From positions 39,930-103,929 of IMG/VR virus record IMGVR_UViG_3300043410_001007: DNA of 64,000 bases. The stretch is one strand, 5' to 3'. Below the pieces are notes generated by a model. The model ran no database searches. It saw only the letters and a program-made list of their open reading frames with translations, and had not been told where the DNA came from. The DNA comes from a virus. The position numbers and the translations under genes were made by a program. Of the stretch, positions 1-64,000 are shown piece by piece (within the stretch, counting starts at the first letter, position 1; every line of letters begins with the position of its first letter).

Positions 1-1
1 T

Positions 2-3000
2 GTTGGTCAGCCAGCAGAGAAGACATCATTCTTAGCTACTGTTTCTGGCGGCACAAACACCGGTACAGGTACAGTTACACAAGAGTACACTACAATCGAT
101 ACTAAAGTGGATCTCACTGACCCACGTTTACAAGATGATCTCAGCGCAGTCACGCTATTCGACGGCTTCCTACCTAACGACTTTGCTATTAGTCAAGACA
201 ATCAGTGGTTGTACGTAAGTAATAAAAATACTAACGAAGTAAAAGTATTCATCAATGAAGTGGGCAAGTTCAAGCCAGTAAGCAAATACAAAGCAGAGAA
301 TTCATTCACTAACGGCGCAATCACCGCGGGATGGGGCACTACTATCGACACCCCTCGTGATGGTAGTAAACTAATTGTCGGCGCACCAGAAGAAACAGTA
401 GACGGTTCAGATAACGCAGGCGCAACATACATCTATGCTCGACTAACTGAGAACTTCTTACAAAGCGACCGCGCCCTAAAAATTGTACCATATCAAACAT
501 ACTCAATCGAAGATATGGGTGATGTAGACGCTACTAGTCTAGAGGGCTGGTTCGATCTAGGTGCCGGTGTACAGTTCAGAGCACGTATTACTAAAGACGA
601 TGGCTACATTGATAACACAGCTTGGAAATCAGGCACTATCATGACTGTCGGTGATGCTACATATGGCATCAAAGATACAACTGGTGCTAGTAGCATCATA
701 CGCATCGGTTCATACTTGAGTGGTTACGATCCCGCACATAGCGTTGGCGATACACAAGATCGTATCGTTGCTGGTACTACCGTTGTTGGCCAGTTCGACT
801 CATATGAAACAGATACACTAACAGCGTTCTGCGACGGAGCTAATGGTTCAAGTGAAATAACATTCGCTGCCAGAAGCACACCGGCCGCGGTCAGTGTAGG
901 GCAAATAGTTTGCGTAACAACACGTAATAGTACAACACCATTCGCAATCAACCATGTTAGTAAGGCTGACTATGAAGATAGTACTAAGAACAGTGAAGTT
1001 TCTAAAATTCAACCAGATACATATGTTGCTTACATCAAAAACAACGTAGACTATCACACAGTGTCACTATTCGATGGTACTAGTCACTCTACAGGAAGTC
1101 TAACAAAAGGCAGTGACGGTAAGATTTACAAGGCTAAGAATACCACCACTATGGACCCTGTTACTGATACTACGTTTGTAAACTGGTCACAAGTAAAAGT
1201 TACTGTTGGTTTGACAAGAAAACTAACAGGTCAACTAGCATCAGCAAACAATGAAGTATCATTCCGTGCGGCTGGTCGTACTGGTCGCTACATAGTCAGT
1301 GAGGCGCATAACTTTAGTGGTGCTCAGGTGAATCACATAGCAGGTTCAGTAGTCACTGCTATCTCTAAAGACGTACCGTTTGTTGCTCGTGGCTATGGCT
1401 CAATCGTAAAACGCATTAACGGTGTACTATCATCAGTAGACAAAACAGGAACAGTATCACTACGCAAAGACTTTATCATCAATGATGTAGTTCCTAACAA
1501 TAAAGTTATTGTCTACATCGATAACAAGCTAGTACCACTGTACACAATCGGTTATCGTAACGGTCGTAATTATCGCAGTTACAACTACAAGATAACAGTC
1601 AATACCCTACTCAATCAAACTAAAGTTAGTTTTACTAAAACACCACCTATCGGTAGTGTAGTTGTTATTGACTTTGGTAAACTAATCTTACAGCAACGAA
1701 CTCAAAGTGCGGCGCCACGTGTTGGCGCACAATACGGTCACAGCGTTGCTACTAACAATTGGGGCGCAGAAGTATTCACAGGCGCACCATATGAAATCTC
1801 AGACATCAACAGCAAACATAACATCGAGGGTGCTGTCTATCGCTGGACTAACGTAGGTCAACGATACAACAATATTGTTGGTGATCTAAAGAATTTAGTA
1901 CCAAACAACGCTGGTACATACGATGTTGATGCTAACATTTACATCGACGGCTTCTTAGTGAACATCAAGTTTACTGGTGAAGCATCTAAAGCATCAGTAG
2001 CCGAACGTATTGCTAAAATCATTGATACTACTGAACCTACTAACGTAATTGCTAGTTCTAATGGCACAACATTTACTATCTACAACGGTATCCCAGGCAC
2101 AACTAATGACCAGGTAGACATCACCGGTGACTTAGACAAGATTGGTATTACCCCTTACATCAAGACGCAGACTATCGTTGATACAATCAACTACAGTACT
2201 ACGGCCGCATTCGGCTACACCATCGCAGTCAACAAAGAACTCAATAGTACACGTGATGCGCTAATCGTATCTGCTCCCTACACTAACGTATTAGCAGAAA
2301 CAACATTCGACTTCATTGACGACCTGCGTGATGACGATACAATTTATGATAACGGTGGCACTACATTCGTTGATAGATTTACTTCTATCGGTGGCGTTTA
2401 TGAGTATGACTACTTAGCAAGCGACACTGAGACGCCTACTAATCCAGGTATCTACACATTCGGTCAATACGTCAATCACGTACCGTCCGAAACTGCCGCA
2501 CTAAGAGCTAATACACCTCGTTACGGTCAATCACTCAATTTCAATGATGGTACTATCACTGTTGGTAGCCCACTATGGTATCGTGACGGTACTGGCCGTG
2601 TATCTCAGTTCACTACTACAACATATGAGAGTTGCTGGTATGTAGACAAAGCACCTCTACCTAAAGTAGATGTAAATAAACTAGTAACAGTTGCTATCTA
2701 TGATACCAACGATGGCACTGCCCTATCTAGCCTGGACTACATTGATCCAGCACAAGGTAAACATCTAGCGGCAGTCAACACAAACTTAGACTTTATCGGC
2801 GCTACTGACCCTGCTAGTTACACCACTGGTATTATCTGGAACAAAAAGCAAGTTGGTAAGACTTGGATGGACACTACCAACTTCCGCTTGATGAACTACA
2901 ATCAGCCTGATCTACAGTACAACGCACGTTACTTCGGTCAAACATTCCCAGGCAGTACAGCAGATATCTACACATGGATAGAGAGTGATGTTGAGCCTAT

Positions 3001-6000
3001 GGATTACCAAGGCAGTGGTTATGTAGTCAGTATGGACGCTTACACTGCTGGTGTAGTATTCGACCGTCAAAGCAACACAACACAGACCAAGTACTACTAC
3101 TGGGTCAAGAACTATGGCGATATTCCACACGGTAAGACCTTAGCACCGACTACTATCGCTAGTTATGTATTAGACCCACTAAACAGCGGCATTCAATTCC
3201 TAGGCGCACTAAGCACAAACTCAATCGCACTATTCAATGCTAGAGAAAGTATCACTGAGAACACTAGTGCTCTACACGTAGGCTACAGTGAAAGTGATAA
3301 TGATGACGTTGGTCACCAAGACTGGTTACTCATACAAACTAATAACAAAGACAGCTTCTTGCCTGGCGTACCACTATCAATCGCTGATGCTCCAAGTGGG
3401 TTGTATCTAAAGTATCTAACCAGCTTCATGGGTCACGAAATTGATACAGAAACTCAACTAGTCAGAAAAGCCCTAACTGTGCCTGATGAAAACTTGAGTA
3501 TTCTAACAAGATATGGTGTATCATTCCGCCCACGTCAAACAATGTTCTTGGATCGTGAACTTGCTCTAAAGAATTACATTGATTATGCTAATCAAGTATT
3601 AGCTAGTGAACCTATCACAGAAACACGCGGCACATTCTTACTAAACAAGAGTGGCAGTGATTATGATACTGCTGACTTCTGGACAGTAACTGACTGGTGG
3701 GCTACCGGTTATTCTAGTAGCACAAAGCCATCACTAGAAGTTGATACTTACAATACTCTGTTGACTATCGGCAGTGTTGATCCTGTAAACGCTGATAGTA
3801 CCGGTATTGTCACAACACTAAGCGACGGTTTAGTAGCACGTGTAAAGAAGAACGGTCAAGGCCTGTATGAAACTTATCGATACACCTCTAGCGCTGGTTG
3901 GTCACGTATCAACTTAGAGAACGGTACTATCGCAATCAAAGATACAATCTACACACAAACGTCACCGATTCCATCGCAAGAAATCTATTGGATTATTCGT
4001 TGGCTAACTGAGCAGGTGTTCGTAGATGACTTATCAATCGAGAACAACAACTCATTGATTATGATGTTCAACTTTATTCAAAGTGATAGTCCACAGGGAC
4101 AAAACTATCTACCTTGGTTGAACAAGACAAGTCTAGTAGATATTCAACATACCATTCGACAACTACTACCGTACAAGAAGTTCCAGATTCAATCTAGTAC
4201 TCTAATCAACGGCTACATCAATGAAGTCAAACCATTCCACGTTTATGTAAAAGAGTTCTCATACAAGTACACTGCTACAGAGACATTCGAAGGCGACATC
4301 ACTGATTTCGACTTGCCAGCTAAATTCCGCTCTAGTAGTGCGACTTATGTTACGCCACGCCTAATACAGAAACAGTCAGAATCTCTTGGCGAATACACAT
4401 CTACTGATGGTATCTGGAGTGAGAGTGAATACGCAAACTGGTTCAAGTATCATGGTCTATCATACACTAACGATGGCGTTGGTGTAGAGGAATCAACTGT
4501 TGTTCCGGTTACACAAGTAATAGTAGATATTACAAGTAGCGCGGCTAGTATCTACGTAGAATCTGTTGCGGGTCTACCAGTAAGCGGTACAGTAAAAATC
4601 AATGGTGAAGAAATCTGGTACGAATCAGTAAATAGATCAACCAACTCAATCACTGGTCTAGTAAGAACAACTGGTAGTACTCACGCAAGTGGTTCAATAG
4701 TATCTCTCATTACTAAACCGGTAATGGTAATGGAAACAGGACGAGGCTATCTAGCTGCACCAATAGTTACTGCTTGGTATGATACAACTGACTTCCCGTA
4801 CGGTCCAACAGTTACTGCTACGTTTATGACTACAATGAAGAACGGCGGTCTAACTGTAGTTGATGTAGTAGAAGAAGGTCGTGGATATCCAACTACACCA
4901 GAACTACGTGTTAGTATGAGTAGCATCGTTAGTACATTTACTAGCGGTCAAGTAGATACACAAGTCAATCAGTTCAGCGTCGGTGGCCACCAGTTTGTAA
5001 ACGGTGACAGTGTTGTGTTCGTAACTGACTCGACAGACAGCAATCTAGCACTACGCAACTATGGCAACTACTATGTAGGCGCACTAGACGGCGAATCATT
5101 TGCGCTGTATGAAACTTATCGTGAGGCTATGGCTAGCTTTACAACTACTGAACCCATCGTTCGTGGCCGTGCCGCCGGTGATAACTATCACTTCTATCTA
5201 TCTAGTCCATATGATTATTCTACGCCAATGTTTGTAACAGGCGACTTAGTAAAATTACGCACAAACGTAGCGGGCGGAACTATTACTGACCCTTCATACA
5301 ATGATGCGTTCGAATATTACTATGCTCACGTAGATGAAAGCATCGATACAACCGGCGCTACACCTCACTATGCTCTGTATGATTATGTAACATTCCATAC
5401 ATCTCACAGTGATGCTATGAGTGGCGCTCACCCTGTCGAATTTGCGCCAGTGGGCGACCCTAATGCTGTAAGAAGTAATGAGTTCTGTATCGCAAGTCGT
5501 ACACAACGTGTTGATGATGGCAGAGTCACTATCGGTGCTAAGATTGATGGTACAGTTGGTATCGCGGCGAGATTACAAGCGTATCACGGTAATCGTCAAA
5601 CTCGTGGCATCAGAACCGCCATGAAGTTCGATAGAATTACATACAAGACATCAGTATTCAACTGGGAAAGTGGCGTCAATAGATTCCAAGAAATGGGCTG
5701 GGATGTAACAACCTGGAGCAAGGGCACTGCATACTCTAAGGGCGACCTAGTAGTGTACAACGGCCAACTTTATCGTGCTTCACGTGATACAATCAAACGT
5801 TGGGAAGTATCTAGTGCTAGTCCTAATGAAACTATCTCTCTATGGACACCTGGTACTAAGTACGCTGTTGATAAAAAAGTTCTGTACTCTACTATTATCT
5901 ACAAGTGTACAGAAGCAACTACAGATAAACCTACCGACGGTGACTTAGAAGTCTTTAGTCTAGCAAACTTCACTGAAGTCGCTAGTGATGATCCGCTCAT

Positions 6001-9000
6001 TACTGCGGCCGATCGTATTGTTGGTTTCTACAGACCTACTAGCGACATGCCAGGTAGTACCTATGCTGACCTAAGTCAACTAATGACTGGCACAACTTAT
6101 CCGTATCAAACGATTATTGATCCTGAGTTCACCTGGGGCGAGACATACGCATTCTTACCTCGTAACGTAGATACAGAAGAGAACACAGTAACTCTAAACA
6201 ATATCAAGCCACTACTAGCGAGTTACCAAGAAGTTGTCTATGGTACGTACACAACAACAGCAAACTCTATCACTCAGTATCACATGGCATCTCAGTTCAC
6301 GCCAGCAGTTACAGAAACTAACTTAGTTGGCAATTCACTGAGCGTAAGTGGCACACAGAACTTACACAAGGGCATGCCTATCCGATTTATCGGTGACATG
6401 ATCCAAGTTTACACTAACACAATCGTAAACGGCACAATCGTTGAGAGTGTTGCTAACGCATTCTACAAAGATACAACATACTTTATCGCCAATGTCGATG
6501 CTAGTAATAGTAGTATTCAAATTAGTTACAATCAGCAACTATCACAACTATCATCAATATCGACTACTGCGTCACGTGTTTACGCTAACGGCATGATTAC
6601 CCTAGATACAGCAATTGGTAACTACACAGACGCTACCATCAAGTTCTCTGGTAGTTCATTCGGTAACGTATCTGCTAACTTCTATTACATTGATAGTATC
6701 GATGGTACTGGTAAGAACGTAACTCTACGTACTGATGTATTCAGTAGTGGCGGGCAATTCGTTCCTCCTGTTAGTGCTAATATCGGTGCTAACGGTATCA
6801 GTGGTAATATGAAGGTCACTATTGACCCATACTTACCGCAGAAGAATGCAAGTGGTTACACCACTTTAGTTCTTGGACATCATGTTGGTATGATTGGTGT
6901 TGCTAATGCTAACGCTAATATTACTGTTACTGTTGATTCCACTGATGGACTGTATCTAAATGCTCCAGTAAAGTTCGGCGGCAATAGTATTGGTAACATC
7001 AGTAATAGCAGTGTTTACTTCATTAGTAATGTTGACGTTGCTAATAGCGCTATCAACATCGTTACTATTATGGGTGATACGACAGCGGTACCTAACGTAG
7101 CAAACGCTACTGGTACAATGACCGTTCGTACTGGCTTCCCGATTACAACAGTTACTGGTATCTCTAGTGGTAACTACTATGTTGCTAATACTACAACACA
7201 TATTGTAGGTTCAACTGGCAACATCACAGTAGGCACACTTGGTGCCAATGCTAAAGTTCAGTTTGCTAGTGGTAGTGTTTCTGGTGCTAATGTAAACAAG
7301 ACTACATCATACTACATTACTAGCGCTAATACAACTACTAATCATATTACTATTACTGATAAGTTAGTGGGCGGCACTACCATCACACCATCAACTAGTA
7401 CTCTTAGTAACAGTACTGGTCCACTCTATCTAGTATCAGACTACTACACCCAACCAGTTGAATCCAGTTACATCACTGGTGACTTGTTGAAGATGTACTA
7501 CAAAGACCCAGCAGATGAAACTATCGGTTTCTACTTTACAAACAGAGAAGCGAATAACGTAATCTCCTTGTATGCTTCGTCTGATGACGCGGAAGCAAAG
7601 ACTAATAGTATTGCTATCCACGACGGAGCATATGGCTACCTGGTCAAGCCACAAACAGTTGTATCGGCCGTTGGTCCACTAAAGTACATGATAGGCGACA
7701 TCGTGCCAATGACCTTCGAATTGTCTAGTCCAACTCTAGGCTTTGGTCTAACACCTAACAAGACATATTGGGCTCGCTTCATCTCTGTAACAACAGTTCG
7801 TCTGTATCGCACACGTACTGACGCACAGAACGAGTACAATCACCTACCACTACTAAAACAAATCGGTGGACAGATGGTCATCGGCTCACCAATTATCGTT
7901 GATGTAGTACAAGCAGATGGTAGTACTAAGATAGAAACAGTAGGTTACAATGAGTACGACAGTATCATCGTTAGCGACAATAACGTAACTCCTGACTACA
8001 ATGTAGCAGGCAAAGAGTTCACATGGGGCTTCGGTCCAGAAGAACTAATGGCGGGTGTAGTTAGTGATGGTGTGAACATCACTGTAACTACTCGTGCTGG
8101 TAGTACCTGGGACCCACTAGCAACAATCAACGGCACAGTAAACGCACGTGCCATCAGCGACAAGTTCGGTCATACTGGCTTCAACATGGTCCGCTTTGAT
8201 GCTTCTGCTAACGGCACTAAAGTAGACTGGTACTTAGATGCCGGCGACTTAGATAGTAATGGTCACGCAAAAATCAAATCTAGTGGTTTTGTTGGCGCAA
8301 CTACATTCGTTGAGAGTACATTCACTAACCCAGTAACAACACCATCTGGTGTGAAATTCGCATCAGCAGTGTACTTTGGTGATCGTGTGAAGAACCCCGT
8401 TACAGTTGAAGTTTATGCTAAAACAACTACTTATGGTCAAGTAAAACTAGTTGAGGGTACAGATTACATCCTAGACATGGCTAATAAAGTCATTCATAGT
8501 GTATCAAATACATACGTATCGATATCACTAGAGTTAGTGGTGTATGAGTTCGGTAACAGTAGTCACTTACTACGTAGCACAAGTGACATTTATGGCTTAC
8601 AAACTGTCGGCGATCATAGTGAGATGATGCTAGATGTTCCGTTTGCGCTAGTTGATCTTCCTACTATTGAAAACTACTGGCTGGGCGCATCAGTATTCGT
8701 CAATGGCGTAAAGTTAGAGTACTATGATGGTGTTCGTCCGCTATTCAATTACAATGCTCCAATGTTTAGTGTGATTCCACAGCGCCCATTCGATCCAAAG
8801 AATGACCCATACAACCCAGCCAAGATTGTATTCAATACGCTGTACACTTCCTCAGATTTTGCGTCATTCGTGTTAACCACTAACGTAATCGGCTACTATC
8901 GTGTAGAGAATGCTAGTGATACATACAAGGCCCCAATCACTGATGAAACTGCTTACTCCCGTGGCAAGATTGGTGTTTATGTAAACGGCGTACTCACCAC

Positions 9001-12000
9001 ACAAGATAGTGATTACAAGGTATCCATGATTACAAAAGGCAGTAAATCGGCGCTAGTAACAATCACATTTACTAGTGGTGTAGTAGCGGTGGGCGACAAC
9101 GTAAAGATTACTTACGAGAACGGTGGCGCTAGTGCTCCTATGATGGAAATGTTAGGCACACCAACGCCAACTACCGGTGCTGTACAGTATGATCTAACTG
9201 GCTTCCTGGGCGATAATAACTATGCGCCGTTCAGTGACTTACGTGTCCTATTCGATAACGCGGCATCTACTCAACCCAACACATTTGTTACACGTTGTGG
9301 TGTTGATTTAGCAGACGGTATGTCTGTGGTAGTTGTCGGTGACGATACTAACAAAATCATTCCTGGTTTCCCATCATCACATGCCGCAGACATTGTGACT
9401 AAGACATATTATCTACGTGATGTAGTCTATCACAGCGACAACTTATGGCAAGATACATTCGGTACTTACACATTCAGATTAGCAACTATCCCAGATGGTC
9501 AGCCAATCGTATTGAGTAGTGGTACAGATGGTACGGGTCAACCGCGCCACCTAACATTTGTAGTCAACAACGATAACTTGATTGTTGAGATTGACGGCAC
9601 ACGTATCAATGGTATCGCTCCTAATACTCTCAAGTACGGCGGTATTGCTACCCCAATCAACAACACAGTAACACTAAGTTACCCAGCACCAGTCTACAGT
9701 CGTGCTACATTCTCATCAAGTTATTTGATTGTGAACATCAACGGCGTGCCTTACTCTGCCGCAAATAATTTCGATAATATCGATCCTGTCTCTGGTGCTA
9801 GTAGACACATTCAGTGGTACACTAACTACGATGCTAATAATAACCTGATGGCTGGCTCTGATGCGACATTCAATGTTGATGATACACTAGCAGACACTGG
9901 AGCATTCTTCGACGCTGGTGACCCATTCGATAATCAAAGCATTATTGACATTGTATTTGCTTACGACCTCACAGGTAGTTCTGGTCTAATATCTACTGAT
10001 ATTATTACTGTTGAATACAACATAGTTGGTAACGCATGGGTATCAGGACAAACATACGAAGTGGGCGATATCGTTACTTACAATGGTGTAATCTTCCGTT
10101 GCTACAGTGATGTTACTAGTGCTACTAATCCAGTAACAGATTACTCTCACTGGTCGACTATTTCTATGTCACCACCTCCGGTGTATGTAGTAGAAGTAAA
10201 TCAAGATACTGCTGGAACTACCGGCGTGAACGAAACTTCTATCGGTGGCACTCTAACGGTTTATGCGCCATGGTTAGATAACACTCACAAAGTATCAGTG
10301 ACATCATTTGGTAGAACTACTCAACAGTATCTCAAGACACAAATCTTGAGTGACATCACTGTCACGCAGGTAACTAACGTTATTGAAATCACAGGTCAAC
10401 CAACAGTTGTCTACACTGGACCAACACTATCACTACCTGGCGCGGCCCATGGCATAAACATCGGCGACTTAGTAATGATCAATGGTACAGCAGTCAAAGA
10501 TTTAGATGGCGGCAACTATTACGCTAAACCAATCGATCTATCAGGAACGCTAGGCTCAACCTACACAGAAGAATACACATTCCAGTTGTTCTCTGATAGT
10601 GGTCTTGTTACACCGATTGATTTAGCAAACCCAGGCGCATTCCAGCCGATAACTACTGGTAAAGAAAGTTATGTACAGTTGTTACAAACTGCGACCAATA
10701 CTGCTTCCATAGCAGTCAACCCAGCGGTCATCAATCAGTCTCAATTCAATTTAGTTGATAAGCAACGCTTATTCGTTTCGTTCACTAAGGACAGTACAGT
10801 CAAAGGTTCAACAGGCCGCTATTACGTACAAACTAGTAAGTTCGATATTGCTACATTAGACTATGTAGATGAAGAGGGAACATCACAAACAGTGTACACT
10901 CTCATCTTGTTACAACCAGTAGTGCCTGGCAATCTGATTACTATCACGAGTATGGTACCAACAGCGTCTCCAGGCGAGAACAGATTACGTATGAATGCTC
11001 AATGGGATACTATCTCTAGTTCAGCAGTAGTGCCGTTCTTGTTCCAGCAAGACCCAGCAAATCAATTGTATTACACTAGTGTGTATCGTGAGCCTGAGGT
11101 TAGTAGAACGCATATTACTGCGGTTAATAGCAGTGATAGTATCACAGTTGCTAACCCATACGCTCTTGTACGTATCTACAACTACACTCGCAATATTAAT
11201 GAAATCGGTGTTCTAAAAACTGGTGAGCACTACGTACTAATCGAAGGCATTACTACTGACGAAATTGCTCAAATCAATATCACTGATAGTACTGGTGTGA
11301 AGATTGAAGAATTCTACTGGGTAAACTCTGGTAACTCATCGAGTGCTCGTATTGTATTCACATTCAACCCTAACTCAAAACTATCGATTGTAGTAGCAGT
11401 AGGCAATAACTTACTAATCAAGGGTGAACAATTACAATATCGTGCTGTAGAACTAGATGTAAACAAGACTAACTATGGTCAAATAACTGGTATTCGTCAT
11501 GCTAGAAATACAACGATTGCCGCTGACCTACAACCATATGATATCGTACAGAGTATCAAAGAAGAAGACCTGATGGCTTCTAGTTTGTACAATAAAACTT
11601 GGTACAGTAATACAGTTACCGCTTTAGTTGATACTAGTGGCGGCGATGTATCTGGTACGTACACACTACAGGACAGTACACTAGAAACATCACTAGTAAA
11701 AGTAGGTGACACGCTCAAGTTCAGCAGTACAAGTAATGATTTCTCTGGTATTGCTTATGTCTACACTGGTCTACAAGCAATCAAGTCGATTGTTAGTGAT
11801 AATGGTACCTATGTAAACTTTGCGATTACTGCGTATGGTGACACCGGATGTGTTATTACAGACCGCTATTACTATGATACTGGTACCAGTACATGGCTGT
11901 ATGATCGCCCATCTACTGGATCTCAGCCAGCTAAGTTTGGTGAGACTATGGTGGTGAGTGGCAATGCTACTGATGGTTACTACATGTCAGTTCGTGTAGA

Positions 12001-12679
12001 TCAGCCAGGAATGGCAGTTGGCCAGACAGTTGTGTGTAGCGCAATCGCTTACGCTATTCGTGAGGGTACTACCATATCCAATATTGAAGAGGCAACACCT
12101 AGTAAACCATCCAATGCTAAGATTATTACCATGTACAACAAGACTGGCTGGCCTCTACTCAAGGATATCCCTCGAGGAACAGCAATCCAATACGGTACTA
12201 CAATGCCAGTACTAGCGCCTAATGCTAAGTTCGCTAAGCCTGGGGAGAAGATCCAGTTCAGAAGATACAACAAAGCGAATGATGACTGGTCTACTAAAAT
12301 CAAATATTACGTAGCATCGGTTGGATCGTATTTGGACGTCTTTACAGTGGTAGAAAGCAAGGTCAACCCCGATAATCCACAACAATGGACCATCAAGATT
12401 GCTGAGCCAGTTACTATTCCTAGTGACGCCCGCGCAGAAATCGCAATCAGCGAATTCACAGTCACAGACATCGTAGATAACGGCGATACTACATACGCAG
12501 TGACAGTAGAAACTTACACTGATTGTGTTGATGGCTCAGGAGCAACCGCGGCAGCAACGCCGCTAATTACCGGAGGCTCAGTAACATACGCAACTGCTAC
12601 ATACAAGGTGATGGACAAGCCGCTACAACTTGATAATAGTAGCATTGCTGGTGGATTCTTGAATTACACGGCAAAATAA
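2..12679 (+). CDS. Giant virion structural protein (5' end outside window)
   Basis: The frame is open from base 2 to TAA at 12677-12679, so at least 4,225 residues are visible and the true start lies to the left. The GTG at 107 has no ribosome binding site and lies in the middle of the frame, so I do not take it as the start. From left to right I see four FG-GAP/integrin-like beta-propeller blades (about 330-445, 1735-1845, 2210-2410, 2525-2610; key words VGAP, TGAP, VSAP, VGSP followed by an aromatic GxxY strand). Next comes a module typical of T4-like marine phage structural proteins (about 3520-4320, with RPRQ and NEVKPF). Short W...Y..GD.V.Y.G..Y carbohydrate-binding-like modules occur near 1050-1195, 5706-5980 and 10030-10170. 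Beta repeats of roughly 75 residues run at 6340-7430. Late-type tail or baseplate-associated virion protein is inferred; sugar binding at the cell surface is a further inference. Confidence 0.85.
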   Translation, partial: VGQPAEKTSFLATVSGGTNTGTGTVTQEYTTIDTKVDLTDPRLQDDLSAVTLFDGFLPNDFAISQDNQWLYVSNKNTNEVKVFINEVGKFKPVSKYKAENSFTNGAITAGWGTTIDTPRDGSKLIVGAPEETVDGSDNAGATYIYARLTENFLQSDRALKIVPYQTYSIEDMGDVDATSLEGWFDLGAGVQFRARITKDDGYIDNTAWKSGTIMTVGDATYGIKDTTGASSIIRIGSYLSGYDPAHSVGDTQDRIVAGTTVVGQFDSYETDTLTAFCDGANGSSEITFAARSTPAAVSVGQIVCVTTRNSTTPFAINHVSKADYEDSTKNSEVSKIQPDTYVAYIKNNVDYHTVSLFDGTSHSTGSLTKGSDGKIYKAKNTTTMDPVTDTTFVNWSQVKVTVGLTRKLTGQLASANNEVSFRAAGRTGRYIVSEAHNFSGAQVNHIAGSVVTAISKDVPFVARGYGSIVKRINGVLSSVDKTGTVSLRKDFIINDVVPNNKVIVYIDNKLVPLYTIGYRNGRNYRSYNYKITVNTLLNQTKVSFTKTPPIGSVVVIDFGKLILQQRTQSAAPRVGAQYGHSVATNNWGAEVFTGAPYEISDINSKHNIEGAVYRWTNVGQRYNNIVGDLKNLVPNNAGTYDVDANIYIDGFLVNIKFTGEASKASVAERIAKIIDTTEPTNVIASSNGTTFTIYNGIPGTTNDQVDITGDLDKIGITPYIKTQTIVDTINYSTTAAFGYTIAVNKELNSTRDALIVSAPYTNVLAETTFDFIDDLRDDDTIYDNGGTTFVDRFTSIGGVYEYDYLASDTETPTNPGIYTFGQYVNHVPSETAALRANTPRYGQSLNFNDGTITVGSPLWYRDGTGRVSQFTTTTYESCWYVDKAPLPKVDVNKLVTVAIYDTNDGTALSSLDYIDPAQGKHLAAVNTNLDFIGATDPASYTTGIIWNKKQVGKTWMDTTNFRLMNYNQPDLQYNARYFGQTFPGSTADIYTWIESDVEPMDYQGSGYVVSMDAYTAGVVFDRQSNTTQTKYYYWVKNYGDIPHGKTLAPTTIASYVLDPLNSGIQFLGALSTNSIALFNARESITENTSALHVGYSESDNDDVGHQDWLLIQTNNKDSFLPGVPLSIADAPSGLYLKYLTSFMGHEIDTETQLVRKALTVPDENLSILTRYGVSFRPRQTMFLDRELALKNYIDYANQVLASEPITETRGTFLLNKSGSDYDTADFWTVTDWWATGYSSSTKPSLEVDTYNTLLTIGSVDPVNADSTGIVTTLSDGLVARVKKNGQGLYETYRYTSSAGWSRINLENGTIAIKDTIYTQTSPIPSQEIYWIIRWLTEQVFVDDLSIENNNSLIMMFNFIQSDSPQGQNYLPWLNKTSLVDIQHTIRQLLPYKKFQIQSSTLINGYINEVKPFHVYVKEFSYKYTATETFEGDITDFDLPAKFRSSSATYVTPRLIQKQSESLGEYTSTDGIWSESEYANWFKYHGLSYTNDGVGVEESTVVPVTQVIVDITSSAASIYVESVAGLPVSGTVKINGEEIWYESVNRSTNSITGLVRTTGSTHASGSIVSLITKPVMVMETGRGYLAAPIVTAWYDTTDFPYGPTVTATFMTTMKNGGLTVVDVVEEGRGYPTTPELRVSMSSIVSTFTSGQVDTQVNQFSVGGHQFVNGDSVVFVTDSTDSNLALRNYGNYYVGALDGESFALYETYREAMASFTTTEPIVRGRAAGDNYHFYLSSPYDYSTPMFVTGDLVKLRTNVAGGTITDPSYNDAFEYYYAHVDESIDTTGATPHYALYDYVTFHTSHSDAMSGAHPVEFAPVGDPNAVRSNEFCIASRTQRVDDGRVTIGAKIDGTVGIAARLQAYHGNRQTRGIRTAMKFDRITYKTSVFNWESGVNRFQEMGWDVTTWSKGTAYSKGDLVVYNGQLYRASRDTIKRWEVSSASPNETISLWTPGTKYAVDKKVLYSTIIYKCTEATTDKPTDGDLEVFSLANFTEVASDDPLITAADRIVGFYRPTSDMPGSTYADLSQLMTGTTYPYQTIIDPEFTWGETYAFLPRNVDTEENTVTLNNIKPLLASYQEVVYGTYTTTANSITQYHMASQFTPAVTETNLVGNSLSVSGTQNLHKGMPIRFIGDMIQVYTNTIVNGTIVESVANAFYKDTTYFIANVDASNSSIQISYNQQLSQLSSISTTASRVYANGMITLDTAIGNYTDATIKFSGSSFGNVSANFYYIDSIDGTGKNVTLRTDVFSSGGQFVPPVSANIGANGISGNMKVTIDPYLPQKNASGYTTLVLGHHVGMIGVANANANITVTVDSTDGLYLNAPVKFGGNSIGNISNSSVYFISNVDVANSAINIVTIMGDTTAVPNVANATGTMTVRTGFPITTVTGISSGNYYVANTTTHIVGSTGNITVGTLGANAKVQFASGSVSGANVNKTTSYYITSANTTTNHITITDKLVGGTTITPSTSTLSNSTGPLYLVSDYYTQPVESSYITGDLLKMYYKDPADETIGFYFTNREANNVISLYASSDDAEAKTNSIAIHDGAYGYLVKPQTVVSAVGPLKYMIGDIVPMTFELSSPTLGFGLTPNKTYWARFISVTTVRLYRTRTDAQNEYNHLPLLKQIGGQMVIGSPIIVDVVQADGSTKIETVGYNEYDSIIVSDNNVTPDYNVAGKEFTWGFGPEELMAGVVSDGVNITVTTRAGSTWDPLATINGTVNARAISDKFGHTGFNMVRFDASANGTKVDWYLDAGDLDSNGHAKIKSSGFVGATTFVESTFTNPVTTPSGVKFASAVYFGDRVKNPVTVEVYAKTTTYGQVKLVEGTDYILDMANKVIHSVSNTYVSISLELVVYEFGNSSHLLRSTSDIYGLQTVGDHSEMMLDVPFALVDLPTIENYWLGASVFVNGVKLEYYDGVRPLFNYNAPMFSVIPQRPFDPKNDPYNPAKIVFNTLYTSSDFASFVLTTNVIGYYRVENASDTYKAPITDETAYSRGKIGVYVNGVLTTQDSDYKVSMITKGSKSALVTITFTSGVVAVGDNVKITYENGGASAPMMEMLGTPTPTTGAVQYDLTGFLGDNNYAPFSDLRVLFDNAASTQPNTFVTRCGVDLADGMSVVVVGDDTNKIIPGFPSSHAADIVTKTYYLRDVVYHSDNLWQDTFGTYTFRLATIPDGQPIVLSSGTDGTGQPRHLTFVVNNDNLIVEIDGTRINGIAPNTLKYGGIATPINNTVTLSYPAPVYSRATFSSSYLIVNINGVPYSAANNFDNIDPVSGASRHIQWYTNYDANNNLMAGSDATFNVDDTLADTGAFFDAGDPFDNQSIIDIVFAYDLTGSSGLISTDIITVEYNIVGNAWVSGQTYEVGDIVTYNGVIFRCYSDVTSATNPVTDYSHWSTISMSPPPVYVVEVNQDTAGTTGVNETSIGGTLTVYAPWLDNTHKVSVTSFGRTTQQYLKTQILSDITVTQVTNVIEITGQPTVVYTGPTLSLPGAAHGINIGDLVMINGTAVKDLDGGNYYAKPIDLSGTLGSTYTEEYTFQLFSDSGLVTPIDLANPGAFQPITTGKESYVQLLQTATNTASIAVNPAVINQSQFNLVDKQRLFVSFTKDSTVKGSTGRYYVQTSKFDIATLDYVDEEGTSQTVYTLILLQPVVPGNLITITSMVPTASPGENRLRMNAQWDTISSSAVVPFLFQQDPANQLYYTSVYREPEVSRTHITAVNSSDSITVANPYALVRIYNYTRNINEIGVLKTGEHYVLIEGITTDEIAQINITDSTGVKIEEFYWVNSGNSSSARIVFTFNPNSKLSIVVAVGNNLLIKGEQLQYRAVELDVNKTNYGQITGIRHARNTTIAADLQPYDIVQSIKEEDLMASSLYNKTWYSNTVTALVDTSGGDVSGTYTLQDSTLETSLVKVGDTLKFSSTSNDFSGIAYVYTGLQAIKSIVSDNGTYVNFAITAYGDTGCVITDRYYYDTGTSTWLYDRPSTGSQPAKFGETMVVSGNATDGYYMSVRVDQPGMAVGQTVVCSAIAYAIREGTTISNIEEATPSKPSNAKIITMYNKTGWPLLKDIPRGTAIQYGTTMPVLAPNAKFAKPGEKIQFRRYNKANDDWSTKIKYYVASVGSYLDVFTVVESKVNPDNPQQWTIKIAEPVTIPSDARAEIAISEFTVTDIVDNGDTTYAVTVETYTDCVDGSGATAAATPLITGGSVTYATATYKVMDKPLQLDNSSIAGGFLNYTAK

Positions 12680-12681
12680 GA

Positions 12682-12690
12682 GATAAATAC
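12682..12690 (+). promoter_or_regulatory. T4-type late promoter octamer
   Basis: GATAAATAC, with the octamer ending 4 bases before the ATG at 12694. With the usual T4 late spacing (start about 6 bases past the octamer) the transcript would begin at the start codon. Confidence 0.6.
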
Positions 12691-12693
12691 TCA

Positions 12694-12840
12694 ATGAACG
12701 CTAATACTAAATCAGAAACTCAGCAGGTAGAACAGAATTCTCGTGAAAATTTCGAGGATTCTGGCTTCCACTATTCAAGTTTTCTAAAAATTACTGACCC
12801 GGAAACAGGCCAAGTACTAGTACAGCAAAGAGCAGACTAA
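12694..12840 (+). CDS. Short virion-associated protein, paralogue of the next gene's N-terminus
   Basis: 48 residues, from ATG 12694 to TAA at 12838-12840. The C-terminal part (FLKITDPETGQVLVQQRAD) matches the N-terminal segment of the next protein (HIKIHDPQTGEVFVDKDNA) nearly position for position, so it looks like a truncated duplicate or a small family member carrying only the DPxTGxV hairpin. It lies between two virion genes, 14 bases after the giant gene and 13 bases before the next, and directly behind a late promoter octamer. No Shine-Dalgarno sequence precedes it. The function is unknown; a minor structural or assembly role is inferred from context only. Confidence 0.6.
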   Translation: MNANTKSETQQVEQNSRENFEDSGFHYSSFLKITDPETGQVLVQQRAD

Positions 12841-12853
12841 AAGGAATAATAAC

Positions 12854-13471
12854 GTGAAAAGCAACTTCGGATTCTCAGTACACGGACACATAAAAATACA
12901 TGACCCACAGACAGGGGAAGTATTCGTTGATAAAGATAACGCCATCAACTACGAGGCGATGAGTATTGCTGTTGCTAACGCCTTATCTAATAGAGGGACT
13001 GGTATGATTTACAAAATGGCACTCGGCAACGGCGCCTCAAGTATCGACAGTACTGGTCTAATTACCTATCTACCACCAAACGTAACAGGTACTAATGCTA
13101 GTCTGTACAATCAAACATACTCTAAGATTGTAGACGATACATTACTATCTAATACTGACCCAACACGTAACAAAATGAGTGTAAGTCATACTGCTGGTAA
13201 GACATATTCAGACATTCAAATTCAGTGCCTACTGGACTACGGTGAGCCTAGTGGTCAGTACGCTTTCGACAATGCGACTGATACTACTAGTGACTATGTA
13301 TTCGATGAACTAGGGCTACTATGCGACTACGGCGCAGACGGCGAAGGTAGTATTACTACTAAGTTGATTACTCACGTTGTGTTTCACCCCGTACAAAAAG
13401 CTCTAAACAGACAAATTCAAGTTGACTACACTATTCGTATTCAGTCAATTACTAACTTAGTCACGCTGTAA
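12854..13471 (+). CDS. Conserved T4-like virion structural protein
   Basis: 205 residues starting at GTG 12854, with AAGGA about 8 bases upstream. The N-terminus carries a DPxTGEVFVDKDNAINYE segment and then GMIYKMALGNG, a pattern I know from conserved structural proteins of T4-like cyanophages and pelagiphages. No enzymatic motif and no signal peptide are seen. It sits between the giant virion protein and the fibre genes and is probably co-transcribed with the 48-residue paralogue from the octamer at 12682. The exact place in the particle is not known. Confidence 0.7.
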   Translation: MKSNFGFSVHGHIKIHDPQTGEVFVDKDNAINYEAMSIAVANALSNRGTGMIYKMALGNGASSIDSTGLITYLPPNVTGTNASLYNQTYSKIVDDTLLSNTDPTRNKMSVSHTAGKTYSDIQIQCLLDYGEPSGQYAFDNATDTTSDYVFDELGLLCDYGADGEGSITTKLITHVVFHPVQKALNRQIQVDYTIRIQSITNLVTL

Positions 13472-13480
13472 GGATAGAAC

Positions 13481-16400
13481 ATGGCGAATTCTCAATACAC
13501 AATCTCATACAGCGGCGGTAATATTGCGGTACCAGTGGGTCAGGTAGACGGTAAATTACCATCTACATCAAATCTAGCATCTGCTACCTATGTATCTAAC
13601 ACTAGCACAACACTAACACTAGTAGGTCGTAACTTCAATGATCCAACATCGGTCAATGGTGTCCTTCACGGATATGGTTACTACTTCAATCAAAACTTTG
13701 TTACCTTATTAGAGAATAGTGCTAATACTACGGGTAATCTAGCAAATGCTAATATCTTACATGGTCAACTAGTGTTTGTTACACAAGATACTAACTATGT
13801 AGGTAACGTAAACAACAGACTATTTGTTAGTGGCGCTAACGGTATCAACAAATTTAGTAATCTGTACGCAAACGGCAACAGTGGGTCATACACTACTGGA
13901 CTAATCGAAGTATTCACTGAGGCTAACCCTGCTTCTAACTTACACGCAACTGTTGGCACTAACCCTGTCAACTTCTCAGACATCACAATCAGTCGTGCCA
14001 ATGGTAACACTACAATCAACTCTACAACTGCTAGTAATACAACTACTATCGCTAAGTTCTGGAATGATAGTTCAGTAACTGGCGCGGCAAAGTTCGGTCT
14101 AAACTTAGGTAATGGTGTGACACCGGTAGACATGTCTATGTTGAACGGCAACATCTCTGCTAACGGCAACATCTCTGCTACACAGGGCGGCTATCTACGA
14201 ACCAACTATCTTGGCGCAGAAACTGCTACAACTGCTAACATCAACATAGAAAGTAACGTAGTATCTTCTAATCTAAACATTACTGGCGCATGGAACATCA
14301 ATGCTACAAACTTTACAGGCACACTAAGCGCTAATAGCAACGCTCAACCCAACGTCACAACATTAGGCGATCTACTCTATGCAAACATCAACGGCGACTT
14401 ACGTGTATTTGATGCCGCAAATGCTAATAGTTATGTAAATGCTTATGCCAACGGTCAACTAGTAGTATCAAATACTGTTACTGCTACCAAGTTTATTGGT
14501 GATGGTAGTTTACTAACTAACATTAGTGCTAACGCTCTAACAGGAGCAACAGTAGATAACGCTAACTATGCCGCCTATGCTGGTAATGTAACCTTAGCGG
14601 CACAATCAAATATTACTTCACTAGGTACATTAACTAGTTTAACAGTTAGTGGCGACACAATACTTGGCAACATTGCTAACACGAGTGGTGACTTAACAGT
14701 TGGTAATAAACTAACAGTTGGTGGTAACTTAGTAATCAGTGGTAGTTTTGCCGCAACTAACTTGATTGCGGATATTATTACTGCTAACACGAGAGTTATT
14801 ACACCAACAGTATCTACTGGCGCAACAGTAGGTTCAGTTGGTAACATTAGCGGTCAATGGCGTCTAGCACAAGGCTCATCACTAAACTTATCTAGATTTT
14901 CTGATGACGCCAATAGTACTTCTGGTGATATTCAATTATTTGCGGCAAACATTTCTACTGGTCAGACCAGCGCCGGTAACGTTTTAGAAGGCTCTATTAC
15001 TGGTAGATGGACCGCGGCGAACGCCTGGACCTTCGAATCTAAACCAACATTCGTGTCTGGTGTTCTGTTTGATAATGCTACTAGTCTGTTACAGACAACT
15101 GGTTCAAACGTAAACATGTTTACTGCTAATGCTGATGCTATCAAAATTGGCCTGGCCGCAACATCTATTCAACTTGGTTCCGTAACTGGTAACTCTAATG
15201 TAGAACTTAGAAATGATGCCCTGGTGGGCAGAAACTTGTATGTAGCAAATGGCATTTTATTCAACGGTACAGATGCCAACGGCAACTCTACGGGCATCGC
15301 TAGAATAGCAAACACTGGTTCTAATACCGTGTACTTTGGCGGTGAAGCAGACACAATCAGCATCGGTAATACCGCTGGCAATACTACAATCAATCATAAT
15401 CTAATTGTGACTGGTGATGCCCAGATTAACGGTGGTGATTTAACGACAACTGCTACTACGTTCAACGCATTGAATGCTAATGCTACGACAATCAACTTTG
15501 CTGGCGATACAACTACCCTATCAGTTGGAGCATCTACAGGTAATACTACAATCAATCACAATCTAATTGTGACTGGTGACACACAGGTAAACGGTGGTGA
15601 TTTAACAACAACTGCTACTACATTTAATTTACTAAACGCAAATACTACTACTCTAAACATCGGCGCAGCCGCTACTCAGATAAATCTAGGTGTTTCTACG
15701 GGCAGAGCAAATGTAAACTCAAATACACTATCTGTGTACAATAATAACGACGGACAGGTATTAATTGGAGGAGATACTAATGGTGGTATCGAAATAGGAT
15801 TATCTGGCCGCTCAGCAACAGGAACACCGTTCATTGATTTTCATTCAAGTACAAATAGTTCGGACTATGATGTTCGATTAATTGCCAGCGGAGGTAATTC
15901 AACTGCTGGTAGCGGTAACCTATCGATCAATGCTGCAATCTTAACAATCACCGGCGGTCAAATCAATAATCTAACCGCGATTAACCCTGACGGTGACGGC
16001 GTAGCTATTCGTTACAGTGATAACAATCCTACAATCAACTCATACACTCATGGCGGTGGCTGGAGTATTGGCGCAGATGGTGACACACTTCAAGGATGGA
16101 CTCAGAGTAAATCAATCAATGCTGACGGCGGCATGATTAACTCATCTGGTGGTTACTATGTTGGAACATTAGATTTTGGAGCAGATAGCGGCGCACACAC
16201 GACAACTCAAGTAATCACAGGCTCAGGAGCAGTGCTAGCTACATCAGTAAGTATTGGTGGACCAACATCTACGCCAGCAACTGGCGAACTGTATGCCACC
16301 GGCAACATCATTGCCTTCTCCGCATCTGATGAAAGTCTAAAGACAAATATTGTTGACATCAGTGGCGCTCTACCTATGGTAAGAGCAATCGGTGGACAAA

Positions 16401-16660
16401 CATTCGAATGGACAGACGAAGCCCTATCAGGTAAAGAAATTGACGGATATCTAGTTCGCAAAGAAGACTTCGGACACATTGCTCAGCGTGTATTAAAACA
16501 ATTCCCACTGGCAGTTCGTAAGAGACCAGATGGCATATTGACTATCGATTACGAAAAATTATCAGCATTATCTTTTGCGGCAATCGATGAGTTAGCAGAA
16601 CAAGTGGACGAGTTAAAAGTAATTGTACAAACTCTAATTGATAAATTGGAAAATAAATGA
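13481..16660 (+). CDS. Tail fibre protein with C-terminal S74 chaperone domain
   Basis: 1,059 residues, ATG 13481 after AAGGA. The body is low-complexity beta-repeat sequence rich in Asn, Thr, Ala and Gly (recurring T(S)LGTLTSL, GNTTI and NANAT units), as in trimeric beta-helical fibres. The last about 110 residues form a peptidase S74 (chaperone of endosialidase) domain: SASDESLKTNI, then FGHIAQRV, and a terminal coiled coil (IDELAEQVDELKVIVQTL). In that family the domain helps the fibre trimerise and is then cut off by an autocatalytic step at the Ser before DE. Two internal repeats, an 18-bp tandem and a 162-bp near-tandem, show recent growth. It overlaps the next gene by 4 bases. Confidence 0.85.
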   Translation: MANSQYTISYSGGNIAVPVGQVDGKLPSTSNLASATYVSNTSTTLTLVGRNFNDPTSVNGVLHGYGYYFNQNFVTLLENSANTTGNLANANILHGQLVFVTQDTNYVGNVNNRLFVSGANGINKFSNLYANGNSGSYTTGLIEVFTEANPASNLHATVGTNPVNFSDITISRANGNTTINSTTASNTTTIAKFWNDSSVTGAAKFGLNLGNGVTPVDMSMLNGNISANGNISATQGGYLRTNYLGAETATTANINIESNVVSSNLNITGAWNINATNFTGTLSANSNAQPNVTTLGDLLYANINGDLRVFDAANANSYVNAYANGQLVVSNTVTATKFIGDGSLLTNISANALTGATVDNANYAAYAGNVTLAAQSNITSLGTLTSLTVSGDTILGNIANTSGDLTVGNKLTVGGNLVISGSFAATNLIADIITANTRVITPTVSTGATVGSVGNISGQWRLAQGSSLNLSRFSDDANSTSGDIQLFAANISTGQTSAGNVLEGSITGRWTAANAWTFESKPTFVSGVLFDNATSLLQTTGSNVNMFTANADAIKIGLAATSIQLGSVTGNSNVELRNDALVGRNLYVANGILFNGTDANGNSTGIARIANTGSNTVYFGGEADTISIGNTAGNTTINHNLIVTGDAQINGGDLTTTATTFNALNANATTINFAGDTTTLSVGASTGNTTINHNLIVTGDTQVNGGDLTTTATTFNLLNANTTTLNIGAAATQINLGVSTGRANVNSNTLSVYNNNDGQVLIGGDTNGGIEIGLSGRSATGTPFIDFHSSTNSSDYDVRLIASGGNSTAGSGNLSINAAILTITGGQINNLTAINPDGDGVAIRYSDNNPTINSYTHGGGWSIGADGDTLQGWTQSKSINADGGMINSSGGYYVGTLDFGADSGAHTTTQVITGSGAVLATSVSIGGPTSTPATGELYATGNIIAFSASDESLKTNIVDISGALPMVRAIGGQTFEWTDEALSGKEIDGYLVRKEDFGHIAQRVLKQFPLAVRKRPDGILTIDYEKLSALSFAAIDELAEQVDELKVIVQTLIDKLENK
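14144..14179 (+). repeat. Exact 18-bp tandem duplication in fibre gene
   Basis: AACGGCAACATCTCTGCT occurs twice head to tail (14144-14161 and 14162-14179), adding one NGNISA unit in frame. Confidence 0.9.
15377..15640 (+). repeat. 162-bp direct repeat in fibre gene (54-residue unit)
   Basis: The unit starting at 15377 is repeated at 15539. Both copies encode GNTTINHNLIVTGD, then NGGDLTTTATTFN. The first about 88 bases of each copy differ at only a few positions. The period is 162 bp (54 codons), which keeps the frame. Confidence 0.85.
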
Positions 16661-17319
16661 CATTACAAGCAAATGGACCAATAAGTGCCAGAGATATTAA
16701 TATTGAATTAGGCTTATCAGGAACAACTACGTTTGCCTTGGGTAGCTCTGCTAGTAGAACACTAGCTGGAGTATCAACTGGGCCAATTGCTATGGGTCAT
16801 TTTTATGGCAAAAGTAGTGTTATTACCGGTACATTAACTTACACTGGCAGAACAATAACAACAAAAGGCTACAACGGCGCATGGGGCACTAATCCAATTG
16901 ATGGCGGCGGCGGTTGGCCATACTGCGCATGGGGTGTGGGTCAGGGAGCAGGTTCTAATGGTACTACTTATTACCCATACATAACCCCTTCTGGAACAGG
17001 TCAAAAATTTTGGTACACCTACGGATGTGATAATAGCGGCTCTGTTGGCGTTGCTACAACTACAGACAAATCAGCAGATCCAACAACACTTACATACACG
17101 GATTTGGGTACTTCTGGAGGATTCCCAGGCACTAATAACTGGACAGATACTGGACTGACTATTAATCAGAGTACTATCTTGTGGTTCAAAGTCTATTACA
17201 ACGATGCCGGTGGCGATTGGGGATTTACTTTTGCTGTATCAAATACAAACAGTTCTGCTGGCATCGTGATTACTAGTCTTAGTTTCAACTCAAGCGGATA
17301 TCCAACATACACTAGATAA
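16657..17319 (+). CDS. Tail fibre tip / adhesin-like protein
   Basis: 220 residues; ATG 16657 overlaps the TGA of the fibre gene (ATGA), which suggests coupled translation. The N-terminus has the pattern GPISARDINIELGLS followed by a short spacer and GHFYGKS, a module seen at the start or middle of many phage tail and receptor-binding proteins. The rest is Gly, Thr, Trp and aromatic rich with a glycine run near 16905-16915, and has no enzymatic motif. A receptor-binding or fibre-accessory role is inferred from the module and from its position after a fibre with an S74 domain. Confidence 0.65.
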   Translation: MTLQANGPISARDINIELGLSGTTTFALGSSASRTLAGVSTGPIAMGHFYGKSSVITGTLTYTGRTITTKGYNGAWGTNPIDGGGGWPYCAWGVGQGAGSNGTTYYPYITPSGTGQKFWYTYGCDNSGSVGVATTTDKSADPTTLTYTDLGTSGGFPGTNNWTDTGLTINQSTILWFKVYYNDAGGDWGFTFAVSNTNSSAGIVITSLSFNSSGYPTYTR

Positions 17320-17330
17320 GGATTACAATA

Positions 17331-17738
17331 ATGACACAACAATATTACACAGCCTCTGGCGCAGACCTAGCAGAATACTACTCAAGTGAACTAGATGTAC
17401 TACCAGGTACAGTAGTAGAATTTGGCGGCGCCCAGGAAATACAGTTGTGCGACACTCGTAACAGCACACGAATTGCTGGCGTTGTTTCTACTGATCCAGC
17501 TTATGTAATGAATGAAAAGACGGGACAGACCTATCCACGAATTCTAGTGGCGTTGATCGGTCGTGTGCCATGTAAAGTTTATGGAACCTGCTCTAAGGGA
17601 GACATGATGGTCAGTGCTGGCGGCGGTTACGCTATGACAAACAACTCGCCATCTATTGGTACAGTTATCGGTAAAGCGCTAGAGGACAAGACTACACCTG
17701 GTATCGGCACAATTGAAATTGTGGTCGGTAAACAGTGA
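17331..17738 (+). CDS. Stand-alone DLAEYY-type tail fibre domain (Peptidase_G2-like)
   Basis: 135 residues, ATG 17331 after AAGGA. ADLAEYYSSE, then IAGVVSTDPAYVMN and LIGRVPCKV are hallmarks of the C-terminal tail-fibre domain that Pfam groups near Peptidase_G2 (intramolecular chaperone, autoproteolytic). The same domain ends the next protein (ADLAERHHSD, VLGVVSDQYAYLMN, YLGRVPVRV). Here it is a separate small protein following two fibre genes, so it may act in trans as a fibre chaperone or form a fibre tip. That role is an inference. Confidence 0.6.
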   Translation: MTQQYYTASGADLAEYYSSELDVLPGTVVEFGGAQEIQLCDTRNSTRIAGVVSTDPAYVMNEKTGQTYPRILVALIGRVPCKVYGTCSKGDMMVSAGGGYAMTNNSPSIGTVIGKALEDKTTPGIGTIEIVVGKQ

Positions 17739-17745
17739 TAAATAC
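17737..17745 (+). promoter_or_regulatory. T4-type late promoter octamer
   Basis: GATAAATAC overlapping the TGA stop of the preceding gene, 20 bases before ATG 17765. The short leader contains AAGGA. Confidence 0.65.
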
Positions 17746-17764
17746 AACAAATAAGGACAAATAA

Positions 17765-20056
17765 ATGGCTTCAGGTTACACACTCATTTACTACGGAAAT
17801 TCAACAGTCAACAAGAGCATTACTGTTCCTGACGGCGAAGCAAATACACTTGCTAATTTGAGCTTCCCGGGCAGAAACTTTAGTGGTTACGGTAGCCCGG
17901 TTGACCAGAACTTTATGTCTCTTGCTGAGAACTTCGCAAGTTCTGCTAACGGTCCAGCCAACCCAGTTGTGGGTCAATTCTGGTTCGACGCCGCTAACAG
18001 TGAAATGACATACAATGGTGCCCTAGACAATGATAGTGCTAGTGGTAATGATGTATGGCGCGGCCTATTGTATCGCACAATCAATCGCGGTGACCCAACT
18101 AAGTCAGTAGTAACCTTAGCAAAAATTGGTAATGTAGTAGTCGGTAACATCTCTAACACTGACCCTAACAACAGAGTTATTCGTTTCGATGCTGGTGGTA
18201 GTGGTAACATCTCTACTACTGGCAACCTAATCATCGGTGACAACGGTGACGGTAGTGATCCAGTACATGGTAACTTAGTTCTAAGTGATAATGGTAACAT
18301 CGATTCGATGGGTAACTTTACATTACACAATACAACAAGTTACTATCAAAACGGCGTGTCATACAACAATATCGAAATAGGAGCTAATGGTGTAGTAAAA
18401 TCTCGTGCGACAATTTCCGCAATATCAGAGGACGCTAATGGTAATGTACTAGGTACTGCGACGATTGGCCCTAACGGCGCTATTTACAATAGTGGCACTG
18501 CTATGTTTGCTCAGGACGGTAATTCACTAGTAACTATTGGTAATCAGTCAAAGTACGCAAATAATCAACAAACTAATCCATCATTGGTAGTTTATGGTGA
18601 TTTCATGCACTACGGCAACTTTATCGTTAGTGGTGCTACTACATCATTGAATGCCACGACAACCACAATCAAAGACTCTATCATCGATATTGGCGCCCTA
18701 GATAACAATGCTCCTCTGGTGTCACACGATGGTATTGATAGAGGTTTAGCACTACACACTTATGGTATTGGTTATTCTAAATCACTCGCATCAAACATGG
18801 CCAGTGGCGCAAATACGATTGTATTGTCAAATGCTTCGGGCATCACGGTTGGTATGCGAGTCGGCGATACTGCGTTTCAGTCATTCTCCATGGATACTTT
18901 CGTTACTGCGGTGAACGGCAATACTGTTACTATCAGTGCTAATGCCAACGCCGCAATTTCCAGTGGATCAAACATTAATTTTGGTACAGATAACATTCAC
19001 TTTATCGGTTGGGATGCTACTAGTAACACGGCAGGCCAAGGCGAGTTCGTGTTTACGAGTATGACAGAGCAACCTAGTGTTATTAATAACTACTTGGGTA
19101 ATTTGGGAATAGGTTCGCCAATCAATGGACCAAAAGCGGCCATTCACGCCAACGCTGGTACATTCGACGGTATCGTGTACAGTAATGGTGGCATTATGCC
19201 AGTTACTGGCGATACTCTAACTATCGGTACTACCGGAACTCGTTGGGCTAATGTAATCTCTGCTAACATTGGTGCTATCAACGGCACGACAACTGCCTGG
19301 ACACCTAACACTACTGTTACCTCTGCTACTACAACTGAATTCTTCGGTCGTGGTGGCAACATTGCTAACTTACAGATTGAGAACACGAACTTAATGACGT
19401 GGGTAGAAGTATCAACTAACAGAGTCGGCAACTTTAAGGTAGGCACACTAAACTCAACCGGTAATATCACTACTGGTACATATGTAACTTCACCACTGTA
19501 CAGAGGTTACTTCGATGTAGCATCTAACAATCAAGCTAACATTACTGCTCTCGGTACACTAACATCTCTAAACGTAGATGGTAATATTACAATCACTGGT
19601 ACCGGAACAGTGAGAACAGACAAAATAAGCGCATACAGTGGCAGTGGCAGCATAAGCGGCCAATGGACCCTAGCAAGTGGCGCTACTCTAGAAGCTACTT
19701 ACGCCGACTTAGCAGAACGTCATCACAGTGATAAAGAATACGCAACTGGTACAGTAATGACAGTTGGCGGAATTAATGAAGTAACTGCGGCCAGTAGCTC
19801 TAGTAGAGTGCTAGGAGTGGTCAGTGACCAATACGCTTATTTGATGAACGGCGAAGCTGGACCACAAGAAACACACCCTGCTATTGCTTATCTAGGTAGA
19901 GTGCCAGTTCGTGTAGTTGGGCCAGTAAACAAACATGACAGAATTGCGCCACTCAATGATGGAGTAGCTGTTGTTAGTGAGCACAATAGTTTCGCATGGG
20001 CAATCGAGGCAAACGAAGACGCGGGTGAAAAACTCGTATTGTGTATTGTAAAGTAA
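17765..20056 (+). CDS. Tail fibre protein with C-terminal DLAE domain
   Basis: 763 residues, ATG 17765 preceded by AAGGACAAATAA. The N-terminus (YGNSTVNKSITVPDGEAN, then FPGRNFSGYG) resembles the N-terminus of the S74 fibre (GRNFND.., YYFNQNFVTLLENS), so the two fibres probably dock to the same partner. The middle is Asn/Thr/Gly repeat sequence including TTTIKDSIIDIGAL. The last about 125 residues form the same domain as the separate 135-residue gene upstream: ADLAERHHSD, VLGVVSDQYAYLMN, YLGRVPVRVVG. A virion fibre role is clear; target and assembly order are not. Confidence 0.75.
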   Translation: MASGYTLIYYGNSTVNKSITVPDGEANTLANLSFPGRNFSGYGSPVDQNFMSLAENFASSANGPANPVVGQFWFDAANSEMTYNGALDNDSASGNDVWRGLLYRTINRGDPTKSVVTLAKIGNVVVGNISNTDPNNRVIRFDAGGSGNISTTGNLIIGDNGDGSDPVHGNLVLSDNGNIDSMGNFTLHNTTSYYQNGVSYNNIEIGANGVVKSRATISAISEDANGNVLGTATIGPNGAIYNSGTAMFAQDGNSLVTIGNQSKYANNQQTNPSLVVYGDFMHYGNFIVSGATTSLNATTTTIKDSIIDIGALDNNAPLVSHDGIDRGLALHTYGIGYSKSLASNMASGANTIVLSNASGITVGMRVGDTAFQSFSMDTFVTAVNGNTVTISANANAAISSGSNINFGTDNIHFIGWDATSNTAGQGEFVFTSMTEQPSVINNYLGNLGIGSPINGPKAAIHANAGTFDGIVYSNGGIMPVTGDTLTIGTTGTRWANVISANIGAINGTTTAWTPNTTVTSATTTEFFGRGGNIANLQIENTNLMTWVEVSTNRVGNFKVGTLNSTGNITTGTYVTSPLYRGYFDVASNNQANITALGTLTSLNVDGNITITGTGTVRTDKISAYSGSGSISGQWTLASGATLEATYADLAERHHSDKEYATGTVMTVGGINEVTAASSSSRVLGVVSDQYAYLMNGEAGPQETHPAIAYLGRVPVRVVGPVNKHDRIAPLNDGVAVVSEHNSFAWAIEANEDAGEKLVLCIVK

Positions 20057-20068
20057 AAGGCTAACGAC

Positions 20069-21016
20069 ATGACCTATCAAGTCGGCGGCCGCATAGATGC
20101 TTCGGACCTAAACAGCTTTATTTCTACTGCTACGAACAATGTAAATAGATTATGGAGTACGGGTAGTGGTGACTATGGCTATGGCCAAAGTGCTATCAGT
20201 ACAGTCAACGTTGGAGAAACAGTCGCGGCGGCCCCATGGTCAACACTAGTTGATACTGTTACAAAAATTGCCTCTCATCAAGGTACTGGTATTACCTCTA
20301 GAACTAATCCCTCTCAGGGAGATATCATTTCGTTCTTTACTAATCTATCGACTGATATCGACTCGATTACTAGTAGAAGATTGAGTTTTGCTGAGAGAGG
20401 TAGTAGCGGTTCTAAAACTGCTACTATCTATGCTGGTGGCTACGCTCATAGTGACAACAACTGGCACGATCAATCAGTGTCACTAACATATTCATTTGCT
20501 TCTGCTAATCACGCCCGATGGTTCTTCAACGCCGGCGGAGTAATACAACTGGCCTTTAAGGGCGCCCCCAATGGCTCACCACTCGACGGAGCAGTGCGAT
20601 CACTGTCAAACATCATGGGTAATCTTCGCTGGGGCAGTAACTACACCGAGCAATTTGGTACCACAGACTCTTCTGCTACAAGTTCAATATCTCTAACTCC
20701 CTTTCATACAGGTACTAGTGGCGGCCAGCAATTTTACAGTGACAGTACAAATCAGTGGTACAGCGGCGCAGACGATCATTACGAAGCACGAGCGGGGGTT
20801 TATGGTTACTGGTCAAACTCAAGTAACACATTTACTGTATCTGTGACTATCGGTATCAGAGACGGTAGTGCTGAAAAACGAGATAGACGCGGTAATTTAC
20901 TTAAATCAGCCGCCAGAGAAGTAGTCAATAATAACATAACAGTCACTCTTACATACATACAACCATACTCGTCCGGTACAACTATTACTAGCGCAAACTG
21001 GGGGACTCCTTCATAA
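20069..21016 (+). CDS. Tail fibre / baseplate-associated protein, paralogue A
   Basis: 315 residues, ATG 20069 after AAGG. It is a clear paralogue of the next gene: both start MTYQV, have LW(S/A)TGSGDxGYGQ near residue 33, and share ARWFFNAGG near the middle. The family is common near tail genes of T4-like environmental phages. No catalytic motif is seen. Paired, diverged copies suggest two versions of a distal tail part with different contacts; this is an inference. Confidence 0.65.
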   Translation: MTYQVGGRIDASDLNSFISTATNNVNRLWSTGSGDYGYGQSAISTVNVGETVAAAPWSTLVDTVTKIASHQGTGITSRTNPSQGDIISFFTNLSTDIDSITSRRLSFAERGSSGSKTATIYAGGYAHSDNNWHDQSVSLTYSFASANHARWFFNAGGVIQLAFKGAPNGSPLDGAVRSLSNIMGNLRWGSNYTEQFGTTDSSATSSISLTPFHTGTSGGQQFYSDSTNQWYSGADDHYEARAGVYGYWSNSSNTFTVSVTIGIRDGSAEKRDRRGNLLKSAAREVVNNNITVTLTYIQPYSSGTTITSANWGTPS

Positions 21017-21036
21017 CTATTGAGGTATTGAAAGAC

Positions 21037-21044
21037 AATAAATA
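21037..21044 (+). promoter_or_regulatory. Late promoter-like octamer
   Basis: AATAAATA, 17 bases before ATG 21062, in the 45-bp gap between the two paralogous tail genes. Confidence 0.5.
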
Positions 21045-21061
21045 GAATAGAGTAGAACGAA

Positions 21062-22090
21062 ATGACATACCAAGTACAAAAAAGTGCCCAAGCTATTGAC
21101 TTTAATAGCATCATCAATACCAATACGCCATCGGTCAATGGACTATGGGCGACGGGTAGTGGCGATAGTGGCTATGGACAGGATGCCATTCATGGAGTAG
21201 TGACCGGTAAAAAAATAACAGCATTATCATCAACCGATGGCTCAAACACATATGGTGGCTGGAGCGATATTGCTAGGGCAATCGCTACCATGGCTGTTCA
21301 CCAAGGTACCTCAATTACTACTATCCCACTCTCACAAGCTAAAGAAAAGATTGATGTGAAGCGATCAGGCTCAGTAGTAGATTCAATCGCCACTGACCTA
21401 GCCCTACTAAACACTAATAGATTGAATGCTATTCAACAAGCCAGTAGTACATTATACAAAGAAACATCATCTAGTTCGTGGAGTGATTATATTAAATTCA
21501 AATACACTATCGATTTCGGTAGTGATGATAGAGCTAGATGGTTCTTCAACGCCGGTGGCCAATTCAAGGTTAGCTTAGATCACCCACTCAGTAGAGGCAT
21601 GAATCAACTAGTCAACTATCTTGGTAATGCTATGGGTGAAGTGTGGATCAGTAGTCCAGATAGTACCCAACAAGCAGTTATTGTTGGTACAACATGGAAC
21701 GGCGTAACGAAAGTCGGCGGCTCACAGGATGCTTACATGACATTGAACACTGGTTATGGCTTCAACTACTTACGTACTGTTCCAAATACTGACGTAGAAC
21801 TCATACGTCAAAAGTATGATAATAGTGCTGGCGGCTATTCATATCGTGGCTTCGCGGACAACTCTTATGCCGGAATCGTCGCTAACTATGATAATACCAC
21901 TGGCAAACTGTACATCACTGCTCTATTCGACGAAATCCCAGGTAGCGGCCCATCATCTTCTCCAGTAACGGCGGGTACAATCGCAATGTTGATCGTCAGA
22001 CCACCCAGTGGCGCAAATTTATCCAATACAAATTGGGTAGGTAGCTGGGGTGTATGGCCAGCTGTTTCCTGTCAGCAAATTCCTGTCTAA
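21062..22090 (+). CDS. Tail fibre / baseplate-associated protein, paralogue B
   Basis: 342 residues, paralogue of the preceding gene (shared MTYQV start, LWATGSGDSGYGQ, ARWFFNAGG). It is longer, with a different Ser/Gly/Pro-rich C-terminal part (near SGPSSSPV). It has its own late octamer upstream, so the two copies can be transcribed independently. Structural role only; no enzyme motif seen. Confidence 0.65.
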   Translation: MTYQVQKSAQAIDFNSIINTNTPSVNGLWATGSGDSGYGQDAIHGVVTGKKITALSSTDGSNTYGGWSDIARAIATMAVHQGTSITTIPLSQAKEKIDVKRSGSVVDSIATDLALLNTNRLNAIQQASSTLYKETSSSSWSDYIKFKYTIDFGSDDRARWFFNAGGQFKVSLDHPLSRGMNQLVNYLGNAMGEVWISSPDSTQQAVIVGTTWNGVTKVGGSQDAYMTLNTGYGFNYLRTVPNTDVELIRQKYDNSAGGYSYRGFADNSYAGIVANYDNTTGKLYITALFDEIPGSGPSSSPVTAGTIAMLIVRPPSGANLSNTNWVGSWGVWPAVSCQQIPV

Positions 22091-22114
22091 TTTATTTCTT
22101 GTCTTTAAGTTCAT

Positions 22115-22122
22115 TCTAAATA
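22115..22122 (+). promoter_or_regulatory. Late promoter-like octamer
   Basis: TCTAAATA, 20 bases before ATG 22143. GGAGAG lies in the leader as ribosome binding site. Confidence 0.5.
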
Positions 22123-22142
22123 ACTCTACTGGAGAGTAAAGA

Positions 22143-22460
22143 ATGACATCAGCAGATACAATCGTAGAGAAGGCAAAAGCTAGGTTTAACCATAACGAAG
22201 CTCGCATATACCTAAAAGAAAAATACACAAACTTATTACAGTTGGTACACATGAATGGTATGTTCACTGTTACCGTTGAGCTTATTGCCTTCCTACGCAC
22301 TCCATCAAACGATACTGAGTATGTAATCATTGTTGATGATTATGGTAATCCGATACAAGTAAACAGAGAAAAATTATTAGAGGAAGCACAGGAACATTAC
22401 AGTATGGTAATGGCACACTGGCTAGAAGAACATACTCAATTAGCAGAGACTAGACAATGA
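22143..22460 (+). CDS. Conserved phage hypothetical protein
   Basis: 105 residues, ATG 22143 with GGAGAG upstream. The pattern YLKEKY...LLQLVHMNGMFTVTVELIAFL followed by IVDDYGNPIQVNR is one I recognise from small conserved proteins near tail genes in T4-like marine phages; no function is known. It ends in ATGA overlap with a glycosyltransferase-like gene, so the two are translationally coupled. Confidence 0.6.
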   Translation: MTSADTIVEKAKARFNHNEARIYLKEKYTNLLQLVHMNGMFTVTVELIAFLRTPSNDTEYVIIVDDYGNPIQVNREKLLEEAQEHYSMVMAHWLEEHTQLAETRQ

Positions 22461-23269
22461 GTAGGGGCGTATTAGTATTCGCACATAATAATGGAATCAT
22501 CGATTATGTAAAGATGGCTTCCATTACGGCTAGTCGTGTTCGTAGATTTCTAAAACTGCCAACTACACTAGTTACTGATAGTTTATCGCTAGAAAACAAT
22601 AACCATGATACGACTATTTTTGATAAGATAGTATTAGTTGATGTTGAGCAAGACAATCATATTAGAAATGAACCATGGTACAATAAGGGTCGTTATCTCT
22701 GTTATGAACACACACCGTATGATGAGACTTTAGTTATTGATACTGATTATGTCATTAACAGTACTGCTCTACTAAAAACATTTCAACTACCCAGTGACTT
22801 TGTATGTTATCGAACAGCAAAATACATGTTTGATGATGCACATCCACATGAAACTATGGGTAATTTATCACTACAAACATACTGGGCAACTGTGATTAGA
22901 TTTAGAAAAACAGAACGTGTTGAGCACATATTCTCAATGATGGAGCGTGTCCAAGATCATTACTCATACTACGCAGAACTACACAACATGAATGATAACG
23001 AGACATATCGAAATGATTATGCGCTGACTATCGCACTACGAACAGTAAACGGCCATTTGGAACTTGAGGAAGATTTTATTCCAGGTAACCTCATTCATGT
23101 TGATAGGGATATTAAGGTAAATTCTATCGGCAATTCGGACACCAGATACAGAATGATAAAATCTGGCAAGAATACACCAACAAAACGTGCTAACTTTATC
23201 GTAGTTGATGACTTTGATTTTCACATGATGAATAAGACTAACTTTTTGGAGCTACTGGGCGATGAGTAA
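22457..23269 (+). CDS. GT-A-like glycosyltransferase, first copy
   Basis: 270 residues, starting in ATGA overlap with the upstream gene. The N-terminus GVLVFAHNN...DYVKMA and the segment YDETLVIDTDYVIN (about residues 87-100) resemble nucleotide-diphospho-sugar transferases of the GT-A fold, with DTD as the likely metal/nucleotide DxD motif. It overlaps the next, related gene by 8 bases. A virion or cell-surface glycan role is possible; donor and acceptor cannot be read from sequence. Confidence 0.5.
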   Translation: MSRGVLVFAHNNGIIDYVKMASITASRVRRFLKLPTTLVTDSLSLENNNHDTTIFDKIVLVDVEQDNHIRNEPWYNKGRYLCYEHTPYDETLVIDTDYVINSTALLKTFQLPSDFVCYRTAKYMFDDAHPHETMGNLSLQTYWATVIRFRKTERVEHIFSMMERVQDHYSYYAELHNMNDNETYRNDYALTIALRTVNGHLELEEDFIPGNLIHVDRDIKVNSIGNSDTRYRMIKSGKNTPTKRANFIVVDDFDFHMMNKTNFLELLGDE

Positions 23270-24050
23270 GGGTTATGTTATCCTAGCATTCAATAATGCT
23301 ACTACGGACTATGTTTCTATTGCAGGCACATTGTGTCGTAGTATTCATCGTGTAATGCCTGATGCTCTAGTATCTCTCATTACTAGTAGTGATGTAGTTG
23401 ATCCTCAATATGATCACATCATTAAAGTAGACGAAGTTGATAGTGGTGAGTGGAAATTGGGTAACGATTGGCTTATCTATGAGAATACGCCATACGAAAG
23501 AACAATCAAGTTAGAAGCAGACATGATAATCACACGTGATATCAGTTGGTGGTGGGATGTGCTTGAAAAACGTGACCTAAATGTATGTACTACGATTAGA
23601 GATTTTCGTGGCAAAATCAGCTATGAAGATTACTATCGAAATCCCATCACTAAGAACAATTTGCCTAACGCATACAATGCCATCACATACTTCAAAAAGT
23701 CACCACTAGCTAAACAATTTTACGATTGCGTAGCACAAATTTTCGAGCACTGGAGCGAACTAAGAACAATTTATTATGGCTTAGAACATAGTCCTACTAC
23801 TGATACAGTGTATGCTATTGCTATGAGTGTGATAGGTGAGGAACATTGTTCGATGCCAAACTTTACTGATTTTAGCTTCACGCATATGAAGCAACATATC
23901 AATGGACTACATACTAAGTACTGGGATCAACAACTAATGTATGAGTTATTGCCGCATACAGTACGGATCAATACGTATCCTCAGATGTATCCATTACACT
24001 ATCATGTCAAGTCGTTTGCTAATAAAATAGATGAAGCACTAGGAAAATAA
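23262..24050 (+). CDS. GT-A-like glycosyltransferase, second copy
   Basis: 262 residues, overlapping the preceding gene. It shares the start pattern (GYVILAFNNATTDYVSIAG) and the central YERTIKLEADMIITRD (about residues 80-95), where EAD takes the place of the DTD of the first copy. Trp-rich stretches around WWWDV follow. A tandem duplication of the first copy with divergence at the putative DxD site is the simplest reading. Probable nucleotide-sugar-dependent transferase; substrate unknown. Confidence 0.5.
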   Translation: MSKGYVILAFNNATTDYVSIAGTLCRSIHRVMPDALVSLITSSDVVDPQYDHIIKVDEVDSGEWKLGNDWLIYENTPYERTIKLEADMIITRDISWWWDVLEKRDLNVCTTIRDFRGKISYEDYYRNPITKNNLPNAYNAITYFKKSPLAKQFYDCVAQIFEHWSELRTIYYGLEHSPTTDTVYAIAMSVIGEEHCSMPNFTDFSFTHMKQHINGLHTKYWDQQLMYELLPHTVRINTYPQMYPLHYHVKSFANKIDEALGK

Positions 24051-24479
24051 ATGTTCAAAAAAGAAGATTTACCAGAACCATTTCGCTCAATGACGCCAGA
24101 ACAAGAGAAACAATTTCTACAAGAGATTGATGTGGCTTTGCGTAAGACGGATCACCTATTTGTGCCGCAGGAGATTGAGTATCGTGTGTATTACAACGAG
24201 CGTGGTGAAGTTATTACATACACTACTGAGAAACTACCAGGCGAATACTTAGTAATCACAGTAGATGAATTCAACAGATGTAGACATGATGCGTTGATAC
24301 GTGATGGTCGCCTGATATTTACCAACGGCATCTCGACTGTAATGAAATTAGAACGCGGTGATATTGGTACATTCAAAGTTCATCGAGGTGACATCAGCGT
24401 CCCACTGTATTACTATGAACTCGATAATACTGCCCATGATACTTATCGAGTCAATGTCTACGAAGCTGAACATGAGTGA
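24051..24479 (+). CDS. Conserved phage hypothetical protein
   Basis: 142 residues, ATG 24051 immediately after the upstream stop. Charged, no membrane segment or signal peptide. It has ALRKTDHLF, then EYRVYYNERGEVITYTTE and GEYLVITVDEFN, which looks like a small beta-sheet domain. It is inside the glycosyltransferase operon and overlaps the next gene. Not recognised further. Confidence 0.55.
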   Translation: MFKKEDLPEPFRSMTPEQEKQFLQEIDVALRKTDHLFVPQEIEYRVYYNERGEVITYTTEKLPGEYLVITVDEFNRCRHDALIRDGRLIFTNGISTVMKLERGDIGTFKVHRGDISVPLYYYELDNTAHDTYRVNVYEAEHE

Positions 24480-25380
24480 TACCGAAATCGTACATATCGA
24501 TGAACTAGACTTGGTCTATCTTAGTTACGATGAACCACAAAAAGAAGAGTTCTGGGTTAGACTGAAAGCAATTGCTCCCTGGGCAAAACGAGTAGACGGC
24601 ATAAAGGGCAGTGATACAGCACACAAAGCGGCTGCAGCCGCAAGTACTACAGAGCGCTTTATTCTAGTTGATGGTGATAATCTAGTTCAGCCGGAATTCT
24701 TCGATCAATACTTAGAAATAACTCCTGAAAATCGTTACTGTCAGTTTAGATGGAGAGCACGTAATCACATCAACGGCTTACATTACGGTAACGGTGGCAT
24801 CTCTTCTTGGACTAAATCGTATGTAAATTCAATGAGAACACATGAGAATAGTGCGGGATCTGATAAGACTAATATTGAGTTTTGTTTCGACAGTAATTAC
24901 TGGCCGCTACATAACTGCTACTCTACTAGTTACGCTAATTACTCGCCAAAGCAAGCATGGCGTGCTGGATTCAGAGAGGGAGTAAAATTATGTAGTCGTA
25001 ACGGCAAGATGCCCGAAAACACCCGCGGCTTCAAAGACTGGGTATTCAAACGCAACTATCAAAATCTTTCTATCTGGCACACTATCGGTCGTGATGTAGA
25101 GAACGGATTCTGGTCCTTACTGGGCGCACGACTTGGTACTCACTATCTGATGCTACGAGAGTGGGATTATGTAGAGGTACAAGATTTCGATTGCTTAGAT
25201 AGATTATGGGAACTACATAAAAACGACGATGAACAAACTGCCTCAGTAATCGCCAGAGAACTAAACTCTGAACTAGACACTAACATTGTTGAACTCAATA
25301 GCGAGGCTAGTAAGTTCTTCAAAGATTACATTGCTAGTCAGTGGCAAAACAAAACAATAATGACTAGAGAAGGTCAATGA
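24472..25380 (+). CDS. GT-A-like glycosyltransferase with DGD motif
   Basis: 302 residues from ATG 24472, which overlaps the preceding stop. The frame is open further upstream and ATG 24454 is an alternative. The sequence LVYLSYDEPQKEEFW, then RVDGIKG, ERFILVDGDNLVQPEFFD and GNGGISSW fits a GT-A transferase, with DGD (about residue 65) as DxD. It is a paralogue of the protein at 27989-29074, sharing WFILxxGxx and WR(A/T)(A/G)FREAVKLC patterns. It overlaps the radical SAM gene by 4 bases, so the genes are probably made together. Confidence 0.55.
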   Translation: MSDTEIVHIDELDLVYLSYDEPQKEEFWVRLKAIAPWAKRVDGIKGSDTAHKAAAAASTTERFILVDGDNLVQPEFFDQYLEITPENRYCQFRWRARNHINGLHYGNGGISSWTKSYVNSMRTHENSAGSDKTNIEFCFDSNYWPLHNCYSTSYANYSPKQAWRAGFREGVKLCSRNGKMPENTRGFKDWVFKRNYQNLSIWHTIGRDVENGFWSLLGARLGTHYLMLREWDYVEVQDFDCLDRLWELHKNDDEQTASVIARELNSELDTNIVELNSEASKFFKDYIASQWQNKTIMTREGQ

Positions 25381-26768
25381 CCAACACAAGAACAATTCGC
25401 ATCAAAGAAGTGCGTGACGAAATCAATAACATCTCGCCATCATTCTGTGCCGCAAAGTGGAAGCAAGTGACCCTACACTTACAGAACGGTCACACTCATA
25501 GTTGCCATCACCCGGCCACTCACATTGTTCCGCTTGATGAGTTAGTAGAAAACCCTAGTGCCCTACACAATACAGCATACAAAAAGAACATTCGACAAGC
25601 CATGCTAGATGGCCTTAGGCCACAGGAGTGCTCGTATTGCTGGCGCTCAGAAGACAGTGGAACTTTACTAAGTGATCGTGTTTTAAAAAGCGGTGAAACT
25701 TGGGCCAGACCACACATACCAGATATTGTTAGTAAGCCTGCTACTGATGATGTATTTCCTAGTTATGTAGAAGTATCATTTAGTAATGTGTGTAATTTTA
25801 AGTGTAGTTATTGTAGTCCAAACGTTAGTAGCGCATGGATGGAAGAAATTCAGCAATATGGTGGGTATCCAACAAAATCTAAGTTCAATGATATCGAGGG
25901 ATTTGTAGTTACTAAAAAGATACCTTATCTAGCACGTGAGCATAATCCGTACGTAGAAGCATTCTGGCAATGGTGGCCAGAATTGTATGCTAAATTAGAA
26001 GAGTTTCGCATCACCGGTGGCGAACCGCTACTATCAAAAGATACATTCAGGGTACTAGACTACGTTATTGAGAATCCCAACCCACGCCTGAAACTCAGTA
26101 TCAATACTAATCTAAATGCCCCCGACGGCTTGAATGATAAACTAATCGAACGATTCAAGCGAATACAGGAGTTAGGTGCGGTCAAAGAACTACAACTATT
26201 CACTAGTTGCGAAGCGGTTGGTGCCCAAGCAGAATACATTCGATACGGCATGAACTACAATGCCTGGCTAGAAAATCTAGACCGAATGCTCACTGAACTA
26301 CCAGACGTTCATGTTACTGTTATGAGTACATACAATATTCTAAGTCTTACTACCTATGATAGATTCTTAGCAGATATCTATGCGATGAAGAAGAAGCACG
26401 AGGCTACTACCAGAAAAAATAAACGTCAACCACTGCTAATCGACATACCATTCTTGTATCGTCCAGAGCATCAAGCACCATACATCTTTGGTGAAGAGTT
26501 TATCCACTACGCAAGTTCAAGTTTAAAATACATGACTGAGAACGCTCTCAAAGTACCAGGCAATATCTCGGGATTTCTACCACACGAGATTGATGGTATG
26601 CGCCGGGTAGTCAATATGATGAATGATAGCGCTAAAAAGGATTACATGGCAGCAAGACAAGATTTAGTTCGCTTTGTTGATGAGCATGACCATCGCCGCG
26701 GTACTAACTTTTTAGAAACATTCCCTGAATATCACGGAATCTACAAATACACTAAGCACACTCTCTAA
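25377..26768 (+). CDS. Radical SAM protein
   Basis: 463 residues, ATG 25377 in ATGA overlap with the glycosyltransferase. CNFKCSYC (about residues 138-145) is the CX3CX2C motif for the SAM-binding 4Fe-4S cluster, and RITGGEPLLS further on is the GGE motif. N-terminal CHHP and ECSYCW cysteines may hold a second cluster or zinc, as in phage 'twitch domain' radical SAM proteins. The reaction is unknown; peptide or small-molecule modification is typical for SPASM/twitch relatives. The gene ends convergently with, and overlaps by 4 bases, the minus-strand hydroxylase-like gene. Confidence 0.8.
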   Translation: MTNTRTIRIKEVRDEINNISPSFCAAKWKQVTLHLQNGHTHSCHHPATHIVPLDELVENPSALHNTAYKKNIRQAMLDGLRPQECSYCWRSEDSGTLLSDRVLKSGETWARPHIPDIVSKPATDDVFPSYVEVSFSNVCNFKCSYCSPNVSSAWMEEIQQYGGYPTKSKFNDIEGFVVTKKIPYLAREHNPYVEAFWQWWPELYAKLEEFRITGGEPLLSKDTFRVLDYVIENPNPRLKLSINTNLNAPDGLNDKLIERFKRIQELGAVKELQLFTSCEAVGAQAEYIRYGMNYNAWLENLDRMLTELPDVHVTVMSTYNILSLTTYDRFLADIYAMKKKHEATTRKNKRQPLLIDIPFLYRPEHQAPYIFGEEFIHYASSSLKYMTENALKVPGNISGFLPHEIDGMRRVVNMMNDSAKKDYMAARQDLVRFVDEHDHRRGTNFLETFPEYHGIYKYTKHTL

Positions 26769-27301
26769 ACGCCACAAACGACTAGATGAATCCTCTCTTC
26801 GTTTCCGCCGTTGTAGACCCAATGAACTTCACGTGTATCTACACGCCACCAGTGACCGTCAGCGGGTATGTGATAACACGTGGCCACTACAGACTCCGGA
26901 CTGTTCTGTTCAATGACAAAATCGCTAGCACGGGCGATGTAAGCGTTGGGGTTAGTTTTCAACGCTAGATGATACCTTATTTCATCATCACGATGAACAC
27001 TCAAGCCAGTTTTAGGTAGTAATCTCATAAAACGAACTCTACCGATCTGACCAACACGCTCAGACAACTTCTCAATAGATCGTCTTATGTAGTAATCATC
27101 ACCTATGGTCCACTGATTGAATTCAATTTCACTAGACAGCTTAGTATTTGTTGTGCGATCATACAAGCTACCGGTAGCATCCAACCATCTGTCCTCTGCG
27201 CCATATCTGTATCTAAGACCAATCTGATTTCGGTCACCCCACTTACATTGTGTAAGAACTCGTTCTAGGTTAGCATTGACCCGATCTAAATCGACCTTCA
27301 T
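26765..27301 (-). CDS. Aspartyl/asparaginyl hydroxylase-like 2OG-Fe(II) oxygenase
   Basis: 178 residues from ATG 27301; TTG at 27322 (with GGAG just upstream) or 27334 would add 7 or 11 residues. VHRDDE followed by RYHLAL, and C-terminal WWRVDTREVHWVYNGG with RIHLVV, give the HxD...H iron ligands and the R-x-H 2-oxoglutarate contact of the Asp/Asn beta-hydroxylase family (PF05118 type). The likely reaction is 2-oxoglutarate and O2-dependent hydroxylation; the substrate is unknown. It follows the methyltransferase-like gene and probably shares its transcript. Confidence 0.6.
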   Translation of the reverse strand: MKVDLDRVNANLERVLTQCKWGDRNQIGLRYRYGAEDRWLDATGSLYDRTTNTKLSSEIEFNQWTIGDDYYIRRSIEKLSERVGQIGRVRFMRLLPKTGLSVHRDDEIRYHLALKTNPNAYIARASDFVIEQNSPESVVATCYHIPADGHWWRVDTREVHWVYNGGNEERIHLVVCGV

Positions 27302-27312
27302 TTTTGTACGTT

Positions 27313-27960
27313 TTAGAAACAATTTTTTCTCCAAATAGCCATGTAGCGAGTGTACATATTAGTTACCAACTCACCTTCATAGTAGATACGTGAGTTATCA
27401 CGTTTGTTCATCCTAATAAATTCATCTAAGCTAGAGCTACAACGGACATGCTCTACGCAATCAAAATAGTTGTTGCCTTGTACTGCCACCAATGTGCCAT
27501 TAGGTATCTTTTTGTACCATTCATCATACACCTCTTGTGTAACGTGCTCACTACTAGTGTTGATTACGATGTCTGGACGATACTGATTACTGTACACATA
27601 GGTCTTCATGTCGGCGGTTTCGGCTTTGAATTTCCAACTGTTAATCTCGTGAGGTTTGTTTACTGTATCCGCAATAGTTTCGCACCACGGATCTAAGTCA
27701 ATACTACGAATACGACGAACTTCGATATCATCGTGTTCCATAATCATACTAGCAAGAATACCAATCCAGCCACCAAAAATGTAAATATTAGCAGGACCCA
27801 TAGTAAACTCAGCCAACTCACTAACTAACCATGCTTTACTATCTAACTGACCATCCCATAGCGCATCAAGCGCACGTGTACGCTCCTCGTGCGAGAGCAA
27901 ATTTCTAATAGCATTCATCCAGTGGGCCAGGGCACCCACACTAACTCTAAAATCTTTCAT
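27313..27960 (-). CDS. SAM methyltransferase-like protein
   Basis: 215 residues, minus-strand ATG at 27960. IYIFGGWIGILA looks like a motif I glycine loop, RSIDLDPWC like the acidic end of strand 2, and VINTSSEHV like motif IV of class I SAM-dependent methyltransferases. I know similar proteins from T4-like phages. A late octamer ends 5 bases before the ATG with no ribosome binding site between. The next minus-strand gene starts at or near its end. Substrate unknown; weak enough that a non-catalytic relative is possible. Confidence 0.5.
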   Translation of the reverse strand: MKDFRVSVGALAHWMNAIRNLLSHEERTRALDALWDGQLDSKAWLVSELAEFTMGPANIYIFGGWIGILASMIMEHDDIEVRRIRSIDLDPWCETIADTVNKPHEINSWKFKAETADMKTYVYSNQYRPDIVINTSSEHVTQEVYDEWYKKIPNGTLVAVQGNNYFDCVEHVRCSSSLDEFIRMNKRDNSRIYYEGELVTNMYTRYMAIWRKNCF

Positions 27961-27965
27961 TACAT

Positions 27966-27973
27966 TATTTAGT
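27966..27973 (-). promoter_or_regulatory. Late promoter octamer, minus strand
   Basis: ACTAAATA read on the minus strand, ending 5 bases before ATG 27960. It is half of a back-to-back promoter pair. Confidence 0.55.
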
Positions 27974-27974
27974 T

Positions 27975-27982
27975 AGTAAATA
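27975..27982 (+). promoter_or_regulatory. Late promoter octamer, plus strand
   Basis: AGTAAATA, ending 6 bases before ATG 27989. It forms a palindromic pair (TATTTA-GTTAG-TAAATA) with the minus-strand octamer. Confidence 0.5.
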
Positions 27983-27988
27983 GATGCT

Positions 27989-29074
27989 ATGATAGAAAGT
28001 GAAGATTACTGGGAAGTGCCAGATGGATTAGATACATCACGTTTCAACTTTAGATGGACACCATCAGTAAGAGAAGACGGGCATATCATCGAATTTGGTA
28101 CACAATGGCAGGACACTGGCGGCCCACGATACGTGTGTGCTGGCGCTACTACTACGATCTACAATACCACACAACGTGCGATAAATCTACCAGATAAAAA
28201 AAACTGGCGACTACACCAAGACATAGAATGGACTGACTTTGATTTCAGTTGGCATCCAAACTCAACAGAACTTCCACACAACTATCAATTCTTCGATAGA
28301 GATTATCCAAGAAGTAATACCTATCGTCCAATAGAATACTATCAAGGTCCTAATTTACCAATCAAGGTCATTTCTACACCACGTGCTAAGATAAAATATC
28401 GACCACTAGATATTGTCTACATGAGTAATGGTGAACCAGACGAGGAACTCAGATACAACAGATTATGTGAACTTGCTGGTCGATCAGTTATCTGGGTGCG
28501 TGGTGTAAACGGCAGAGAGAATGCTATTAGACGTGCGGCCGAACTTAGTACTACATCTTGGTTCATACTGTTTCCTGGTAAATTATGGGCAGACCAACAC
28601 TTCGACTTTGACTATCAACCACGCAGAGACTATGAGCCTAAGCACTACATATTCTACGCTACTAATCCCCTAAATGATTTACAGTATGGTCACCAAGCGG
28701 CAGTATGCTATCACAGGGAACTAGTATTAGAAACAATCAACTACGGCTTAGATTTTACAATGAGTAAACTACATGATATCGTACCAGTCAATAGCGGTAT
28801 TGCTCAATACAATGTAAACCCACTCATTACATGGCGAACAGCATTCCGTGAAGCGGTAAAATTATGTGCCGCCAATGACGATGAGAGTAAGCAACGATTA
28901 GAGGTATGGCGAACATACGCTCGTGGCGATAATTGCGAGTGGAGTTTATTAGGCGCACAAGACGGTATCGAATACTACAATCAAGTCAGTGGTGAACATA
29001 GTGAACTAATGAAGACATTCGAGTGGAGTTGGTTAGATAGATATTACAAAGCAAAGTATGAAGTACACAAGTAG
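27989..29074 (+). CDS. Glycosyltransferase-like protein lacking the DxD motif
   Basis: 361 residues, ATG 27989. The second half aligns with the DGD glycosyltransferase at 24472-25380: DIVYMSNGEPDEE, WVRGVNG, TTSWFILFPGKLW and WRTAFREAVKLCAAN. At the place of the DGD motif this copy reads FPGK, so it may have lost metal-dependent transfer and act as a binding or regulatory partner. The first half (RFNFRWTP..., DFDFSWHPN repeated) is a Trp-rich beta region, possibly two related repeats. It overlaps the QueC-like gene by 17 bases. Confidence 0.5.
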   Translation: MIESEDYWEVPDGLDTSRFNFRWTPSVREDGHIIEFGTQWQDTGGPRYVCAGATTTIYNTTQRAINLPDKKNWRLHQDIEWTDFDFSWHPNSTELPHNYQFFDRDYPRSNTYRPIEYYQGPNLPIKVISTPRAKIKYRPLDIVYMSNGEPDEELRYNRLCELAGRSVIWVRGVNGRENAIRRAAELSTTSWFILFPGKLWADQHFDFDYQPRRDYEPKHYIFYATNPLNDLQYGHQAAVCYHRELVLETINYGLDFTMSKLHDIVPVNSGIAQYNVNPLITWRTAFREAVKLCAANDDESKQRLEVWRTYARGDNCEWSLLGAQDGIEYYNQVSGEHSELMKTFEWSWLDRYYKAKYEVHK

Positions 29075-29663
29075 AGTAGATGGTACTGAGATTCTAGTAC
29101 CAATCAATCCGGAACTACGCAACGCTATTATGATTAGTGGCGGCCTAGATAGCGCAGTGCTACTAGCGATACTAGCAAGTAATGGTATCATGCCAACTAC
29201 ATTCACAATCGATAAGAGCGATGGGTCATACAATAACACGGTCAAACTAATCGACTGGATGAATACTAGATGGTCGTGGACAATCCCGCATCCCATCAAA
29301 GTAGGTGACACGACTCTACATCACAGCCAGCAAGGTAAGTCAGCCGTTATTCAGATACTAGAGAACAACTGGTGCGATCTCCTGTACAACGCAATCAATC
29401 AAAACCCACCAGAACTAGAAGATTTACCAGGCGCACCAAACAGAACAATCAACAACCCACCAAAGAAACTAGTCATACCATTCTTTCTCTTACAGAAAAC
29501 ACATATCATCGACTTGATGTTCCAACTAAATTTACAGGAGTTATCTGACCATACTCATAGTTGTACTGAGCAGACCGAGGGAAGATGTAATCAATGTTGG
29601 CAATGTACTGAGCGTAAATTTGCTTTTGAAAAATTAGGATTTTTAGATACCGGTATCTATTGA
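29058..29663 (+). CDS. QueC-like PP-loop ATP pyrophosphatase
   Basis: 201 residues, ATG 29058 inside the end of the preceding gene. ISGGLDSAVLLAIL (about residues 27-40) is the PP-loop SGGxDS motif of the N-type ATP pyrophosphatases. C-terminal SCTEQTEGRCNQCWQC gives C-x7-C-x2-C-x2-C, the zinc-site spacing of QueC (7-cyano-7-deazaguanine synthase). It is close to usual QueC length (about 220-230), but the middle is atypical and the other queuosine genes (queD, queE) are not in this window. True preQ0 synthesis for DNA or tRNA modification is possible, as is another adenylation-type reaction. Confidence 0.6.
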   Translation: MKYTSRVDGTEILVPINPELRNAIMISGGLDSAVLLAILASNGIMPTTFTIDKSDGSYNNTVKLIDWMNTRWSWTIPHPIKVGDTTLHHSQQGKSAVIQILENNWCDLLYNAINQNPPELEDLPGAPNRTINNPPKKLVIPFFLLQKTHIIDLMFQLNLQELSDHTHSCTEQTEGRCNQCWQCTERKFAFEKLGFLDTGIY

Positions 29664-29674
29664 TCCAAAATCTA

Positions 29675-29702
29675 TTGACGAACTTTAAAATTATGCTAAA
29701 CT
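29675..29702 (+). promoter_or_regulatory. Sigma-70-type promoter with extended -10
   Basis: TTGACG (29675-29680), 16-base spacer, TAAACT (29697-29702) with TGC before it. It drives the outer-membrane protein gene; AAGGAA precedes ATG 29739. Confidence 0.65.
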
Positions 29703-29738
29703 ATCTCTAATGTCTAACGACAGAACAAAGGAAACACA

Positions 29739-30272
29739 ATGAAGAAAATTCTAGCAATCGCGGCCTTAGCCGTAACATCCCAAGCGTTTGCCGCTGACTA
29801 TGTATCAGTATCAGTTGAGAACGTACAAGGTCGCAAAGGCGCTCAAGACAGTACTGCTCAGTACGTTCGTGCTGGCAAGTCATTCGGTGACTATCAACTA
29901 GGTCTACAATCACGCACTGCTAAGTTCGCTGATAACACAATTGGTCAAAGCCTAGAGACTACTATCGCTAACACTAAGTTCAACTTAGCTGGCATCACCC
30001 CATTCGTTGGCGCTGGTCACGATATCAAGGGCTACAACTACGGCTTAGTCGGCGCTACATACGGCGTTAAAGTTGGCCCAGGCTTCGCACTAGCTGGTGT
30101 TAAGACTCGTGTTGGCTCAACCGAAGATGGCGCCCGTACTAAGCAAACAGTTTCGTTCGCACAGTACTCATTGCCAGTTGCTAAGAATGTTTCATTTGAT
30201 GTAAGTGCCTCACATAGCGCACAGACAATCAAAGAGAACGCTCTTGGTTTAGGTGTATCAATCGGTTTCTAA
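29739..30272 (+). CDS. Outer-membrane beta-barrel protein
   Basis: 177 residues. A clear signal peptide (MKKILAIAALAVTSQAFA, cut before AD) precedes alternating hydrophobic strands (YVSVSVENV, YQLGLQSRTAKF, FALAGVKTRVG, VSFAQYSLPV, VSFDVSASHS). It ends LGLGVSIGF, with the terminal Phe typical of substrates of the BAM assembly machine. About eight strands would make it an OmpX/Lom-size barrel. It has its own sigma-70 promoter and a strong terminator, like a phage 'moron'. Changing the host surface, for example blocking superinfection, is a reasonable inference but not shown. Confidence 0.7.
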   Translation: MKKILAIAALAVTSQAFAADYVSVSVENVQGRKGAQDSTAQYVRAGKSFGDYQLGLQSRTAKFADNTIGQSLETTIANTKFNLAGITPFVGAGHDIKGYNYGLVGATYGVKVGPGFALAGVKTRVGSTEDGARTKQTVSFAQYSLPVAKNVSFDVSASHSAQTIKENALGLGVSIGF

Positions 30273-30328
30273 TCCCAGTTAGATTCTCGATGGGTGTAGT
30301 CAACCCAACAACTACACCAACATCCTAT

Positions 30329-30358
30329 AGCCCACTTTCGTAGTGGGCTTTTTCTTTT
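30329..30358 (+). terminator. Rho-independent terminator
   Basis: An 8-bp stem AGCCCACT/AGTGGGCT with loop TTCGT, followed by TTTTCTTTT. It ends the outer-membrane protein transcript. Confidence 0.9.
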
Positions 30359-30360
30359 GG

Positions 30361-30368
30361 AATAAATA
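30361..30368 (+). promoter_or_regulatory. Late promoter-like octamer
   Basis: AATAAATA directly after the terminator and 17 bases before ATG 30386; GAGGA lies in between. Confidence 0.5.
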
Positions 30369-30385
30369 ACTCCGAGGATAACACT

Positions 30386-30562
30386 ATGAATGATAAAGAA
30401 TGGCTAGATAAAGTAACAAAGGCAGCCGCAGTGTACAACGACGATAGATTACATACTGACTTTCAAGAAGATGAAGTGTTGAAGTTTGTAGAGTACTTAC
30501 ATAGACAATACGGCTACGAATACAACAAACCTCAGCCGCGGCATAGAAATACACCGCGATGA
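30386..30562 (+). CDS. Small hypothetical protein
   Basis: 58 residues, ATG 30386 behind GAGGATAACACT. Charged and aromatic (EVLKFVEYLHRQYGYEYN), basic at the end (PRHRNTPR). The stop overlaps the next start (ATGA), so the pair is coupled. Not recognised. Confidence 0.55.
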   Translation: MNDKEWLDKVTKAAAVYNDDRLHTDFQEDEVLKFVEYLHRQYGYEYNKPQPRHRNTPR

Positions 30563-30825
30563 AAGTCACTCATAGTTTAGACTGGGATCAAGTTCGCAAC
30601 AGCTTGAAAGACCAACTCAATCAACTCAGTTACAACAGTGACTTGCGTAAGATGCTGAAAACGATAGACACCCTAGTAGCTGACTTATCGAAATTAGAAG
30701 TCGAAGCACGACAGCACGGTAACCGCGGCAGTTACCAATCACGATGTGAGAGCAAAGTAGAAGAAATCAATAACGCTATCAACAATCTCGACAAATGGAT
30801 CACAATGGCCGCCCTACTAGAATAA
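30559..30825 (+). CDS. Small helical hypothetical protein
   Basis: 88 residues, ATG 30559 overlapping the previous stop. Mostly helical with coiled-coil character (LRKMLKTIDTLVADLSKLEVE and VEEINNAINNLDKW). No known domain seen. Possibly a partner of the 58-residue protein. Confidence 0.55.
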   Translation: MKVTHSLDWDQVRNSLKDQLNQLSYNSDLRKMLKTIDTLVADLSKLEVEARQHGNRGSYQSRCESKVEEINNAINNLDKWITMAALLE

Positions 30826-30826
30826 T

Positions 30827-30855
30827 TTGACAATAAATCACATTCCATGTACACT
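30827..30855 (+). promoter_or_regulatory. Sigma-70-type promoter
   Basis: TTGACA (30827-30832), 17-base spacer, TACACT (30850-30855). The -35 block TTGACAATAAATC is repeated exactly at 31112 and 31409. Confidence 0.75.
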
Positions 30856-30884
30856 CTCTAAATCGTAAATCAACAGGAGTGAAT

Positions 30885-31115
30885 ATGAAACGATTAGTAC
30901 TACTTTTGGCCTTGGTATCCCTCACCGCATTTGCCGAGGGAATCCACGACAAACGAATAGCCGAAATCAAGGCAGAGATTGCCCAACGACAGGCTGCCGT
31001 CGACCAGATGAAGGTCCAGGGTCTTCCAACTGGTCGCCATGAGTTTCCTATCTTCCGCCTCAAAGCAGAGCTGGCCAAGCTCGAGGACATGAACATCGAA
31101 ATTTCCAAAAATTGA
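30885..31115 (+). CDS. Small secreted (periplasmic) coiled-coil protein
   Basis: 76 residues from ATG 30885, placed 5 bases after AGGAG; the GTG at 30879 overlaps that site and is unlikely. Signal peptide MKRLVLLLALVSLTAFA, probably cut before EG. The mature about 60 residues are helical and charged (AEIKAEIAQRQAAVDQM, RLKAELAKLEDMNIEI). Base use is more even, with few CTA and CTAG, than in the virion genes. A short early-expressed periplasmic protein; the function is unknown. Confidence 0.65.
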   Translation: MKRLVLLLALVSLTAFAEGIHDKRIAEIKAEIAQRQAAVDQMKVQGLPTGRHEFPIFRLKAELAKLEDMNIEISKN

Positions 31116-31140
31116 CAATAAATCGTCTTCCTGTTACAAT
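31112..31140 (+). promoter_or_regulatory. Sigma-70-type promoter with dyad after -10
   Basis: TTGACA (31112-31117), 17-base spacer, TACAAT (31135-31140). CAATAC-TT-GTATTG (31137-31150) overlaps the -10 and start site and could be an operator. Confidence 0.8.
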
Positions 31141-31169
31141 ACTTGTATTGAAACTGACAAGGAAGCGAT

Positions 31170-31412
31170 ATGACTGAATTTGAAACCAAGTGCTACGGTA
31201 TGTCTGAACAAGAAATCCGCCAGCAGTACATGGAAAGTATTACTGCTAAGTTCACAGGACTGGAAATGGTAGTCATGGGTATCATGTCAGATTGTCAGGA
31301 AATGATGGCAATGGGTACTGGGCCACGCTCAGTTGAGTATGTTCGTAAACACATGAATATCGCTAAGTTCATTCTGTCAGAAATGATGGAAGCCAAGCGT
31401 TCCAAAATTTGA
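31170..31412 (+). CDS. Small hypothetical protein
   Basis: 80 residues, ATG 31170 with AAGGAAG upstream. It is Met-rich and helical (GLEMVVMGIMSDCQEMMAMG; FILSEMMEAKRSKI). Not recognised. It is one of a run of separately promoted small genes with near-identical promoters. Confidence 0.6.
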   Translation: MTEFETKCYGMSEQEIRQQYMESITAKFTGLEMVVMGIMSDCQEMMAMGTGPRSVEYVRKHMNIAKFILSEMMEAKRSKI

Positions 31413-31437
31413 CAATAAATCGATAACCTGCTACAAT
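31409..31437 (+). promoter_or_regulatory. Sigma-70-type promoter with dyad after -10
   Basis: TTGACA (31409-31414), 17-base spacer, TACAAT (31432-31437). The dyad CAATAC-TT-GTATTG recurs at 31434-31447. The -35 overlaps the upstream stop codon. Confidence 0.8.
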
Positions 31438-31467
31438 ACTTGTATTGAAACTTAGACGGAGATAGAA

Positions 31468-31767
31468 ATGTCAGCACTTACCGAATATACCCTGGAAATC
31501 TACAAAGCCGACAAACGCATCAAAAAAGACGAGCGTTATGGCCGTAATCGGGTGGGTCTCCGCTTTGTTGAAGTCCTGGACTTTGCTCCTAGTACTAAAG
31601 ATTACATTTCTACGGTTGCTGACGCTAAGCGCAAGGAAGGCTATGTGGTCAATGTGTTCGAGACCTATGTAACGGTCAAAAATCTTATGACTGGTGCTCC
31701 TGTCAAAGAGCGCTACGACACTCCCTACGGCTGTTCTGTTGCTTCTGAGCGCTACTTCACAATGTAA
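31468..31767 (+). CDS. Small hypothetical protein
   Basis: 99 residues, ATG 31468 after CGGAGATAGAA. Basic N-terminal half (ADKRIKKDERYGRNRVGLRF) and an alternating beta-like C-terminal half (YVVNVFETYVTVKNLMTG). Not recognised. It has a separate promoter with a putative operator, as for the previous gene. Confidence 0.6.
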   Translation: MSALTEYTLEIYKADKRIKKDERYGRNRVGLRFVEVLDFAPSTKDYISTVADAKRKEGYVVNVFETYVTVKNLMTGAPVKERYDTPYGCSVASERYFTM

Positions 31768-31783
31768 TTGGATCAACTATCAG

Positions 31784-31812
31784 TTGACACAAACACAAAC
31801 CTCGTTTACAAT
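31784..31812 (+). promoter_or_regulatory. Sigma-70-type promoter
   Basis: TTGACA (31784-31789), 17-base spacer, TACAAT (31807-31812), for the MoxR gene; AAGGAAA precedes ATG 31848. Confidence 0.85.
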
Positions 31813-31847
31813 CACTACATCAATTTTTTAACTCAAAGGAAACTTAA

Positions 31848-32954
31848 ATGTCCGCATCTGTATCTGACGTCCATAGCGTCAACGCCATCGCCGCTCGTAA
31901 AGCACTACTCACCGCATTCGCTGTGAATCGTCCCGTATTCTTGTGGGGTCCTCCTGGTATCGGTAAGTCCGAAGTCGTTGCTGAGATTACCGAGGAACTT
32001 GGCGGCTACATGGTAGACTTGCGTATGGCCCAGATGGAACCTACGGACATCCGTGGCATTCCCTTCTTCAATAAAGATATCGGCAAGATGGACTGGGCAC
32101 CTCCTGTTGACTTGCCCGACGAGGAACTTGCTTCTCAGTATCCCGTAATCGTCCTGTTCTTGGATGAAATGAACTCTGCCGCACCTAGTGTACAAGCCGC
32201 CGGTTATCAACTTATTCTCAACCGTCGTGTTGGTAAGTATGTTCTCCCTGACAATGTTGTAATCGTTGCCGCTGGTAACCGTGATAGTGACAAGGGCGTT
32301 ACCTATCGTATGCCCATGCCGCTTGCTAACCGCTTTGTTCACGTTGAAATGAAGCCTGACTTTACATCATGGCAAGCATGGGCTCTCGACAATGACATTC
32401 ACCGTGATGTTGTTGGTTACCTCTCATTCGCTAAGAGTGATATGTATGACTTCGATGCTAAGTCCTCTTCTAAGGCATTTGCTACACCTCGTTCGTGGGT
32501 ATTTGTTAGCCAGTTGCTACAAAAAGAAGACGACATGGACACTGATACCCTGTTCACTCTTGTATCAGGTAGTGTCGGTGAAGGTCTTGCCGCAAAATTC
32601 ATGGCTCACCGCAAGTTCGCTGGTCGTCTGCCCAAAGCCGAAGACATCCTGTCCGGCAAAGTAACTGACCTCGATGTAAAAGAAGTCTCTGCTATGTATT
32701 CACTGACCGTTAGCTTGTGCTACGAGTTGCGTGATGCTAAGGAAAACAAAGTCGCACCTGACGAGTTGAACAAGATGACTGACAACTTCATCACCTACAT
32801 GATGAAAAACTTCGAGACTGAGTTGGTCATCATGGGTGCTAAGACTGCGCTGGTATCTTACGGTATCCCGCTGAACCCAATGAAGATGAAGTCTTTTGAC
32901 GAATTCAACAAGAAGTTCGGCAAGTTCATCAAGGCAGCCGCAGCCACACGCTAA
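31848..32954 (+). CDS. MoxR-family AAA+ ATPase
   Basis: 368 residues, ATG 31848. Walker A GPPGIGKSE (about residues 33-41), Walker B VILFLDEMNSA (about residues 100-110), sensor region VAAGNRDSDKG and the YRMPMPLANRFVHVEM arginine-finger stretch place it with MoxR AAA+ ATPases. These work as chaperone-like remodelers with VWA proteins, often for metal insertion or activation of a target complex. The next gene encodes a VWA protein with an HExxH motif, the usual partner. Both have strong early-type promoters, and codon use differs from the virion genes, with less CTA and CTAG. Confidence 0.85.
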   Translation: MSASVSDVHSVNAIAARKALLTAFAVNRPVFLWGPPGIGKSEVVAEITEELGGYMVDLRMAQMEPTDIRGIPFFNKDIGKMDWAPPVDLPDEELASQYPVIVLFLDEMNSAAPSVQAAGYQLILNRRVGKYVLPDNVVIVAAGNRDSDKGVTYRMPMPLANRFVHVEMKPDFTSWQAWALDNDIHRDVVGYLSFAKSDMYDFDAKSSSKAFATPRSWVFVSQLLQKEDDMDTDTLFTLVSGSVGEGLAAKFMAHRKFAGRLPKAEDILSGKVTDLDVKEVSAMYSLTVSLCYELRDAKENKVAPDELNKMTDNFITYMMKNFETELVIMGAKTALVSYGIPLNPMKMKSFDEFNKKFGKFIKAAAATR

Positions 32955-32961
32955 AAGCCTC

Positions 32962-32999
32962 AACCCAGACTTGACAAACGTTCAAGTCTGGGTTATAAT
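32962..32999 (+). promoter_or_regulatory. Consensus sigma-70 promoter inside a perfect inverted repeat
   Basis: TTGACA (32971-32976), 17-base spacer, TATAAT (32994-32999). A 13-bp perfect inverted repeat (32962-32974 and 32982-32994, loop of 7) covers the -35, most of the spacer and the first base of the -10. It can form a hairpin at the end of the moxR mRNA and could be an operator. Confidence 0.85.
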
Positions 33000-33023
33000 A
33001 TACTTTTACTCACTGGATTTCGT

Positions 33024-34307
33024 ATGACCACAATGACGACCGCTACAAAAAAGAAAAGCAAAAATAAAGACCAGTTCGATAATTTGATTGGACCAGTGGA
33101 TCGTGCTATTGATAACGAGGCCCGTGACCGCCTTATTATCGCTCGTACATCACTCTTACTAAAGCACTCATTCTTCGGTAACCTCGCCACTCGCTTGAAA
33201 TTAGTCAACGCTGACGAATGGTTGCCTACGGCCGCTACGGACGGCAAACACTTCTATTACAATAGTCGCTTCATTATGATGTTGCGCCCTGGCGAGGTAG
33301 AATTCCTAGTCGGTCACGAAGTTCTCCACGTTGTGTATGACCACATGGGTCGCCGTGATGACCGTGACCCACAGATGTGGAACATTGCCGATGACTATGC
33401 GGTCAATGCTGATTTGAAGCGTCATCGTGTTGGTGACTTCATTACCTCTGTACCATGCTTGTATGAAAGCAAGTATGACGGCAAGGGCGCTGAGCATATC
33501 TATGATGACTTGATGAAGAACGCTAAGAACATCGACCTCGACTCCCTGCTCGATCAACTGCTCGATCAACACATGGACGAGCAAGACGGTGATGGTGACG
33601 GTGATGACGACAACGAAGGCAAGGGCCCTGCTAAAATGTCGCAAGAGGAGCGTGACCAACTCAAGCAAGAAATCAAGCAGAATATCATCAACGCCGCTCG
33701 TCAAGCTAAGGAAGCTGGTCACTCATTGCCCGGTGAAGTTGAGCGCATGGTAAACGATATTACCGAGCCCAAGATGCCCTGGCGTGAGTTGATTCAAGCG
33801 AACTTGACTGCTACTATTCGCACTGACTATTCATTCATGCGCCCGTCTCGTCGTAGCTGGCACATGGACGCTATCATGGCAGGTCGTGCGCCTGGTGAAG
33901 AAGTCGATATCGTTGTAGCACTTGACACTTCGGGTAGTATCTCTAATGATGATATCAAGGTATTCTTGGGTGAAATTCAAGGTATCATGGATTCATTCTC
34001 GGGTTACAAAATCAAAGTATTCTGCTTCGACACTGGCACTCACAATCCCGCTGAGTACACTAGTGAGAACCTTGAAAGTATTACTGAGTATATTCCTGGC
34101 GGTGGCGGTGGCACAGACTTTACTTGTATCTTCAAGTACTTGAAAGAGGAAGCAATCGTTCCTAATCGCTTGGTAGTGTTTACTGATATGTGTCCGTTCG
34201 GTAGTTGGGGTGATCCTGATTATTGCGACACTACCTGGATCGGCGTAGGCAGTTACGCTAAGTCAGTGACTCCTCCTTGGGGAGCCTGGGCATACTATAC
34301 TGAGTAA
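33024..34307 (+). CDS. VWA-domain protein with HExxH metallopeptidase-like motif
   Basis: 427 residues, ATG 33024. The N-terminal part has GHEVLHVVYDH (HExxH at about residues 97-101), a zinc-metallopeptidase-like motif. An acidic linker (Asp/Glu/Gly rich, about residues 183-205) follows. The C-terminal VWA domain starts with VVALDTSGSIS (about residues 296-306), an intact MIDAS DxSxS. The arrangement is that of the VWA-like/DUF2201 'putative metallopeptidase' family commonly paired with MoxR. With the upstream ATPase it likely forms an ATP-driven remodelling pair. The target in the phage-infected cell is unknown. The next gene overlaps the stop by 1 base. Confidence 0.8.
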   Translation: MTTMTTATKKKSKNKDQFDNLIGPVDRAIDNEARDRLIIARTSLLLKHSFFGNLATRLKLVNADEWLPTAATDGKHFYYNSRFIMMLRPGEVEFLVGHEVLHVVYDHMGRRDDRDPQMWNIADDYAVNADLKRHRVGDFITSVPCLYESKYDGKGAEHIYDDLMKNAKNIDLDSLLDQLLDQHMDEQDGDGDGDDDNEGKGPAKMSQEERDQLKQEIKQNIINAARQAKEAGHSLPGEVERMVNDITEPKMPWRELIQANLTATIRTDYSFMRPSRRSWHMDAIMAGRAPGEEVDIVVALDTSGSISNDDIKVFLGEIQGIMDSFSGYKIKVFCFDTGTHNPAEYTSENLESITEYIPGGGGGTDFTCIFKYLKEEAIVPNRLVVFTDMCPFGSWGDPDYCDTTWIGVGSYAKSVTPPWGAWAYYTE

Positions 34308-34528
34308 TGTCTATCGTAAACAAGAGTGAAGAAATCACCACTATTATCTATGAGGATGGTAGTGGTGAAGTCTATCGTAGAAATGACTTCAATTCACCAT
34401 ACGTGTATCGAGGCACGACAATCACCAGATGGATGGAGTGGTTAGATGTTCTCCAAAAGGCAGAGAAACATCCTGAGTTTGAAAAGCTACTAGATGAAGT
34501 AGAGACCTTATATCGGATGATACGATGA
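34307..34528 (+). CDS. Small hypothetical protein
   Basis: 73 residues, ATG 34307 overlapping the VWA stop (TAATG). It has IIYEDGSGEVYRR and WMEWLDVLQKAEKHPEFEKLL, a hairpin followed by helices. It is translationally coupled on both sides (the next gene starts in ATGA overlap), so it may belong to the MoxR-VWA unit. Not recognised. Confidence 0.5.
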   Translation: MSIVNKSEEITTIIYEDGSGEVYRRNDFNSPYVYRGTTITRWMEWLDVLQKAEKHPEFEKLLDEVETLYRMIR

Positions 34529-34854
34529 GAGACACTGAACATACATATGTTATCATGTGGACACCCGATGATATCCTTGAATTGATTGACTTTACCGCAC
34601 ATGAACAGAATCAGCTAGTGATGATACTAGCGGATGATCCTAACGCACATCTCGTCGGTAATCCAATCAGAACAATGGTAATCGATTCTGTCTTAGATAA
34701 GAAGAACCACAGAGAGATATGGCAATTTGAGAGCCTACTTACAGCAGAAGAAATCTGCGACGAGTGGGAAAAAGACAAACAATCAGTCATGGACGAAATC
34801 CGTGATGTTGGTACGCTATTGTACGATACAGTTGGAAGGATAGTAAGATGCTAA
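34525..34854 (+). CDS. Hypothetical protein
   Basis: 109 residues in ATGA overlap with the preceding gene. Acidic and helical, with TPDDILELIDFTAHEQNQLV and FESLLTAEEICDEWEKDK. No known domain seen. Part of the overlapping gene run behind the MoxR-VWA genes. Confidence 0.5.
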   Translation: MRDTEHTYVIMWTPDDILELIDFTAHEQNQLVMILADDPNAHLVGNPIRTMVIDSVLDKKNHREIWQFESLLTAEEICDEWEKDKQSVMDEIRDVGTLLYDTVGRIVRC

Positions 34855-35252
34855 TTGGAACAAGTTTGGGACGTTGTATGACCAGTATTCTAGCTGGCGA
34901 AGTCAAGAAAGAGGACGTGGTAGTGATTATCACACGCACTTATGCGCCCGACTATGACAGATTCATTGGTGTAGTAAACGCATACTATGAGCAGGGTAAC
35001 CCCTATGCTAGTAATGTAGGCTACTCTCTGGGTGAGTTCGAGCGTGATGATGTGATTGACCTTGCGTACTATCTATGGCATAGTGGCAAGATTCATCAAC
35101 CACGAACATTTAGTGAAGACACCGGCTATGTACATGAAGACCTAGCCAGTACCTTATGGTTAGATATTGTACCCGTGCCTAGCAAGTACGGTAATGAGAG
35201 CGTACTAGCCGCCTGGGAAAACTATCGCACACTTGCCGCCTTAGTAAAATAA
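34848..35252 (+). CDS. Hypothetical protein
   Basis: 134 residues, ATG 34848 overlapping the previous gene by 7 bases. It starts MLIGTSLGRCMTSILAGEV and has VVIITRTYAPDYDRFIG and DLAYYLWHSGKI. The start resembles a small alpha/beta fold. Not recognised. Last gene of the run that begins with the VWA protein. Confidence 0.5.
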   Translation: MLIGTSLGRCMTSILAGEVKKEDVVVIITRTYAPDYDRFIGVVNAYYEQGNPYASNVGYSLGEFERDDVIDLAYYLWHSGKIHQPRTFSEDTGYVHEDLASTLWLDIVPVPSKYGNESVLAAWENYRTLAALVK

Positions 35253-35273
35253 ATTTTAGGAGTGCCATGGTAC

Positions 35274-35281
35274 TCTAAATA
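35274..35281 (+). promoter_or_regulatory. Late promoter-like octamer
   Basis: TCTAAATA, 33 bases before ATG 35315; AAGGAGAG in the leader is a strong ribosome binding site. Confidence 0.5.
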
Positions 35282-35314
35282 CTCAAACTCTAAATTTATA
35301 GAAGGAGAGTACTC

Positions 35315-36010
35315 ATGGCACAACCATTCATCAAACACGTAGGTAAAATCGGCGACCGTAAGGTAGCAATCGTATTCCGTGAGATTCCTGACGAATCTCA
35401 TATGGCACTAGTGGTCTATACTCAGTTGCTAAATCAAAACATCCACGACCCGCTAATGGCGGCTATCGAAAGTCCTGCTGGTCAAAAAGCAGCCAATCTA
35501 GCAGATGAATTGAATCGCACATATACACGTGACGGTAAAATCATTCTACAGGTTCTCCATCATGAAGGTATGTTGAAGAAGGTTCAAACAGACCAAATCA
35601 TCATGACTCCCACCACTAATCCAAAGCAACACATTCGTTTGAACGAATTGAATACTATGTTGACTGAGATGGAAAAGGGTGAAGCGGCAGTCCAGAAAAT
35701 GAAAGAACTAGACGAAAGTCGCGGTCTTCAAGATCCAAAAGATGTAGCTCGTCGTATGCGTGGTGACCCACCAAAAGTACCATCACAGCCACTACAGGCA
35801 AGCGGCAATGACGCTCTTGGTGATCAAGTACTAGCAAACAACTTACGTCAACAAGCACAGCGTATGGCCAACGAAGCACGTGGTCTACTAGCAGAATCCG
35901 ATCGCTTACTACAAGAGGCCCAACAACTAGATGGTCCAGCGATAAATACTGTAGCCGAACCAGCTAAGGCTAAAAAGCCTAGAGCGAAGAAGGCGTCAGT
36001 AACAGGATAA
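35315..36010 (+). CDS. Conserved T4-like phage protein with basic tail
   Basis: 231 residues, ATG 35315 after AAGGAG. The N-terminal FIKHVGKIGDRKVAIVFRE and VLHHEGMLKKVQTDQIIMTP are patterns I know from a conserved protein of T4-like cyanophages with no assigned function. The C-terminal half is a Gln/Ala/Glu-rich coiled coil (LRQQAQRMANEARGLLAESD) and ends in a Lys/Arg-rich tail (KAKKPRAKKASVTG) that could bind nucleic acid. Confidence 0.6.
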   Translation: MAQPFIKHVGKIGDRKVAIVFREIPDESHMALVVYTQLLNQNIHDPLMAAIESPAGQKAANLADELNRTYTRDGKIILQVLHHEGMLKKVQTDQIIMTPTTNPKQHIRLNELNTMLTEMEKGEAAVQKMKELDESRGLQDPKDVARRMRGDPPKVPSQPLQASGNDALGDQVLANNLRQQAQRMANEARGLLAESDRLLQEAQQLDGPAINTVAEPAKAKKPRAKKASVTG

Positions 36011-36017
36011 TAATACT

Positions 36018-36317
36018 ATGGCACCCGAACTCTTTGAAAAGTGGGAACACATCATCCAAGACGTTGAGAAGTCAAAAATTCCAGTAGAGTTCATCAAGAA
36101 ATTGATTGTAAAACTACAAGGGCGCCGTCAGCGAACAATCAACGTCAAACTCCTACTTGAGCAGGGTATGGAGCCAGATGAAATCGAAGAAGCAATCTCC
36201 ATCAAATTAGAAGAATACGATGAAGAAATGATCAGCATCGAATTCGTTTTAGATATTGAGAATATTGCTGATATCGTTCAACCGGAAACAGATAATCTAT
36301 TACGTGGATTGAAATGA
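36018..36317 (+). CDS. Conserved T4-like phage hypothetical protein
   Basis: 99 residues, ATG 36018. It has LFEKWEHIIQDVEKSKIP, then FIKKLIVKLQGRRQRTIN and an acidic C-terminal half (EEYDEEMISIEFVLDIE) ending PETDNLLRGLK. I recall this pattern as a small conserved protein in T4-like marine phages, function unknown. Its stop overlaps the DHFR start (ATGA), so it is made with the nucleotide-metabolism genes. Confidence 0.6.
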   Translation: MAPELFEKWEHIIQDVEKSKIPVEFIKKLIVKLQGRRQRTINVKLLLEQGMEPDEIEEAISIKLEEYDEEMISIEFVLDIENIADIVQPETDNLLRGLK

Positions 36318-36775
36318 AGGCTATCTTTGCAGTGGATGCTATTGGCGGATTCGGTACACCCACCGGTCTGCCGTGGCCTCATAATAGCGTTGATATGCGG
36401 CGCTTCAAGGCACTAACTAGTGGTGCTACTGTGATAATGGGTAGCGGAACATGGCGAAGTGATATGCCTAAGCCACTGCCCAATCGTCGCAACATTGTAT
36501 TATCACGCACGTTAGAAGACCAACGTTGTGAAGTGTATCGCGGCATCACAGAACTCACAATGAATATCGCACAAGATGAACCCGTGTGGGTAATCGGCGG
36601 AGCAGAAACACTTTGGAAACTTCGCCCGTTCATAAACACGGTGTATCTCACACGATTCAAACTCATTACCAAATCAACAGTAACAATGAAGACTGACCTC
36701 TTCTTAGAAGGATTCAATTTATCCAAAACCGAAGATTTTGGTGACCACACGCTTGACATCTACACACGAGCGTGA
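36314..36775 (+). CDS. frd: Dihydrofolate reductase
   Basis: 153 residues, usual DHFR length. It starts MKAIFAVDAIGGFG and has LPWPHNSVDMRRFKALT, GATVIMGSGTWRSD and PVWVIGGAETLWKL, which correspond to the substrate loop, the NADPH-binding GxxTW region and the conserved GG pair. It reduces dihydrofolate to tetrahydrofolate with NADPH, regenerating the cofactor used by the thymidylate synthase next to it. The frd-td order is as in T4. The usual Asp/Glu in the folate site corresponds to D27 in VDMRRF. Confident family call. Confidence 0.85.
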   Translation: MKAIFAVDAIGGFGTPTGLPWPHNSVDMRRFKALTSGATVIMGSGTWRSDMPKPLPNRRNIVLSRTLEDQRCEVYRGITELTMNIAQDEPVWVIGGAETLWKLRPFINTVYLTRFKLITKSTVTMKTDLFLEGFNLSKTEDFGDHTLDIYTRA

Positions 36776-36787
36776 TATCATGGATAC

Positions 36788-37702
36788 ATGAAACAGTATC
36801 TTGAATTATTACAACATATATTAGATCACGGCGAACAACGAGGCGACAGAACAGGCGTAGGCACACTATCAGTATTCGGTCGACAACTTCGTTTCAACTT
36901 ACAAAACGGATTCCCAGCAGTCACTACAAAGAAGCTAGCGTTCAACGCTTGTAAAGCAGAACTCTTATGGTTCTTAGAAGGTTCAAGTGACGAGCGCAGA
37001 CTAGCAGAGATAACACACGGCACTCGTGAAGGTAGTGTGACAATCTGGACACCAAACGCACTAGCACCATACTGGCGACCTAAGGCTCAGTATGAAGGTG
37101 ATCTAGGTCGTGTATACGGCGTACAATGGCGCAAGTGGCGCAAACATAAACTAAGAGGCGAAGGAACATTCAATGACGATTTTGGCAATACTTATAGGCG
37201 TAGGTCTACTACTCAGGTACAAGAGGTTGACCAAGTACGAGAACTCATCGACGGCATCAAACGAGACCCACACGGACGCAGACACATAATCTCTGCTTGG
37301 AATGTAGGTGAATTAGACAACATGGCTCTACCACCATGTCATGTTATGTCTCAATTCTATGTGAGTAAGGACGGCCGACTATCCTGTCATATGTATCAGC
37401 GTAGTGTAGATGTATTCCTAGGTTTACCGTTCAATATAGCATCATACGCACTACTCACACATATGATAGCGCAAGTATGTGACTTAGGTGTAGGCGAACT
37501 AGTAATCTCTACAGGTGATACTCATATCTATCTCAATCACATCGATCAAGTTAAGGAACAGCTAAGCAGAGAGCCTATAACAACTCAAGTAGAACTTAGA
37601 ATGAACCCCACTATAAAAGATATCAATCAATTCAAAATGACTGATATTGAATTAGTGAACTACCTACATCATGGTCCCATCAAAGCACCAATGGCGGTAT
37701 AA
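36788..37702 (+). CDS. td: Thymidylate synthase (ThyA type)
   Basis: 304 residues, ATG 36788, 12 bases after the DHFR gene. RGDRTGVGTLSVFGRQLRF, then GRVYGVQWRKW, DPHGRRHIISAWNV and the active-site LPPCHVMSQFYV with catalytic Cys184, then YQRSVDVFLGLPFNIASYA. These are all standard ThyA motifs. It makes dTMP from dUMP using methylenetetrahydrofolate. An about 25-residue insertion (WRKHKLRGEGTFNDDFGN region) sits where other ThyA proteins vary. No intron interrupts it, unlike T4 td. The stop overlaps the next start. Confidence 0.95.
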   Translation: MKQYLELLQHILDHGEQRGDRTGVGTLSVFGRQLRFNLQNGFPAVTTKKLAFNACKAELLWFLEGSSDERRLAEITHGTREGSVTIWTPNALAPYWRPKAQYEGDLGRVYGVQWRKWRKHKLRGEGTFNDDFGNTYRRRSTTQVQEVDQVRELIDGIKRDPHGRRHIISAWNVGELDNMALPPCHVMSQFYVSKDGRLSCHMYQRSVDVFLGLPFNIASYALLTHMIAQVCDLGVGELVISTGDTHIYLNHIDQVKEQLSREPITTQVELRMNPTIKDINQFKMTDIELVNYLHHGPIKAPMAV

Positions 37703-38037
37703 TGGCAAAAGCATATCTGGTTGATAAGGGGTATCTGGGAGAAGTGCCAGGAATTCCGACCAATGATGTAATGGTAATAGACGATGTTGCTCACCGAATA
37801 TACCACATAGTGGTTCACTCATTTATGATGGGAGATGTTGATGATCCAGACTTATACGCGGCTCAGCCTCTATGGGAGTGGGAAAACAGCGAAGTGGGAC
37901 AATGGGTCATGGACAATGCAGTCGAGACACCTATGTGGCAAAGACAATTAGATTATAGTACATATGGTACACGCTATGTAATCACAGCAAAACTAAAAGA
38001 CGCTGACCATACATATTTCCTACTTAAATACAAATGA
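37702..38037 (+). CDS. Conserved phage hypothetical protein
   Basis: 111 residues, ATG 37702 overlapping the thymidylate synthase stop. It has MVIDDVAHRIYHIVVHSFMMGDVDDPDLYAA, then WEWENSEVGQWVM and YGTRYVITAKLKDADHTYF. This is a small alpha/beta protein pattern seen in T4-like phages, with no assigned function. Its stop overlaps the next start. Confidence 0.55.
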   Translation: MAKAYLVDKGYLGEVPGIPTNDVMVIDDVAHRIYHIVVHSFMMGDVDDPDLYAAQPLWEWENSEVGQWVMDNAVETPMWQRQLDYSTYGTRYVITAKLKDADHTYFLLKYK

Positions 38038-38246
38038 AGTTAGATTTTTACATCAAGTGGTCAGCAACCCTCGCTAGTTTACTATTAGTAATATGTAACA
38101 GTTACGATATTACACCTTACGATAGATGGATGGGTCTCGTAGCGGCTAACTTATGGATGTGGCTAGGTGTTCTATGGCGTGAGCCAGCAATGTGGATACC
38201 TAACTTTATTTTTACGATTATATACATTACAGGATTATTGAAATGA
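38034..38246 (+). CDS. Small two-helix membrane protein
   Basis: 70 residues, ATGA overlap on both sides. Two hydrophobic segments (about residues 9-22 and 33-67, the second broken by REPAMWIP) predict an inner-membrane protein. No signal peptide or holin hallmark is seen. It is part of the overlapping run from the 99-residue gene to the epimerase. Function unknown. Confidence 0.55.
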   Translation: MKLDFYIKWSATLASLLLVICNSYDITPYDRWMGLVAANLWMWLGVLWREPAMWIPNFIFTIIYITGLLK

Positions 38247-39214
38247 GGATACTAGTAACAGGCGGTCAAGGCCTAATCGGACACAACGTAGTTCATAGAC
38301 TGCTACAAGCGGGTCATCACGTTACTACACTAGACAATAGAACAAACTACGGTATCATACAACAAGATGAACTAGATTATCTATTGACTGAACGAGGTAA
38401 GTTAATTGAACGTGCTACTAATTTAGTGGGTGATATCTCTAACGCAAAGACAGTAGATGAGACAATCAGATCATTCTTGCCCGAGATCGTGGTTCACATG
38501 GCCTCGTTCCCTCGCCAGAAAGTAGTCAACAACAACCCTGCTCTAGGTAGCCGAGTAATGAGCGAGGGCCTAATCAACCTACTAGAGTCTGCCGCTCACT
38601 ATGATGTCCGGAAGTTCGTGTATATCTCTTCATCAATGGTGTATGGTGATTTTACTGACGATGTAAAGGAAGATTATGACTGCCGACCTCAAGGACAATA
38701 TGGAATACTCAAACTCGCAGGCGAATGGCTTGTCAAAGACTATACTCGCCGTTACGGCATTGCTCATACTATTATACGCCCCTCTGCTGTATATGGTCCA
38801 CTCGACGTGGAAGACCGTGTAATCTCTAAGTTCATGCTGACTGCTCTACGCGGCGGCACACTCAAGGTCAACGGTGCCGATGAGACACTTGACTTTACAT
38901 TCGTTAGTGACGCTGCCGACGGCATAGTAGCGGCCACTCTGTCGCCTAATACAGCTAATAAGACATACAACGTGACAAAATCTCACTCTTGGTCCCTACT
39001 TCGTGCTGCCGAACTGGCGGTTAAAATCGCCGGTCGTGGTACTATCGAATGTCGAGACCGAGACTTAGACTTCCCATCACGTGGTGCACTCAATATCGAT
39101 GCTGCCAGACAAGATTTCGGCTTCGATCCTCGAGTAGATGTCGAAGAAGGCTTCCAACGCTACCATGACTGGTTTACTCAGTCTACTTACTGGCAGTCTC
39201 GTATCAAAAGTTGA
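38243..39214 (+). CDS. NAD-dependent epimerase/dehydratase
   Basis: 323 residues, ATG 38243. ILVTGGQGLIGHNVV gives the Rossmann GxxGxxG (residues 7-13), VYISSSMVYGD the catalytic Ser/Thr region, and YGILKLAGEW the YxxxK pair of extended short-chain dehydrogenases (UDP-glucose 4-epimerase type). It probably interconverts nucleotide sugars and may feed the glycosyltransferase-like genes at 22.5-29 kb. Codon use is closer to that of the MoxR-VWA genes than to the virion genes. The stop TGA is part of the late octamer of the next gene. Confidence 0.8.
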   Translation: MRILVTGGQGLIGHNVVHRLLQAGHHVTTLDNRTNYGIIQQDELDYLLTERGKLIERATNLVGDISNAKTVDETIRSFLPEIVVHMASFPRQKVVNNNPALGSRVMSEGLINLLESAAHYDVRKFVYISSSMVYGDFTDDVKEDYDCRPQGQYGILKLAGEWLVKDYTRRYGIAHTIIRPSAVYGPLDVEDRVISKFMLTALRGGTLKVNGADETLDFTFVSDAADGIVAATLSPNTANKTYNVTKSHSWSLLRAAELAVKIAGRGTIECRDRDLDFPSRGALNIDAARQDFGFDPRVDVEEGFQRYHDWFTQSTYWQSRIKS

Positions 39215-39221
39215 TAAATAA
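39213..39221 (+). promoter_or_regulatory. T4-type late promoter octamer
   Basis: GATAAATAA, 8 bases between octamer and ATG 39229. It overlaps the stop codon of the epimerase. Confidence 0.6.
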
Positions 39222-39228
39222 GAGTATC

Positions 39229-39675
39229 ATGTGGATACTCAAATTCTTACCCGACTGGTTCCTTCATCTATCACTTATTGCTAGTGTTCTAGCAGTTCTG
39301 ATAGGCACCCTACTGGGCAATCTCTCATTCGTCAAACAATACACCACCATACTTAAAGTAGTTGGTGGTTTTGTACTTGTTCTAACGCTTTTCTTAGAAG
39401 GCGCACTACACGACAACAAAGTATGGGAAGCACGTGTCCTAGAAGTCGAAGCAAAACTAGCTAAGGCCGAAGCAGAAGCTGCCGCACAGAATACAAAACT
39501 CACTGACAAGGTAGCTACTAAGCAACAACAAGTCAAAGAGAAAGTGGTCATTGTAAAGCAATACATCGACCGCGAAGTCACTAAATACGACACAAAATTT
39601 ATGCCCGGTGGCATATGCGAAATCCCCAAGGAATTCATCAAAGCGCACAACGATGCCACGGAGCCAACTAAATGA
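39229..39675 (+). CDS. Inner-membrane coiled-coil protein, spanin (Rz)-like
   Basis: 148 residues from ATG 39229. The frame extends to TTG 39211, but that start would lie inside the late promoter. Two transmembrane helices (about residues 10-31 and 43-60) are followed by a long Ala/Glu/Lys coiled coil (about 64-120) and then KYDTKFMPGGICEIPKEFIKA, an end I know from Rz-like proteins of T4-type phages. Together with the lipoprotein at 41645 and the endolysin at 44606 it would serve lysis of the outer membrane. The spanin role is inferred. Confidence 0.55.
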   Translation: MWILKFLPDWFLHLSLIASVLAVLIGTLLGNLSFVKQYTTILKVVGGFVLVLTLFLEGALHDNKVWEARVLEVEAKLAKAEAEAAAQNTKLTDKVATKQQQVKEKVVIVKQYIDREVTKYDTKFMPGGICEIPKEFIKAHNDATEPTK

Positions 39676-41648
39676 AAATAACAGATATTATCCTAGAAGC
39701 GGCCCCAGCCGCACCAACACAACAGCCGGCACAACCAGCTCAAGCTAATCCACAACAAGCGATGCTAGACAAACTAGGCGCAAGAGCAGGCGCCGCTGCG
39801 GGGTCAAACATTGATCAAGTCACTGACGCCTATCAACAAAAGCTACTAGATAGAATGGGTAAACGATTCGGTCTACCTCCTGGCTCATCTATGGAGCAAG
39901 TACAAGCTGCACAACAAGAATACTTAAATAAGAATGACCCACAGGCGGCAGCACAGTATCAACAACAAATGTCTAATATTGATGCTGGTAAAGAGGCGGG
40001 TCCAGCAGTAAATCTAACACAGCAACCAGCAGCCACACAACAGGCACCTCAGGCAGCACCACAAGCAAACCCAGACGAAGCTGGCGGCATGGCTGCAGCC
40101 AAGGCTGGCAAGTCACCAATTGCTATTATGTTAGCGCAACCAACTATTGCTGGTAACCAAGCATATCTTGATGTTATCGCACCTAGTGTTGGCCTAAAAC
40201 CAGGCGCAACAGCAGAACAAATTTTGGCAGCAGACACCCAAAGAAATAATCAGGCGGGTAATAAGTATGCCCAGAAACAAGCCGCGCCAGTAGCAGAAGG
40301 CAGAGCAACAGACAGTAAAGGTCGGACCCAACAAGAGTGGATCAAAGCAGTCATTAAAGCATACCCGGATGCTCGTATCGTACAAGCTAAAATGATTGAC
40401 GGACCATGTCACGCTATGTTATCAAACGGCAAGAAGCTATCATGGAACAAAGTGGTTGGCTTAGAAGAAGCACGTAAAGCAAATACAAAAAAAGCCCGCG
40501 CAGAGTTCAGTAAACGTACAAGCAAGCCTAAGTTAAGTGATAAAGAACAAGCTAAGAAGAAATCAGATAGTGATGAGGCATGGGAGCGTCTAATGGCTCA
40601 TATCGAAGCACAGAAGAAGGACAAAGACTTAGCAGAAGATAAAGACCCATGCTGGTTAGACTACAAGCAAGTAGGCATGAAAGAAAAGAACGGCAAGAAG
40701 GTACCTAACTGCGTACCTAAAGAAGGTATGGCGGAAGGCTCAGAGGAAGGTAGTTACTCTGATAAGTTTGTTCAAAGTCAGATTGATTACCATAGAAAAC
40801 ATGGATTGTCTGGCACAGCGGCTGATAGAGAGCGCATTAATGGTTCATTAAACTATTATCAGCATATTAAAAACAAACGCATCAAAGATGGTACATGGCA
40901 AGAGCAACGTGTGGCGGAAGGCTGGGACCCAGACACAACACGACTTGAGCAAGATGTTAGAGATGCGTTAGAGAATGGTGACGACTACACAGCAAAGCAA
41001 TATGCTAAGATGGCACCAACACCAGAAGCCAAGAAGTATCTACTAAACATTATCAAGCAAGCGATGTATATTGATGATTTAGGCGGCGAAACTGACTGGA
41101 AAGGCGTGACGGAAGCAGGTGAATGGACTAAACTTCCTAACGGCAACTGGAGAAACATGCACACTGGCGCACAACAATCAACTCCTCCTAAAACAAAGAA
41201 GCCTCGCAGAACAATGGGATTACACGCTAGTTTAGAACAACACGCTGATGACAAGATGAAAGAATTAGGTCATAAGTTCAGACCTGTAGCAGAAGATGAA
41301 GCGGGTACTAAAGGCTTTCGTGTAACATGGTCAGAAGCAGGTAGTGACAAACACACTAGTGGCTTGTTGTTAAAACCTGGTGCTATTGAACACGCTAAGA
41401 TGCTAAAAAAGAAACCTGGAACAAGCAATGTTAAAATTGTTCCTTATAGACAAGTAAGCGAGATGGACGGCAACGGCAGCGGTCGTGATGGTAGTAATCG
41501 TAAGCGCATCAGTAGCTACGGTACTAGAGACCGCGATATTTCAGGTCCTGATATTCACCTCGGCGCTAAGAATACAATGAAGCGTAAAGATATTGTCAAA
41601 CGTGCCGCTAGTACACTAAACAAAGCATTTAAGACGAGTAAAAAATGA
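39672..41648 (+). CDS. Low-complexity modular protein with possible capsid-targeting N-terminus
   Basis: 658 residues, ATGA overlap with the upstream gene. The start MKITDIILEAAP resembles the T4 internal-protein propeptide (MKTYQEFIAEA), with hydrophobic-x-Glu followed by a small residue as prohead protease site. Inside, modules are separated by similar words: PVAEG (about residue 207), DLAED (about 317), GMAEG (about 352), RVAEG (about 416), PVAED (about 538). The first 210 residues are Gln/Ala/Pro rich; the rest is basic and mixed, ending in Lys-rich sequence. It could be a head-packaged polyprotein cut during maturation. This is inference; no enzyme motif is seen. Confidence 0.55.
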   Translation: MKITDIILEAAPAAPTQQPAQPAQANPQQAMLDKLGARAGAAAGSNIDQVTDAYQQKLLDRMGKRFGLPPGSSMEQVQAAQQEYLNKNDPQAAAQYQQQMSNIDAGKEAGPAVNLTQQPAATQQAPQAAPQANPDEAGGMAAAKAGKSPIAIMLAQPTIAGNQAYLDVIAPSVGLKPGATAEQILAADTQRNNQAGNKYAQKQAAPVAEGRATDSKGRTQQEWIKAVIKAYPDARIVQAKMIDGPCHAMLSNGKKLSWNKVVGLEEARKANTKKARAEFSKRTSKPKLSDKEQAKKKSDSDEAWERLMAHIEAQKKDKDLAEDKDPCWLDYKQVGMKEKNGKKVPNCVPKEGMAEGSEEGSYSDKFVQSQIDYHRKHGLSGTAADRERINGSLNYYQHIKNKRIKDGTWQEQRVAEGWDPDTTRLEQDVRDALENGDDYTAKQYAKMAPTPEAKKYLLNIIKQAMYIDDLGGETDWKGVTEAGEWTKLPNGNWRNMHTGAQQSTPPKTKKPRRTMGLHASLEQHADDKMKELGHKFRPVAEDEAGTKGFRVTWSEAGSDKHTSGLLLKPGAIEHAKMLKKKPGTSNVKIVPYRQVSEMDGNGSGRDGSNRKRISSYGTRDRDISGPDIHLGAKNTMKRKDIVKRAASTLNKAFKTSKK

Positions 41649-41956
41649 CACCAGAACATAGCAAGCAAGTATTTAAATCAGTAATCGGCGCAGTGTTCGT
41701 GATTATGATAGTTGTATTCGTGCTCACTGGCTGTAGTACAGCAGTGCCAGTCACTGCTAAGTTCCCCGATGCGCCTGAGCGCCTCAAAGTAAAGTGTCCA
41801 CAACTACAAAAAGTAGATGAAAAAGCAAAACTAAGTGATGTAGCAAATACAGTCACACTAAACTACGGTACATACTACGACTGTGCTGTAAAGAACGATG
41901 CGTGGATTGAATGGTACGAAGTACAGAAGCGCATCTTCGAAGGAGCAGGTAAATGA
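41645..41956 (+). CDS. Small lipoprotein (possible outer-membrane spanin partner)
   Basis: 103 residues, ATGA overlap. N-terminal hydrophobic segment ending VFVLTGCST, a lipobox (LTGC) for signal peptidase II with Cys as first mature residue. Then VPVTAKFPDAPERL, CPQLQKVDE and NYGTYYDCAVKNDAWIEWYEVQKRIFE, a pattern common in small lipoproteins of T4-like phages. Position near the Rz-like and endolysin genes suggests the lipoprotein half of a spanin pair. Confidence 0.6.
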   Translation: MTPEHSKQVFKSVIGAVFVIMIVVFVLTGCSTAVPVTAKFPDAPERLKVKCPQLQKVDEKAKLSDVANTVTLNYGTYYDCAVKNDAWIEWYEVQKRIFEGAGK

Positions 41957-42753
41957 AAATCAGTGAAATCATAACAGAATCAATCAAAATATCTGAGTTC
42001 GAGGGAGATGCTACACAATTCAGCAACCCAACACAGACAACACCTACTACCGAGCGTCCACCTCGTAGAGGTTATTCGATAGAGTTAGTCGGTCGTCCAG
42101 GTAAAGATTGGATGGCTCAATACGCATGGGAAGCATTAGAAAAGGTGTTACCTAGAGATTACCCAGGTAATTCACAAGCCGCTGCTGCCGGCAATTCAAA
42201 TTTGCCACCCACTAATGCTATACGAAAAGTACTAGAAGTAGGTAGACACGGTTCCGCTGTAATTAAAACAGGTATCGCTAGTGAAGATATCGCAGAAACT
42301 ATCGTATCGAAATTATCGGCTAATAGATTACCAGCAAAATTTCTACGCATCACTAGTGAAGATTTAGACGAGAGCGAAAAGAGCCCAATGTTCAAAGACT
42401 CACAGAAAGCAGACCGCGTTCGTAGTCTAAAGAATCTTATTGCTATTGCTAAAGAACAAGGTCGTCAACTACGAGTGCAAGAACTTGAACTAGAGTTGAA
42501 AAAAGTACAAGGCCGACTAAACGAATTCGCCCCAGACAGTAATGATGACGGCAACGGCGAAGAGGACGCACTACTCAAGTACGCTAAAATGTGGTATCAA
42601 GGTGACTTGAAAACACAACAACAAGTCGAGAAAATCTTAGACCGTATGGGCTGGGAAATCGGCGAGTTAGAAAGTGAAGAAGGCGGCTGTTTTGTTATGC
42701 GGTCAGATGATGAAAACAGTTACATAGGATTCTCGGCAGAAGACCTACAATAA
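41953..42753 (+). CDS. Hypothetical protein with possible capsid-targeting N-terminus
   Basis: 266 residues, ATGA overlap with the lipoprotein. The start MKISEIITESIKISEFEGD resembles the N-terminus of the 658-residue protein (MKITDIILEAAP). Further hydrophobic-x-Glu words (LDESEK, LNEFA) could be prohead protease sites. The middle has a helical, charged region (KEQGRQLRVQELELELKKVQ) and an acidic C-terminus. Not recognised; internal head protein is a guess. The gene ends at a bidirectional terminator. Confidence 0.5.
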   Translation: MKISEIITESIKISEFEGDATQFSNPTQTTPTTERPPRRGYSIELVGRPGKDWMAQYAWEALEKVLPRDYPGNSQAAAAGNSNLPPTNAIRKVLEVGRHGSAVIKTGIASEDIAETIVSKLSANRLPAKFLRITSEDLDESEKSPMFKDSQKADRVRSLKNLIAIAKEQGRQLRVQELELELKKVQGRLNEFAPDSNDDGNGEEDALLKYAKMWYQGDLKTQQQVEKILDRMGWEIGELESEEGGCFVMRSDDENSYIGFSAEDLQ

Positions 42754-42777
42754 AAAAGGACCCTCGGGGTCCTTTTT
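42753..42777. terminator. Bidirectional Rho-independent terminator
   Basis: AAAAAGGACCC-TCG-GGGTCCTTTTT between convergent genes; strong stem with A and T runs on both sides. Confidence 0.9.
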
Positions 42778-42778
42778 G

Positions 42779-43585
42779 TTATTTACAGAGTGCTCGTTTA
42801 GCGTTAGTAAGAGCACCGAAGTCTACCGGCCATTCTCCACCAGGCGGAATCTCACGAGCATTAGGCGGGAAAGCAAACTTCACACCAGCCGTCTGTTGAA
42901 TCTGAGCGATAGGCTTGCGGAACTTAGTCAAGTCGTTACCTAAGTTAGGATACGGAGCAACGTGTGGGAATTCCCAGCCAGCAACTTCGTTAGTAGCCTG
43001 ATTGATAACAATCTTGTAGTAGCCGTGTGGCACAACAACGCCGTTACCGATCTTTGGGTTATTCATAGTGTAGTAAGCACCAACATAGTAAGTGTATGGC
43101 TGACGAGTTTGTGCCGCCCAACCACGTACTGAAGTTTCTAACAACTTCCAGATGCCACGGTTCAAACTACCAGCCTGCGGGTACATGTTGGTCATTAGGA
43201 ATGACTCATACTCAACTTGCTGGTCGTATGATAGATCACCGTCAGGGATAGCATGGCCCTTGTCGAAGCCTGTACCTACATAATCTTGTGGTGTAGCGCC
43301 GGTGCCACCCAACGACTGGTCAGCAACGAAAGCATCGGTACGAGCGATACAGCCGATAGCGTTCTGTGGTAGGAGAGTACTGGCTACATAGCGTGGAATC
43401 TTAGCAGGGGCATCATAAGCGACTAAGTAGCCCTGACGACAGATAGGCTGGGCGCCAGCAGTCTGACCGAATCCCCATGGAGAGTGAACACGACATTGTT
43501 CGACCGGTAGTGGAGCACGTTGGACCCAGGAATGGGCACTCGACATAAATGCCGCGGATAATAATGTTATTAGTAGATGTTTCAT
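42779..43585 (-). CDS. Secreted DNA/RNA non-specific endonuclease (NUC family)
   Basis: 268 residues from ATG 43585. The open frame continues upstream to 43663, but the signal peptide MKHLLITLLSAAFMSSAHS and the late octamer fix the start here. TGFDKGHAIPDGDLSYD gives the active-site DKGH (D108-H111, family DRGH), and SLNRGIWKLLE the metal-binding Asn. Usual family length is about 250-270. It should cut DNA and RNA after export; roles in periplasm or after lysis are possible. Four cysteines (positions 31, 49, 79 and 267) could form disulphides. Confidence 0.8.
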   Translation of the reverse strand: MKHLLITLLSAAFMSSAHSWVQRAPLPVEQCRVHSPWGFGQTAGAQPICRQGYLVAYDAPAKIPRYVASTLLPQNAIGCIARTDAFVADQSLGGTGATPQDYVGTGFDKGHAIPDGDLSYDQQVEYESFLMTNMYPQAGSLNRGIWKLLETSVRGWAAQTRQPYTYYVGAYYTMNNPKIGNGVVVPHGYYKIVINQATNEVAGWEFPHVAPYPNLGNDLTKFRKPIAQIQQTAGVKFAFPPNAREIPPGGEWPVDFGALTNAKRALCK

Positions 43586-43589
43586 GTTA

Positions 43590-44084
43590 CTATTTATGTT
43601 TGGTTTTACAGTTATCTCCGTGATGCTGAGTGTAATTTCCCTTGCCTTTTCCAGATTTACCACAATGAGTACAGGTCCATTGTAATTTAGTTGGTGAATT
43701 TGGTCCGATAAAGTTATGTGTTCCTGATAGCAGTTGTTTATGTGCTTTATCTCTTTGCCACGACGAGTTTAGAAATTTATGAGTTCCATTGGACAATCTT
43801 GTCTTGTTTGCCATGGATGCGTTCTTGGATATTTCTTCTGGTGATAAATTCATTCTTATTGCCATGGCATGACATTCTGCCCAATCTCTCTGTTTGAAAT
43901 GTAAATCGTAGTGGTCTTTTATAGATAAGGCAACTAAGTTATCGACTGAATTATTCGTACAGTCACCATCAAGATGATGTATTTCGTAAGTTCTCCCATC
44001 GGCATCTGTAGGAATAGTTCCGTGGCGCATTTCGTAGATTCTGCGATAGACGGAGTTTGGTGATCTCTTCTTATAAATAGTCAT
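43590..44084 (-). CDS. Free-standing HNH (homing) endonuclease
   Basis: 164 residues from ATG 44084 with AAGGAG 8 bases upstream. The frame is open to 44156, but that part is leader. RTYEIHHLDGDCTNNSVDNLVAL (residues 32-53) holds the HNH core (HH...N). The C-terminus has WTCTHCGKSGKGKGN and a later H/C pair, a zinc-finger-like DNA-binding end. This fits phage-borne homing endonucleases. The stop TAG forms part of the octamer of the nuclease gene downstream. Together they form a minus-strand block between plus-strand virion and lysis genes. Confidence 0.75.
   Translation of the reverse strand: MTIYKKRSPNSVYRRIYEMRHGTIPTDADGRTYEIHHLDGDCTNNSVDNLVALSIKDHYDLHFKQRDWAECHAMAIRMNLSPEEISKNASMANKTRLSNGTHKFLNSSWQRDKAHKQLLSGTHNFIGPNSPTKLQWTCTHCGKSGKGKGNYTQHHGDNCKTKHK
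43591..43598 (-). promoter_or_regulatory. Late promoter octamer, minus strand
   Basis: CATAAATA on the minus strand, 5 bases before ATG 43585 and with no ribosome binding site between; leaderless mRNA expected. Confidence 0.55.
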
Positions 44085-44145
44085 GCTGGTGCTCCTTAAT
44101 AGCATTAGAGTAGTTGGGAAGGTAGGATGTCCGCGAACTACACTT

Positions 44146-44154
44146 TTATTTATC
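44146..44154 (-). promoter_or_regulatory. T4-type late promoter octamer, minus strand
   Basis: GATAAATAA on the minus strand, about 62 bases before ATG 44084 of the HNH gene. Confidence 0.55.
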
Positions 44155-44185
44155 AACTACATCATAAAATCTAGACTCGGAACAT

Positions 44186-44194
44186 GATAAATAC
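44186..44194 (+). promoter_or_regulatory. T4-type late promoter octamer
   Basis: GATAAATAC, 18 bases before ATG 44212. Confidence 0.6.
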
Positions 44195-44211
44195 AAGATA
44201 TTGGTACAACT

Positions 44212-44604
44212 ATGAGAATCTCCGAAGTCAACGAATTACAGTCAAAAATCAAGCAAATCAAAGCGTTTGCTGATTGGGCTATTGCTGAACTCAAAATAAA
44301 AGGACAACCAGACATTGAGTACGGTACAGACATGTCACGTGTTCTCAAACAGCGCTCATTCGGCAGTACAAATAGTGCTGGTAAAATCTGGACACACTGC
44401 TCCAACCGTAACGCGGCCGACGCTATGCGAACACTATGCCATGAACTGGTACATTTCAAACAGTTCGAAGATGGTACCGCCACGGACAACATGGACGATG
44501 AGCAACGATTACAGGTCGAAGATGAAGCAAACGCTATCGCTGGTCGTATGATGAGAGCATACGGCAAAATAGATAAGACAATTTACGAAAGCAAAGGAAA
44601 ATAA
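44212..44604 (+). CDS. HExxH putative metallopeptidase with CTS-like N-terminus
   Basis: 130 residues, ATG 44212. TLCHELVHFKQFEDG contains HExxH (H77-H81), and VEDEANAIAGRMM supplies a possible third ligand Glu (about 103-105), as in minimal gluzincin-like or ImmA/SprT-like proteases. The start MRISEVNELQ resembles the N-termini of the proteins at 39672 and 41953. So it may be packaged in the head or processed by the prohead protease; this is inferred. Placed just before the endolysin with a late promoter, it could also help in lysis or host injection. Confidence 0.6.
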   Translation: MRISEVNELQSKIKQIKAFADWAIAELKIKGQPDIEYGTDMSRVLKQRSFGSTNSAGKIWTHCSNRNAADAMRTLCHELVHFKQFEDGTATDNMDDEQRLQVEDEANAIAGRMMRAYGKIDKTIYESKGK

Positions 44605-44605
44605 A

Positions 44606-45232
44606 ATGCAAGTAACCCTAGAAATTCTACAGGCTCTATGCCCTAAGACAAAGCCAGCAGTACTCAATCAGTATGTTGAGCCGCTTAACGAAGTGGCCGA
44701 GTACTATGAACTCACTGCTAGCCCTCAGCGCCTAGCTGCCTTCTTAGCGCAAACAGCACACGAGAGTGGTTCATTCAACTTCGTAAAAGAAAACTTGAAC
44801 TACGGCGCTAAAGGCTTGATGACTACATTCAAAAAATACTTCCCAGACGAAGCAACTGCTAAATCTTATGAGCGTCAACCAGAGCGTATCGCTAATCGTG
44901 TTTATGCTAATCGCATGGGCAACGGTGATGAGGCTAGTGGTGACGGTTATCGCTACTGCGGTCGTGGTCTAATTCAGTTGACTGGCAAAGTAAACTACAC
45001 TAAGTTCGCGGCCGACCTAGGTATCCCTGTCGAAGAGTGTGTTGCTTACATGGAAACACCACAAGGCGCTGTTGCTAGTGCTGGTTGGTTCTGGGACAAC
45101 AACTCACTCAATCAATACTGCGACAGCGGCGACTTCGTTATGCTAACTAAACGCATCAACGGCGGCACAATCGGCCTAGAAGATCGCAAACATCACTATC
45201 AACAAGCACTACAAATCCTACAGGCACAATAA
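44606..45232 (+). CDS. Endolysin, glycoside hydrolase family 19 type
   Basis: 208 residues, ATG 44606 after AAGGA. AQTAHESGSFNFVKENLNY contains the catalytic Glu (E53) of GH19 chitinase-like lysozymes. YRYCGRGLIQLTGKVNYTKF and SAGWFWDNNSLNQYCD, then RINGG, are the other conserved blocks. It has no signal peptide, so it needs a holin to reach the murein; no certain holin is seen here. It overlaps the next, virion, gene by 1 base. Confidence 0.85.
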   Translation: MQVTLEILQALCPKTKPAVLNQYVEPLNEVAEYYELTASPQRLAAFLAQTAHESGSFNFVKENLNYGAKGLMTTFKKYFPDEATAKSYERQPERIANRVYANRMGNGDEASGDGYRYCGRGLIQLTGKVNYTKFAADLGIPVEECVAYMETPQGAVASAGWFWDNNSLNQYCDSGDFVMLTKRINGGTIGLEDRKHHYQQALQILQAQ

Positions 45233-48200
45233 TGACAGCACCGATTTGGGTAACTCCACCTGGACCTATTCTCAAGCAAGTTGCTACTGCTAACGGCAAC
45301 GGCGCATCAGGTTCACATACGCTATACATTGACAACTCTACAGCTATTCGTAATGGTCAAGTGATTCAAGGCGGACACATCAACACTAACACATTGGTGT
45401 CTAATGTGTATATGGCAAACTTGGAGTTATCGATAACTGCTATTAACGGCAACGGTAACGTGATCAGTGTAAAGCACAATGGAGCATTCCCGCCATTCGA
45501 GGAAGGTCAATCAGTTGTAGTAAATGACGGTATAACATTTTCTAATGCTAACGTGACAATATCACGAGTATACTACGGTGAATACAATGTATTAACATCT
45601 ACTAATCTAAAAACTACGTTAGATGGCACAATACAAGATCCAACCAGCACTAATACTAATGACCCACTGAGAGAAAGTCGAGTAGGCGCAAAAATAGGAG
45701 GATATCGTAAAGCAGTCACACTAGATAAAGCACTAACCGGCAGAGCGTATGGTGAATATTCATTCAGTGAAAACATCTTTTTAGAAGATGATGTTATCAA
45801 CTGTGAGTTTATTACCACATCAACTGTCGATGGTACATCTACTGGTAGTGGTATGGCTTATCTTGTTACTGGAGCCAACACATGGGTCAATGACCTAGTA
45901 GTTGGTGAACACTACACCATCACTGATTTAGGCACTACTAACTGGAATACAATAGCAGGTACTAGTAATGTAACATACTCTGTCGGCGATACTATTACGA
46001 AAATACAAGATACTGGTCGAGCAGTATTGCCAACAACAATTTCAAACGCAAACTCATTCTCATCACTGAACTATTATCGTATCGAAACGCTAGGTAATAC
46101 CAACTGGAACATGGTTGCCAACACAACCGGCGTTACATACTCGATCGGTGACGCTGTGCTGTCAGTGAACAGATTTGATGGTACAGGCACACAAATGACA
46201 CTAGCTAGTACAGATACTGTTGCTACTGCTCTGCTGCCTGCCAGTGATTATCAGATAACTTCTCTAGGCAATACTAACTGGAATGCTATTACAGGAACTA
46301 GCAATACAGTTTATTCAGTGAATGATATAATAAAAACAATTTCTAATGCTACAGCCCTAACAACTGCGGCTGGAAGTAGTAACGGTACTGCTAAGTTATT
46401 CACAGTTGGTTCATCACAAGTAGTAAATGATTGGGCGCCTGATACCTGGTATCAGATAACGTCCCTTGGATCAATGACACAAACTCAGTGGAACAGAATT
46501 GCTGGCACTAATAATAGAGCATATCAACAAAGTAAGTTTATTAAAACATCACAAGCTCTCGTGGCCACTAGTGGTGTTGGATATGTTGCCACCAAAGCAT
46601 CAACCACCACGCAAGTAAAAAATCTTATAGCTAATGAGTGGTACGTGATTGAGACTCTTGGTAATGTTGACTGGGCGTCTATCGCAGGTACTACCGGAAT
46701 TACTTATCGAGTTGGCTCATTATTAAAAGTAGTAACAGAAATTACATCAACCTCAGCAAAAGGCTTAGCCCGCAAACTAACATCGACGACAACGACAACA
46801 TACGCAACATCATTCGAAAAGGGAACTATCTATAAAATTGTTAGCTTAGGTTCGATGACATACACACAAGAATGGTGGAACTATCTAGCCGGCACGATAA
46901 ACAGAACTTATGCTGTTGGTGACTACATACTAGTTAAAAATTATACTGCTAATAATGTTGGCACAGGAACAGGCACACGTGTACCAGGAACAGGAGAAAT
47001 GGTAGTTGGTGGCGAGTATCATATCTTAGCTCTGGGAACAGAGAACTGGAATTCGATTTGTGGCACTAGTGGAAAAACCTACGCTGTAGGCCAAAATGTT
47101 ACGGTAAAGAATCCTGGTAGCACACATGATGGTGCGGCATTTCGATACTACAAATCTGATGAAATTATCTCTGCTTATGGCGGCGGCACTCACACGTACA
47201 AAATAGTAACGCTGGGTGATACTAACTGGAATTCAGTTGCTGGAACTACTAACGTTACATATCATGTTGGTGATAGTATTCAGGCAACTTACAGAACAGG
47301 CTGGGCAACAGAATCATTAAGTGTGATGCCTGTTGATAAGTTAGAAATAAATAAACAATATGTAATTTATTCGCTTGGTAATACCGACTGGAATACTGTT
47401 GCTGAAACAGTAGATGTTGTGTATTCTGTAGGCGACATCATCACTATAAAATGTCTAGACTATAGTACTACCGGTACTATGATAGCAGTTATTGACAGTA
47501 AAGACTTAGAGGTCGGCAATACATACACGATAGCACGATTGGGCAGTACTAACTGGAACTATCTAACCGACACTACTTCTAAAATCTACAAAGTAGGCGA
47601 TACTATCACTGTTCTACAACACGAAAAAGTAGTCCCTGTAATATACTCGCTACTCAACGGTCACTTCCCTCGTGGCAACTTAGTACTGAATAGCATAAAC
47701 AATCGTGCGTATCTAACAGGAACTCTTGGTAAAGTTAGCGCTCAGACCACAAGTGTCTTCACCATACGTGCTACAACAGTTACTAACGGCATCACATATT
47801 ACAGTGATAGAACATTCTCAATACAAGTACGCGGCAAGAACACACCTACATTTACTACACCACAAGGTATGTTGGGTAATGAATACAAACGTGACCGACT
47901 AAACGCAAATATTGCCGCTCCTAAAATCAGCAGTGTAACAGTTGCTAGCAATGCGGTCACCCTATCAATCGCACCATACAACTTAGAGTCATTCGGTATT
48001 ACTGCTAACACTATGGTATTTGTATCAGGACTTACATCATTCCCATATGTAGATAACACTACTTGGTATGTTAATAACATAGATATGTCGAACTCAAAAG
48101 TAACCCTGTACAACGACAGTGGTGCTAATGACATATATGTTGCCCCAATCAGCAATGCTACATACACACCTAGTGGCACTATGTCTGTTATTCCATACGA

Positions 48201-50316
48201 CAGTGAATATTTCAGCGCCAACATTCAGACTACACTACCGATTGATGCTACAACAGTCACTTATGAAATCATTAGCGGTAACTTACCACTCGGTCTAGAG
48301 ATGTCGCCAACAGGTCATATCAGTGGCTATCCGCAACCACCACTTGACTACTATGACCAACCAACTCTAGAAGTAAACAGATTTACAATTCGTGCTACTA
48401 CGGAAACAGGCAATGCCACAGCAAACTTCGTAATCCCTGTATGTAATCAGGAATACTTGTGGAACAAAACTAATCCTGGTGATCTATTCCCAGGCAGAAT
48501 ACCAGTTATTCTCAACGGCGCGCCTAAATCACAAATAAAAAATACAGCAGACCCTTACTACTCATTCTATCGTAGTGGTCAACAGATTGGTGAGTTCGAA
48601 GAAAAAGTCAATCTACAATACAAACTAGTAGGTTATGACTGGAACAAAGCAGACGACCAGTACAATGATAGTAAGTTGATTTACAACGTGTATGGTTTAG
48701 AAGAGGGCGCGGCAGCAACAGCGCCATTCAGTAGTCTAACTAGTCCATCACAGGATATTGCTACTGGTGGTTGGATTACCGGCACTACCAGTGACCTAAA
48801 ATCTGCCAACATCGATATCAAACGCTTCTATTTCGATACTAGTTTATCTGTAGCTAGCGTAGATGACGAACTAATCATTCATGGCGAAAGAGAAACACTA
48901 AACTTTGTTATCAGTAGTACAATCTCACCAACTATCACATGGAACACTGACAGTAATCTAGGTTCTATCAATACAGGTGAAGTTAGTAGACTATCAATCA
49001 GCGCTACATTTGATAGTGATATTACTGATGAGCAATACAGAATTGTGGGTGGTAAATTACCACCAACTCTACAACTACTAAAGAACGGTGACATCATCGG
49101 TCGTGTAGTATTCGAACCAACGTCAGAAGCGCAAAGTGAAGGTGACACTAATGACTATGAATTTACAGTCGAAGCATACTCACCTAAGTACTTAGAGTAT
49201 GGCGTTACTAGTGAAAAGACATTCACACTAACAACAGTAGTTACTACCAGTCAGCCGTATGACACTATCTATGTTCGTGCGCTACTACCACGTGAGCAAC
49301 GCTACACTATCCAAGAACTACTCAATGATATCAAAGTAAAGCAGAGTGCGAACGTGTATCGTGCTAGTGACACTAACTTCGGTATCGCACCAGAGATTAG
49401 ATACATTCACGCTTACGGCGCTACTAGTCAAAACGCCAATGACTTCTACACAAAGTACGCTAATGTAATAAAGAAAAATCACTACTTTAAACAACTCATC
49501 TTAGGTGATCTACAGGTAGCAGTAGCACGTGATAATACTGGCAACATTATCTATGAAGTTGTTTACTCACCCATCATCGACAAACTATCTAATACCAGTG
49601 GTGTTAGTGTTAGTAAAGCAGTCACTTGGCCATACCCAATCGTAGTTGATGATGTTACTCTATCGAGAACGGTGTATCCTAACTCACTAGCAAATATGCG
49701 CAGTCAGTTGGAAGCATCATTCGGGCAAGTCAACACGCAGTCAATACTACCACTATGGATGACCAGTCAACAACGCAACGGTAGTGATACTGGTTATGTG
49801 CCGGCATGGGTTCTATGTTACACCTTACCTGATCGTGGCGCAATAGTCCGCGCATCTATTGAAACATTCCTATCAGAAAGAGGTATGACACTCAATCAGT
49901 TTAACTTCTCTATGGACCGCTTCGAAGTGGACAGAACAATGAGTTACACATGGGGCACTACCGCCGATGATAGTTGGCCACAAATCTCTGCTAAACTCGT
50001 CAAAAATGATACTAACATTATCGTAGATAGCACTAGTGGGTTAGAGATGAACCAACCCATCAAATTCCGTGACGGCGCCAACACTGCTAATATCACTACT
50101 GATGTAGAGTACTTTATCAGTGAGATAAACCCACGCTACAATGGTCAACAATCAATCAAAATACGTCCGTATCTGTATGGCAATAGCACTTCTATTATCA
50201 AGGCCGATGCTAACAGTAATATGACAATGGTACTAACGCCACTGTCCCCAGGCGGCGGCGATAACACAGTTGACAGTTACGTAGTATTCGACCAAGAAAC
50301 GATACTTAGAAAATAA
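45232..50316 (+). CDS. Large tail/baseplate virion protein with ten-fold repeat
   Basis: 1,694 residues, start overlapping the endolysin stop (TAATG). Residues about 220-800 are ten tandem repeats of about 50-58 residues with consensus Y.I..LG.TNWN.IAGT...Y.VGD.I, a variant of the LGTTDFTAIG fibre repeat. They are followed by three Ig-like He_PIG domains (words LLNGHFPRGN, ISGNLPLGLEM, VGGKLPPTLQL; about 805-875, 1005-1065, 1265-1320). A C-terminal module (DTIYVRALLPREQRYT, then ILPLWMTSQQ and PAWVLCYTLPDRG) is known from T4-like marine phages. The end shares the beta repeat of the giant protein at 6340-7430. Probably a long distal tail or baseplate structure. Confidence 0.75.
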   Translation: MTAPIWVTPPGPILKQVATANGNGASGSHTLYIDNSTAIRNGQVIQGGHINTNTLVSNVYMANLELSITAINGNGNVISVKHNGAFPPFEEGQSVVVNDGITFSNANVTISRVYYGEYNVLTSTNLKTTLDGTIQDPTSTNTNDPLRESRVGAKIGGYRKAVTLDKALTGRAYGEYSFSENIFLEDDVINCEFITTSTVDGTSTGSGMAYLVTGANTWVNDLVVGEHYTITDLGTTNWNTIAGTSNVTYSVGDTITKIQDTGRAVLPTTISNANSFSSLNYYRIETLGNTNWNMVANTTGVTYSIGDAVLSVNRFDGTGTQMTLASTDTVATALLPASDYQITSLGNTNWNAITGTSNTVYSVNDIIKTISNATALTTAAGSSNGTAKLFTVGSSQVVNDWAPDTWYQITSLGSMTQTQWNRIAGTNNRAYQQSKFIKTSQALVATSGVGYVATKASTTTQVKNLIANEWYVIETLGNVDWASIAGTTGITYRVGSLLKVVTEITSTSAKGLARKLTSTTTTTYATSFEKGTIYKIVSLGSMTYTQEWWNYLAGTINRTYAVGDYILVKNYTANNVGTGTGTRVPGTGEMVVGGEYHILALGTENWNSICGTSGKTYAVGQNVTVKNPGSTHDGAAFRYYKSDEIISAYGGGTHTYKIVTLGDTNWNSVAGTTNVTYHVGDSIQATYRTGWATESLSVMPVDKLEINKQYVIYSLGNTDWNTVAETVDVVYSVGDIITIKCLDYSTTGTMIAVIDSKDLEVGNTYTIARLGSTNWNYLTDTTSKIYKVGDTITVLQHEKVVPVIYSLLNGHFPRGNLVLNSINNRAYLTGTLGKVSAQTTSVFTIRATTVTNGITYYSDRTFSIQVRGKNTPTFTTPQGMLGNEYKRDRLNANIAAPKISSVTVASNAVTLSIAPYNLESFGITANTMVFVSGLTSFPYVDNTTWYVNNIDMSNSKVTLYNDSGANDIYVAPISNATYTPSGTMSVIPYDSEYFSANIQTTLPIDATTVTYEIISGNLPLGLEMSPTGHISGYPQPPLDYYDQPTLEVNRFTIRATTETGNATANFVIPVCNQEYLWNKTNPGDLFPGRIPVILNGAPKSQIKNTADPYYSFYRSGQQIGEFEEKVNLQYKLVGYDWNKADDQYNDSKLIYNVYGLEEGAAATAPFSSLTSPSQDIATGGWITGTTSDLKSANIDIKRFYFDTSLSVASVDDELIIHGERETLNFVISSTISPTITWNTDSNLGSINTGEVSRLSISATFDSDITDEQYRIVGGKLPPTLQLLKNGDIIGRVVFEPTSEAQSEGDTNDYEFTVEAYSPKYLEYGVTSEKTFTLTTVVTTSQPYDTIYVRALLPREQRYTIQELLNDIKVKQSANVYRASDTNFGIAPEIRYIHAYGATSQNANDFYTKYANVIKKNHYFKQLILGDLQVAVARDNTGNIIYEVVYSPIIDKLSNTSGVSVSKAVTWPYPIVVDDVTLSRTVYPNSLANMRSQLEASFGQVNTQSILPLWMTSQQRNGSDTGYVPAWVLCYTLPDRGAIVRASIETFLSERGMTLNQFNFSMDRFEVDRTMSYTWGTTADDSWPQISAKLVKNDTNIIVDSTSGLEMNQPIKFRDGANTANITTDVEYFISEINPRYNGQQSIKIRPYLYGNSTSIIKADANSNMTMVLTPLSPGGGDNTVDSYVVFDQETILRK
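45901..47615 (+). repeat. Ten tandem protein repeats (LGxTNWN type)
   Basis: Ten copies of a roughly 150-175-bp coding repeat, each with Y.I..LG..NW.......Y.VG. The nucleotide sequences have diverged but the pattern is clear by eye. Two copies carry an insertion (LGSMTQTQWN, LGSMTYTQEWWN). Confidence 0.85.
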
Positions 50317-50321
50317 CTGCT

Positions 50322-50329
50322 ACTAAATA
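50322..50329 (+). promoter_or_regulatory. Late promoter-like octamer
   Basis: ACTAAATA, 19 bases before ATG 50349; AAGGAAA lies in the leader. Confidence 0.5.
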
Positions 50330-50348
50330 CTAGAATAAGGAAACATAA

Positions 50349-51104
50349 ATGTCATCAATCAACACAGGCGCAATCAACGTGAACTACCCTAGCGCAGGAG
50401 TAAACAACTCCTCACAGGGTTTCCGTGATAACTTTAGCGCAATCAAGACTTCACTAGATACTACCAAAACAGAACTAGAGGATCTACAGAGTAACGCACT
50501 AGTAAAGAAAGCGTTGAGTGGCACTACCATGGACAACAACATGGCAGGCGGATTGATTAGTAACGTTCTTACTCTAGGATTTAGAAAAACAGTCTATTCA
50601 TTGGGCAATAACTTAAAGGGTTCTGTGACTGTAGATTGTACTAAGGGTGATGTACAAACTGGTACAGTAACTGACGATATTAGTTTAGACTTCTCTAAGT
50701 GGGCACCAAGTGATACCATGGGAACTGTTGAGGTAATTCTGACTGTTGTTGCTGGACAGACAATCACTTTACCGGAATCAGTGGAAAATGGACTATTATC
50801 TATTGAGGGTTATACATACGGAAGTCTAACAAAGACGATAACTGTGCCTAACGGAGTAACAAGAATACATTGGATGTTTACGACACTAGACTGCGGTACT
50901 ACAATCGAAATCTCTCAAATTGATGGACCAAGAATAGCTAGTCAGATTAAGATCGGCTCACCATCATCTAGTATTGGTAGTGAGGGTGATAAAGCAGGTA
51001 GAATAATGATAACCAATACTCATCTTTATGTATGTGTGGCAGATTACACAGACGGTACGACAAATATCTGGTCTAAGACCCCTCTAGGCACAACTGCTTG
51101 GTAA
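50349..51104 (+). CDS. Tail fibre / structural protein
   Basis: 251 residues, ATG 50349. The N-terminus SSINTGAINVNYPSAGVNN followed by SQGFRDNFSAIKTSL is a conserved fibre or baseplate-attachment module of T4-like marine phages. The C-terminus has GDKAGRIMITNTHLYVCVADYTDG, a short domain that recurs at the ends of phage fibre proteins. No chaperone domain follows. Probably a short tail fibre. Confidence 0.7.
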   Translation: MSSINTGAINVNYPSAGVNNSSQGFRDNFSAIKTSLDTTKTELEDLQSNALVKKALSGTTMDNNMAGGLISNVLTLGFRKTVYSLGNNLKGSVTVDCTKGDVQTGTVTDDISLDFSKWAPSDTMGTVEVILTVVAGQTITLPESVENGLLSIEGYTYGSLTKTITVPNGVTRIHWMFTTLDCGTTIEISQIDGPRIASQIKIGSPSSSIGSEGDKAGRIMITNTHLYVCVADYTDGTTNIWSKTPLGTTAW

Positions 51105-51125
51105 TAAAATAATAACTGGAATACT

Positions 51126-52415
51126 ATGGCAAACGCTAATTACACCTACGACTCATTCACATCTACAATGGCGACAGATATTGCTAATCTGTTACAAGAC
51201 ACGTACTCTAGTAACATAAAAAGTATTGCAGATATCTCCACAACTGGAAACATGGCCGCTGCTAATTTGACAATTACAGCTGGTGGCAACATCAACAACG
51301 TTAATAAACTGAGTGTTAACTATATTACAGTCAAAAATAATACTCAAATTAAGGGCGATTTGGTAGTAAATGGCACAGTTACTGCCACGAATTTAACAGC
51401 AACTACAGTATCATCTAGTGCTCAACCCAACATCACTAGTGTTGGAAATCTTACATCGTTAAACGTGACTGCTAGTATTCATGCGGCGAGTCTGTACACT
51501 TCTGGAAACATTGAGGGTAATTTAACAGCTAATAGTCATGCTCAGCCTAATATTACTAGTGTTGGTAACTTAACTGGATTAACAGTAGCAGGTAACGCCA
51601 CTATCGCAAATACATTGACAGCAAATTTAGCAAACATCGATACATTAACAGTCACTAACTTAAACGTATCAAATTATCATTATGCCAACATAGTGAGTCA
51701 AACTCTTTCGTTGGCAAACAAAACAATTATTCTTAGTAATGATATCAATGCTAACTTAGACACTGCTAATGGCGCTGGCATCAGTGTTGCTGGAGCAAAT
51801 GCTAATTTAAAATTCAACTACAATAATTTTATTCCAGCACAAACATGGGAATTTAATAGACCTGTTGTGGCGAACAGTTTTACCGGCGATGGTTCTGGTA
51901 TTACAGGCATACTAGCAGATAACATTGTTGGTCCAGTAGCGGATGCCACTCATGCCGACATCGCGGATACCGCCAACTCGGCTACGATAGCTGATAGTGC
52001 TAACTCAGTTGCCGCCGCCAACATAACTGGTACTGTGAACCTTGCTACGTTCGCTGACACCGCAAATGCGGTGGCTGGAGCAAATGTATCCGGTATTGTT
52101 GCTAATGCGAATTATGCGGGATATGCTAATATTGCTTATTCAGTAAATGCTGCCAATGTGAATGGCACTGTCAGTAATGCACAGTTCGCCGCATCATCGG
52201 CTCAAGCAAATAGAGCAAACACTGCGACTTCCGCTAACATAGCTAATAAAGCTAACGCTATAGAACTAACAACGTCTAGTCCACCATCTAATACTACAGG
52301 ATTCGCAGGTCAAATGGTTTTTAATGATAATACAAATATGTTATACATTTGCGTTAATGGAATTGATTCTGGGCCAGCTCTATGGAAATACATCGAATTA
52401 AAGGATGTGACATGA
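51126..52415 (+). CDS. Tail fibre-like protein, Ala/Asn repeat
   Basis: 429 residues, ATG 51126. The body is Asn/Ala/Thr repeat sequence (SAQPNITSVGNLTSLNV twice near 51420-51560, shared in pattern with the S74 fibre), then about 100 residues of Ala-rich (A(D/N)xAN) repeats at 51940-52260. The C-terminus has GQMVFNDNTNMLYICVNG, like the end of the preceding fibre. It ends in ATGA overlap with a small conserved gene. Confidence 0.7.
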   Translation: MANANYTYDSFTSTMATDIANLLQDTYSSNIKSIADISTTGNMAAANLTITAGGNINNVNKLSVNYITVKNNTQIKGDLVVNGTVTATNLTATTVSSSAQPNITSVGNLTSLNVTASIHAASLYTSGNIEGNLTANSHAQPNITSVGNLTGLTVAGNATIANTLTANLANIDTLTVTNLNVSNYHYANIVSQTLSLANKTIILSNDINANLDTANGAGISVAGANANLKFNYNNFIPAQTWEFNRPVVANSFTGDGSGITGILADNIVGPVADATHADIADTANSATIADSANSVAAANITGTVNLATFADTANAVAGANVSGIVANANYAGYANIAYSVNAANVNGTVSNAQFAASSAQANRANTATSANIANKANAIELTTSSPPSNTTGFAGQMVFNDNTNMLYICVNGIDSGPALWKYIELKDVT

Positions 52416-52645
52416 TCGACCATCCATTCGTAGGTGATTTATCTCACCTCACACTAGAAGAACTAACTGAAAAAGTAAGTAGTCTCACTAAGAAGATGTC
52501 ATGGGCTTCCAGTGTTGGCAATCACTCGATGGCCCAACAAATTCAAATGGTATTAGGATCCTACCGCCGCGAAATCTCTAAAAAACAAGCAGAGATGTTC
52601 GACGATACCTCCAGTACAATCAAGGGCAAAATCGATATCAACTAA
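52412..52645 (+). CDS. Small conserved T4-like phage protein
   Basis: 77 residues from ATG 52412, in ATGA overlap with the fibre gene and with AAGGATG upstream; the upstream in-frame ATG 52382 lies inside the fibre gene and is unlikely. HPFVGDLSHLTLEELTEKVSSL and QIQMVLGSYRREISKKQAEMF match a small helical protein conserved among T4-like marine phages. Function unknown. Confidence 0.6.
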   Translation: MIDHPFVGDLSHLTLEELTEKVSSLTKKMSWASSVGNHSMAQQIQMVLGSYRREISKKQAEMFDDTSSTIKGKIDIN

Positions 52646-52656
52646 TCCAAAAGAGG

Positions 52657-52685
52657 TTGACTGTCACCTCCGCATAGTGTACAAT
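52657..52685 (+). promoter_or_regulatory. Sigma-70-type promoter, leaderless
   Basis: TTGACT (52657-52662), 17-base spacer, TACAAT (52680-52685). Only 6 bases lie between the -10 and ATG 52692, so the start of transcription should fall on the start codon. Confidence 0.75.
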
Positions 52686-52691
52686 CGACCC

Positions 52692-53201
52692 ATGATACAG
52701 GATAAATTCGGCCAACAAGCATACACCGTAGATGAACTATGTGCGATGCTTATGGTCGATCCCATGAAACAACTAGATGGTGCTCTAGCCACTACCTCTA
52801 TCCAGTATCACTACGACCTTGAGATTGAGAACCCACCCAACATCCAGGAGTATGTCCAGCCACCACTCTCCTTAGAAGAGTTCGATCACCAACTCCAACA
52901 AAACTGGCACATGCCTCCGGAGTACCGTGACCTAGACATAGTACAATACTTACTAGATAAATGTGACGGTGATGACGCTAAACTACAGCGAGTGGGCGAA
53001 GAACTCCTGCTCTATGTCGAACGAGACCTCCTACCACTGCTCCAATATTTACATTATCTAGTGACTACTATGCGACTAAATAACATTGTATGGGGCGTAG
53101 GCCGTGGCAGTTCAGTCGCTAGTTACGTCTTGTACCTACTTGGTGTTCACAGAATCGATTCGATGTATTACGATCTGGACGTCAAGGACTTCTTACGATA
53201 A
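52692..53201 (+). CDS. Protein with DNA polymerase III alpha-like fragment
   Basis: 169 residues from ATG 52692; the GTG at 52677 overlaps the promoter -10. The C-terminus WGVGRGSSVASYVLYLLGV followed by RIDSMYYDLDVKDFLR matches the GRGSSAGSLVAYLLGIT..DP..Y.L.FERFL stretch of bacterial PolC/DnaE alpha subunits. The catalytic Asp residues and the rest of the polymerase are absent. The N-terminal about 100 residues are acidic and not recognised. It is too short to be a polymerase; a DNA-binding remnant or regulator of host DnaE is possible. Confidence 0.55.
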   Translation: MIQDKFGQQAYTVDELCAMLMVDPMKQLDGALATTSIQYHYDLEIENPPNIQEYVQPPLSLEEFDHQLQQNWHMPPEYRDLDIVQYLLDKCDGDDAKLQRVGEELLLYVERDLLPLLQYLHYLVTTMRLNNIVWGVGRGSSVASYVLYLLGVHRIDSMYYDLDVKDFLR

Positions 53202-53210
53202 GGATAACAG

Positions 53211-53549
53211 ATGTCTAACTACAAAACAGCAATGGGCAAAACAGTCAACATGGAGCAACTACGTGCTAAAAATCAAGGCACACGAGCAGTAGGCAACATG
53301 AACGTAGATGCCGCCGGCAATACCCTGGACTCACACAATCGAGTAATCAGTGATTCCTCACGCCGTGTAAATGAGGTGTACAATCGTTCAAGACAGAATC
53401 CAGGCGCAATCCCACGTCAGGTAAGTGCTAACCGCCCACAACAACGAGCATCTCAACCAGCAGTGCGTGAATTGGATCTAAGTTCCAATGAACTCCAGCA
53501 GATGAATGACTGGGATGCGGAAGAGCCAGTGGGCAAATCAGTCCGCTAA
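53211..53549 (+). CDS. Conserved T4-like phage protein
   Basis: 112 residues, ATG 53211 after AAGGA. AMGKTVNMEQLRAKNQGTRAVGN and NVDAAGNTLDSHNRVI are patterns I know from a conserved protein of T4-like marine phages, function not established. The rest is Arg/Gln/Ser rich and likely disordered. It follows the PolIII-alpha-like gene by 9 bases. Confidence 0.6.
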   Translation: MSNYKTAMGKTVNMEQLRAKNQGTRAVGNMNVDAAGNTLDSHNRVISDSSRRVNEVYNRSRQNPGAIPRQVSANRPQQRASQPAVRELDLSSNELQQMNDWDAEEPVGKSVR

Positions 53550-53559
53550 TAGTTCCAAA

Positions 53560-53597
53560 AGCTATTGTATTCTTCAACATGAAGTGATACAATAGCT
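53560..53597 (+). promoter_or_regulatory. Dyad promoter of the groES-like gene, leaderless
   Basis: TTGTAT (53565-53570), 17-base spacer, TACAAT (53588-53593). The two boxes lie in the arms of an 11-bp perfect inverted repeat (53560-53570 and 53587-53597) with a second dyad (CTTCA/TGAAG) inside. Only 6 bases lie between the -10 and ATG 53600. Confidence 0.75.
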
Positions 53598-53599
53598 AC

Positions 53600-53968
53600 A
53601 TGACTAAATTAGCATTCGAACCACACAAGATAAACAAGGCTCAACTCAAGCCGCTTCGTGACCATGTAATCGTCACTGAAATGAGTTTCAAAGAGCGCAT
53701 TGTAGGCAACATCATTCTGCCTAACGATGACGGCAAATCATCCGGCATTCGCCCACGTTGGGCACAAGTATACGCAGTCGGTCCAGAACAAACAACAATC
53801 AAACCAGGTGACTATGTTCTAGTAGAGCATGGTCGATGGACCCGTGCTATCAATGTAGAAGATGAAACAGGTACTCATGCGCTTCGTCGTGTAGACCCCA
53901 ACGGTCTAATGATGGTCAGTGATTATCTACCCCAAGATGAAACTCTAAGCGATAAGGTATCGGGCTAA
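53600..53968 (+). CDS. GroES-like co-chaperonin (gp31-type)
   Basis: 122 residues, ATG 53600. LKPLRDHVIVTEMSF (GroES start block is KPLxDRV), GNIILPND, PRWAQVYAVGPEQ, IKPGDYVLVEHGR and MMVSDYLP follow the Hsp10 fold. It should cap host GroEL and let it fold large phage proteins such as the capsid protein, like T4 gp31. The mobile loop (KERIVGNIILPND) is present. A few residues at the end overlap the next small gene. Leaderless mRNA is expected. Confidence 0.8.
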   Translation: MTKLAFEPHKINKAQLKPLRDHVIVTEMSFKERIVGNIILPNDDGKSSGIRPRWAQVYAVGPEQTTIKPGDYVLVEHGRWTRAINVEDETGTHALRRVDPNGLMMVSDYLPQDETLSDKVSG

Positions 53969-54087
53969 TGTACATCACAAACAAATACGGCTCAATCAAA
54001 CTTCCATATGATGGCGAGTTGCTAGTATGGTTACAACAACATTATCCATATTCACAATACAAGGCAGTTACTAATGAAATGGCTTGA
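53968..54087 (+). CDS. Small hypothetical protein
   Basis: 39 residues, ATG 53968 overlapping the GroES-like stop (TAATG) and reaching into the next gene by 14 bases. Sequence begins MYITNKYGSIKLPYDGELL and is Tyr rich. Overlaps on both sides suggest a real coupled gene; not recognised. Confidence 0.45.
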   Translation: MYITNKYGSIKLPYDGELLVWLQQHYPYSQYKAVTNEMA

Positions 54088-54418
54088 TAATCTAATACTC
54101 AAACGTGCTGGCTACTTAATCAACAATCAACCAGCAGGACAAGAATCGGATAGACCTCTTCCATACATACCGAAAGCGCTAAAAAATATGAACTCAATAG
54201 GATCAGTAAAAACATCAAGGCAACAAGCAGACCTTAATAGAGAAAACAAGTCATTGAACTTTACTCTACACCCAGCAGAGGGCGGCTACATCTTAGAATT
54301 GTCTCACTACGACCCTAATCATGACCGCTACAGTCAACGCTTACATATTATCAATGACACTGATGATATGGGAGATTCAATAGGAAAAATTGTTACATTG
54401 GAGTTACTACGCAGATGA
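54074..54418 (+). CDS. Conserved phage hypothetical protein
   Basis: 114 residues, ATG 54074. The C-terminal half (GGYILELSHYDPNHDRYSQRL, then IINDTDDMG and GKIVTLELLRR) is a pattern conserved in T4-like marine phages and known to me only as a hypothetical. The N-terminal half has RPLPYIPKALKN. Its stop overlaps the clamp-loader start (ATGA), suggesting a link to replication. Confidence 0.6.
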   Translation: MKWLDNLILKRAGYLINNQPAGQESDRPLPYIPKALKNMNSIGSVKTSRQQADLNRENKSLNFTLHPAEGGYILELSHYDPNHDRYSQRLHIINDTDDMGDSIGKIVTLELLRR

Positions 54419-55344
54419 GTTTCAAAAACAAATTGTGGGTCGAAAAATATCGCCCATCAAAAGCATCGGACTATGTATTCGTTGACAGCAGACAACAAAA
54501 GCAAGTAGAAGGCTGGATTACCGAAGGTAGTTGCCCACACGTACTCTTCGCGGGTGAGCCAGGTACCGGCAAAACAACACTAGCAAAAGTTCTAATCAAT
54601 GAACTGGGCATTGAAGAGTACGATGTACTTGAAATCAACGCATCACGTGATAACGGCGTAGATTTTATCCGTGAACGCATTGAAGCATTCGTTATGACTA
54701 TGCCATTCGGTAAGTTCAAAGTCGTACTCTTAGACGAAGCTGACTACTTATCGCAACCAGCACAAGCGGTACTACGTGGCCTAATCGAACAGTATGCGAA
54801 CGTTGCTCGTTTCATGCTGACCTGTAACTACGCACACAAGATTATCCCTGCGCTAAAGTCACGTTGCGAAACATTCGTAATCTCTAAGCCAGAACGTGTA
54901 GACTTTACAGCACGTGCGGCAACAGTACTCGTAACAGAGAATATCGAATTCGACTTAGACACGCTCGATAGTTATGTTGGCGCTACTTACCCCGATTTAC
55001 GCAAGTGCCTTAACCAACTACAAAACAATTCGTCAACTGGTACACTACTTCAGGTACAAGCAGGTATCAGTGACGAAGACTCTACGCTTGTAGAAGCAAC
55101 AGGGCTTTTCAAATCGGGCAAAATCTTAGACGGCCGTAAGATTCTATTACAATACTTGAGTATGAATCCAGGTCAGCTAGAAGAAATCTATCGTTGGATG
55201 TACAACAACTTAGACTTGTGGGGTAAAACACAAGAACAAAAAGACCAGGCTATCATTACTATTCGTAATGGCTTAGCAAACTTACCATTGGTTGGTATCC
55301 CAGAAATCAGTCTGGCTGCTACACTAATCGAATTGACTCAATAA
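54415..55344 (+). CDS. 44: Sliding-clamp loader large subunit (gp44-type AAA+ ATPase)
   Basis: 309 residues (T4 gp44 has 319). WVEKYRPSKASDYVF start block, Walker A AGEPGTGKTTLAKVL (about residues 46-60), Walker B VVLLDEADYLS (about 102-112) and sensor/arginine-finger LKSRCETFVIS (about 147-157) are standard for RFC-type clamp loaders. It uses ATP to open the gp45-type clamp and load it on primer-template; the small subunit (gp62) and clamp are not in this window. The same clamp would be needed as activator for the T4-type late promoters seen here. Confidence 0.9.
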   Translation: MSFKNKLWVEKYRPSKASDYVFVDSRQQKQVEGWITEGSCPHVLFAGEPGTGKTTLAKVLINELGIEEYDVLEINASRDNGVDFIRERIEAFVMTMPFGKFKVVLLDEADYLSQPAQAVLRGLIEQYANVARFMLTCNYAHKIIPALKSRCETFVISKPERVDFTARAATVLVTENIEFDLDTLDSYVGATYPDLRKCLNQLQNNSSTGTLLQVQAGISDEDSTLVEATGLFKSGKILDGRKILLQYLSMNPGQLEEIYRWMYNNLDLWGKTQEQKDQAIITIRNGLANLPLVGIPEISLAATLIELTQ

Positions 55345-55354
55345 AGGAAACAAA

Positions 55355-55546
55355 ATGTCACAGCAACTAATCGAAGCGGAATTCGCCGCATACACCGTAG
55401 AGAACGCAAAGTTCAACGCAGGCAATGCCGCCGCTGGCACTCGTGCTCGTAAGCACCTGGGTGAACTAGCAAAAGCAATCAAGGCTCGTCGTGCTGAAAT
55501 TACAGCAGAGAAGGCCGCCAGAGCAGAAGCCAAGAAAGCTGCTTAA
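55355..55546 (+). CDS. Small histone H1/Hc1-like protein
   Basis: 63 residues, ATG 55355 with AAAGGAAACAAA upstream. KFNAGNAAAGTRARKHLGELAKAIKARR resembles the N-terminal conserved part of Hc1/histone H1-like bacterial proteins (KAAGTRxRKxLQELKKLxQxxR), and the end is Ala/Lys/Glu rich. It might bind phage or host DNA. Family call is tentative because the protein is short and low in complexity. Confidence 0.5.
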   Translation: MSQQLIEAEFAAYTVENAKFNAGNAAAGTRARKHLGELAKAIKARRAEITAEKAARAEAKKAA

Positions 55547-55547
55547 A

Positions 55548-55763
55548 ATGAACTCGGTCGATATGGCAAACGCCCTCATCCACAGAGCTAAAAATCTACA
55601 GGAATTTACAGTAGAGGTTGAAGTACCGGAAGACTTTAGATTCAACGGATTGATTCCGTTCGATATGACTATCAACGAGGGTATGATATCGGCAAAAGTA
55701 TTTGCCTTAGACTTTGATGAGGCAGTCAAACGACTCGATGACTTCTTAGAAGGTCAGAAATAA
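55548..55763 (+). CDS. Small conserved phage protein
   Basis: 71 residues from ATG 55548, 1 base after the upstream TAA; ORF extension to 55491 lies in the upstream gene. VEVEVPEDFRFNGLIPFDMTI and AKVFALDFDEAVKRLDDFLE show a small beta-alpha fold. Function not known. Gene ends at a strong bidirectional terminator. Confidence 0.55.
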   Translation: MNSVDMANALIHRAKNLQEFTVEVEVPEDFRFNGLIPFDMTINEGMISAKVFALDFDEAVKRLDDFLEGQK

Positions 55764-55764
55764 T

Positions 55765-55787
55765 AAAGGGGCTTACGAGCCCCTTTT
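55765..55787. terminator. Bidirectional Rho-independent terminator
   Basis: AAAGGGGCT-TACG-AGCCCCTTTT between convergent genes (plus strand to 55763, minus strand to 55789). Confidence 0.9.
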
Positions 55788-55788
55788 C

Positions 55789-56253
55789 TTATAGCTTCTG
55801 ATACATCACATGATACTGTGGTAACAATCCCATCTTCTTAGCACTAGCTAAACGCACGGTATTATCAACATGGACAACACTTTGAATACTAGTACACTTG
55901 AGTGACTTGCCAATATGCTCTATGTAATGATGCATTAGTGTGTACAAACCTCTGCCTCTTGCTTCTGGCGCAACAGCACTAAGAGTAATCCAAATCATCT
56001 GCTTCTCTACATTGTGTAGATAGACGATATGACCTAGAATAGTACCATCTAACTCAGTAGCATAAACAGCACCGTGAGTGTCTTCCCAAGTCGTAGTAGG
56101 ATTACTGTGACCATTGTCAATTAGGTCAGCCATTTGTCTCAGAAAGAACGAGTACATCTCACTTCCACCAATCTTCGCCACAGTTTTCACTAGTATTGAG
56201 CGGCCGTGTTTATCTTTTTCATCTGTTACGCTGGTTGGTTGTACTGTAATCAT
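55789..56253 (-). CDS. GNAT-family N-acetyltransferase
   Basis: 154 residues, minus-strand ATG 56253. VAPEARGRGLYTLMHHYIEHI is motif A (RxxGxG/A) for acetyl-CoA binding; IQSVVHVDNTVRLASAKKMGL is the typical C-terminal N...A...K.GF block. It should transfer an acetyl group to an amine; substrate unknown. A late octamer (minus strand) ends 5 bases before the ATG. It is the last gene of the minus-strand island. Confidence 0.75.
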   Translation of the reverse strand: MITVQPTSVTDEKDKHGRSILVKTVAKIGGSEMYSFFLRQMADLIDNGHSNPTTTWEDTHGAVYATELDGTILGHIVYLHNVEKQMIWITLSAVAPEARGRGLYTLMHHYIEHIGKSLKCTSIQSVVHVDNTVRLASAKKMGLLPQYHVMYQKL

Positions 56254-56258
56254 ACAGC

Positions 56259-56266
56259 TATTTAGA
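56259..56266 (-). promoter_or_regulatory. Late promoter octamer, minus strand
   Basis: TCTAAATA on the minus strand, 5 bases before ATG 56253; no ribosome binding site between. Confidence 0.5.
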
Positions 56267-56268
56267 TA

Positions 56269-56400
56269 TTATCTCATGTAGTATGAAAATTCACCAAGAG
56301 CCTTGTTATATGATTCGCTAGGAAATAGAAATGGCAGAGAGATAAAACTTATAGCGCATATGATTACTAATGCGATTGAATATAACTCTCGCCACTTCAT
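56269..56400 (-). CDS. Small single-pass membrane protein
   Basis: 43 residues, ATG at 56400 overlapping the stop of the oxygenase-like gene (ATGA on the minus strand). A hydrophobic segment (about residues 8-26, IALVIICAISFISLPFLF) predicts one membrane helix; a short polar tail follows. It is too small to be the TctB membrane subunit of a tripartite tricarboxylate transporter. Coupling suggests it is made with the oxygenase-like and TctC proteins. Confidence 0.55.
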   Translation of the reverse strand: MKWRELYSIALVIICAISFISLPFLFPSESYNKALGEFSYYMR

Positions 56401-56990
56401 TTGAACTTTTCCGGTAGGGCATTGAAACTTACTTGAAAGTTAGTTCGTCTACTAGTTACATTCTCGACACTGTGGATTACCTGTGTATTCAGAATATACC
56501 AACAGTTATGTGGTCCCTGAATCTTGTCTAGTAGTTTCAAGTGACTACTACGTTCAACTGCTAGTCCACGCTCACGTAATACAGGATGGCCATCTTCTTG
56601 CCAGAAACTCAATGTAGCATCAGGGCCACCAGTTTCGATGTTGTATAGTAATACGAACTCTCTGGTAGTATCAGTGTGTGGTAGTTGCTCTTTATCAAAG
56701 AACATCACGCCGCTATTGTTTTCTTCAAAAGTATCGATGATGTTCTCTCTGACCCACTGAGTGTATTCATCATTGAAACGATATCTAATGTTCTGGTTAC
56801 TAGCCATTGGTTTGATCCAGTTGTATGTCTGGTCTTGCCAATCGTCAGTCTTATCGATAGATAGATAATCTAGATTGTCGGATTTGAATAGACCTAAATC
56901 TGGACGATATACTCGGTCAATCTTATCGATTAACTCTGCTGGTGGACTAGGTAAGTCCAGAACTTTATAATACCATTCCATGACGTTCAC
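56397..56990 (-). CDS. 2OG-Fe(II) oxygenase-like protein
   Basis: 197 residues, minus-strand ATG 56990 in overlap with the TctC stop. PHTDTTREFVLLYNIE gives HxD, and NTQVIHSVENVTSRRTNFQVSF gives the distal His and Arg of the 2-oxoglutarate oxygenase double-stranded beta helix. No family name can be set by eye; many T4-like phages have such proteins. Substrate unknown. It sits between TctC and the small membrane protein in one overlapping transcription unit. Confidence 0.55.
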   Translation of the reverse strand: MNVMEWYYKVLDLPSPPAELIDKIDRVYRPDLGLFKSDNLDYLSIDKTDDWQDQTYNWIKPMASNQNIRYRFNDEYTQWVRENIIDTFEENNSGVMFFDKEQLPHTDTTREFVLLYNIETGGPDATLSFWQEDGHPVLRERGLAVERSSHLKLLDKIQGPHNCWYILNTQVIHSVENVTSRRTNFQVSFNALPEKFK

Positions 56991-57898
56991 TTCATTGTTT
57001 TCTTAGCAACTTCACTTACTTCTTCCCAGTGTTTTGCCTGCTCATTGTACCAAGCGTCTAGCTTGTTCGTAGGTACATCTAGTGGAGAGCCGAAATCAAC
57101 TTGGTAAGTATTGAGTACGGCATCAGTTCTTGATGCTTTATAAAGAATGTTTCTAAGCTCAGTGAATTTTTCTTCTGGCATAGAACGTGGTGCTACTAGG
57201 TGATTAGGGTTGCTCATCTTGGTAAACACTTGTGGGAAGCCACTACTTACATAAGTTGGCCGACCATTTACTGACTTAGATCCTGTGATGCCTAGAATAG
57301 TTACTTTCTTGCCATCTTCACCATTGACCCACTTCTCTTGTTCGCCCATGAAGCCGATACTAATATCTAAGTTACCTGATAACATTGACATTAGAGCATC
57401 AGTAGTTGATTTGAATGGAACAATAGTAGCATTAGGATACTTGGTCATAATCTGTACTGATGATAGATGACTTACTACGCCTAAACCACTAACGCCGATG
57501 TTGATAGGAGCGTTAGTTGGAATTTCTTTCCATGATTTGTACTTCACACTAGCAGCCGACATAGGAGCAGAAGTCTGTGGTAGTAGTTCTCTGAAGTCAG
57601 AGATTTTGTGACTTTCGTTAGGGAAGAAATTAGGGCGAACAAAGAAAGCACCACTGGTAGCTAAGATAGTGTTTGGTGTATTTGCTACATGACGACTAGC
57701 GATACTACCACCAGCACCTGGTTTAGCATCGAATACAAATGTGTATTTGTCTTGTGCTTTGTTTGCTTCTTCTACGAGTACACGACTGTAGTTTGCCATC
57801 GTATCACTGACACTAAACGCATACACAACTGTGATAGTTTCGCCAGCATGGGCTAGTGCGCCAAGTGATAGTAGAATAGAGAGTAATAGTTTTTTCAT
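56987..57898 (-). CDS. TctC/Bug-type periplasmic substrate-binding protein, copy 1
   Basis: 303 residues, signal peptide MKKLLLSILLSLGALAHA (cut before GE). FDAKPGAGGSIASRHVANTP is the conserved ligand-loop block of Bug/TctC proteins of the tripartite tricarboxylate transporters; FKSTTDALMSMLSGNLDISIG follows. Usual length is about 300. It would bind a carboxylate or similar ligand in the periplasm and present it to host TctAB permeases; no permease is seen in this window. Copy 2 at 58689 has the same layout, so this is a phage gene family. A dyad lies just upstream. Confidence 0.8.
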   Translation of the reverse strand: MKKLLLSILLSLGALAHAGETITVVYAFSVSDTMANYSRVLVEEANKAQDKYTFVFDAKPGAGGSIASRHVANTPNTILATSGAFFVRPNFFPNESHKISDFRELLPQTSAPMSAASVKYKSWKEIPTNAPINIGVSGLGVVSHLSSVQIMTKYPNATIVPFKSTTDALMSMLSGNLDISIGFMGEQEKWVNGEDGKKVTILGITGSKSVNGRPTYVSSGFPQVFTKMSNPNHLVAPRSMPEEKFTELRNILYKASRTDAVLNTYQVDFGSPLDVPTNKLDAWYNEQAKHWEEVSEVAKKTMK

Positions 57899-57914
57899 GT
57901 TGAATCCTTGATTA

Positions 57915-57934
57915 TGTACATTGATTTATGTACA
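57915..57934. promoter_or_regulatory. Candidate operator dyad upstream of TctC copy 1
   Basis: TGTACAT-TGATTT-ATGTACA: nearly full 7-bp arms with 6-base centre, between luxR-type gene and tctC. It could be a site for the neighbouring regulator or part of the promoter (ACATAAAT on the minus strand). Confidence 0.4.
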
Positions 57935-57962
57935 CTACACGCGGTCAACACTATACTTTCGT

Positions 57963-58640
57963 TTATCTGGTTACGTCTGTTTTGTTAGCGAGTGCTAGTT
58001 GTGTTCTGGTCTTCAAACCAAACTTACGAAGAATAATACTAACGTGGTTCTTTACAGCCTGCTCACTTATCTTTAGCGCACCCGCAATTTGTTTGTTTGA
58101 CATACCACGCTTGGCTACCATGTTGAAAATCTGTGACTGCCTGTCAGTGAGGGCAATAGAGTTCTTCTTTACTGTGTTTGTATCCTTGATACACACGGCC
58201 GGCCAATGAGCATCGCCTGCTACAAGTGTCTGATACGCAGTAATAGTATGCTTCTTATCAAAGAATCGCATTGCTGGTATGATACCTAGAACACAGTTTC
58301 TTTTTAGCTTGACTAGAGTATTCTTGTCTAATGCCCTATCAGAAACAACAGCAATATCTACGGTCTTCTTATTAGCAACGAACTTCACTAGTGATGATAG
58401 CATACTCAGCACTTCGTCCAGCATCATATGCTCACGCTCTAAGAAATCTAAACGAAATACGATTAGTAGTGACTGCTCTGGAGCTTCCAATAACTCGGTC
58501 ATCACTGATGACCAAGTGCCGCTTATTCTGATATCTATCTCTGCTTCCCTACGTAATACGTCCACCACCTCACTAATAGATGATAGTTCATCTATACTCG
58601 ATGGGTCAACAGTAGGGCGAAAGTAGATAACGGTAGACAT
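57963..58640 (-). CDS. LuxR/NarL-family transcriptional regulator
   Basis: 225 residues, minus-strand ATG 58640. C-terminal IALTDRQSQIFNMVAKRGMS, then NKQIAGALKISEQAVKNHVS and ILRKFGLKTRTQLA is a complete GerE/LuxR helix-turn-helix (about residues 162-220). The N-terminal part follows a receiver fold (LLIVFRLD, IAVVSD, LGIIPAMRF, LVAGDAHWP) but the usual phosphoacceptor Asp and Lys are unclear, so it may be a pseudo-receiver. Placed between two TctC genes it probably controls them or host metabolic genes. Its start codon directly follows a terminator-like hairpin. Confidence 0.8.
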   Translation of the reverse strand: MSTVIYFRPTVDPSSIDELSSISEVVDVLRREAEIDIRISGTWSSVMTELLEAPEQSLLIVFRLDFLEREHMMLDEVLSMLSSLVKFVANKKTVDIAVVSDRALDKNTLVKLKRNCVLGIIPAMRFFDKKHTITAYQTLVAGDAHWPAVCIKDTNTVKKNSIALTDRQSQIFNMVAKRGMSNKQIAGALKISEQAVKNHVSIILRKFGLKTRTQLALANKTDVTR

Positions 58641-58667
58641 AAAAAAGCCTAGCGTTAGCTAGGCTTT
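58641..58667 (-). terminator. Rho-independent terminator overlapping the luxR leader
   Basis: Minus strand: AAAGCCTAGC-TAAC-GCTAGGCTTT then TTT, immediately followed by the luxR-type ATG. It ends the TctC copy 2 mRNA. The AGG in the right arm may be the only ribosome binding site of luxR. Confidence 0.85.
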
Positions 58668-58676
58668 GTATTTAGA
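58668..58676 (-). promoter_or_regulatory. Late promoter-like octamer, minus strand
   Basis: TCTAAATAC on the minus strand; transcription would start inside the hairpin and give a leader of about 23 bases for the regulator. Confidence 0.45.
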
Positions 58677-58688
58677 AGTCTTTGACTA

Positions 58689-59588
58689 TCAGTTAATTTT
58701 TACTTTGCTTGCTAATGACTTCCAGTAAGCAGTACTAGTAGTGAAGAACTTGTCTAGGCCGGCTTCGTTAATGTTAGCTGGTTCACAGTAGTCAACAGCA
58801 TAAGCGGCACGTACACTATCAGTCTTAGCAGCCTTAGCGAAGATTTCATAGAACTCCCGGCGCTTTGCACTATCAACTGTATCTGGTAGTAAGAGGTGAT
58901 GACCAACGTTCATCTGTGCGAATGTCCCTGGGAAACCTTCACTCACCAGTGTTGGGTAACCGTTTACACGTTTGGTGCCTGTAATGCCTAGTACGTTTAC
59001 TTGTCGACCTTTGTTGTCTTTAGCCCACTGCTCAGCTTCCGAGATGAATCCGATGTGGAAGTCTGTCTGACCACTGACCATACTCAACATACTGTCGTTA
59101 GTTGATTTGAATGGAACAATGTTCATGTTCTTGTACTTCTCTTTTAGTTCAAGTGCTGCCAAATGTGTGGTAACACCTAGGCCACTAATACCGACGCTAG
59201 CGTCCTGTGGTACTTCCTGCCATGACTTGTACTTGACGCTAGTAACTGCCATAGGAGCAGTACAGTGTACATACTGTTCACGCATCTTAGTCAAGTCGTA
59301 ACTCTCGTTAGGGAATACAACTGGACGAACGAAGAACGCAGTAGAGTGAGCAAGAATAGAATTTGGTGTATTCAGAACATGATTTACTGCGATAGCGCCG
59401 CCAGCACCTGGCTTAGTATCAAAGATAAAGTTGTATTTGTTTTGAATTTTGTTTGCTTCGTTAGCTAAAGTGCGGTGATAGTTAGCAACACTATCGCCTG
59501 GACCCCAAGCATAGAAGATTGTGATGTTTTCAGCCGCACTAGCACCGAATGCCATTGCCGCTAATAACAGAGCGAGTAGTTTTTTCAT
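58689..59588 (-). CDS. TctC/Bug-type periplasmic substrate-binding protein, copy 2
   Basis: 299 residues, signal peptide MKKLLALLLAAMAFGASA. Conserved blocks as in copy 1: FDTKPGAGGAIAVNHVLNTP, AFFVRPVVFPNESY, GISGLGVTTHLA, FKSTNDSMLSMVSGQTDF. Both phage copies are closer to each other by eye than to bacterial TctC proteins that I know, so they probably duplicated in the phage lineage; ligand specificity likely differs. AAGGAAATCCT precedes ATG, and the gene ends at a terminator hairpin before luxR. Confidence 0.8.
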   Translation of the reverse strand: MKKLLALLLAAMAFGASAAENITIFYAWGPGDSVANYHRTLANEANKIQNKYNFIFDTKPGAGGAIAVNHVLNTPNSILAHSTAFFVRPVVFPNESYDLTKMREQYVHCTAPMAVTSVKYKSWQEVPQDASVGISGLGVTTHLAALELKEKYKNMNIVPFKSTNDSMLSMVSGQTDFHIGFISEAEQWAKDNKGRQVNVLGITGTKRVNGYPTLVSEGFPGTFAQMNVGHHLLLPDTVDSAKRREFYEIFAKAAKTDSVRAAYAVDYCEPANINEAGLDKFFTTSTAYWKSLASKVKIN

Positions 59589-59612
59589 AGGATTTCCTTT
59601 GTAATGATGCTT

Positions 59613-59620
59613 TATTTACG
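59613..59620 (-). promoter_or_regulatory. Late promoter-like octamer, minus strand
   Basis: CGTAAATA on the minus strand, 24 bases before ATG 59588. Confidence 0.4.
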
Positions 59621-59644
59621 CACTACAAAAGAGTCCAATAAATT

Positions 59645-60886
59645 TTACCAAGACCTTTTGTAATTTACAATCTTATTATGGAAGAATTCACGCACAAGCG
59701 GATCACCAACATACATCATTTCATAGTCACCGGTAAGTCCCAATCTACTTACCGGCAATTTTCCCTGGTCAACATTACTATTGTCTTGTGATATGGTGAT
59801 GTTATTCATACTATCAATTTTGATTTTGAAGTTACGGTACCAGTCATTCTTATCGACGCTCCAAATGTAATCTCTGGCAACATTTTTGTAACTAGAATGT
59901 GTTGATTGGATTTTTAGACCATTGTTGTTATTGACCATTGACCAACGTTGAAAATCTGTGCCACTGTACCAGTTCATAATAGTATCAATACATGTTCGCC
60001 ATTCAATACGATCATTGTAATAAAGAGCACCACGAACAGCACAATTTGAGTATTTGATGTTAAAAATTTCCCACCAGAAAAAATCATGTAAGGAATGTAC
60101 TGGTACACTAGCAGTCTTTACGTTGTGGTCCATCTTTTCATACATTAATCTACCAAATTCAGGATTAGATTCAATCTGTAGGTGACGAATAATGATTTCT
60201 TTGTAATTGCTGTAATGAACGTTACCATCTGAGATTTTGTATTTTAGCGGCGCCAATTTACTCCTAACTTCTGGACTCATCTCCTGTAGATAATAATCGT
60301 AATTTGCGTAAAGTTGTAGACCAAATACAGTACCGAAAATACCATCACCCTCATCAGCAGTAATAGGCACGTATCCCTGTTCTATGAGATCGTGATACTT
60401 GTTGATAGAACTATCTCTGATAACAAATTTGTCTACGATCTGAGTAGCCCAGAAGTAAGGATTTTCCATGATAGTATCGGCACTACTACACACGACCACG
60501 CTCTTTAATTCTTCTTTGGTGAGATTTCTAATAAGAGCGCACATAACAGCAGTACTATCAATGCCACCACTGTACATCATGGCAAATTTCTCACCGTTGC
60601 TGATACGTGCTTTTACTTCACACGCACGAGCGTCACTGACCTCTTCAAACGTCTTGTTGAAATTAGGGTCATAAGATGGCATTTCAAATCCTGGAATCAC
60701 ATCCTGTTCCCATGGCAATTCCCATACACCGTTTCTGGCAACAAATCGACACGGATTAAAACGTCTAGAAATATCGATAATAAATTTCCCATCAACACCA
60801 GCTGATGCGTAGACAGAATTCCAATAATTATTATTGTATCCGTTAAATGAAATGCTTGAAAATAATAATGGTTTTTCTAAGTTCAT
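59645..60886 (-). CDS. Asparagine-synthetase-like PP-loop protein
   Basis: 413 residues, ATG 60886 overlapping the stop of the upstream gene (minus strand ATGA). MYSGGIDSTAVMCALI (PP-loop SGGxDST, about residues 105-120) and ADEGDGIFGTVFG correspond to the ATP and Asp sites of the AsnB synthetase domain. The N-terminal glutaminase domain (Cys2 nucleophile) is absent: the start is MNLEKP and not MC. So ammonia would have to come from elsewhere, or the enzyme forms an amide on a non-aspartate substrate as in beta-lactam synthetase or peptide-modifying relatives. Substrate unknown. Confidence 0.65.
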   Translation of the reverse strand: MNLEKPLLFSSISFNGYNNNYWNSVYASAGVDGKFIIDISRRFNPCRFVARNGVWELPWEQDVIPGFEMPSYDPNFNKTFEEVSDARACEVKARISNGEKFAMMYSGGIDSTAVMCALIRNLTKEELKSVVVCSSADTIMENPYFWATQIVDKFVIRDSSINKYHDLIEQGYVPITADEGDGIFGTVFGLQLYANYDYYLQEMSPEVRSKLAPLKYKISDGNVHYSNYKEIIIRHLQIESNPEFGRLMYEKMDHNVKTASVPVHSLHDFFWWEIFNIKYSNCAVRGALYYNDRIEWRTCIDTIMNWYSGTDFQRWSMVNNNNGLKIQSTHSSYKNVARDYIWSVDKNDWYRNFKIKIDSMNNITISQDNSNVDQGKLPVSRLGLTGDYEMMYVGDPLVREFFHNKIVNYKRSW

Positions 60887-61650
60887 AATAATGATGTTGA
60901 GATTGTTACTGGCTTGAATTTTTTGTGTTCGTTAAGTTCATCTGGAAAACCTCTACCTAGATTACGATAGAACGATGTCATGAGAAATTCCTGCTCGGCA
61001 TGACATTCTTTCCAAATATCAATAATTCTTTGTTCTGCCTCTTCAATAGTATTACTGATGTACAAGGCATAACGAATATTAAAGAATACGCCCCTCTCAG
61101 CGTTACTACGATCATACATCCCGGTCAATGTTCCATCGACTGTTTCTGTTAATTTTTTAGGTATGTATTTGTCCATAAATGATTGGTTATCCATCCAATT
61201 GGCCATGGCGTCAGTAATTTTACATACATAAACCACATCTCTTACGTACTCAGCATATTCTTGGAGCCGTTCTAAGATTTCTATTTTTTCCGGAGTATTG
61301 TAATCTGGATTTGGTCCAACATTTTCAATTGGATTAGTATCGTATGGAATAAACATCAAACACGGCGTTTGACTGCGATTAACGATACTAACCGTTTGAA
61401 TAGTTTGATTTGTCTTATTAGTAATGGTATAGTCAAGGCAATTTTTTATATTCAGGTCAAACTTAATGGTATGTAATACATATGCTAAAGTTGGTAATTT
61501 ACTACTTAAAATCTCAGCAGTTTCTAAAGTTGCCCATACATCACTATCGTCTATCAAAATAAATCGATCCAATCCTGGAGCAAAAATACCATGAAGTCGT
61601 CTACGCATATAAGCATCACGATAAATGAATCCAACTTTTGTATTTTTCAT
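60883..61650 (-). CDS. Hypothetical protein, partner of the AsnB-like gene
   Basis: 255 residues from ATG 61650, 7 bases after AGGA; TTG 61656 is too near that site. It overlaps the AsnB-like gene (ATGA). VGFIYRDAYMRRRLHGIFAPGLDRFILIDDSDVW at the start suggests an alpha/beta fold, with DDSD acidic, and later SIVNRSQTPCLMFIPYD. No known family seen. Tight coupling suggests a shared pathway with the AsnB-like protein. Confidence 0.6.
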   Translation of the reverse strand: MKNTKVGFIYRDAYMRRRLHGIFAPGLDRFILIDDSDVWATLETAEILSSKLPTLAYVLHTIKFDLNIKNCLDYTITNKTNQTIQTVSIVNRSQTPCLMFIPYDTNPIENVGPNPDYNTPEKIEILERLQEYAEYVRDVVYVCKITDAMANWMDNQSFMDKYIPKKLTETVDGTLTGMYDRSNAERGVFFNIRYALYISNTIEEAEQRIIDIWKECHAEQEFLMTSFYRNLGRGFPDELNEHKKFKPVTISTSLL

Positions 61651-61684
61651 TGACAAATCCTGTAAATAGTGATATACTTATCAC
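61650..61684 (+). promoter_or_regulatory. Sigma-70-type promoter with dyad over the -10
   Basis: TTGACA (61650-61655), 17-base spacer, TATACT (61673-61678). GTGATA-TACT-TATCAC (61669-61684) is a 6-4-6 inverted repeat over the -10, a likely repressor site. Confidence 0.8.
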
Positions 61685-61705
61685 TAAACAAGGACCAAGG
61701 AAAAA

Positions 61706-61978
61706 ATGCGATATCTAACTATTACCTACTTCCGTCAACCAGGCGGCCAGATTGACGAACAAGTTGCTTATACCAAACGCCTGAAAGACAATGATATACA
61801 GACCTGTAATGTTATTATGGACTATCTAGACAAACGGGTAGTCAAGTGTGTTATTGAAGGCAAGAGTATCGAGCGAACATTCGACCAACTTAATGAATAC
61901 TACCGCGATGTTTACCCATCACTTATCGAAAACCTGGAACGAGTCAATCGTGCCGAACCAAAAGAAACCAATGAATAA
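61706..61978 (+). CDS. Conserved T4-like phage hypothetical protein
   Basis: 90 residues, ATG 61706 after CAAGGAAAAA. RYLTITYFRQPGGQIDEQVAY then DIQTCNVIMDYLDKRVVKC is a pattern conserved among T4-like marine phages; function not known. The TAA overlaps the next reading frame (next ATG 61971), so the HAD gene is translated with it. Confidence 0.65.
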   Translation: MRYLTITYFRQPGGQIDEQVAYTKRLKDNDIQTCNVIMDYLDKRVVKCVIEGKSIERTFDQLNEYYRDVYPSLIENLERVNRAEPKETNE

Positions 61979-62552
61979 TTTAATCTTAGTAGACGCAGAC
62001 GGAGTACTCCTGAACTGGGAGTGGGCATTTGATACCTGGATGAACGAACACGGTCATCACAAACAAGATGGTTCACAATTCAAATACGATATCGGCAAAC
62101 GCTACGGCATCGATAGCGAAACTGGCAAGAAATTGATCAAGACATTCAATGAGTCGGCCGCCATTGGCTTTCTACCACCACTGCGTGATGCTATGTATTA
62201 TGTCAGACGCTTACACGAAGAACACGGCTATGTGTTCCACTGTATTACATCCCTGTCACTTGACAAGAACGCACAGAAGTTGCGTAGAATGAATCTAGAG
62301 AAGTTGTTCGGTGAAACAGTATTCGAAGAAATCATCTGCCTCGATACCGGCGCAGACAAAGACCAGGCATTACTGCCCTATAAAGATAGCGAGTGCTGGT
62401 GGGTTGAAGACAAGATTACAAACGCCGAAGTCGGCCGACAGCTTGGTCTTCGTTCTGTCATAGTTGAACATGGACACAACATGGACTACCAGGGTGATAT
62501 TCCTGTTGTAAAGAACTGGAAAGAAATCTACGAAATGATCGTAGGACAATAA
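61971..62552 (+). CDS. HAD-superfamily hydrolase, possible 5'-nucleotidase
   Basis: 193 residues from ATG 61971, overlapping the upstream stop; the frame is open to 61848 but that part lies in the upstream gene. LILVDADGVLLNW gives the DxDG catalytic loop (nucleophile Asp about residue 7), HCITSLSLD the Ser/Thr motif and WWVEDKITNAEVG the acidic motif. The layout fits phage 5'(3')-deoxyribonucleotidase-type HAD enzymes. Nucleotide turnover is a likely role; substrate not shown. Confidence 0.7.
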   Translation: MNNLILVDADGVLLNWEWAFDTWMNEHGHHKQDGSQFKYDIGKRYGIDSETGKKLIKTFNESAAIGFLPPLRDAMYYVRRLHEEHGYVFHCITSLSLDKNAQKLRRMNLEKLFGETVFEEIICLDTGADKDQALLPYKDSECWWVEDKITNAEVGRQLGLRSVIVEHGHNMDYQGDIPVVKNWKEIYEMIVGQ

Positions 62553-62554
62553 AG

Positions 62555-62582
62555 AGAGGGACCCTAGGGTCCCTTGCTCTTA
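62555..62582. terminator. Hairpin between convergent genes
   Basis: 18-bp perfect palindrome AGGGACCCTAGGGTCCCT (62558-62575) without a long T run. It lies between the HAD stop and PhoH stop and could end both transcripts. Confidence 0.6.
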
Positions 62583-63374
62583 CTTACTATAGGTTTTTAG
62601 TACGTGCTCGATAATGCTATGGCGCTGAACGTCACGACTATCAAACTTACAGAACTCGAACCCTGGAATAGGGCACTTGGCAATACGCTCCTCAAGGTCG
62701 ATTAGGCCATTGTCCTTGGTCTTGCGGTCGCCCTGCTCAACGTCACCTGTAATCACTACTTTACTGCCTACACCGATACGTGTAAGTAGCATCTTCATTT
62801 GTGAAGGTGTAGCATTCTGCATCTCGTCACTAATGATCCAGGCGTGTTTAAAAGTACGACCTCTCATGAACGCTAACGGTGCAATCTCTATGATTTGCTC
62901 GGCAATCATGTGCTCGATTTCTTTGACGTTATAGAATTCACGTAAGACGTCCAAGAGAGGCCGTGTCCATGGTTCCATCTTCTGGTTCAGGTCACCAGGT
63001 AGGAAACCGTGTTTCTCGTCATCGACGCCCACGGCAGGGCGAGTGAGAACAATGCGCTCACACTCCTTGTTTCGATAGGCCTGAATAGCGGCAAGCATGG
63101 CTAGGTAGGTCTTACCGGTACCTGCTGGGCCACTAACGGCTACAACGTCTGTATTAGGATCCTGTAGGGCTAGGATATACTGTTCTTGGTTGATTGTTTT
63201 GGGGACTAAGTTGACTGATTTTCTCTGTTTTTGTGGATTAAAGTTTATCGTATTGGATTCATAATTATTGTTTTGTGATTGGCTGCGTGATGGATAAAAT
63301 TCTTTTTCTTGGCGCTTAGCGCTGGATGATTTTCTTGACAACTTTAACTCCCTAATGTTAGTTGTGTGGTTCAT
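62580..63374 (-). CDS. phoH: PhoH-like ATPase
   Basis: 264 residues, minus-strand ATG 63374 with GAGGAGG upstream. SGPAGTGKTYLAML (Walker A residues 82-89), RPAVGVDDEKHGFLPGD (PhoH signature) and WIISDEMQNATPSQMKMLLTRIG (Walker B and following) are diagnostic. An N-terminal about 60 residues, basic and Ser/Asn rich, is extra compared with the core. PhoH-like proteins are common in T4-like marine phages; the role (RNA/DNA helicase-like ATPase) is not settled. Confidence 0.9.
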   Translation of the reverse strand: MNHTTNIRELKLSRKSSSAKRQEKEFYPSRSQSQNNNYESNTINFNPQKQRKSVNLVPKTINQEQYILALQDPNTDVVAVSGPAGTGKTYLAMLAAIQAYRNKECERIVLTRPAVGVDDEKHGFLPGDLNQKMEPWTRPLLDVLREFYNVKEIEHMIAEQIIEIAPLAFMRGRTFKHAWIISDEMQNATPSQMKMLLTRIGVGSKVVITGDVEQGDRKTKDNGLIDLEERIAKCPIPGFEFCKFDSRDVQRHSIIEHVLKTYSK

Positions 63375-63399
63375 TGAGACCTCCTCGTGAACACAAACT

Positions 63400-63407
63400 T
63401 ATTTACC
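63400..63407 (-). promoter_or_regulatory. Late promoter-like octamer, minus strand
   Basis: GGTAAATA on the minus strand, 25 bases before ATG 63374 of phoH. Confidence 0.4.
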
Positions 63408-63453
63408 GACCCAAGATTACTTACAGATACACTGTTATTTCTCGTGGATTTTT

Positions 63454-63461
63454 GATAAATA
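63454..63461 (+). promoter_or_regulatory. T4-type late promoter octamer
   Basis: GATAAATA, first of two octamers upstream of ATG 63526. Confidence 0.5.
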
Positions 63462-63510
63462 TTAAGCTAACCAACACACTAATTGGCTTTTCTACTCTCC
63501 AGCAAGGAGT

Positions 63511-63519
63511 GATAAATAC
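63511..63519 (+). promoter_or_regulatory. T4-type late promoter octamer
   Basis: GATAAATAC, with 7 bases between octamer and ATG 63526. AAGGAG at 63504-63509 lies before it and is 16 bases from the ATG, too far to serve as a usual ribosome binding site. Confidence 0.6.
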
Positions 63520-63525
63520 TTCATT

Positions 63526-64000
63526 ATGGCCAAGAAACAAACATTCCTAGACACTCCCGAATGGCGTTCTATCGTAGATAACGTCAAGGGCATTATGACA
63601 TCGGACGGGACGATGGCAACCCTACTAGACTTCGAGCGAGTACTAGATGAAGCGGATATGTACGCATTTAGGAACTGGGAACTAGGCGAACTAGTGGACG
63701 GACCAGTGGTCGGCCGATACAAAGTTACCTGTACATTTATGTGGCCACAAAAGTTGATGCCTGACCCACGTGCGGGTAAGCGTCTGTTAACTCTAGGCTG
63801 CGAAATCAAATTCAAAAAGACAGAAATCAAAGTACCAGTAAAGGTAAAGTCAGCAGACGACTATCGCCCTGGTACCCACTATCCTAAACTAATAGATCAA
63901 ACAGTGTGGTTAGTTAATATCACAGTTCCTAAGGACTTAATGAATGATATTCGTGAGGGCAGTGTTGATATCGCCGGACAGAACATTGATCTAGAGGACC
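63526..64000 (+). CDS. Conserved phage protein (3' end outside window)
   Basis: 158 codons visible and no stop before the window edge. MAKKQTFLDTPEWRSIVDNV, then FRNWELGELVDGPVVGRYK and CTFMWPQKLMPDPRAGKRLL, with a beta-rich rest (KVPVKVKSADDYRPG). I associate this pattern with a conserved, unassigned protein of T4-like marine phages, possibly of virion or packaging modules. Two late octamers precede it. Confidence 0.6.
   Translation, partial: MAKKQTFLDTPEWRSIVDNVKGIMTSDGTMATLLDFERVLDEADMYAFRNWELGELVDGPVVGRYKVTCTFMWPQKLMPDPRAGKRLLTLGCEIKFKKTEIKVPVKVKSADDYRPGTHYPKLIDQTVWLVNITVPKDLMNDIREGSVDIAGQNIDLED

Follow-up and report, generated by a model that had tools for sequence, protein, structure and literature searches.

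What would a phage gain from encoding two receptors of a tripartite tricarboxylate transporter (TTT) when its genome record shows no TctA permease gene to go with them? The question is raised by eight uninterrupted minus-strand genes at positions 55789 to 61650 of the window (the 64,000-nucleotide stretch analyzed here, part of a 103,929-bp virus record from a large uncultivated phage). Open reading frames and their translations showed that all eight frames are intact; the minus-strand genes named in an earlier sequence-only reading are thus real and not degraded. They follow one another in the order listed.

60883..61650, minus strand: P7, 255 aa, first gene of the conserved P7-AsnB4 pair, with an ATG start at 61650
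59645..60886, minus strand: AsnB4, 413-aa asparagine-synthetase-like ATP-PPase (SGGIDST; DEGDxIFGT; weak PF00733; family alignment)
58689..59588, minus strand: TctC-A, tripartite tricarboxylate transporter receptor with signal peptide (PF03401, E 1.3e-7)
57963..58640, minus strand: LuxR/NarL-type regulator, pseudo-receiver plus GerE helix-turn-helix (HTH) (PF00196, E 2.8e-15)
56987..57898, minus strand: TctC-B, second receptor with signal peptide (PF03401, E 8.8e-7)
56397..56990, minus strand: OG59, 2OG-Fe(II)-oxygenase-like (HxD..H..R), whose GTG start overlaps the TctC-B stop
56269..56400, minus strand: 43-aa one-TM protein, overlapping the OG59 stop
55789..56253, minus strand: GNAT acetyltransferase of the module's own family (PF00583, E 6.3e-10)

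For P7, the ATG at 61650 was preferred over the mechanical TTG start at 61656. Four-base overlaps join P7 to AsnB4, TctC-B to the oxygenase, and the oxygenase to the 43-aa frame. We interpret the island, with moderate confidence, as a phage-borne module for carboxylate capture and processing.

The sequence-only reading had proposed a search for the same gene order in other phage contigs, and a conserved order was found in many other large phages. AsnB4 followed P7 on the same strand in 32 of 32 loci (redundant contigs counted), and the next gene was TctC in 11 loci, GNAT in 8, and DctP in 4. The full order P7-AsnB4-TctC-DctP-GNAT was present in two contigs (L087 and L088), and P7-AsnB4 modules also lay on the bacterial genome contigs L110 and L111. 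Conservation is strongest for the core P7-AsnB4-(TctC)-(DctP)-GNAT, not for LuxR plus TctC; the joining of TctC and LuxR into one cluster was rejected as a single-linkage effect, traced to a TctC-GerE fusion in L062. One contig, L071, repeats the order LuxR-TctC-oxygenase-small ORF (LuxR-TctC-OG59-small ORF-DctP), and L208 carries LuxR-TctA-TctC-TctC, the TctC-like proteins of L207 and L208 being weak family matches. In INPHARED, no relative of TctC or AsnB4 was found, and matches of DctP and LuxR were weak and mostly to bacterial-looking sequence.

At the same Hyd46-PhoH position, G461 holds genes for LuxR, TctA, and TctC-like proteins, which marks this site as a hotspot, and gene content varies. 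The island might consist of accessory genes with no relation to one another that collected at an insertion hotspot, with the clamp-loader region on one side and the Hyd46/PhoH genes on the other. We consider this very improbable: distant phages and two contigs of bacterial genomes share the order, frames overlap, the TctCs form a phage-specific clade (below), and the invariable P7-AsnB4 pairing and repeated TctC-OG59 coupling disfavor it. The conserved order marks the island as something other than random cargo.

P7 matched no Pfam family in a Pfam search, its AF2 model was poor (pLDDT 62), and a PDB fold search gave no match. AsnB4 fell under the PF00733 cut-off (E 0.0098), and its AlphaFold model (pLDDT 91.8) was closest among PDB folds to asparagine synthetase, TsnB9, and carbapenam/beta-lactam synthetases in a Foldseek search; the top four matches had probabilities of 0.96-0.99, yet E values of about 3e-3 and TM-scores of 0.2-0.34. 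Motif and fold comparison agree on a divergent PP-loop synthetase domain, with the PP-loop starting at residue 106, and no N-terminal glutaminase family was found by Pfam, motif, or AF2 model. By these fold matches, AsnB4 is a divergent AsnB-type synthetase domain without glutaminase. It shares the PP-loop SGGIDST and the synthetase-domain fold with asparagine synthetase, the beta-lactam and carbapenam synthetases, and TsnB9 but differs from them in the missing glutaminase domain, the low TM-score, and a constant partner, P7, of unknown fold. AsnB4 was rare in cells, with matches in 8 of 144 genomes of one class (mostly weak) and in 1 of 298 of one order.

OG59 matched no Pfam family in a Pfam search; H105, D107, H173, and R182 were invariant among six relatives and give the HxD..H..R metal/2OG signature. 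The gene lies directly behind one for TctC or a TctC-like protein in L071, L244, and L246/L207, and its product is 59% identical to a protein adjoining P7-AsnB4 on genome contig L110. A 47-aa hydrophobic ORF of L071 occupies the position of the 43-aa protein. GNATs of the island's family come after DctP in L087 and L088 and after AsnB4 in L101-L107.

The two receptors scored 31.8 and 29.1 bits against PF03401 (curated cut-off, 27) and are 47-48% identical to each other. By our own simple signal-peptide rule, 81 of 82 viral TctCs passed, including both window copies, as against 0 of 35 DctPs. A single-protein query for cellular TctC at E<=1e-20 found none in 399 genomes, a search with no positive control; because of this, a profile was used for the cellular search. 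In a tree, with 17 cellular TctCs sampled, viral TctCs split from cellular ones (92/95), and both window copies fell inside an all-viral clade (100/99), TctC-A in a 12-row all-viral subclade (100/100) and TctC-B with the L003 and L071 copies (100/100). This phylogeny, of a kind proposed in the sequence-only reading, places both in a phage-specific clade. Since the genes are intact, the order conserved, and the phylogeny phage-specific, neither degraded genes nor unrelated single acquisitions, which that reading had named as grounds against it, were found. In two dN/dS comparisons, dS was saturated.

The closest solved structures were the terephthalate receptor TphC and BugD. The conserved TTT receptor motif PFxAGGxxD (PMC8556258) is altered in both window TctCs (FYAWGPGDS and VYAFSVSDT), so they may dock to the permease differently or bind another class of ligand. 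Orphan TctCs, many receptors for few TctABs, and TctC roles in signaling have precedent (PMC5812351). The phage TctCs share fold family, signal peptide, and a surplus of receptors over permeases with orphan TctC/Bug proteins and with TphC/TTT systems (PMC5812351, PMC8556258) but differ in forming a clade apart from the sampled cellular TctCs, in the altered motif, and in having AsnB4, OG59, and LuxR as neighbors.

The 103,929-bp record contains exactly two TctC genes, and neither TctA nor DctP was found in it, although it may be a fragment; the claim of receptors without a permease held for this record. As a general feature, the missing permease was rejected: TctA occurred in 3 and DctM in 2 of 28 related virus records, and L182 carries DctQ-DctM-DctP (with signal peptide)-DctP (without). 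A TctA(B) or TRAP permease in a few relatives is as expected if the purpose is transport. In many related phages there is also a binding protein of DctP fold that has no signal peptide. The sequence-only reading had further suggested that the phage retargets a host TctAB transporter to new ligands. Receptors without a permease here, the conserved order, the phage clade, and the TctA(B)/TRAP permeases of a few relatives give this proposal partial support; it overlooks the enzyme core and the two versions of that core on bacterial chromosomes.

That core allows a different reading, in which P7, AsnB4, GNAT, and the oxygenase amidate or acylate a cell-envelope component or make a small product that would shield the phage factory or keep other phages out; the receptors would then carry or sense this product and not import nutrients. 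Because the P7-AsnB4-GNAT modules of L101-L107 have no adjoining receptor, the substrate of the enzymes may be something other than an imported compound; these modules lie beside a gene for a penicillin-binding-protein-like DD-peptidase, identified by eye, and further envelope-like genes. Genes for AMP-ligase, SDR, and BKACE stand immediately upstream of the module in L087 and L039 and close to it on L111, a genome contig, with desaturase and hydroxylase-like genes. Beta-lactam and carbapenam synthetases are among the AsnB relatives, and a DctP in the cytoplasm is unable to serve a TRAP permease. Nevertheless, receptors are the commonest neighbors of P7-AsnB4, some relatives add permeases, and neither a carrier protein nor an exporter was seen next to the module, and we regard this reading as rather unlikely.

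The regulator has VraR, NarL, and VpsT as relatives in the PDB. It shares with them a C-terminal GerE HTH and a receiver-like N-terminal half, but its phosphorylation pocket is not conserved and its family also occurs as tandem fusions. Alignment of 27 relatives showed a degenerate receiver with no acidic pair and no conserved phospho-Asp; judged by sequence, the protein is not a true response regulator. A scan of viral contigs with a single-protein query returned nothing, and an alignment query returned 29 loci. Dedicated control, as proposed earlier, is supported in part. It agrees with LuxR-TctC-oxygenase in L071, LuxR-TctA-TctC-TctC in L208, and the TctC-HTH fusion in L062. However, L003, the nearest relative, has its two TctCs side by side and its LuxR pair about 5 kb away beside another gene, so the position between two TctCs is not conserved, and most LuxR relatives in large phages lie away from TctC.

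The TctCs could instead be periplasmic ligand sensors, with LuxR or a TctC-LuxR fusion timing phage genes to the host's nutrient state. The L062 fusion has an internal Met after a signal-like segment, LuxR adjoins TctC in the window, L071, and L208, relatives of LuxR in L003, L060, and elsewhere adjoin other phage genes, and BctC with BctE in Bordetella is a precedent (PMC5812351). Such sensing is improbable, as the island has no sensor kinase, LuxR has no phospho-site, and AsnB4, the oxygenase, and GNAT are left unexplained.

Putative expression signals accompany the island's genes.

59613..59620, minus strand: CGTAAATA, late-promoter-like variant, 32 nt before TctC-A
58669..58676, minus strand: TCTAAATA, late-promoter-like element before LuxR
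58644..58667, minus strand: terminator-like hairpin (10-bp stem, loop of 4, T-run) that ends TctC-A and abuts the LuxR ATG
57923..57930, minus strand: CATAAATC, late-promoter-like variant before TctC-B
57915..57934, minus strand: perfect palindrome TGTACAT-N6-ATGTACA, overlapping the TctC-B promoter-like region
56259..56266, minus strand: TCTAAATA, late-promoter-like element before GNAT
55765..55786, minus strand: terminator-like hairpin at the island end

The 7-mer CTAAATA lay within 70 nt upstream of 6 of 59 genes (about 0.2 expected), and CATAAAT also precedes the TctC-B copies of L071 and L003. The palindrome, the sole exact match in the window, is a possible operator, a role that we infer, because relatives carry different palindromes at the same place; as a conserved operator it was rejected and is kept as a lead only.

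Under the capture-and-processing reading, TctC-A and TctC-B would be exported to the periplasm of the infected cell, bind small carboxylates there, and pass them to a host TctAB permease, whose presence is assumed; a few relatives would supply TctA(B) or DctQM themselves. In the cytoplasm, AsnB4 with P7 would activate the carboxylate and then amidate or couple it, and the oxygenase and GNAT would tailor the product, to the possible benefit of the phage. The genes may be expressed late, from the elements before TctC-A, LuxR, TctC-B, and GNAT, and the pseudo-receiver protein probably tunes expression to ligand presence or cell state.

Cyanophage PstS, likewise a phage-made periplasmic binding protein, relies on a host permease. 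It occurs in Synechococcus viruses, where phage genes are under host PhoBR control (PMC10976474). The island differs from it in having TTT-family receptors predicted for carboxylates, two paralogues, its own phage regulator, a linked ligase, oxygenase, and GNAT, and relatives of which some have permeases. A TTT gene, tctA, was mentioned earlier in SUP05-virus contigs (PMC4164917), as a protein domain match to a permease subunit with no module described; for phage TctC/TRAP receptors, the partly covered literature yielded that report and a review citing it, and absence from it is weak evidence.

We tentatively suggest that the island may represent an undescribed carboxylate capture-and-tailoring system of large phages, comprising P7-AsnB4, periplasmic TctC, a cytoplasmic DctP-fold protein, an oxygenase, and GNAT, sometimes with its own TTT/TRAP permease and a pseudo-receiver or TctC-fused regulator, and related to rare clusters of unknown product on bacterial chromosomes. 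The island offers a direct test of the role of a tripartite-transporter receptor without a permease. If the suggestion is true, it would give a context to the signal-peptide-less phage DctP-like gene, which has relatives in 467 viral contigs, and phages would bring receptors, occasionally permeases, and enzymes to import and use a specific organic acid, beyond boosting host metabolism.

A virus record of 103,929 bp, whose final 64 kb form the window, has T4-like genes for a portal, a major head protein, a baseplate wedge, and a clamp loader. The eight-gene minus-strand island described in the sequence-only reading was confirmed, with all eight genes present in uninterrupted frames.

61650 to 55789, minus strand: island of eight uninterrupted genes; in order from 61650, P7 (255 aa), an AsnB-like ligase (AsnB4), TctC-A, a LuxR-type regulator, TctC-B, a 2OG-oxygenase-like protein, a 43-aa ORF with one TM segment, and GNAT

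Four-base overlaps of P7/AsnB4, TctC-B/oxygenase, and oxygenase/43-aa ORF suggest that these gene pairs are translationally coupled. Exactly two TctC (TTT-family receptor) genes occur in the 103,929-bp record, in which neither TctA (TTT permease) nor DctP (TRAP binding protein) was found. Elsewhere, the window carries an ORF of 4225 aa that runs off its edge (2-12679), a radical SAM protein and an Asp/Asn-hydroxylase-like gene between two mutually similar unknown proteins of 340 and 361 aa (24358-29074), and a DUF2201 putative metallopeptidase/VWA protein adjoining an AAA ATPase (31848-34307).

Both window TctCs passed the PF03401 cutoff, and the viral-family TctC profile matched the solved structures of the terephthalate receptor TphC (4.8e-24; 7ndr, which we take to be TphC), BugD, and Bug27. 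A simple rule detected signal peptides in 81 of 82 viral TctCs versus 0 of 35 DctPs. A tree was built from 77 viral TctCs and a small sample of 17 cellular ones; one branch (92/95) set the viral sequences apart from this sample, and an all-viral clade of 37 (100/99) held both window TctCs. The phylogeny proposed as a check favors a phage grouping relative to the cellular sequences sampled.

Scans of IMG/VR yielded 52 TctC loci, 29 LuxR loci, 25 P7 loci, and 467 viral contigs encoding a DctP-family relative (L112 to L185 and others); on L157 and L177, the gene lacks a signal peptide and is surrounded by T4-like genes for the tail, the portal, and packaging. Parts of the gene order of the island were found again in other phage contigs. 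AsnB4 directly followed P7 on the same strand in 32/32 cases (near-identical contigs partly included), and viral contig L071 matches the window order with LuxR-TctC-oxygenase-47-aa ORF-DctP. The gene after P7-AsnB4 was TctC in 11 cases, GNAT in 8, DctP in 4, and a member of a second AsnB-like family in 2, some near-identical contigs being counted here too. DctP was located within three genes of TctC in 43 of 60 TctC loci. The order P7-AsnB4-TctC-DctP-GNAT occurred in L087 and L088. Receptor-free P7-AsnB4-GNAT units in L101 to L107 favor the main rival explanation, an envelope or small-molecule tailoring module. Our best reading is that the island serves carboxylate capture, import, and processing: the TctCs would capture a carboxylate, which would enter through a host permease and be processed by AsnB4/P7, the oxygenase, and GNAT.

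The fold of AsnB4 was predicted with high confidence (pLDDT, 91.8) as an AsnB-type synthetase domain, with asparagine synthetase, TsnB9, and carbapenam/beta-lactam synthetases as its closest, though remote, structural relatives. The P7 model was poor and matched no known fold. Two bacterial genome contigs, L110 and L111, also carry P7-AsnB4. The protein that follows on L110 is 59% identical to the window oxygenase; on L111, which also contains clpX/clpP-like genes, P7-AsnB4 lies close to DctP and to AMP-ligase, SDR, BKACE, and desaturase-like genes. The same AMP-ligase, SDR, and BKACE genes lie directly upstream of P7-AsnB4 in viral contigs L039 (83-3064) and L087 (3278-6221). Residues H105, D107, H173, and R182 of the oxygenase are kept across six relatives. 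Four viral loci emerged from a search that used its close relatives as queries. The oxygenase is directly 3' of a TctC or TctC-like gene in L071, L244, and L246 (where TctA also precedes the pair); in L245, the genes ahead of it encode DctP and a DUF2061 protein.

Among 28 related virus records, TctA was present in 3 and the TRAP permease gene DctM in 2. L182 encodes a complete TRAP transporter, DctQ-DctM-DctP (with signal peptide), followed by a second DctP without one (6811-10939). Thus, some related phages carry their own permease, and the rest presumably use that of the host. Cellular orphan TctCs are likewise thought to rely on other permeases (PMC5812351). In a 158-kb virus record, TctB-like and TctA genes (L206, 4100-8063) have a neighbor that resembles a flavin-dependent halogenase by eye.

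The regulator combines a canonical GerE HTH with an N-terminal half that aligns in part with NarL and VpsT; among 27 relatives, neither an acidic pair nor a phospho-Asp was conserved. Dedicated control by LuxR, as suggested earlier, is supported in part. TctC adjoins LuxR in the window, L071, and L208 (LuxR-TctA-two TctC-like genes), and L062 encodes a TctC-GerE fusion; however, in the nearest relative, L003, the adjacent TctC genes are ~5 kb from a LuxR pair, and most LuxR relatives adjoin other phage genes. The linkage, as judged from gene order, is real but not exclusive. The L062 fusion (LuxR HTH to TctC domain, 8605-9693) has a signal-peptide-like start; initiation at an internal Met would leave it cytoplasmic. 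Two stretches per protein match the phage LuxR family in L060, L061, L072, L073, and L077, which are possible tandem fusions. Directly 5' of the window LuxR ATG is a terminator-like hairpin, with no Shine-Dalgarno sequence visible there (58640-58676). Late-promoter-like elements precede TctC-A, LuxR, TctC-B, and GNAT, and 6 of 59 genes have CTAAATA in the 70 nt that precede them, versus 0.2 expected. The island genes may be expressed late, and LuxR is their putative regulator.

Overall, the observation behind the sequence-only reading held, and its interpretation, retargeting of host TctAB under dedicated control, was supported in part. The island represents phage-borne binding proteins in a new form, with an enzyme core that may be undescribed so far.
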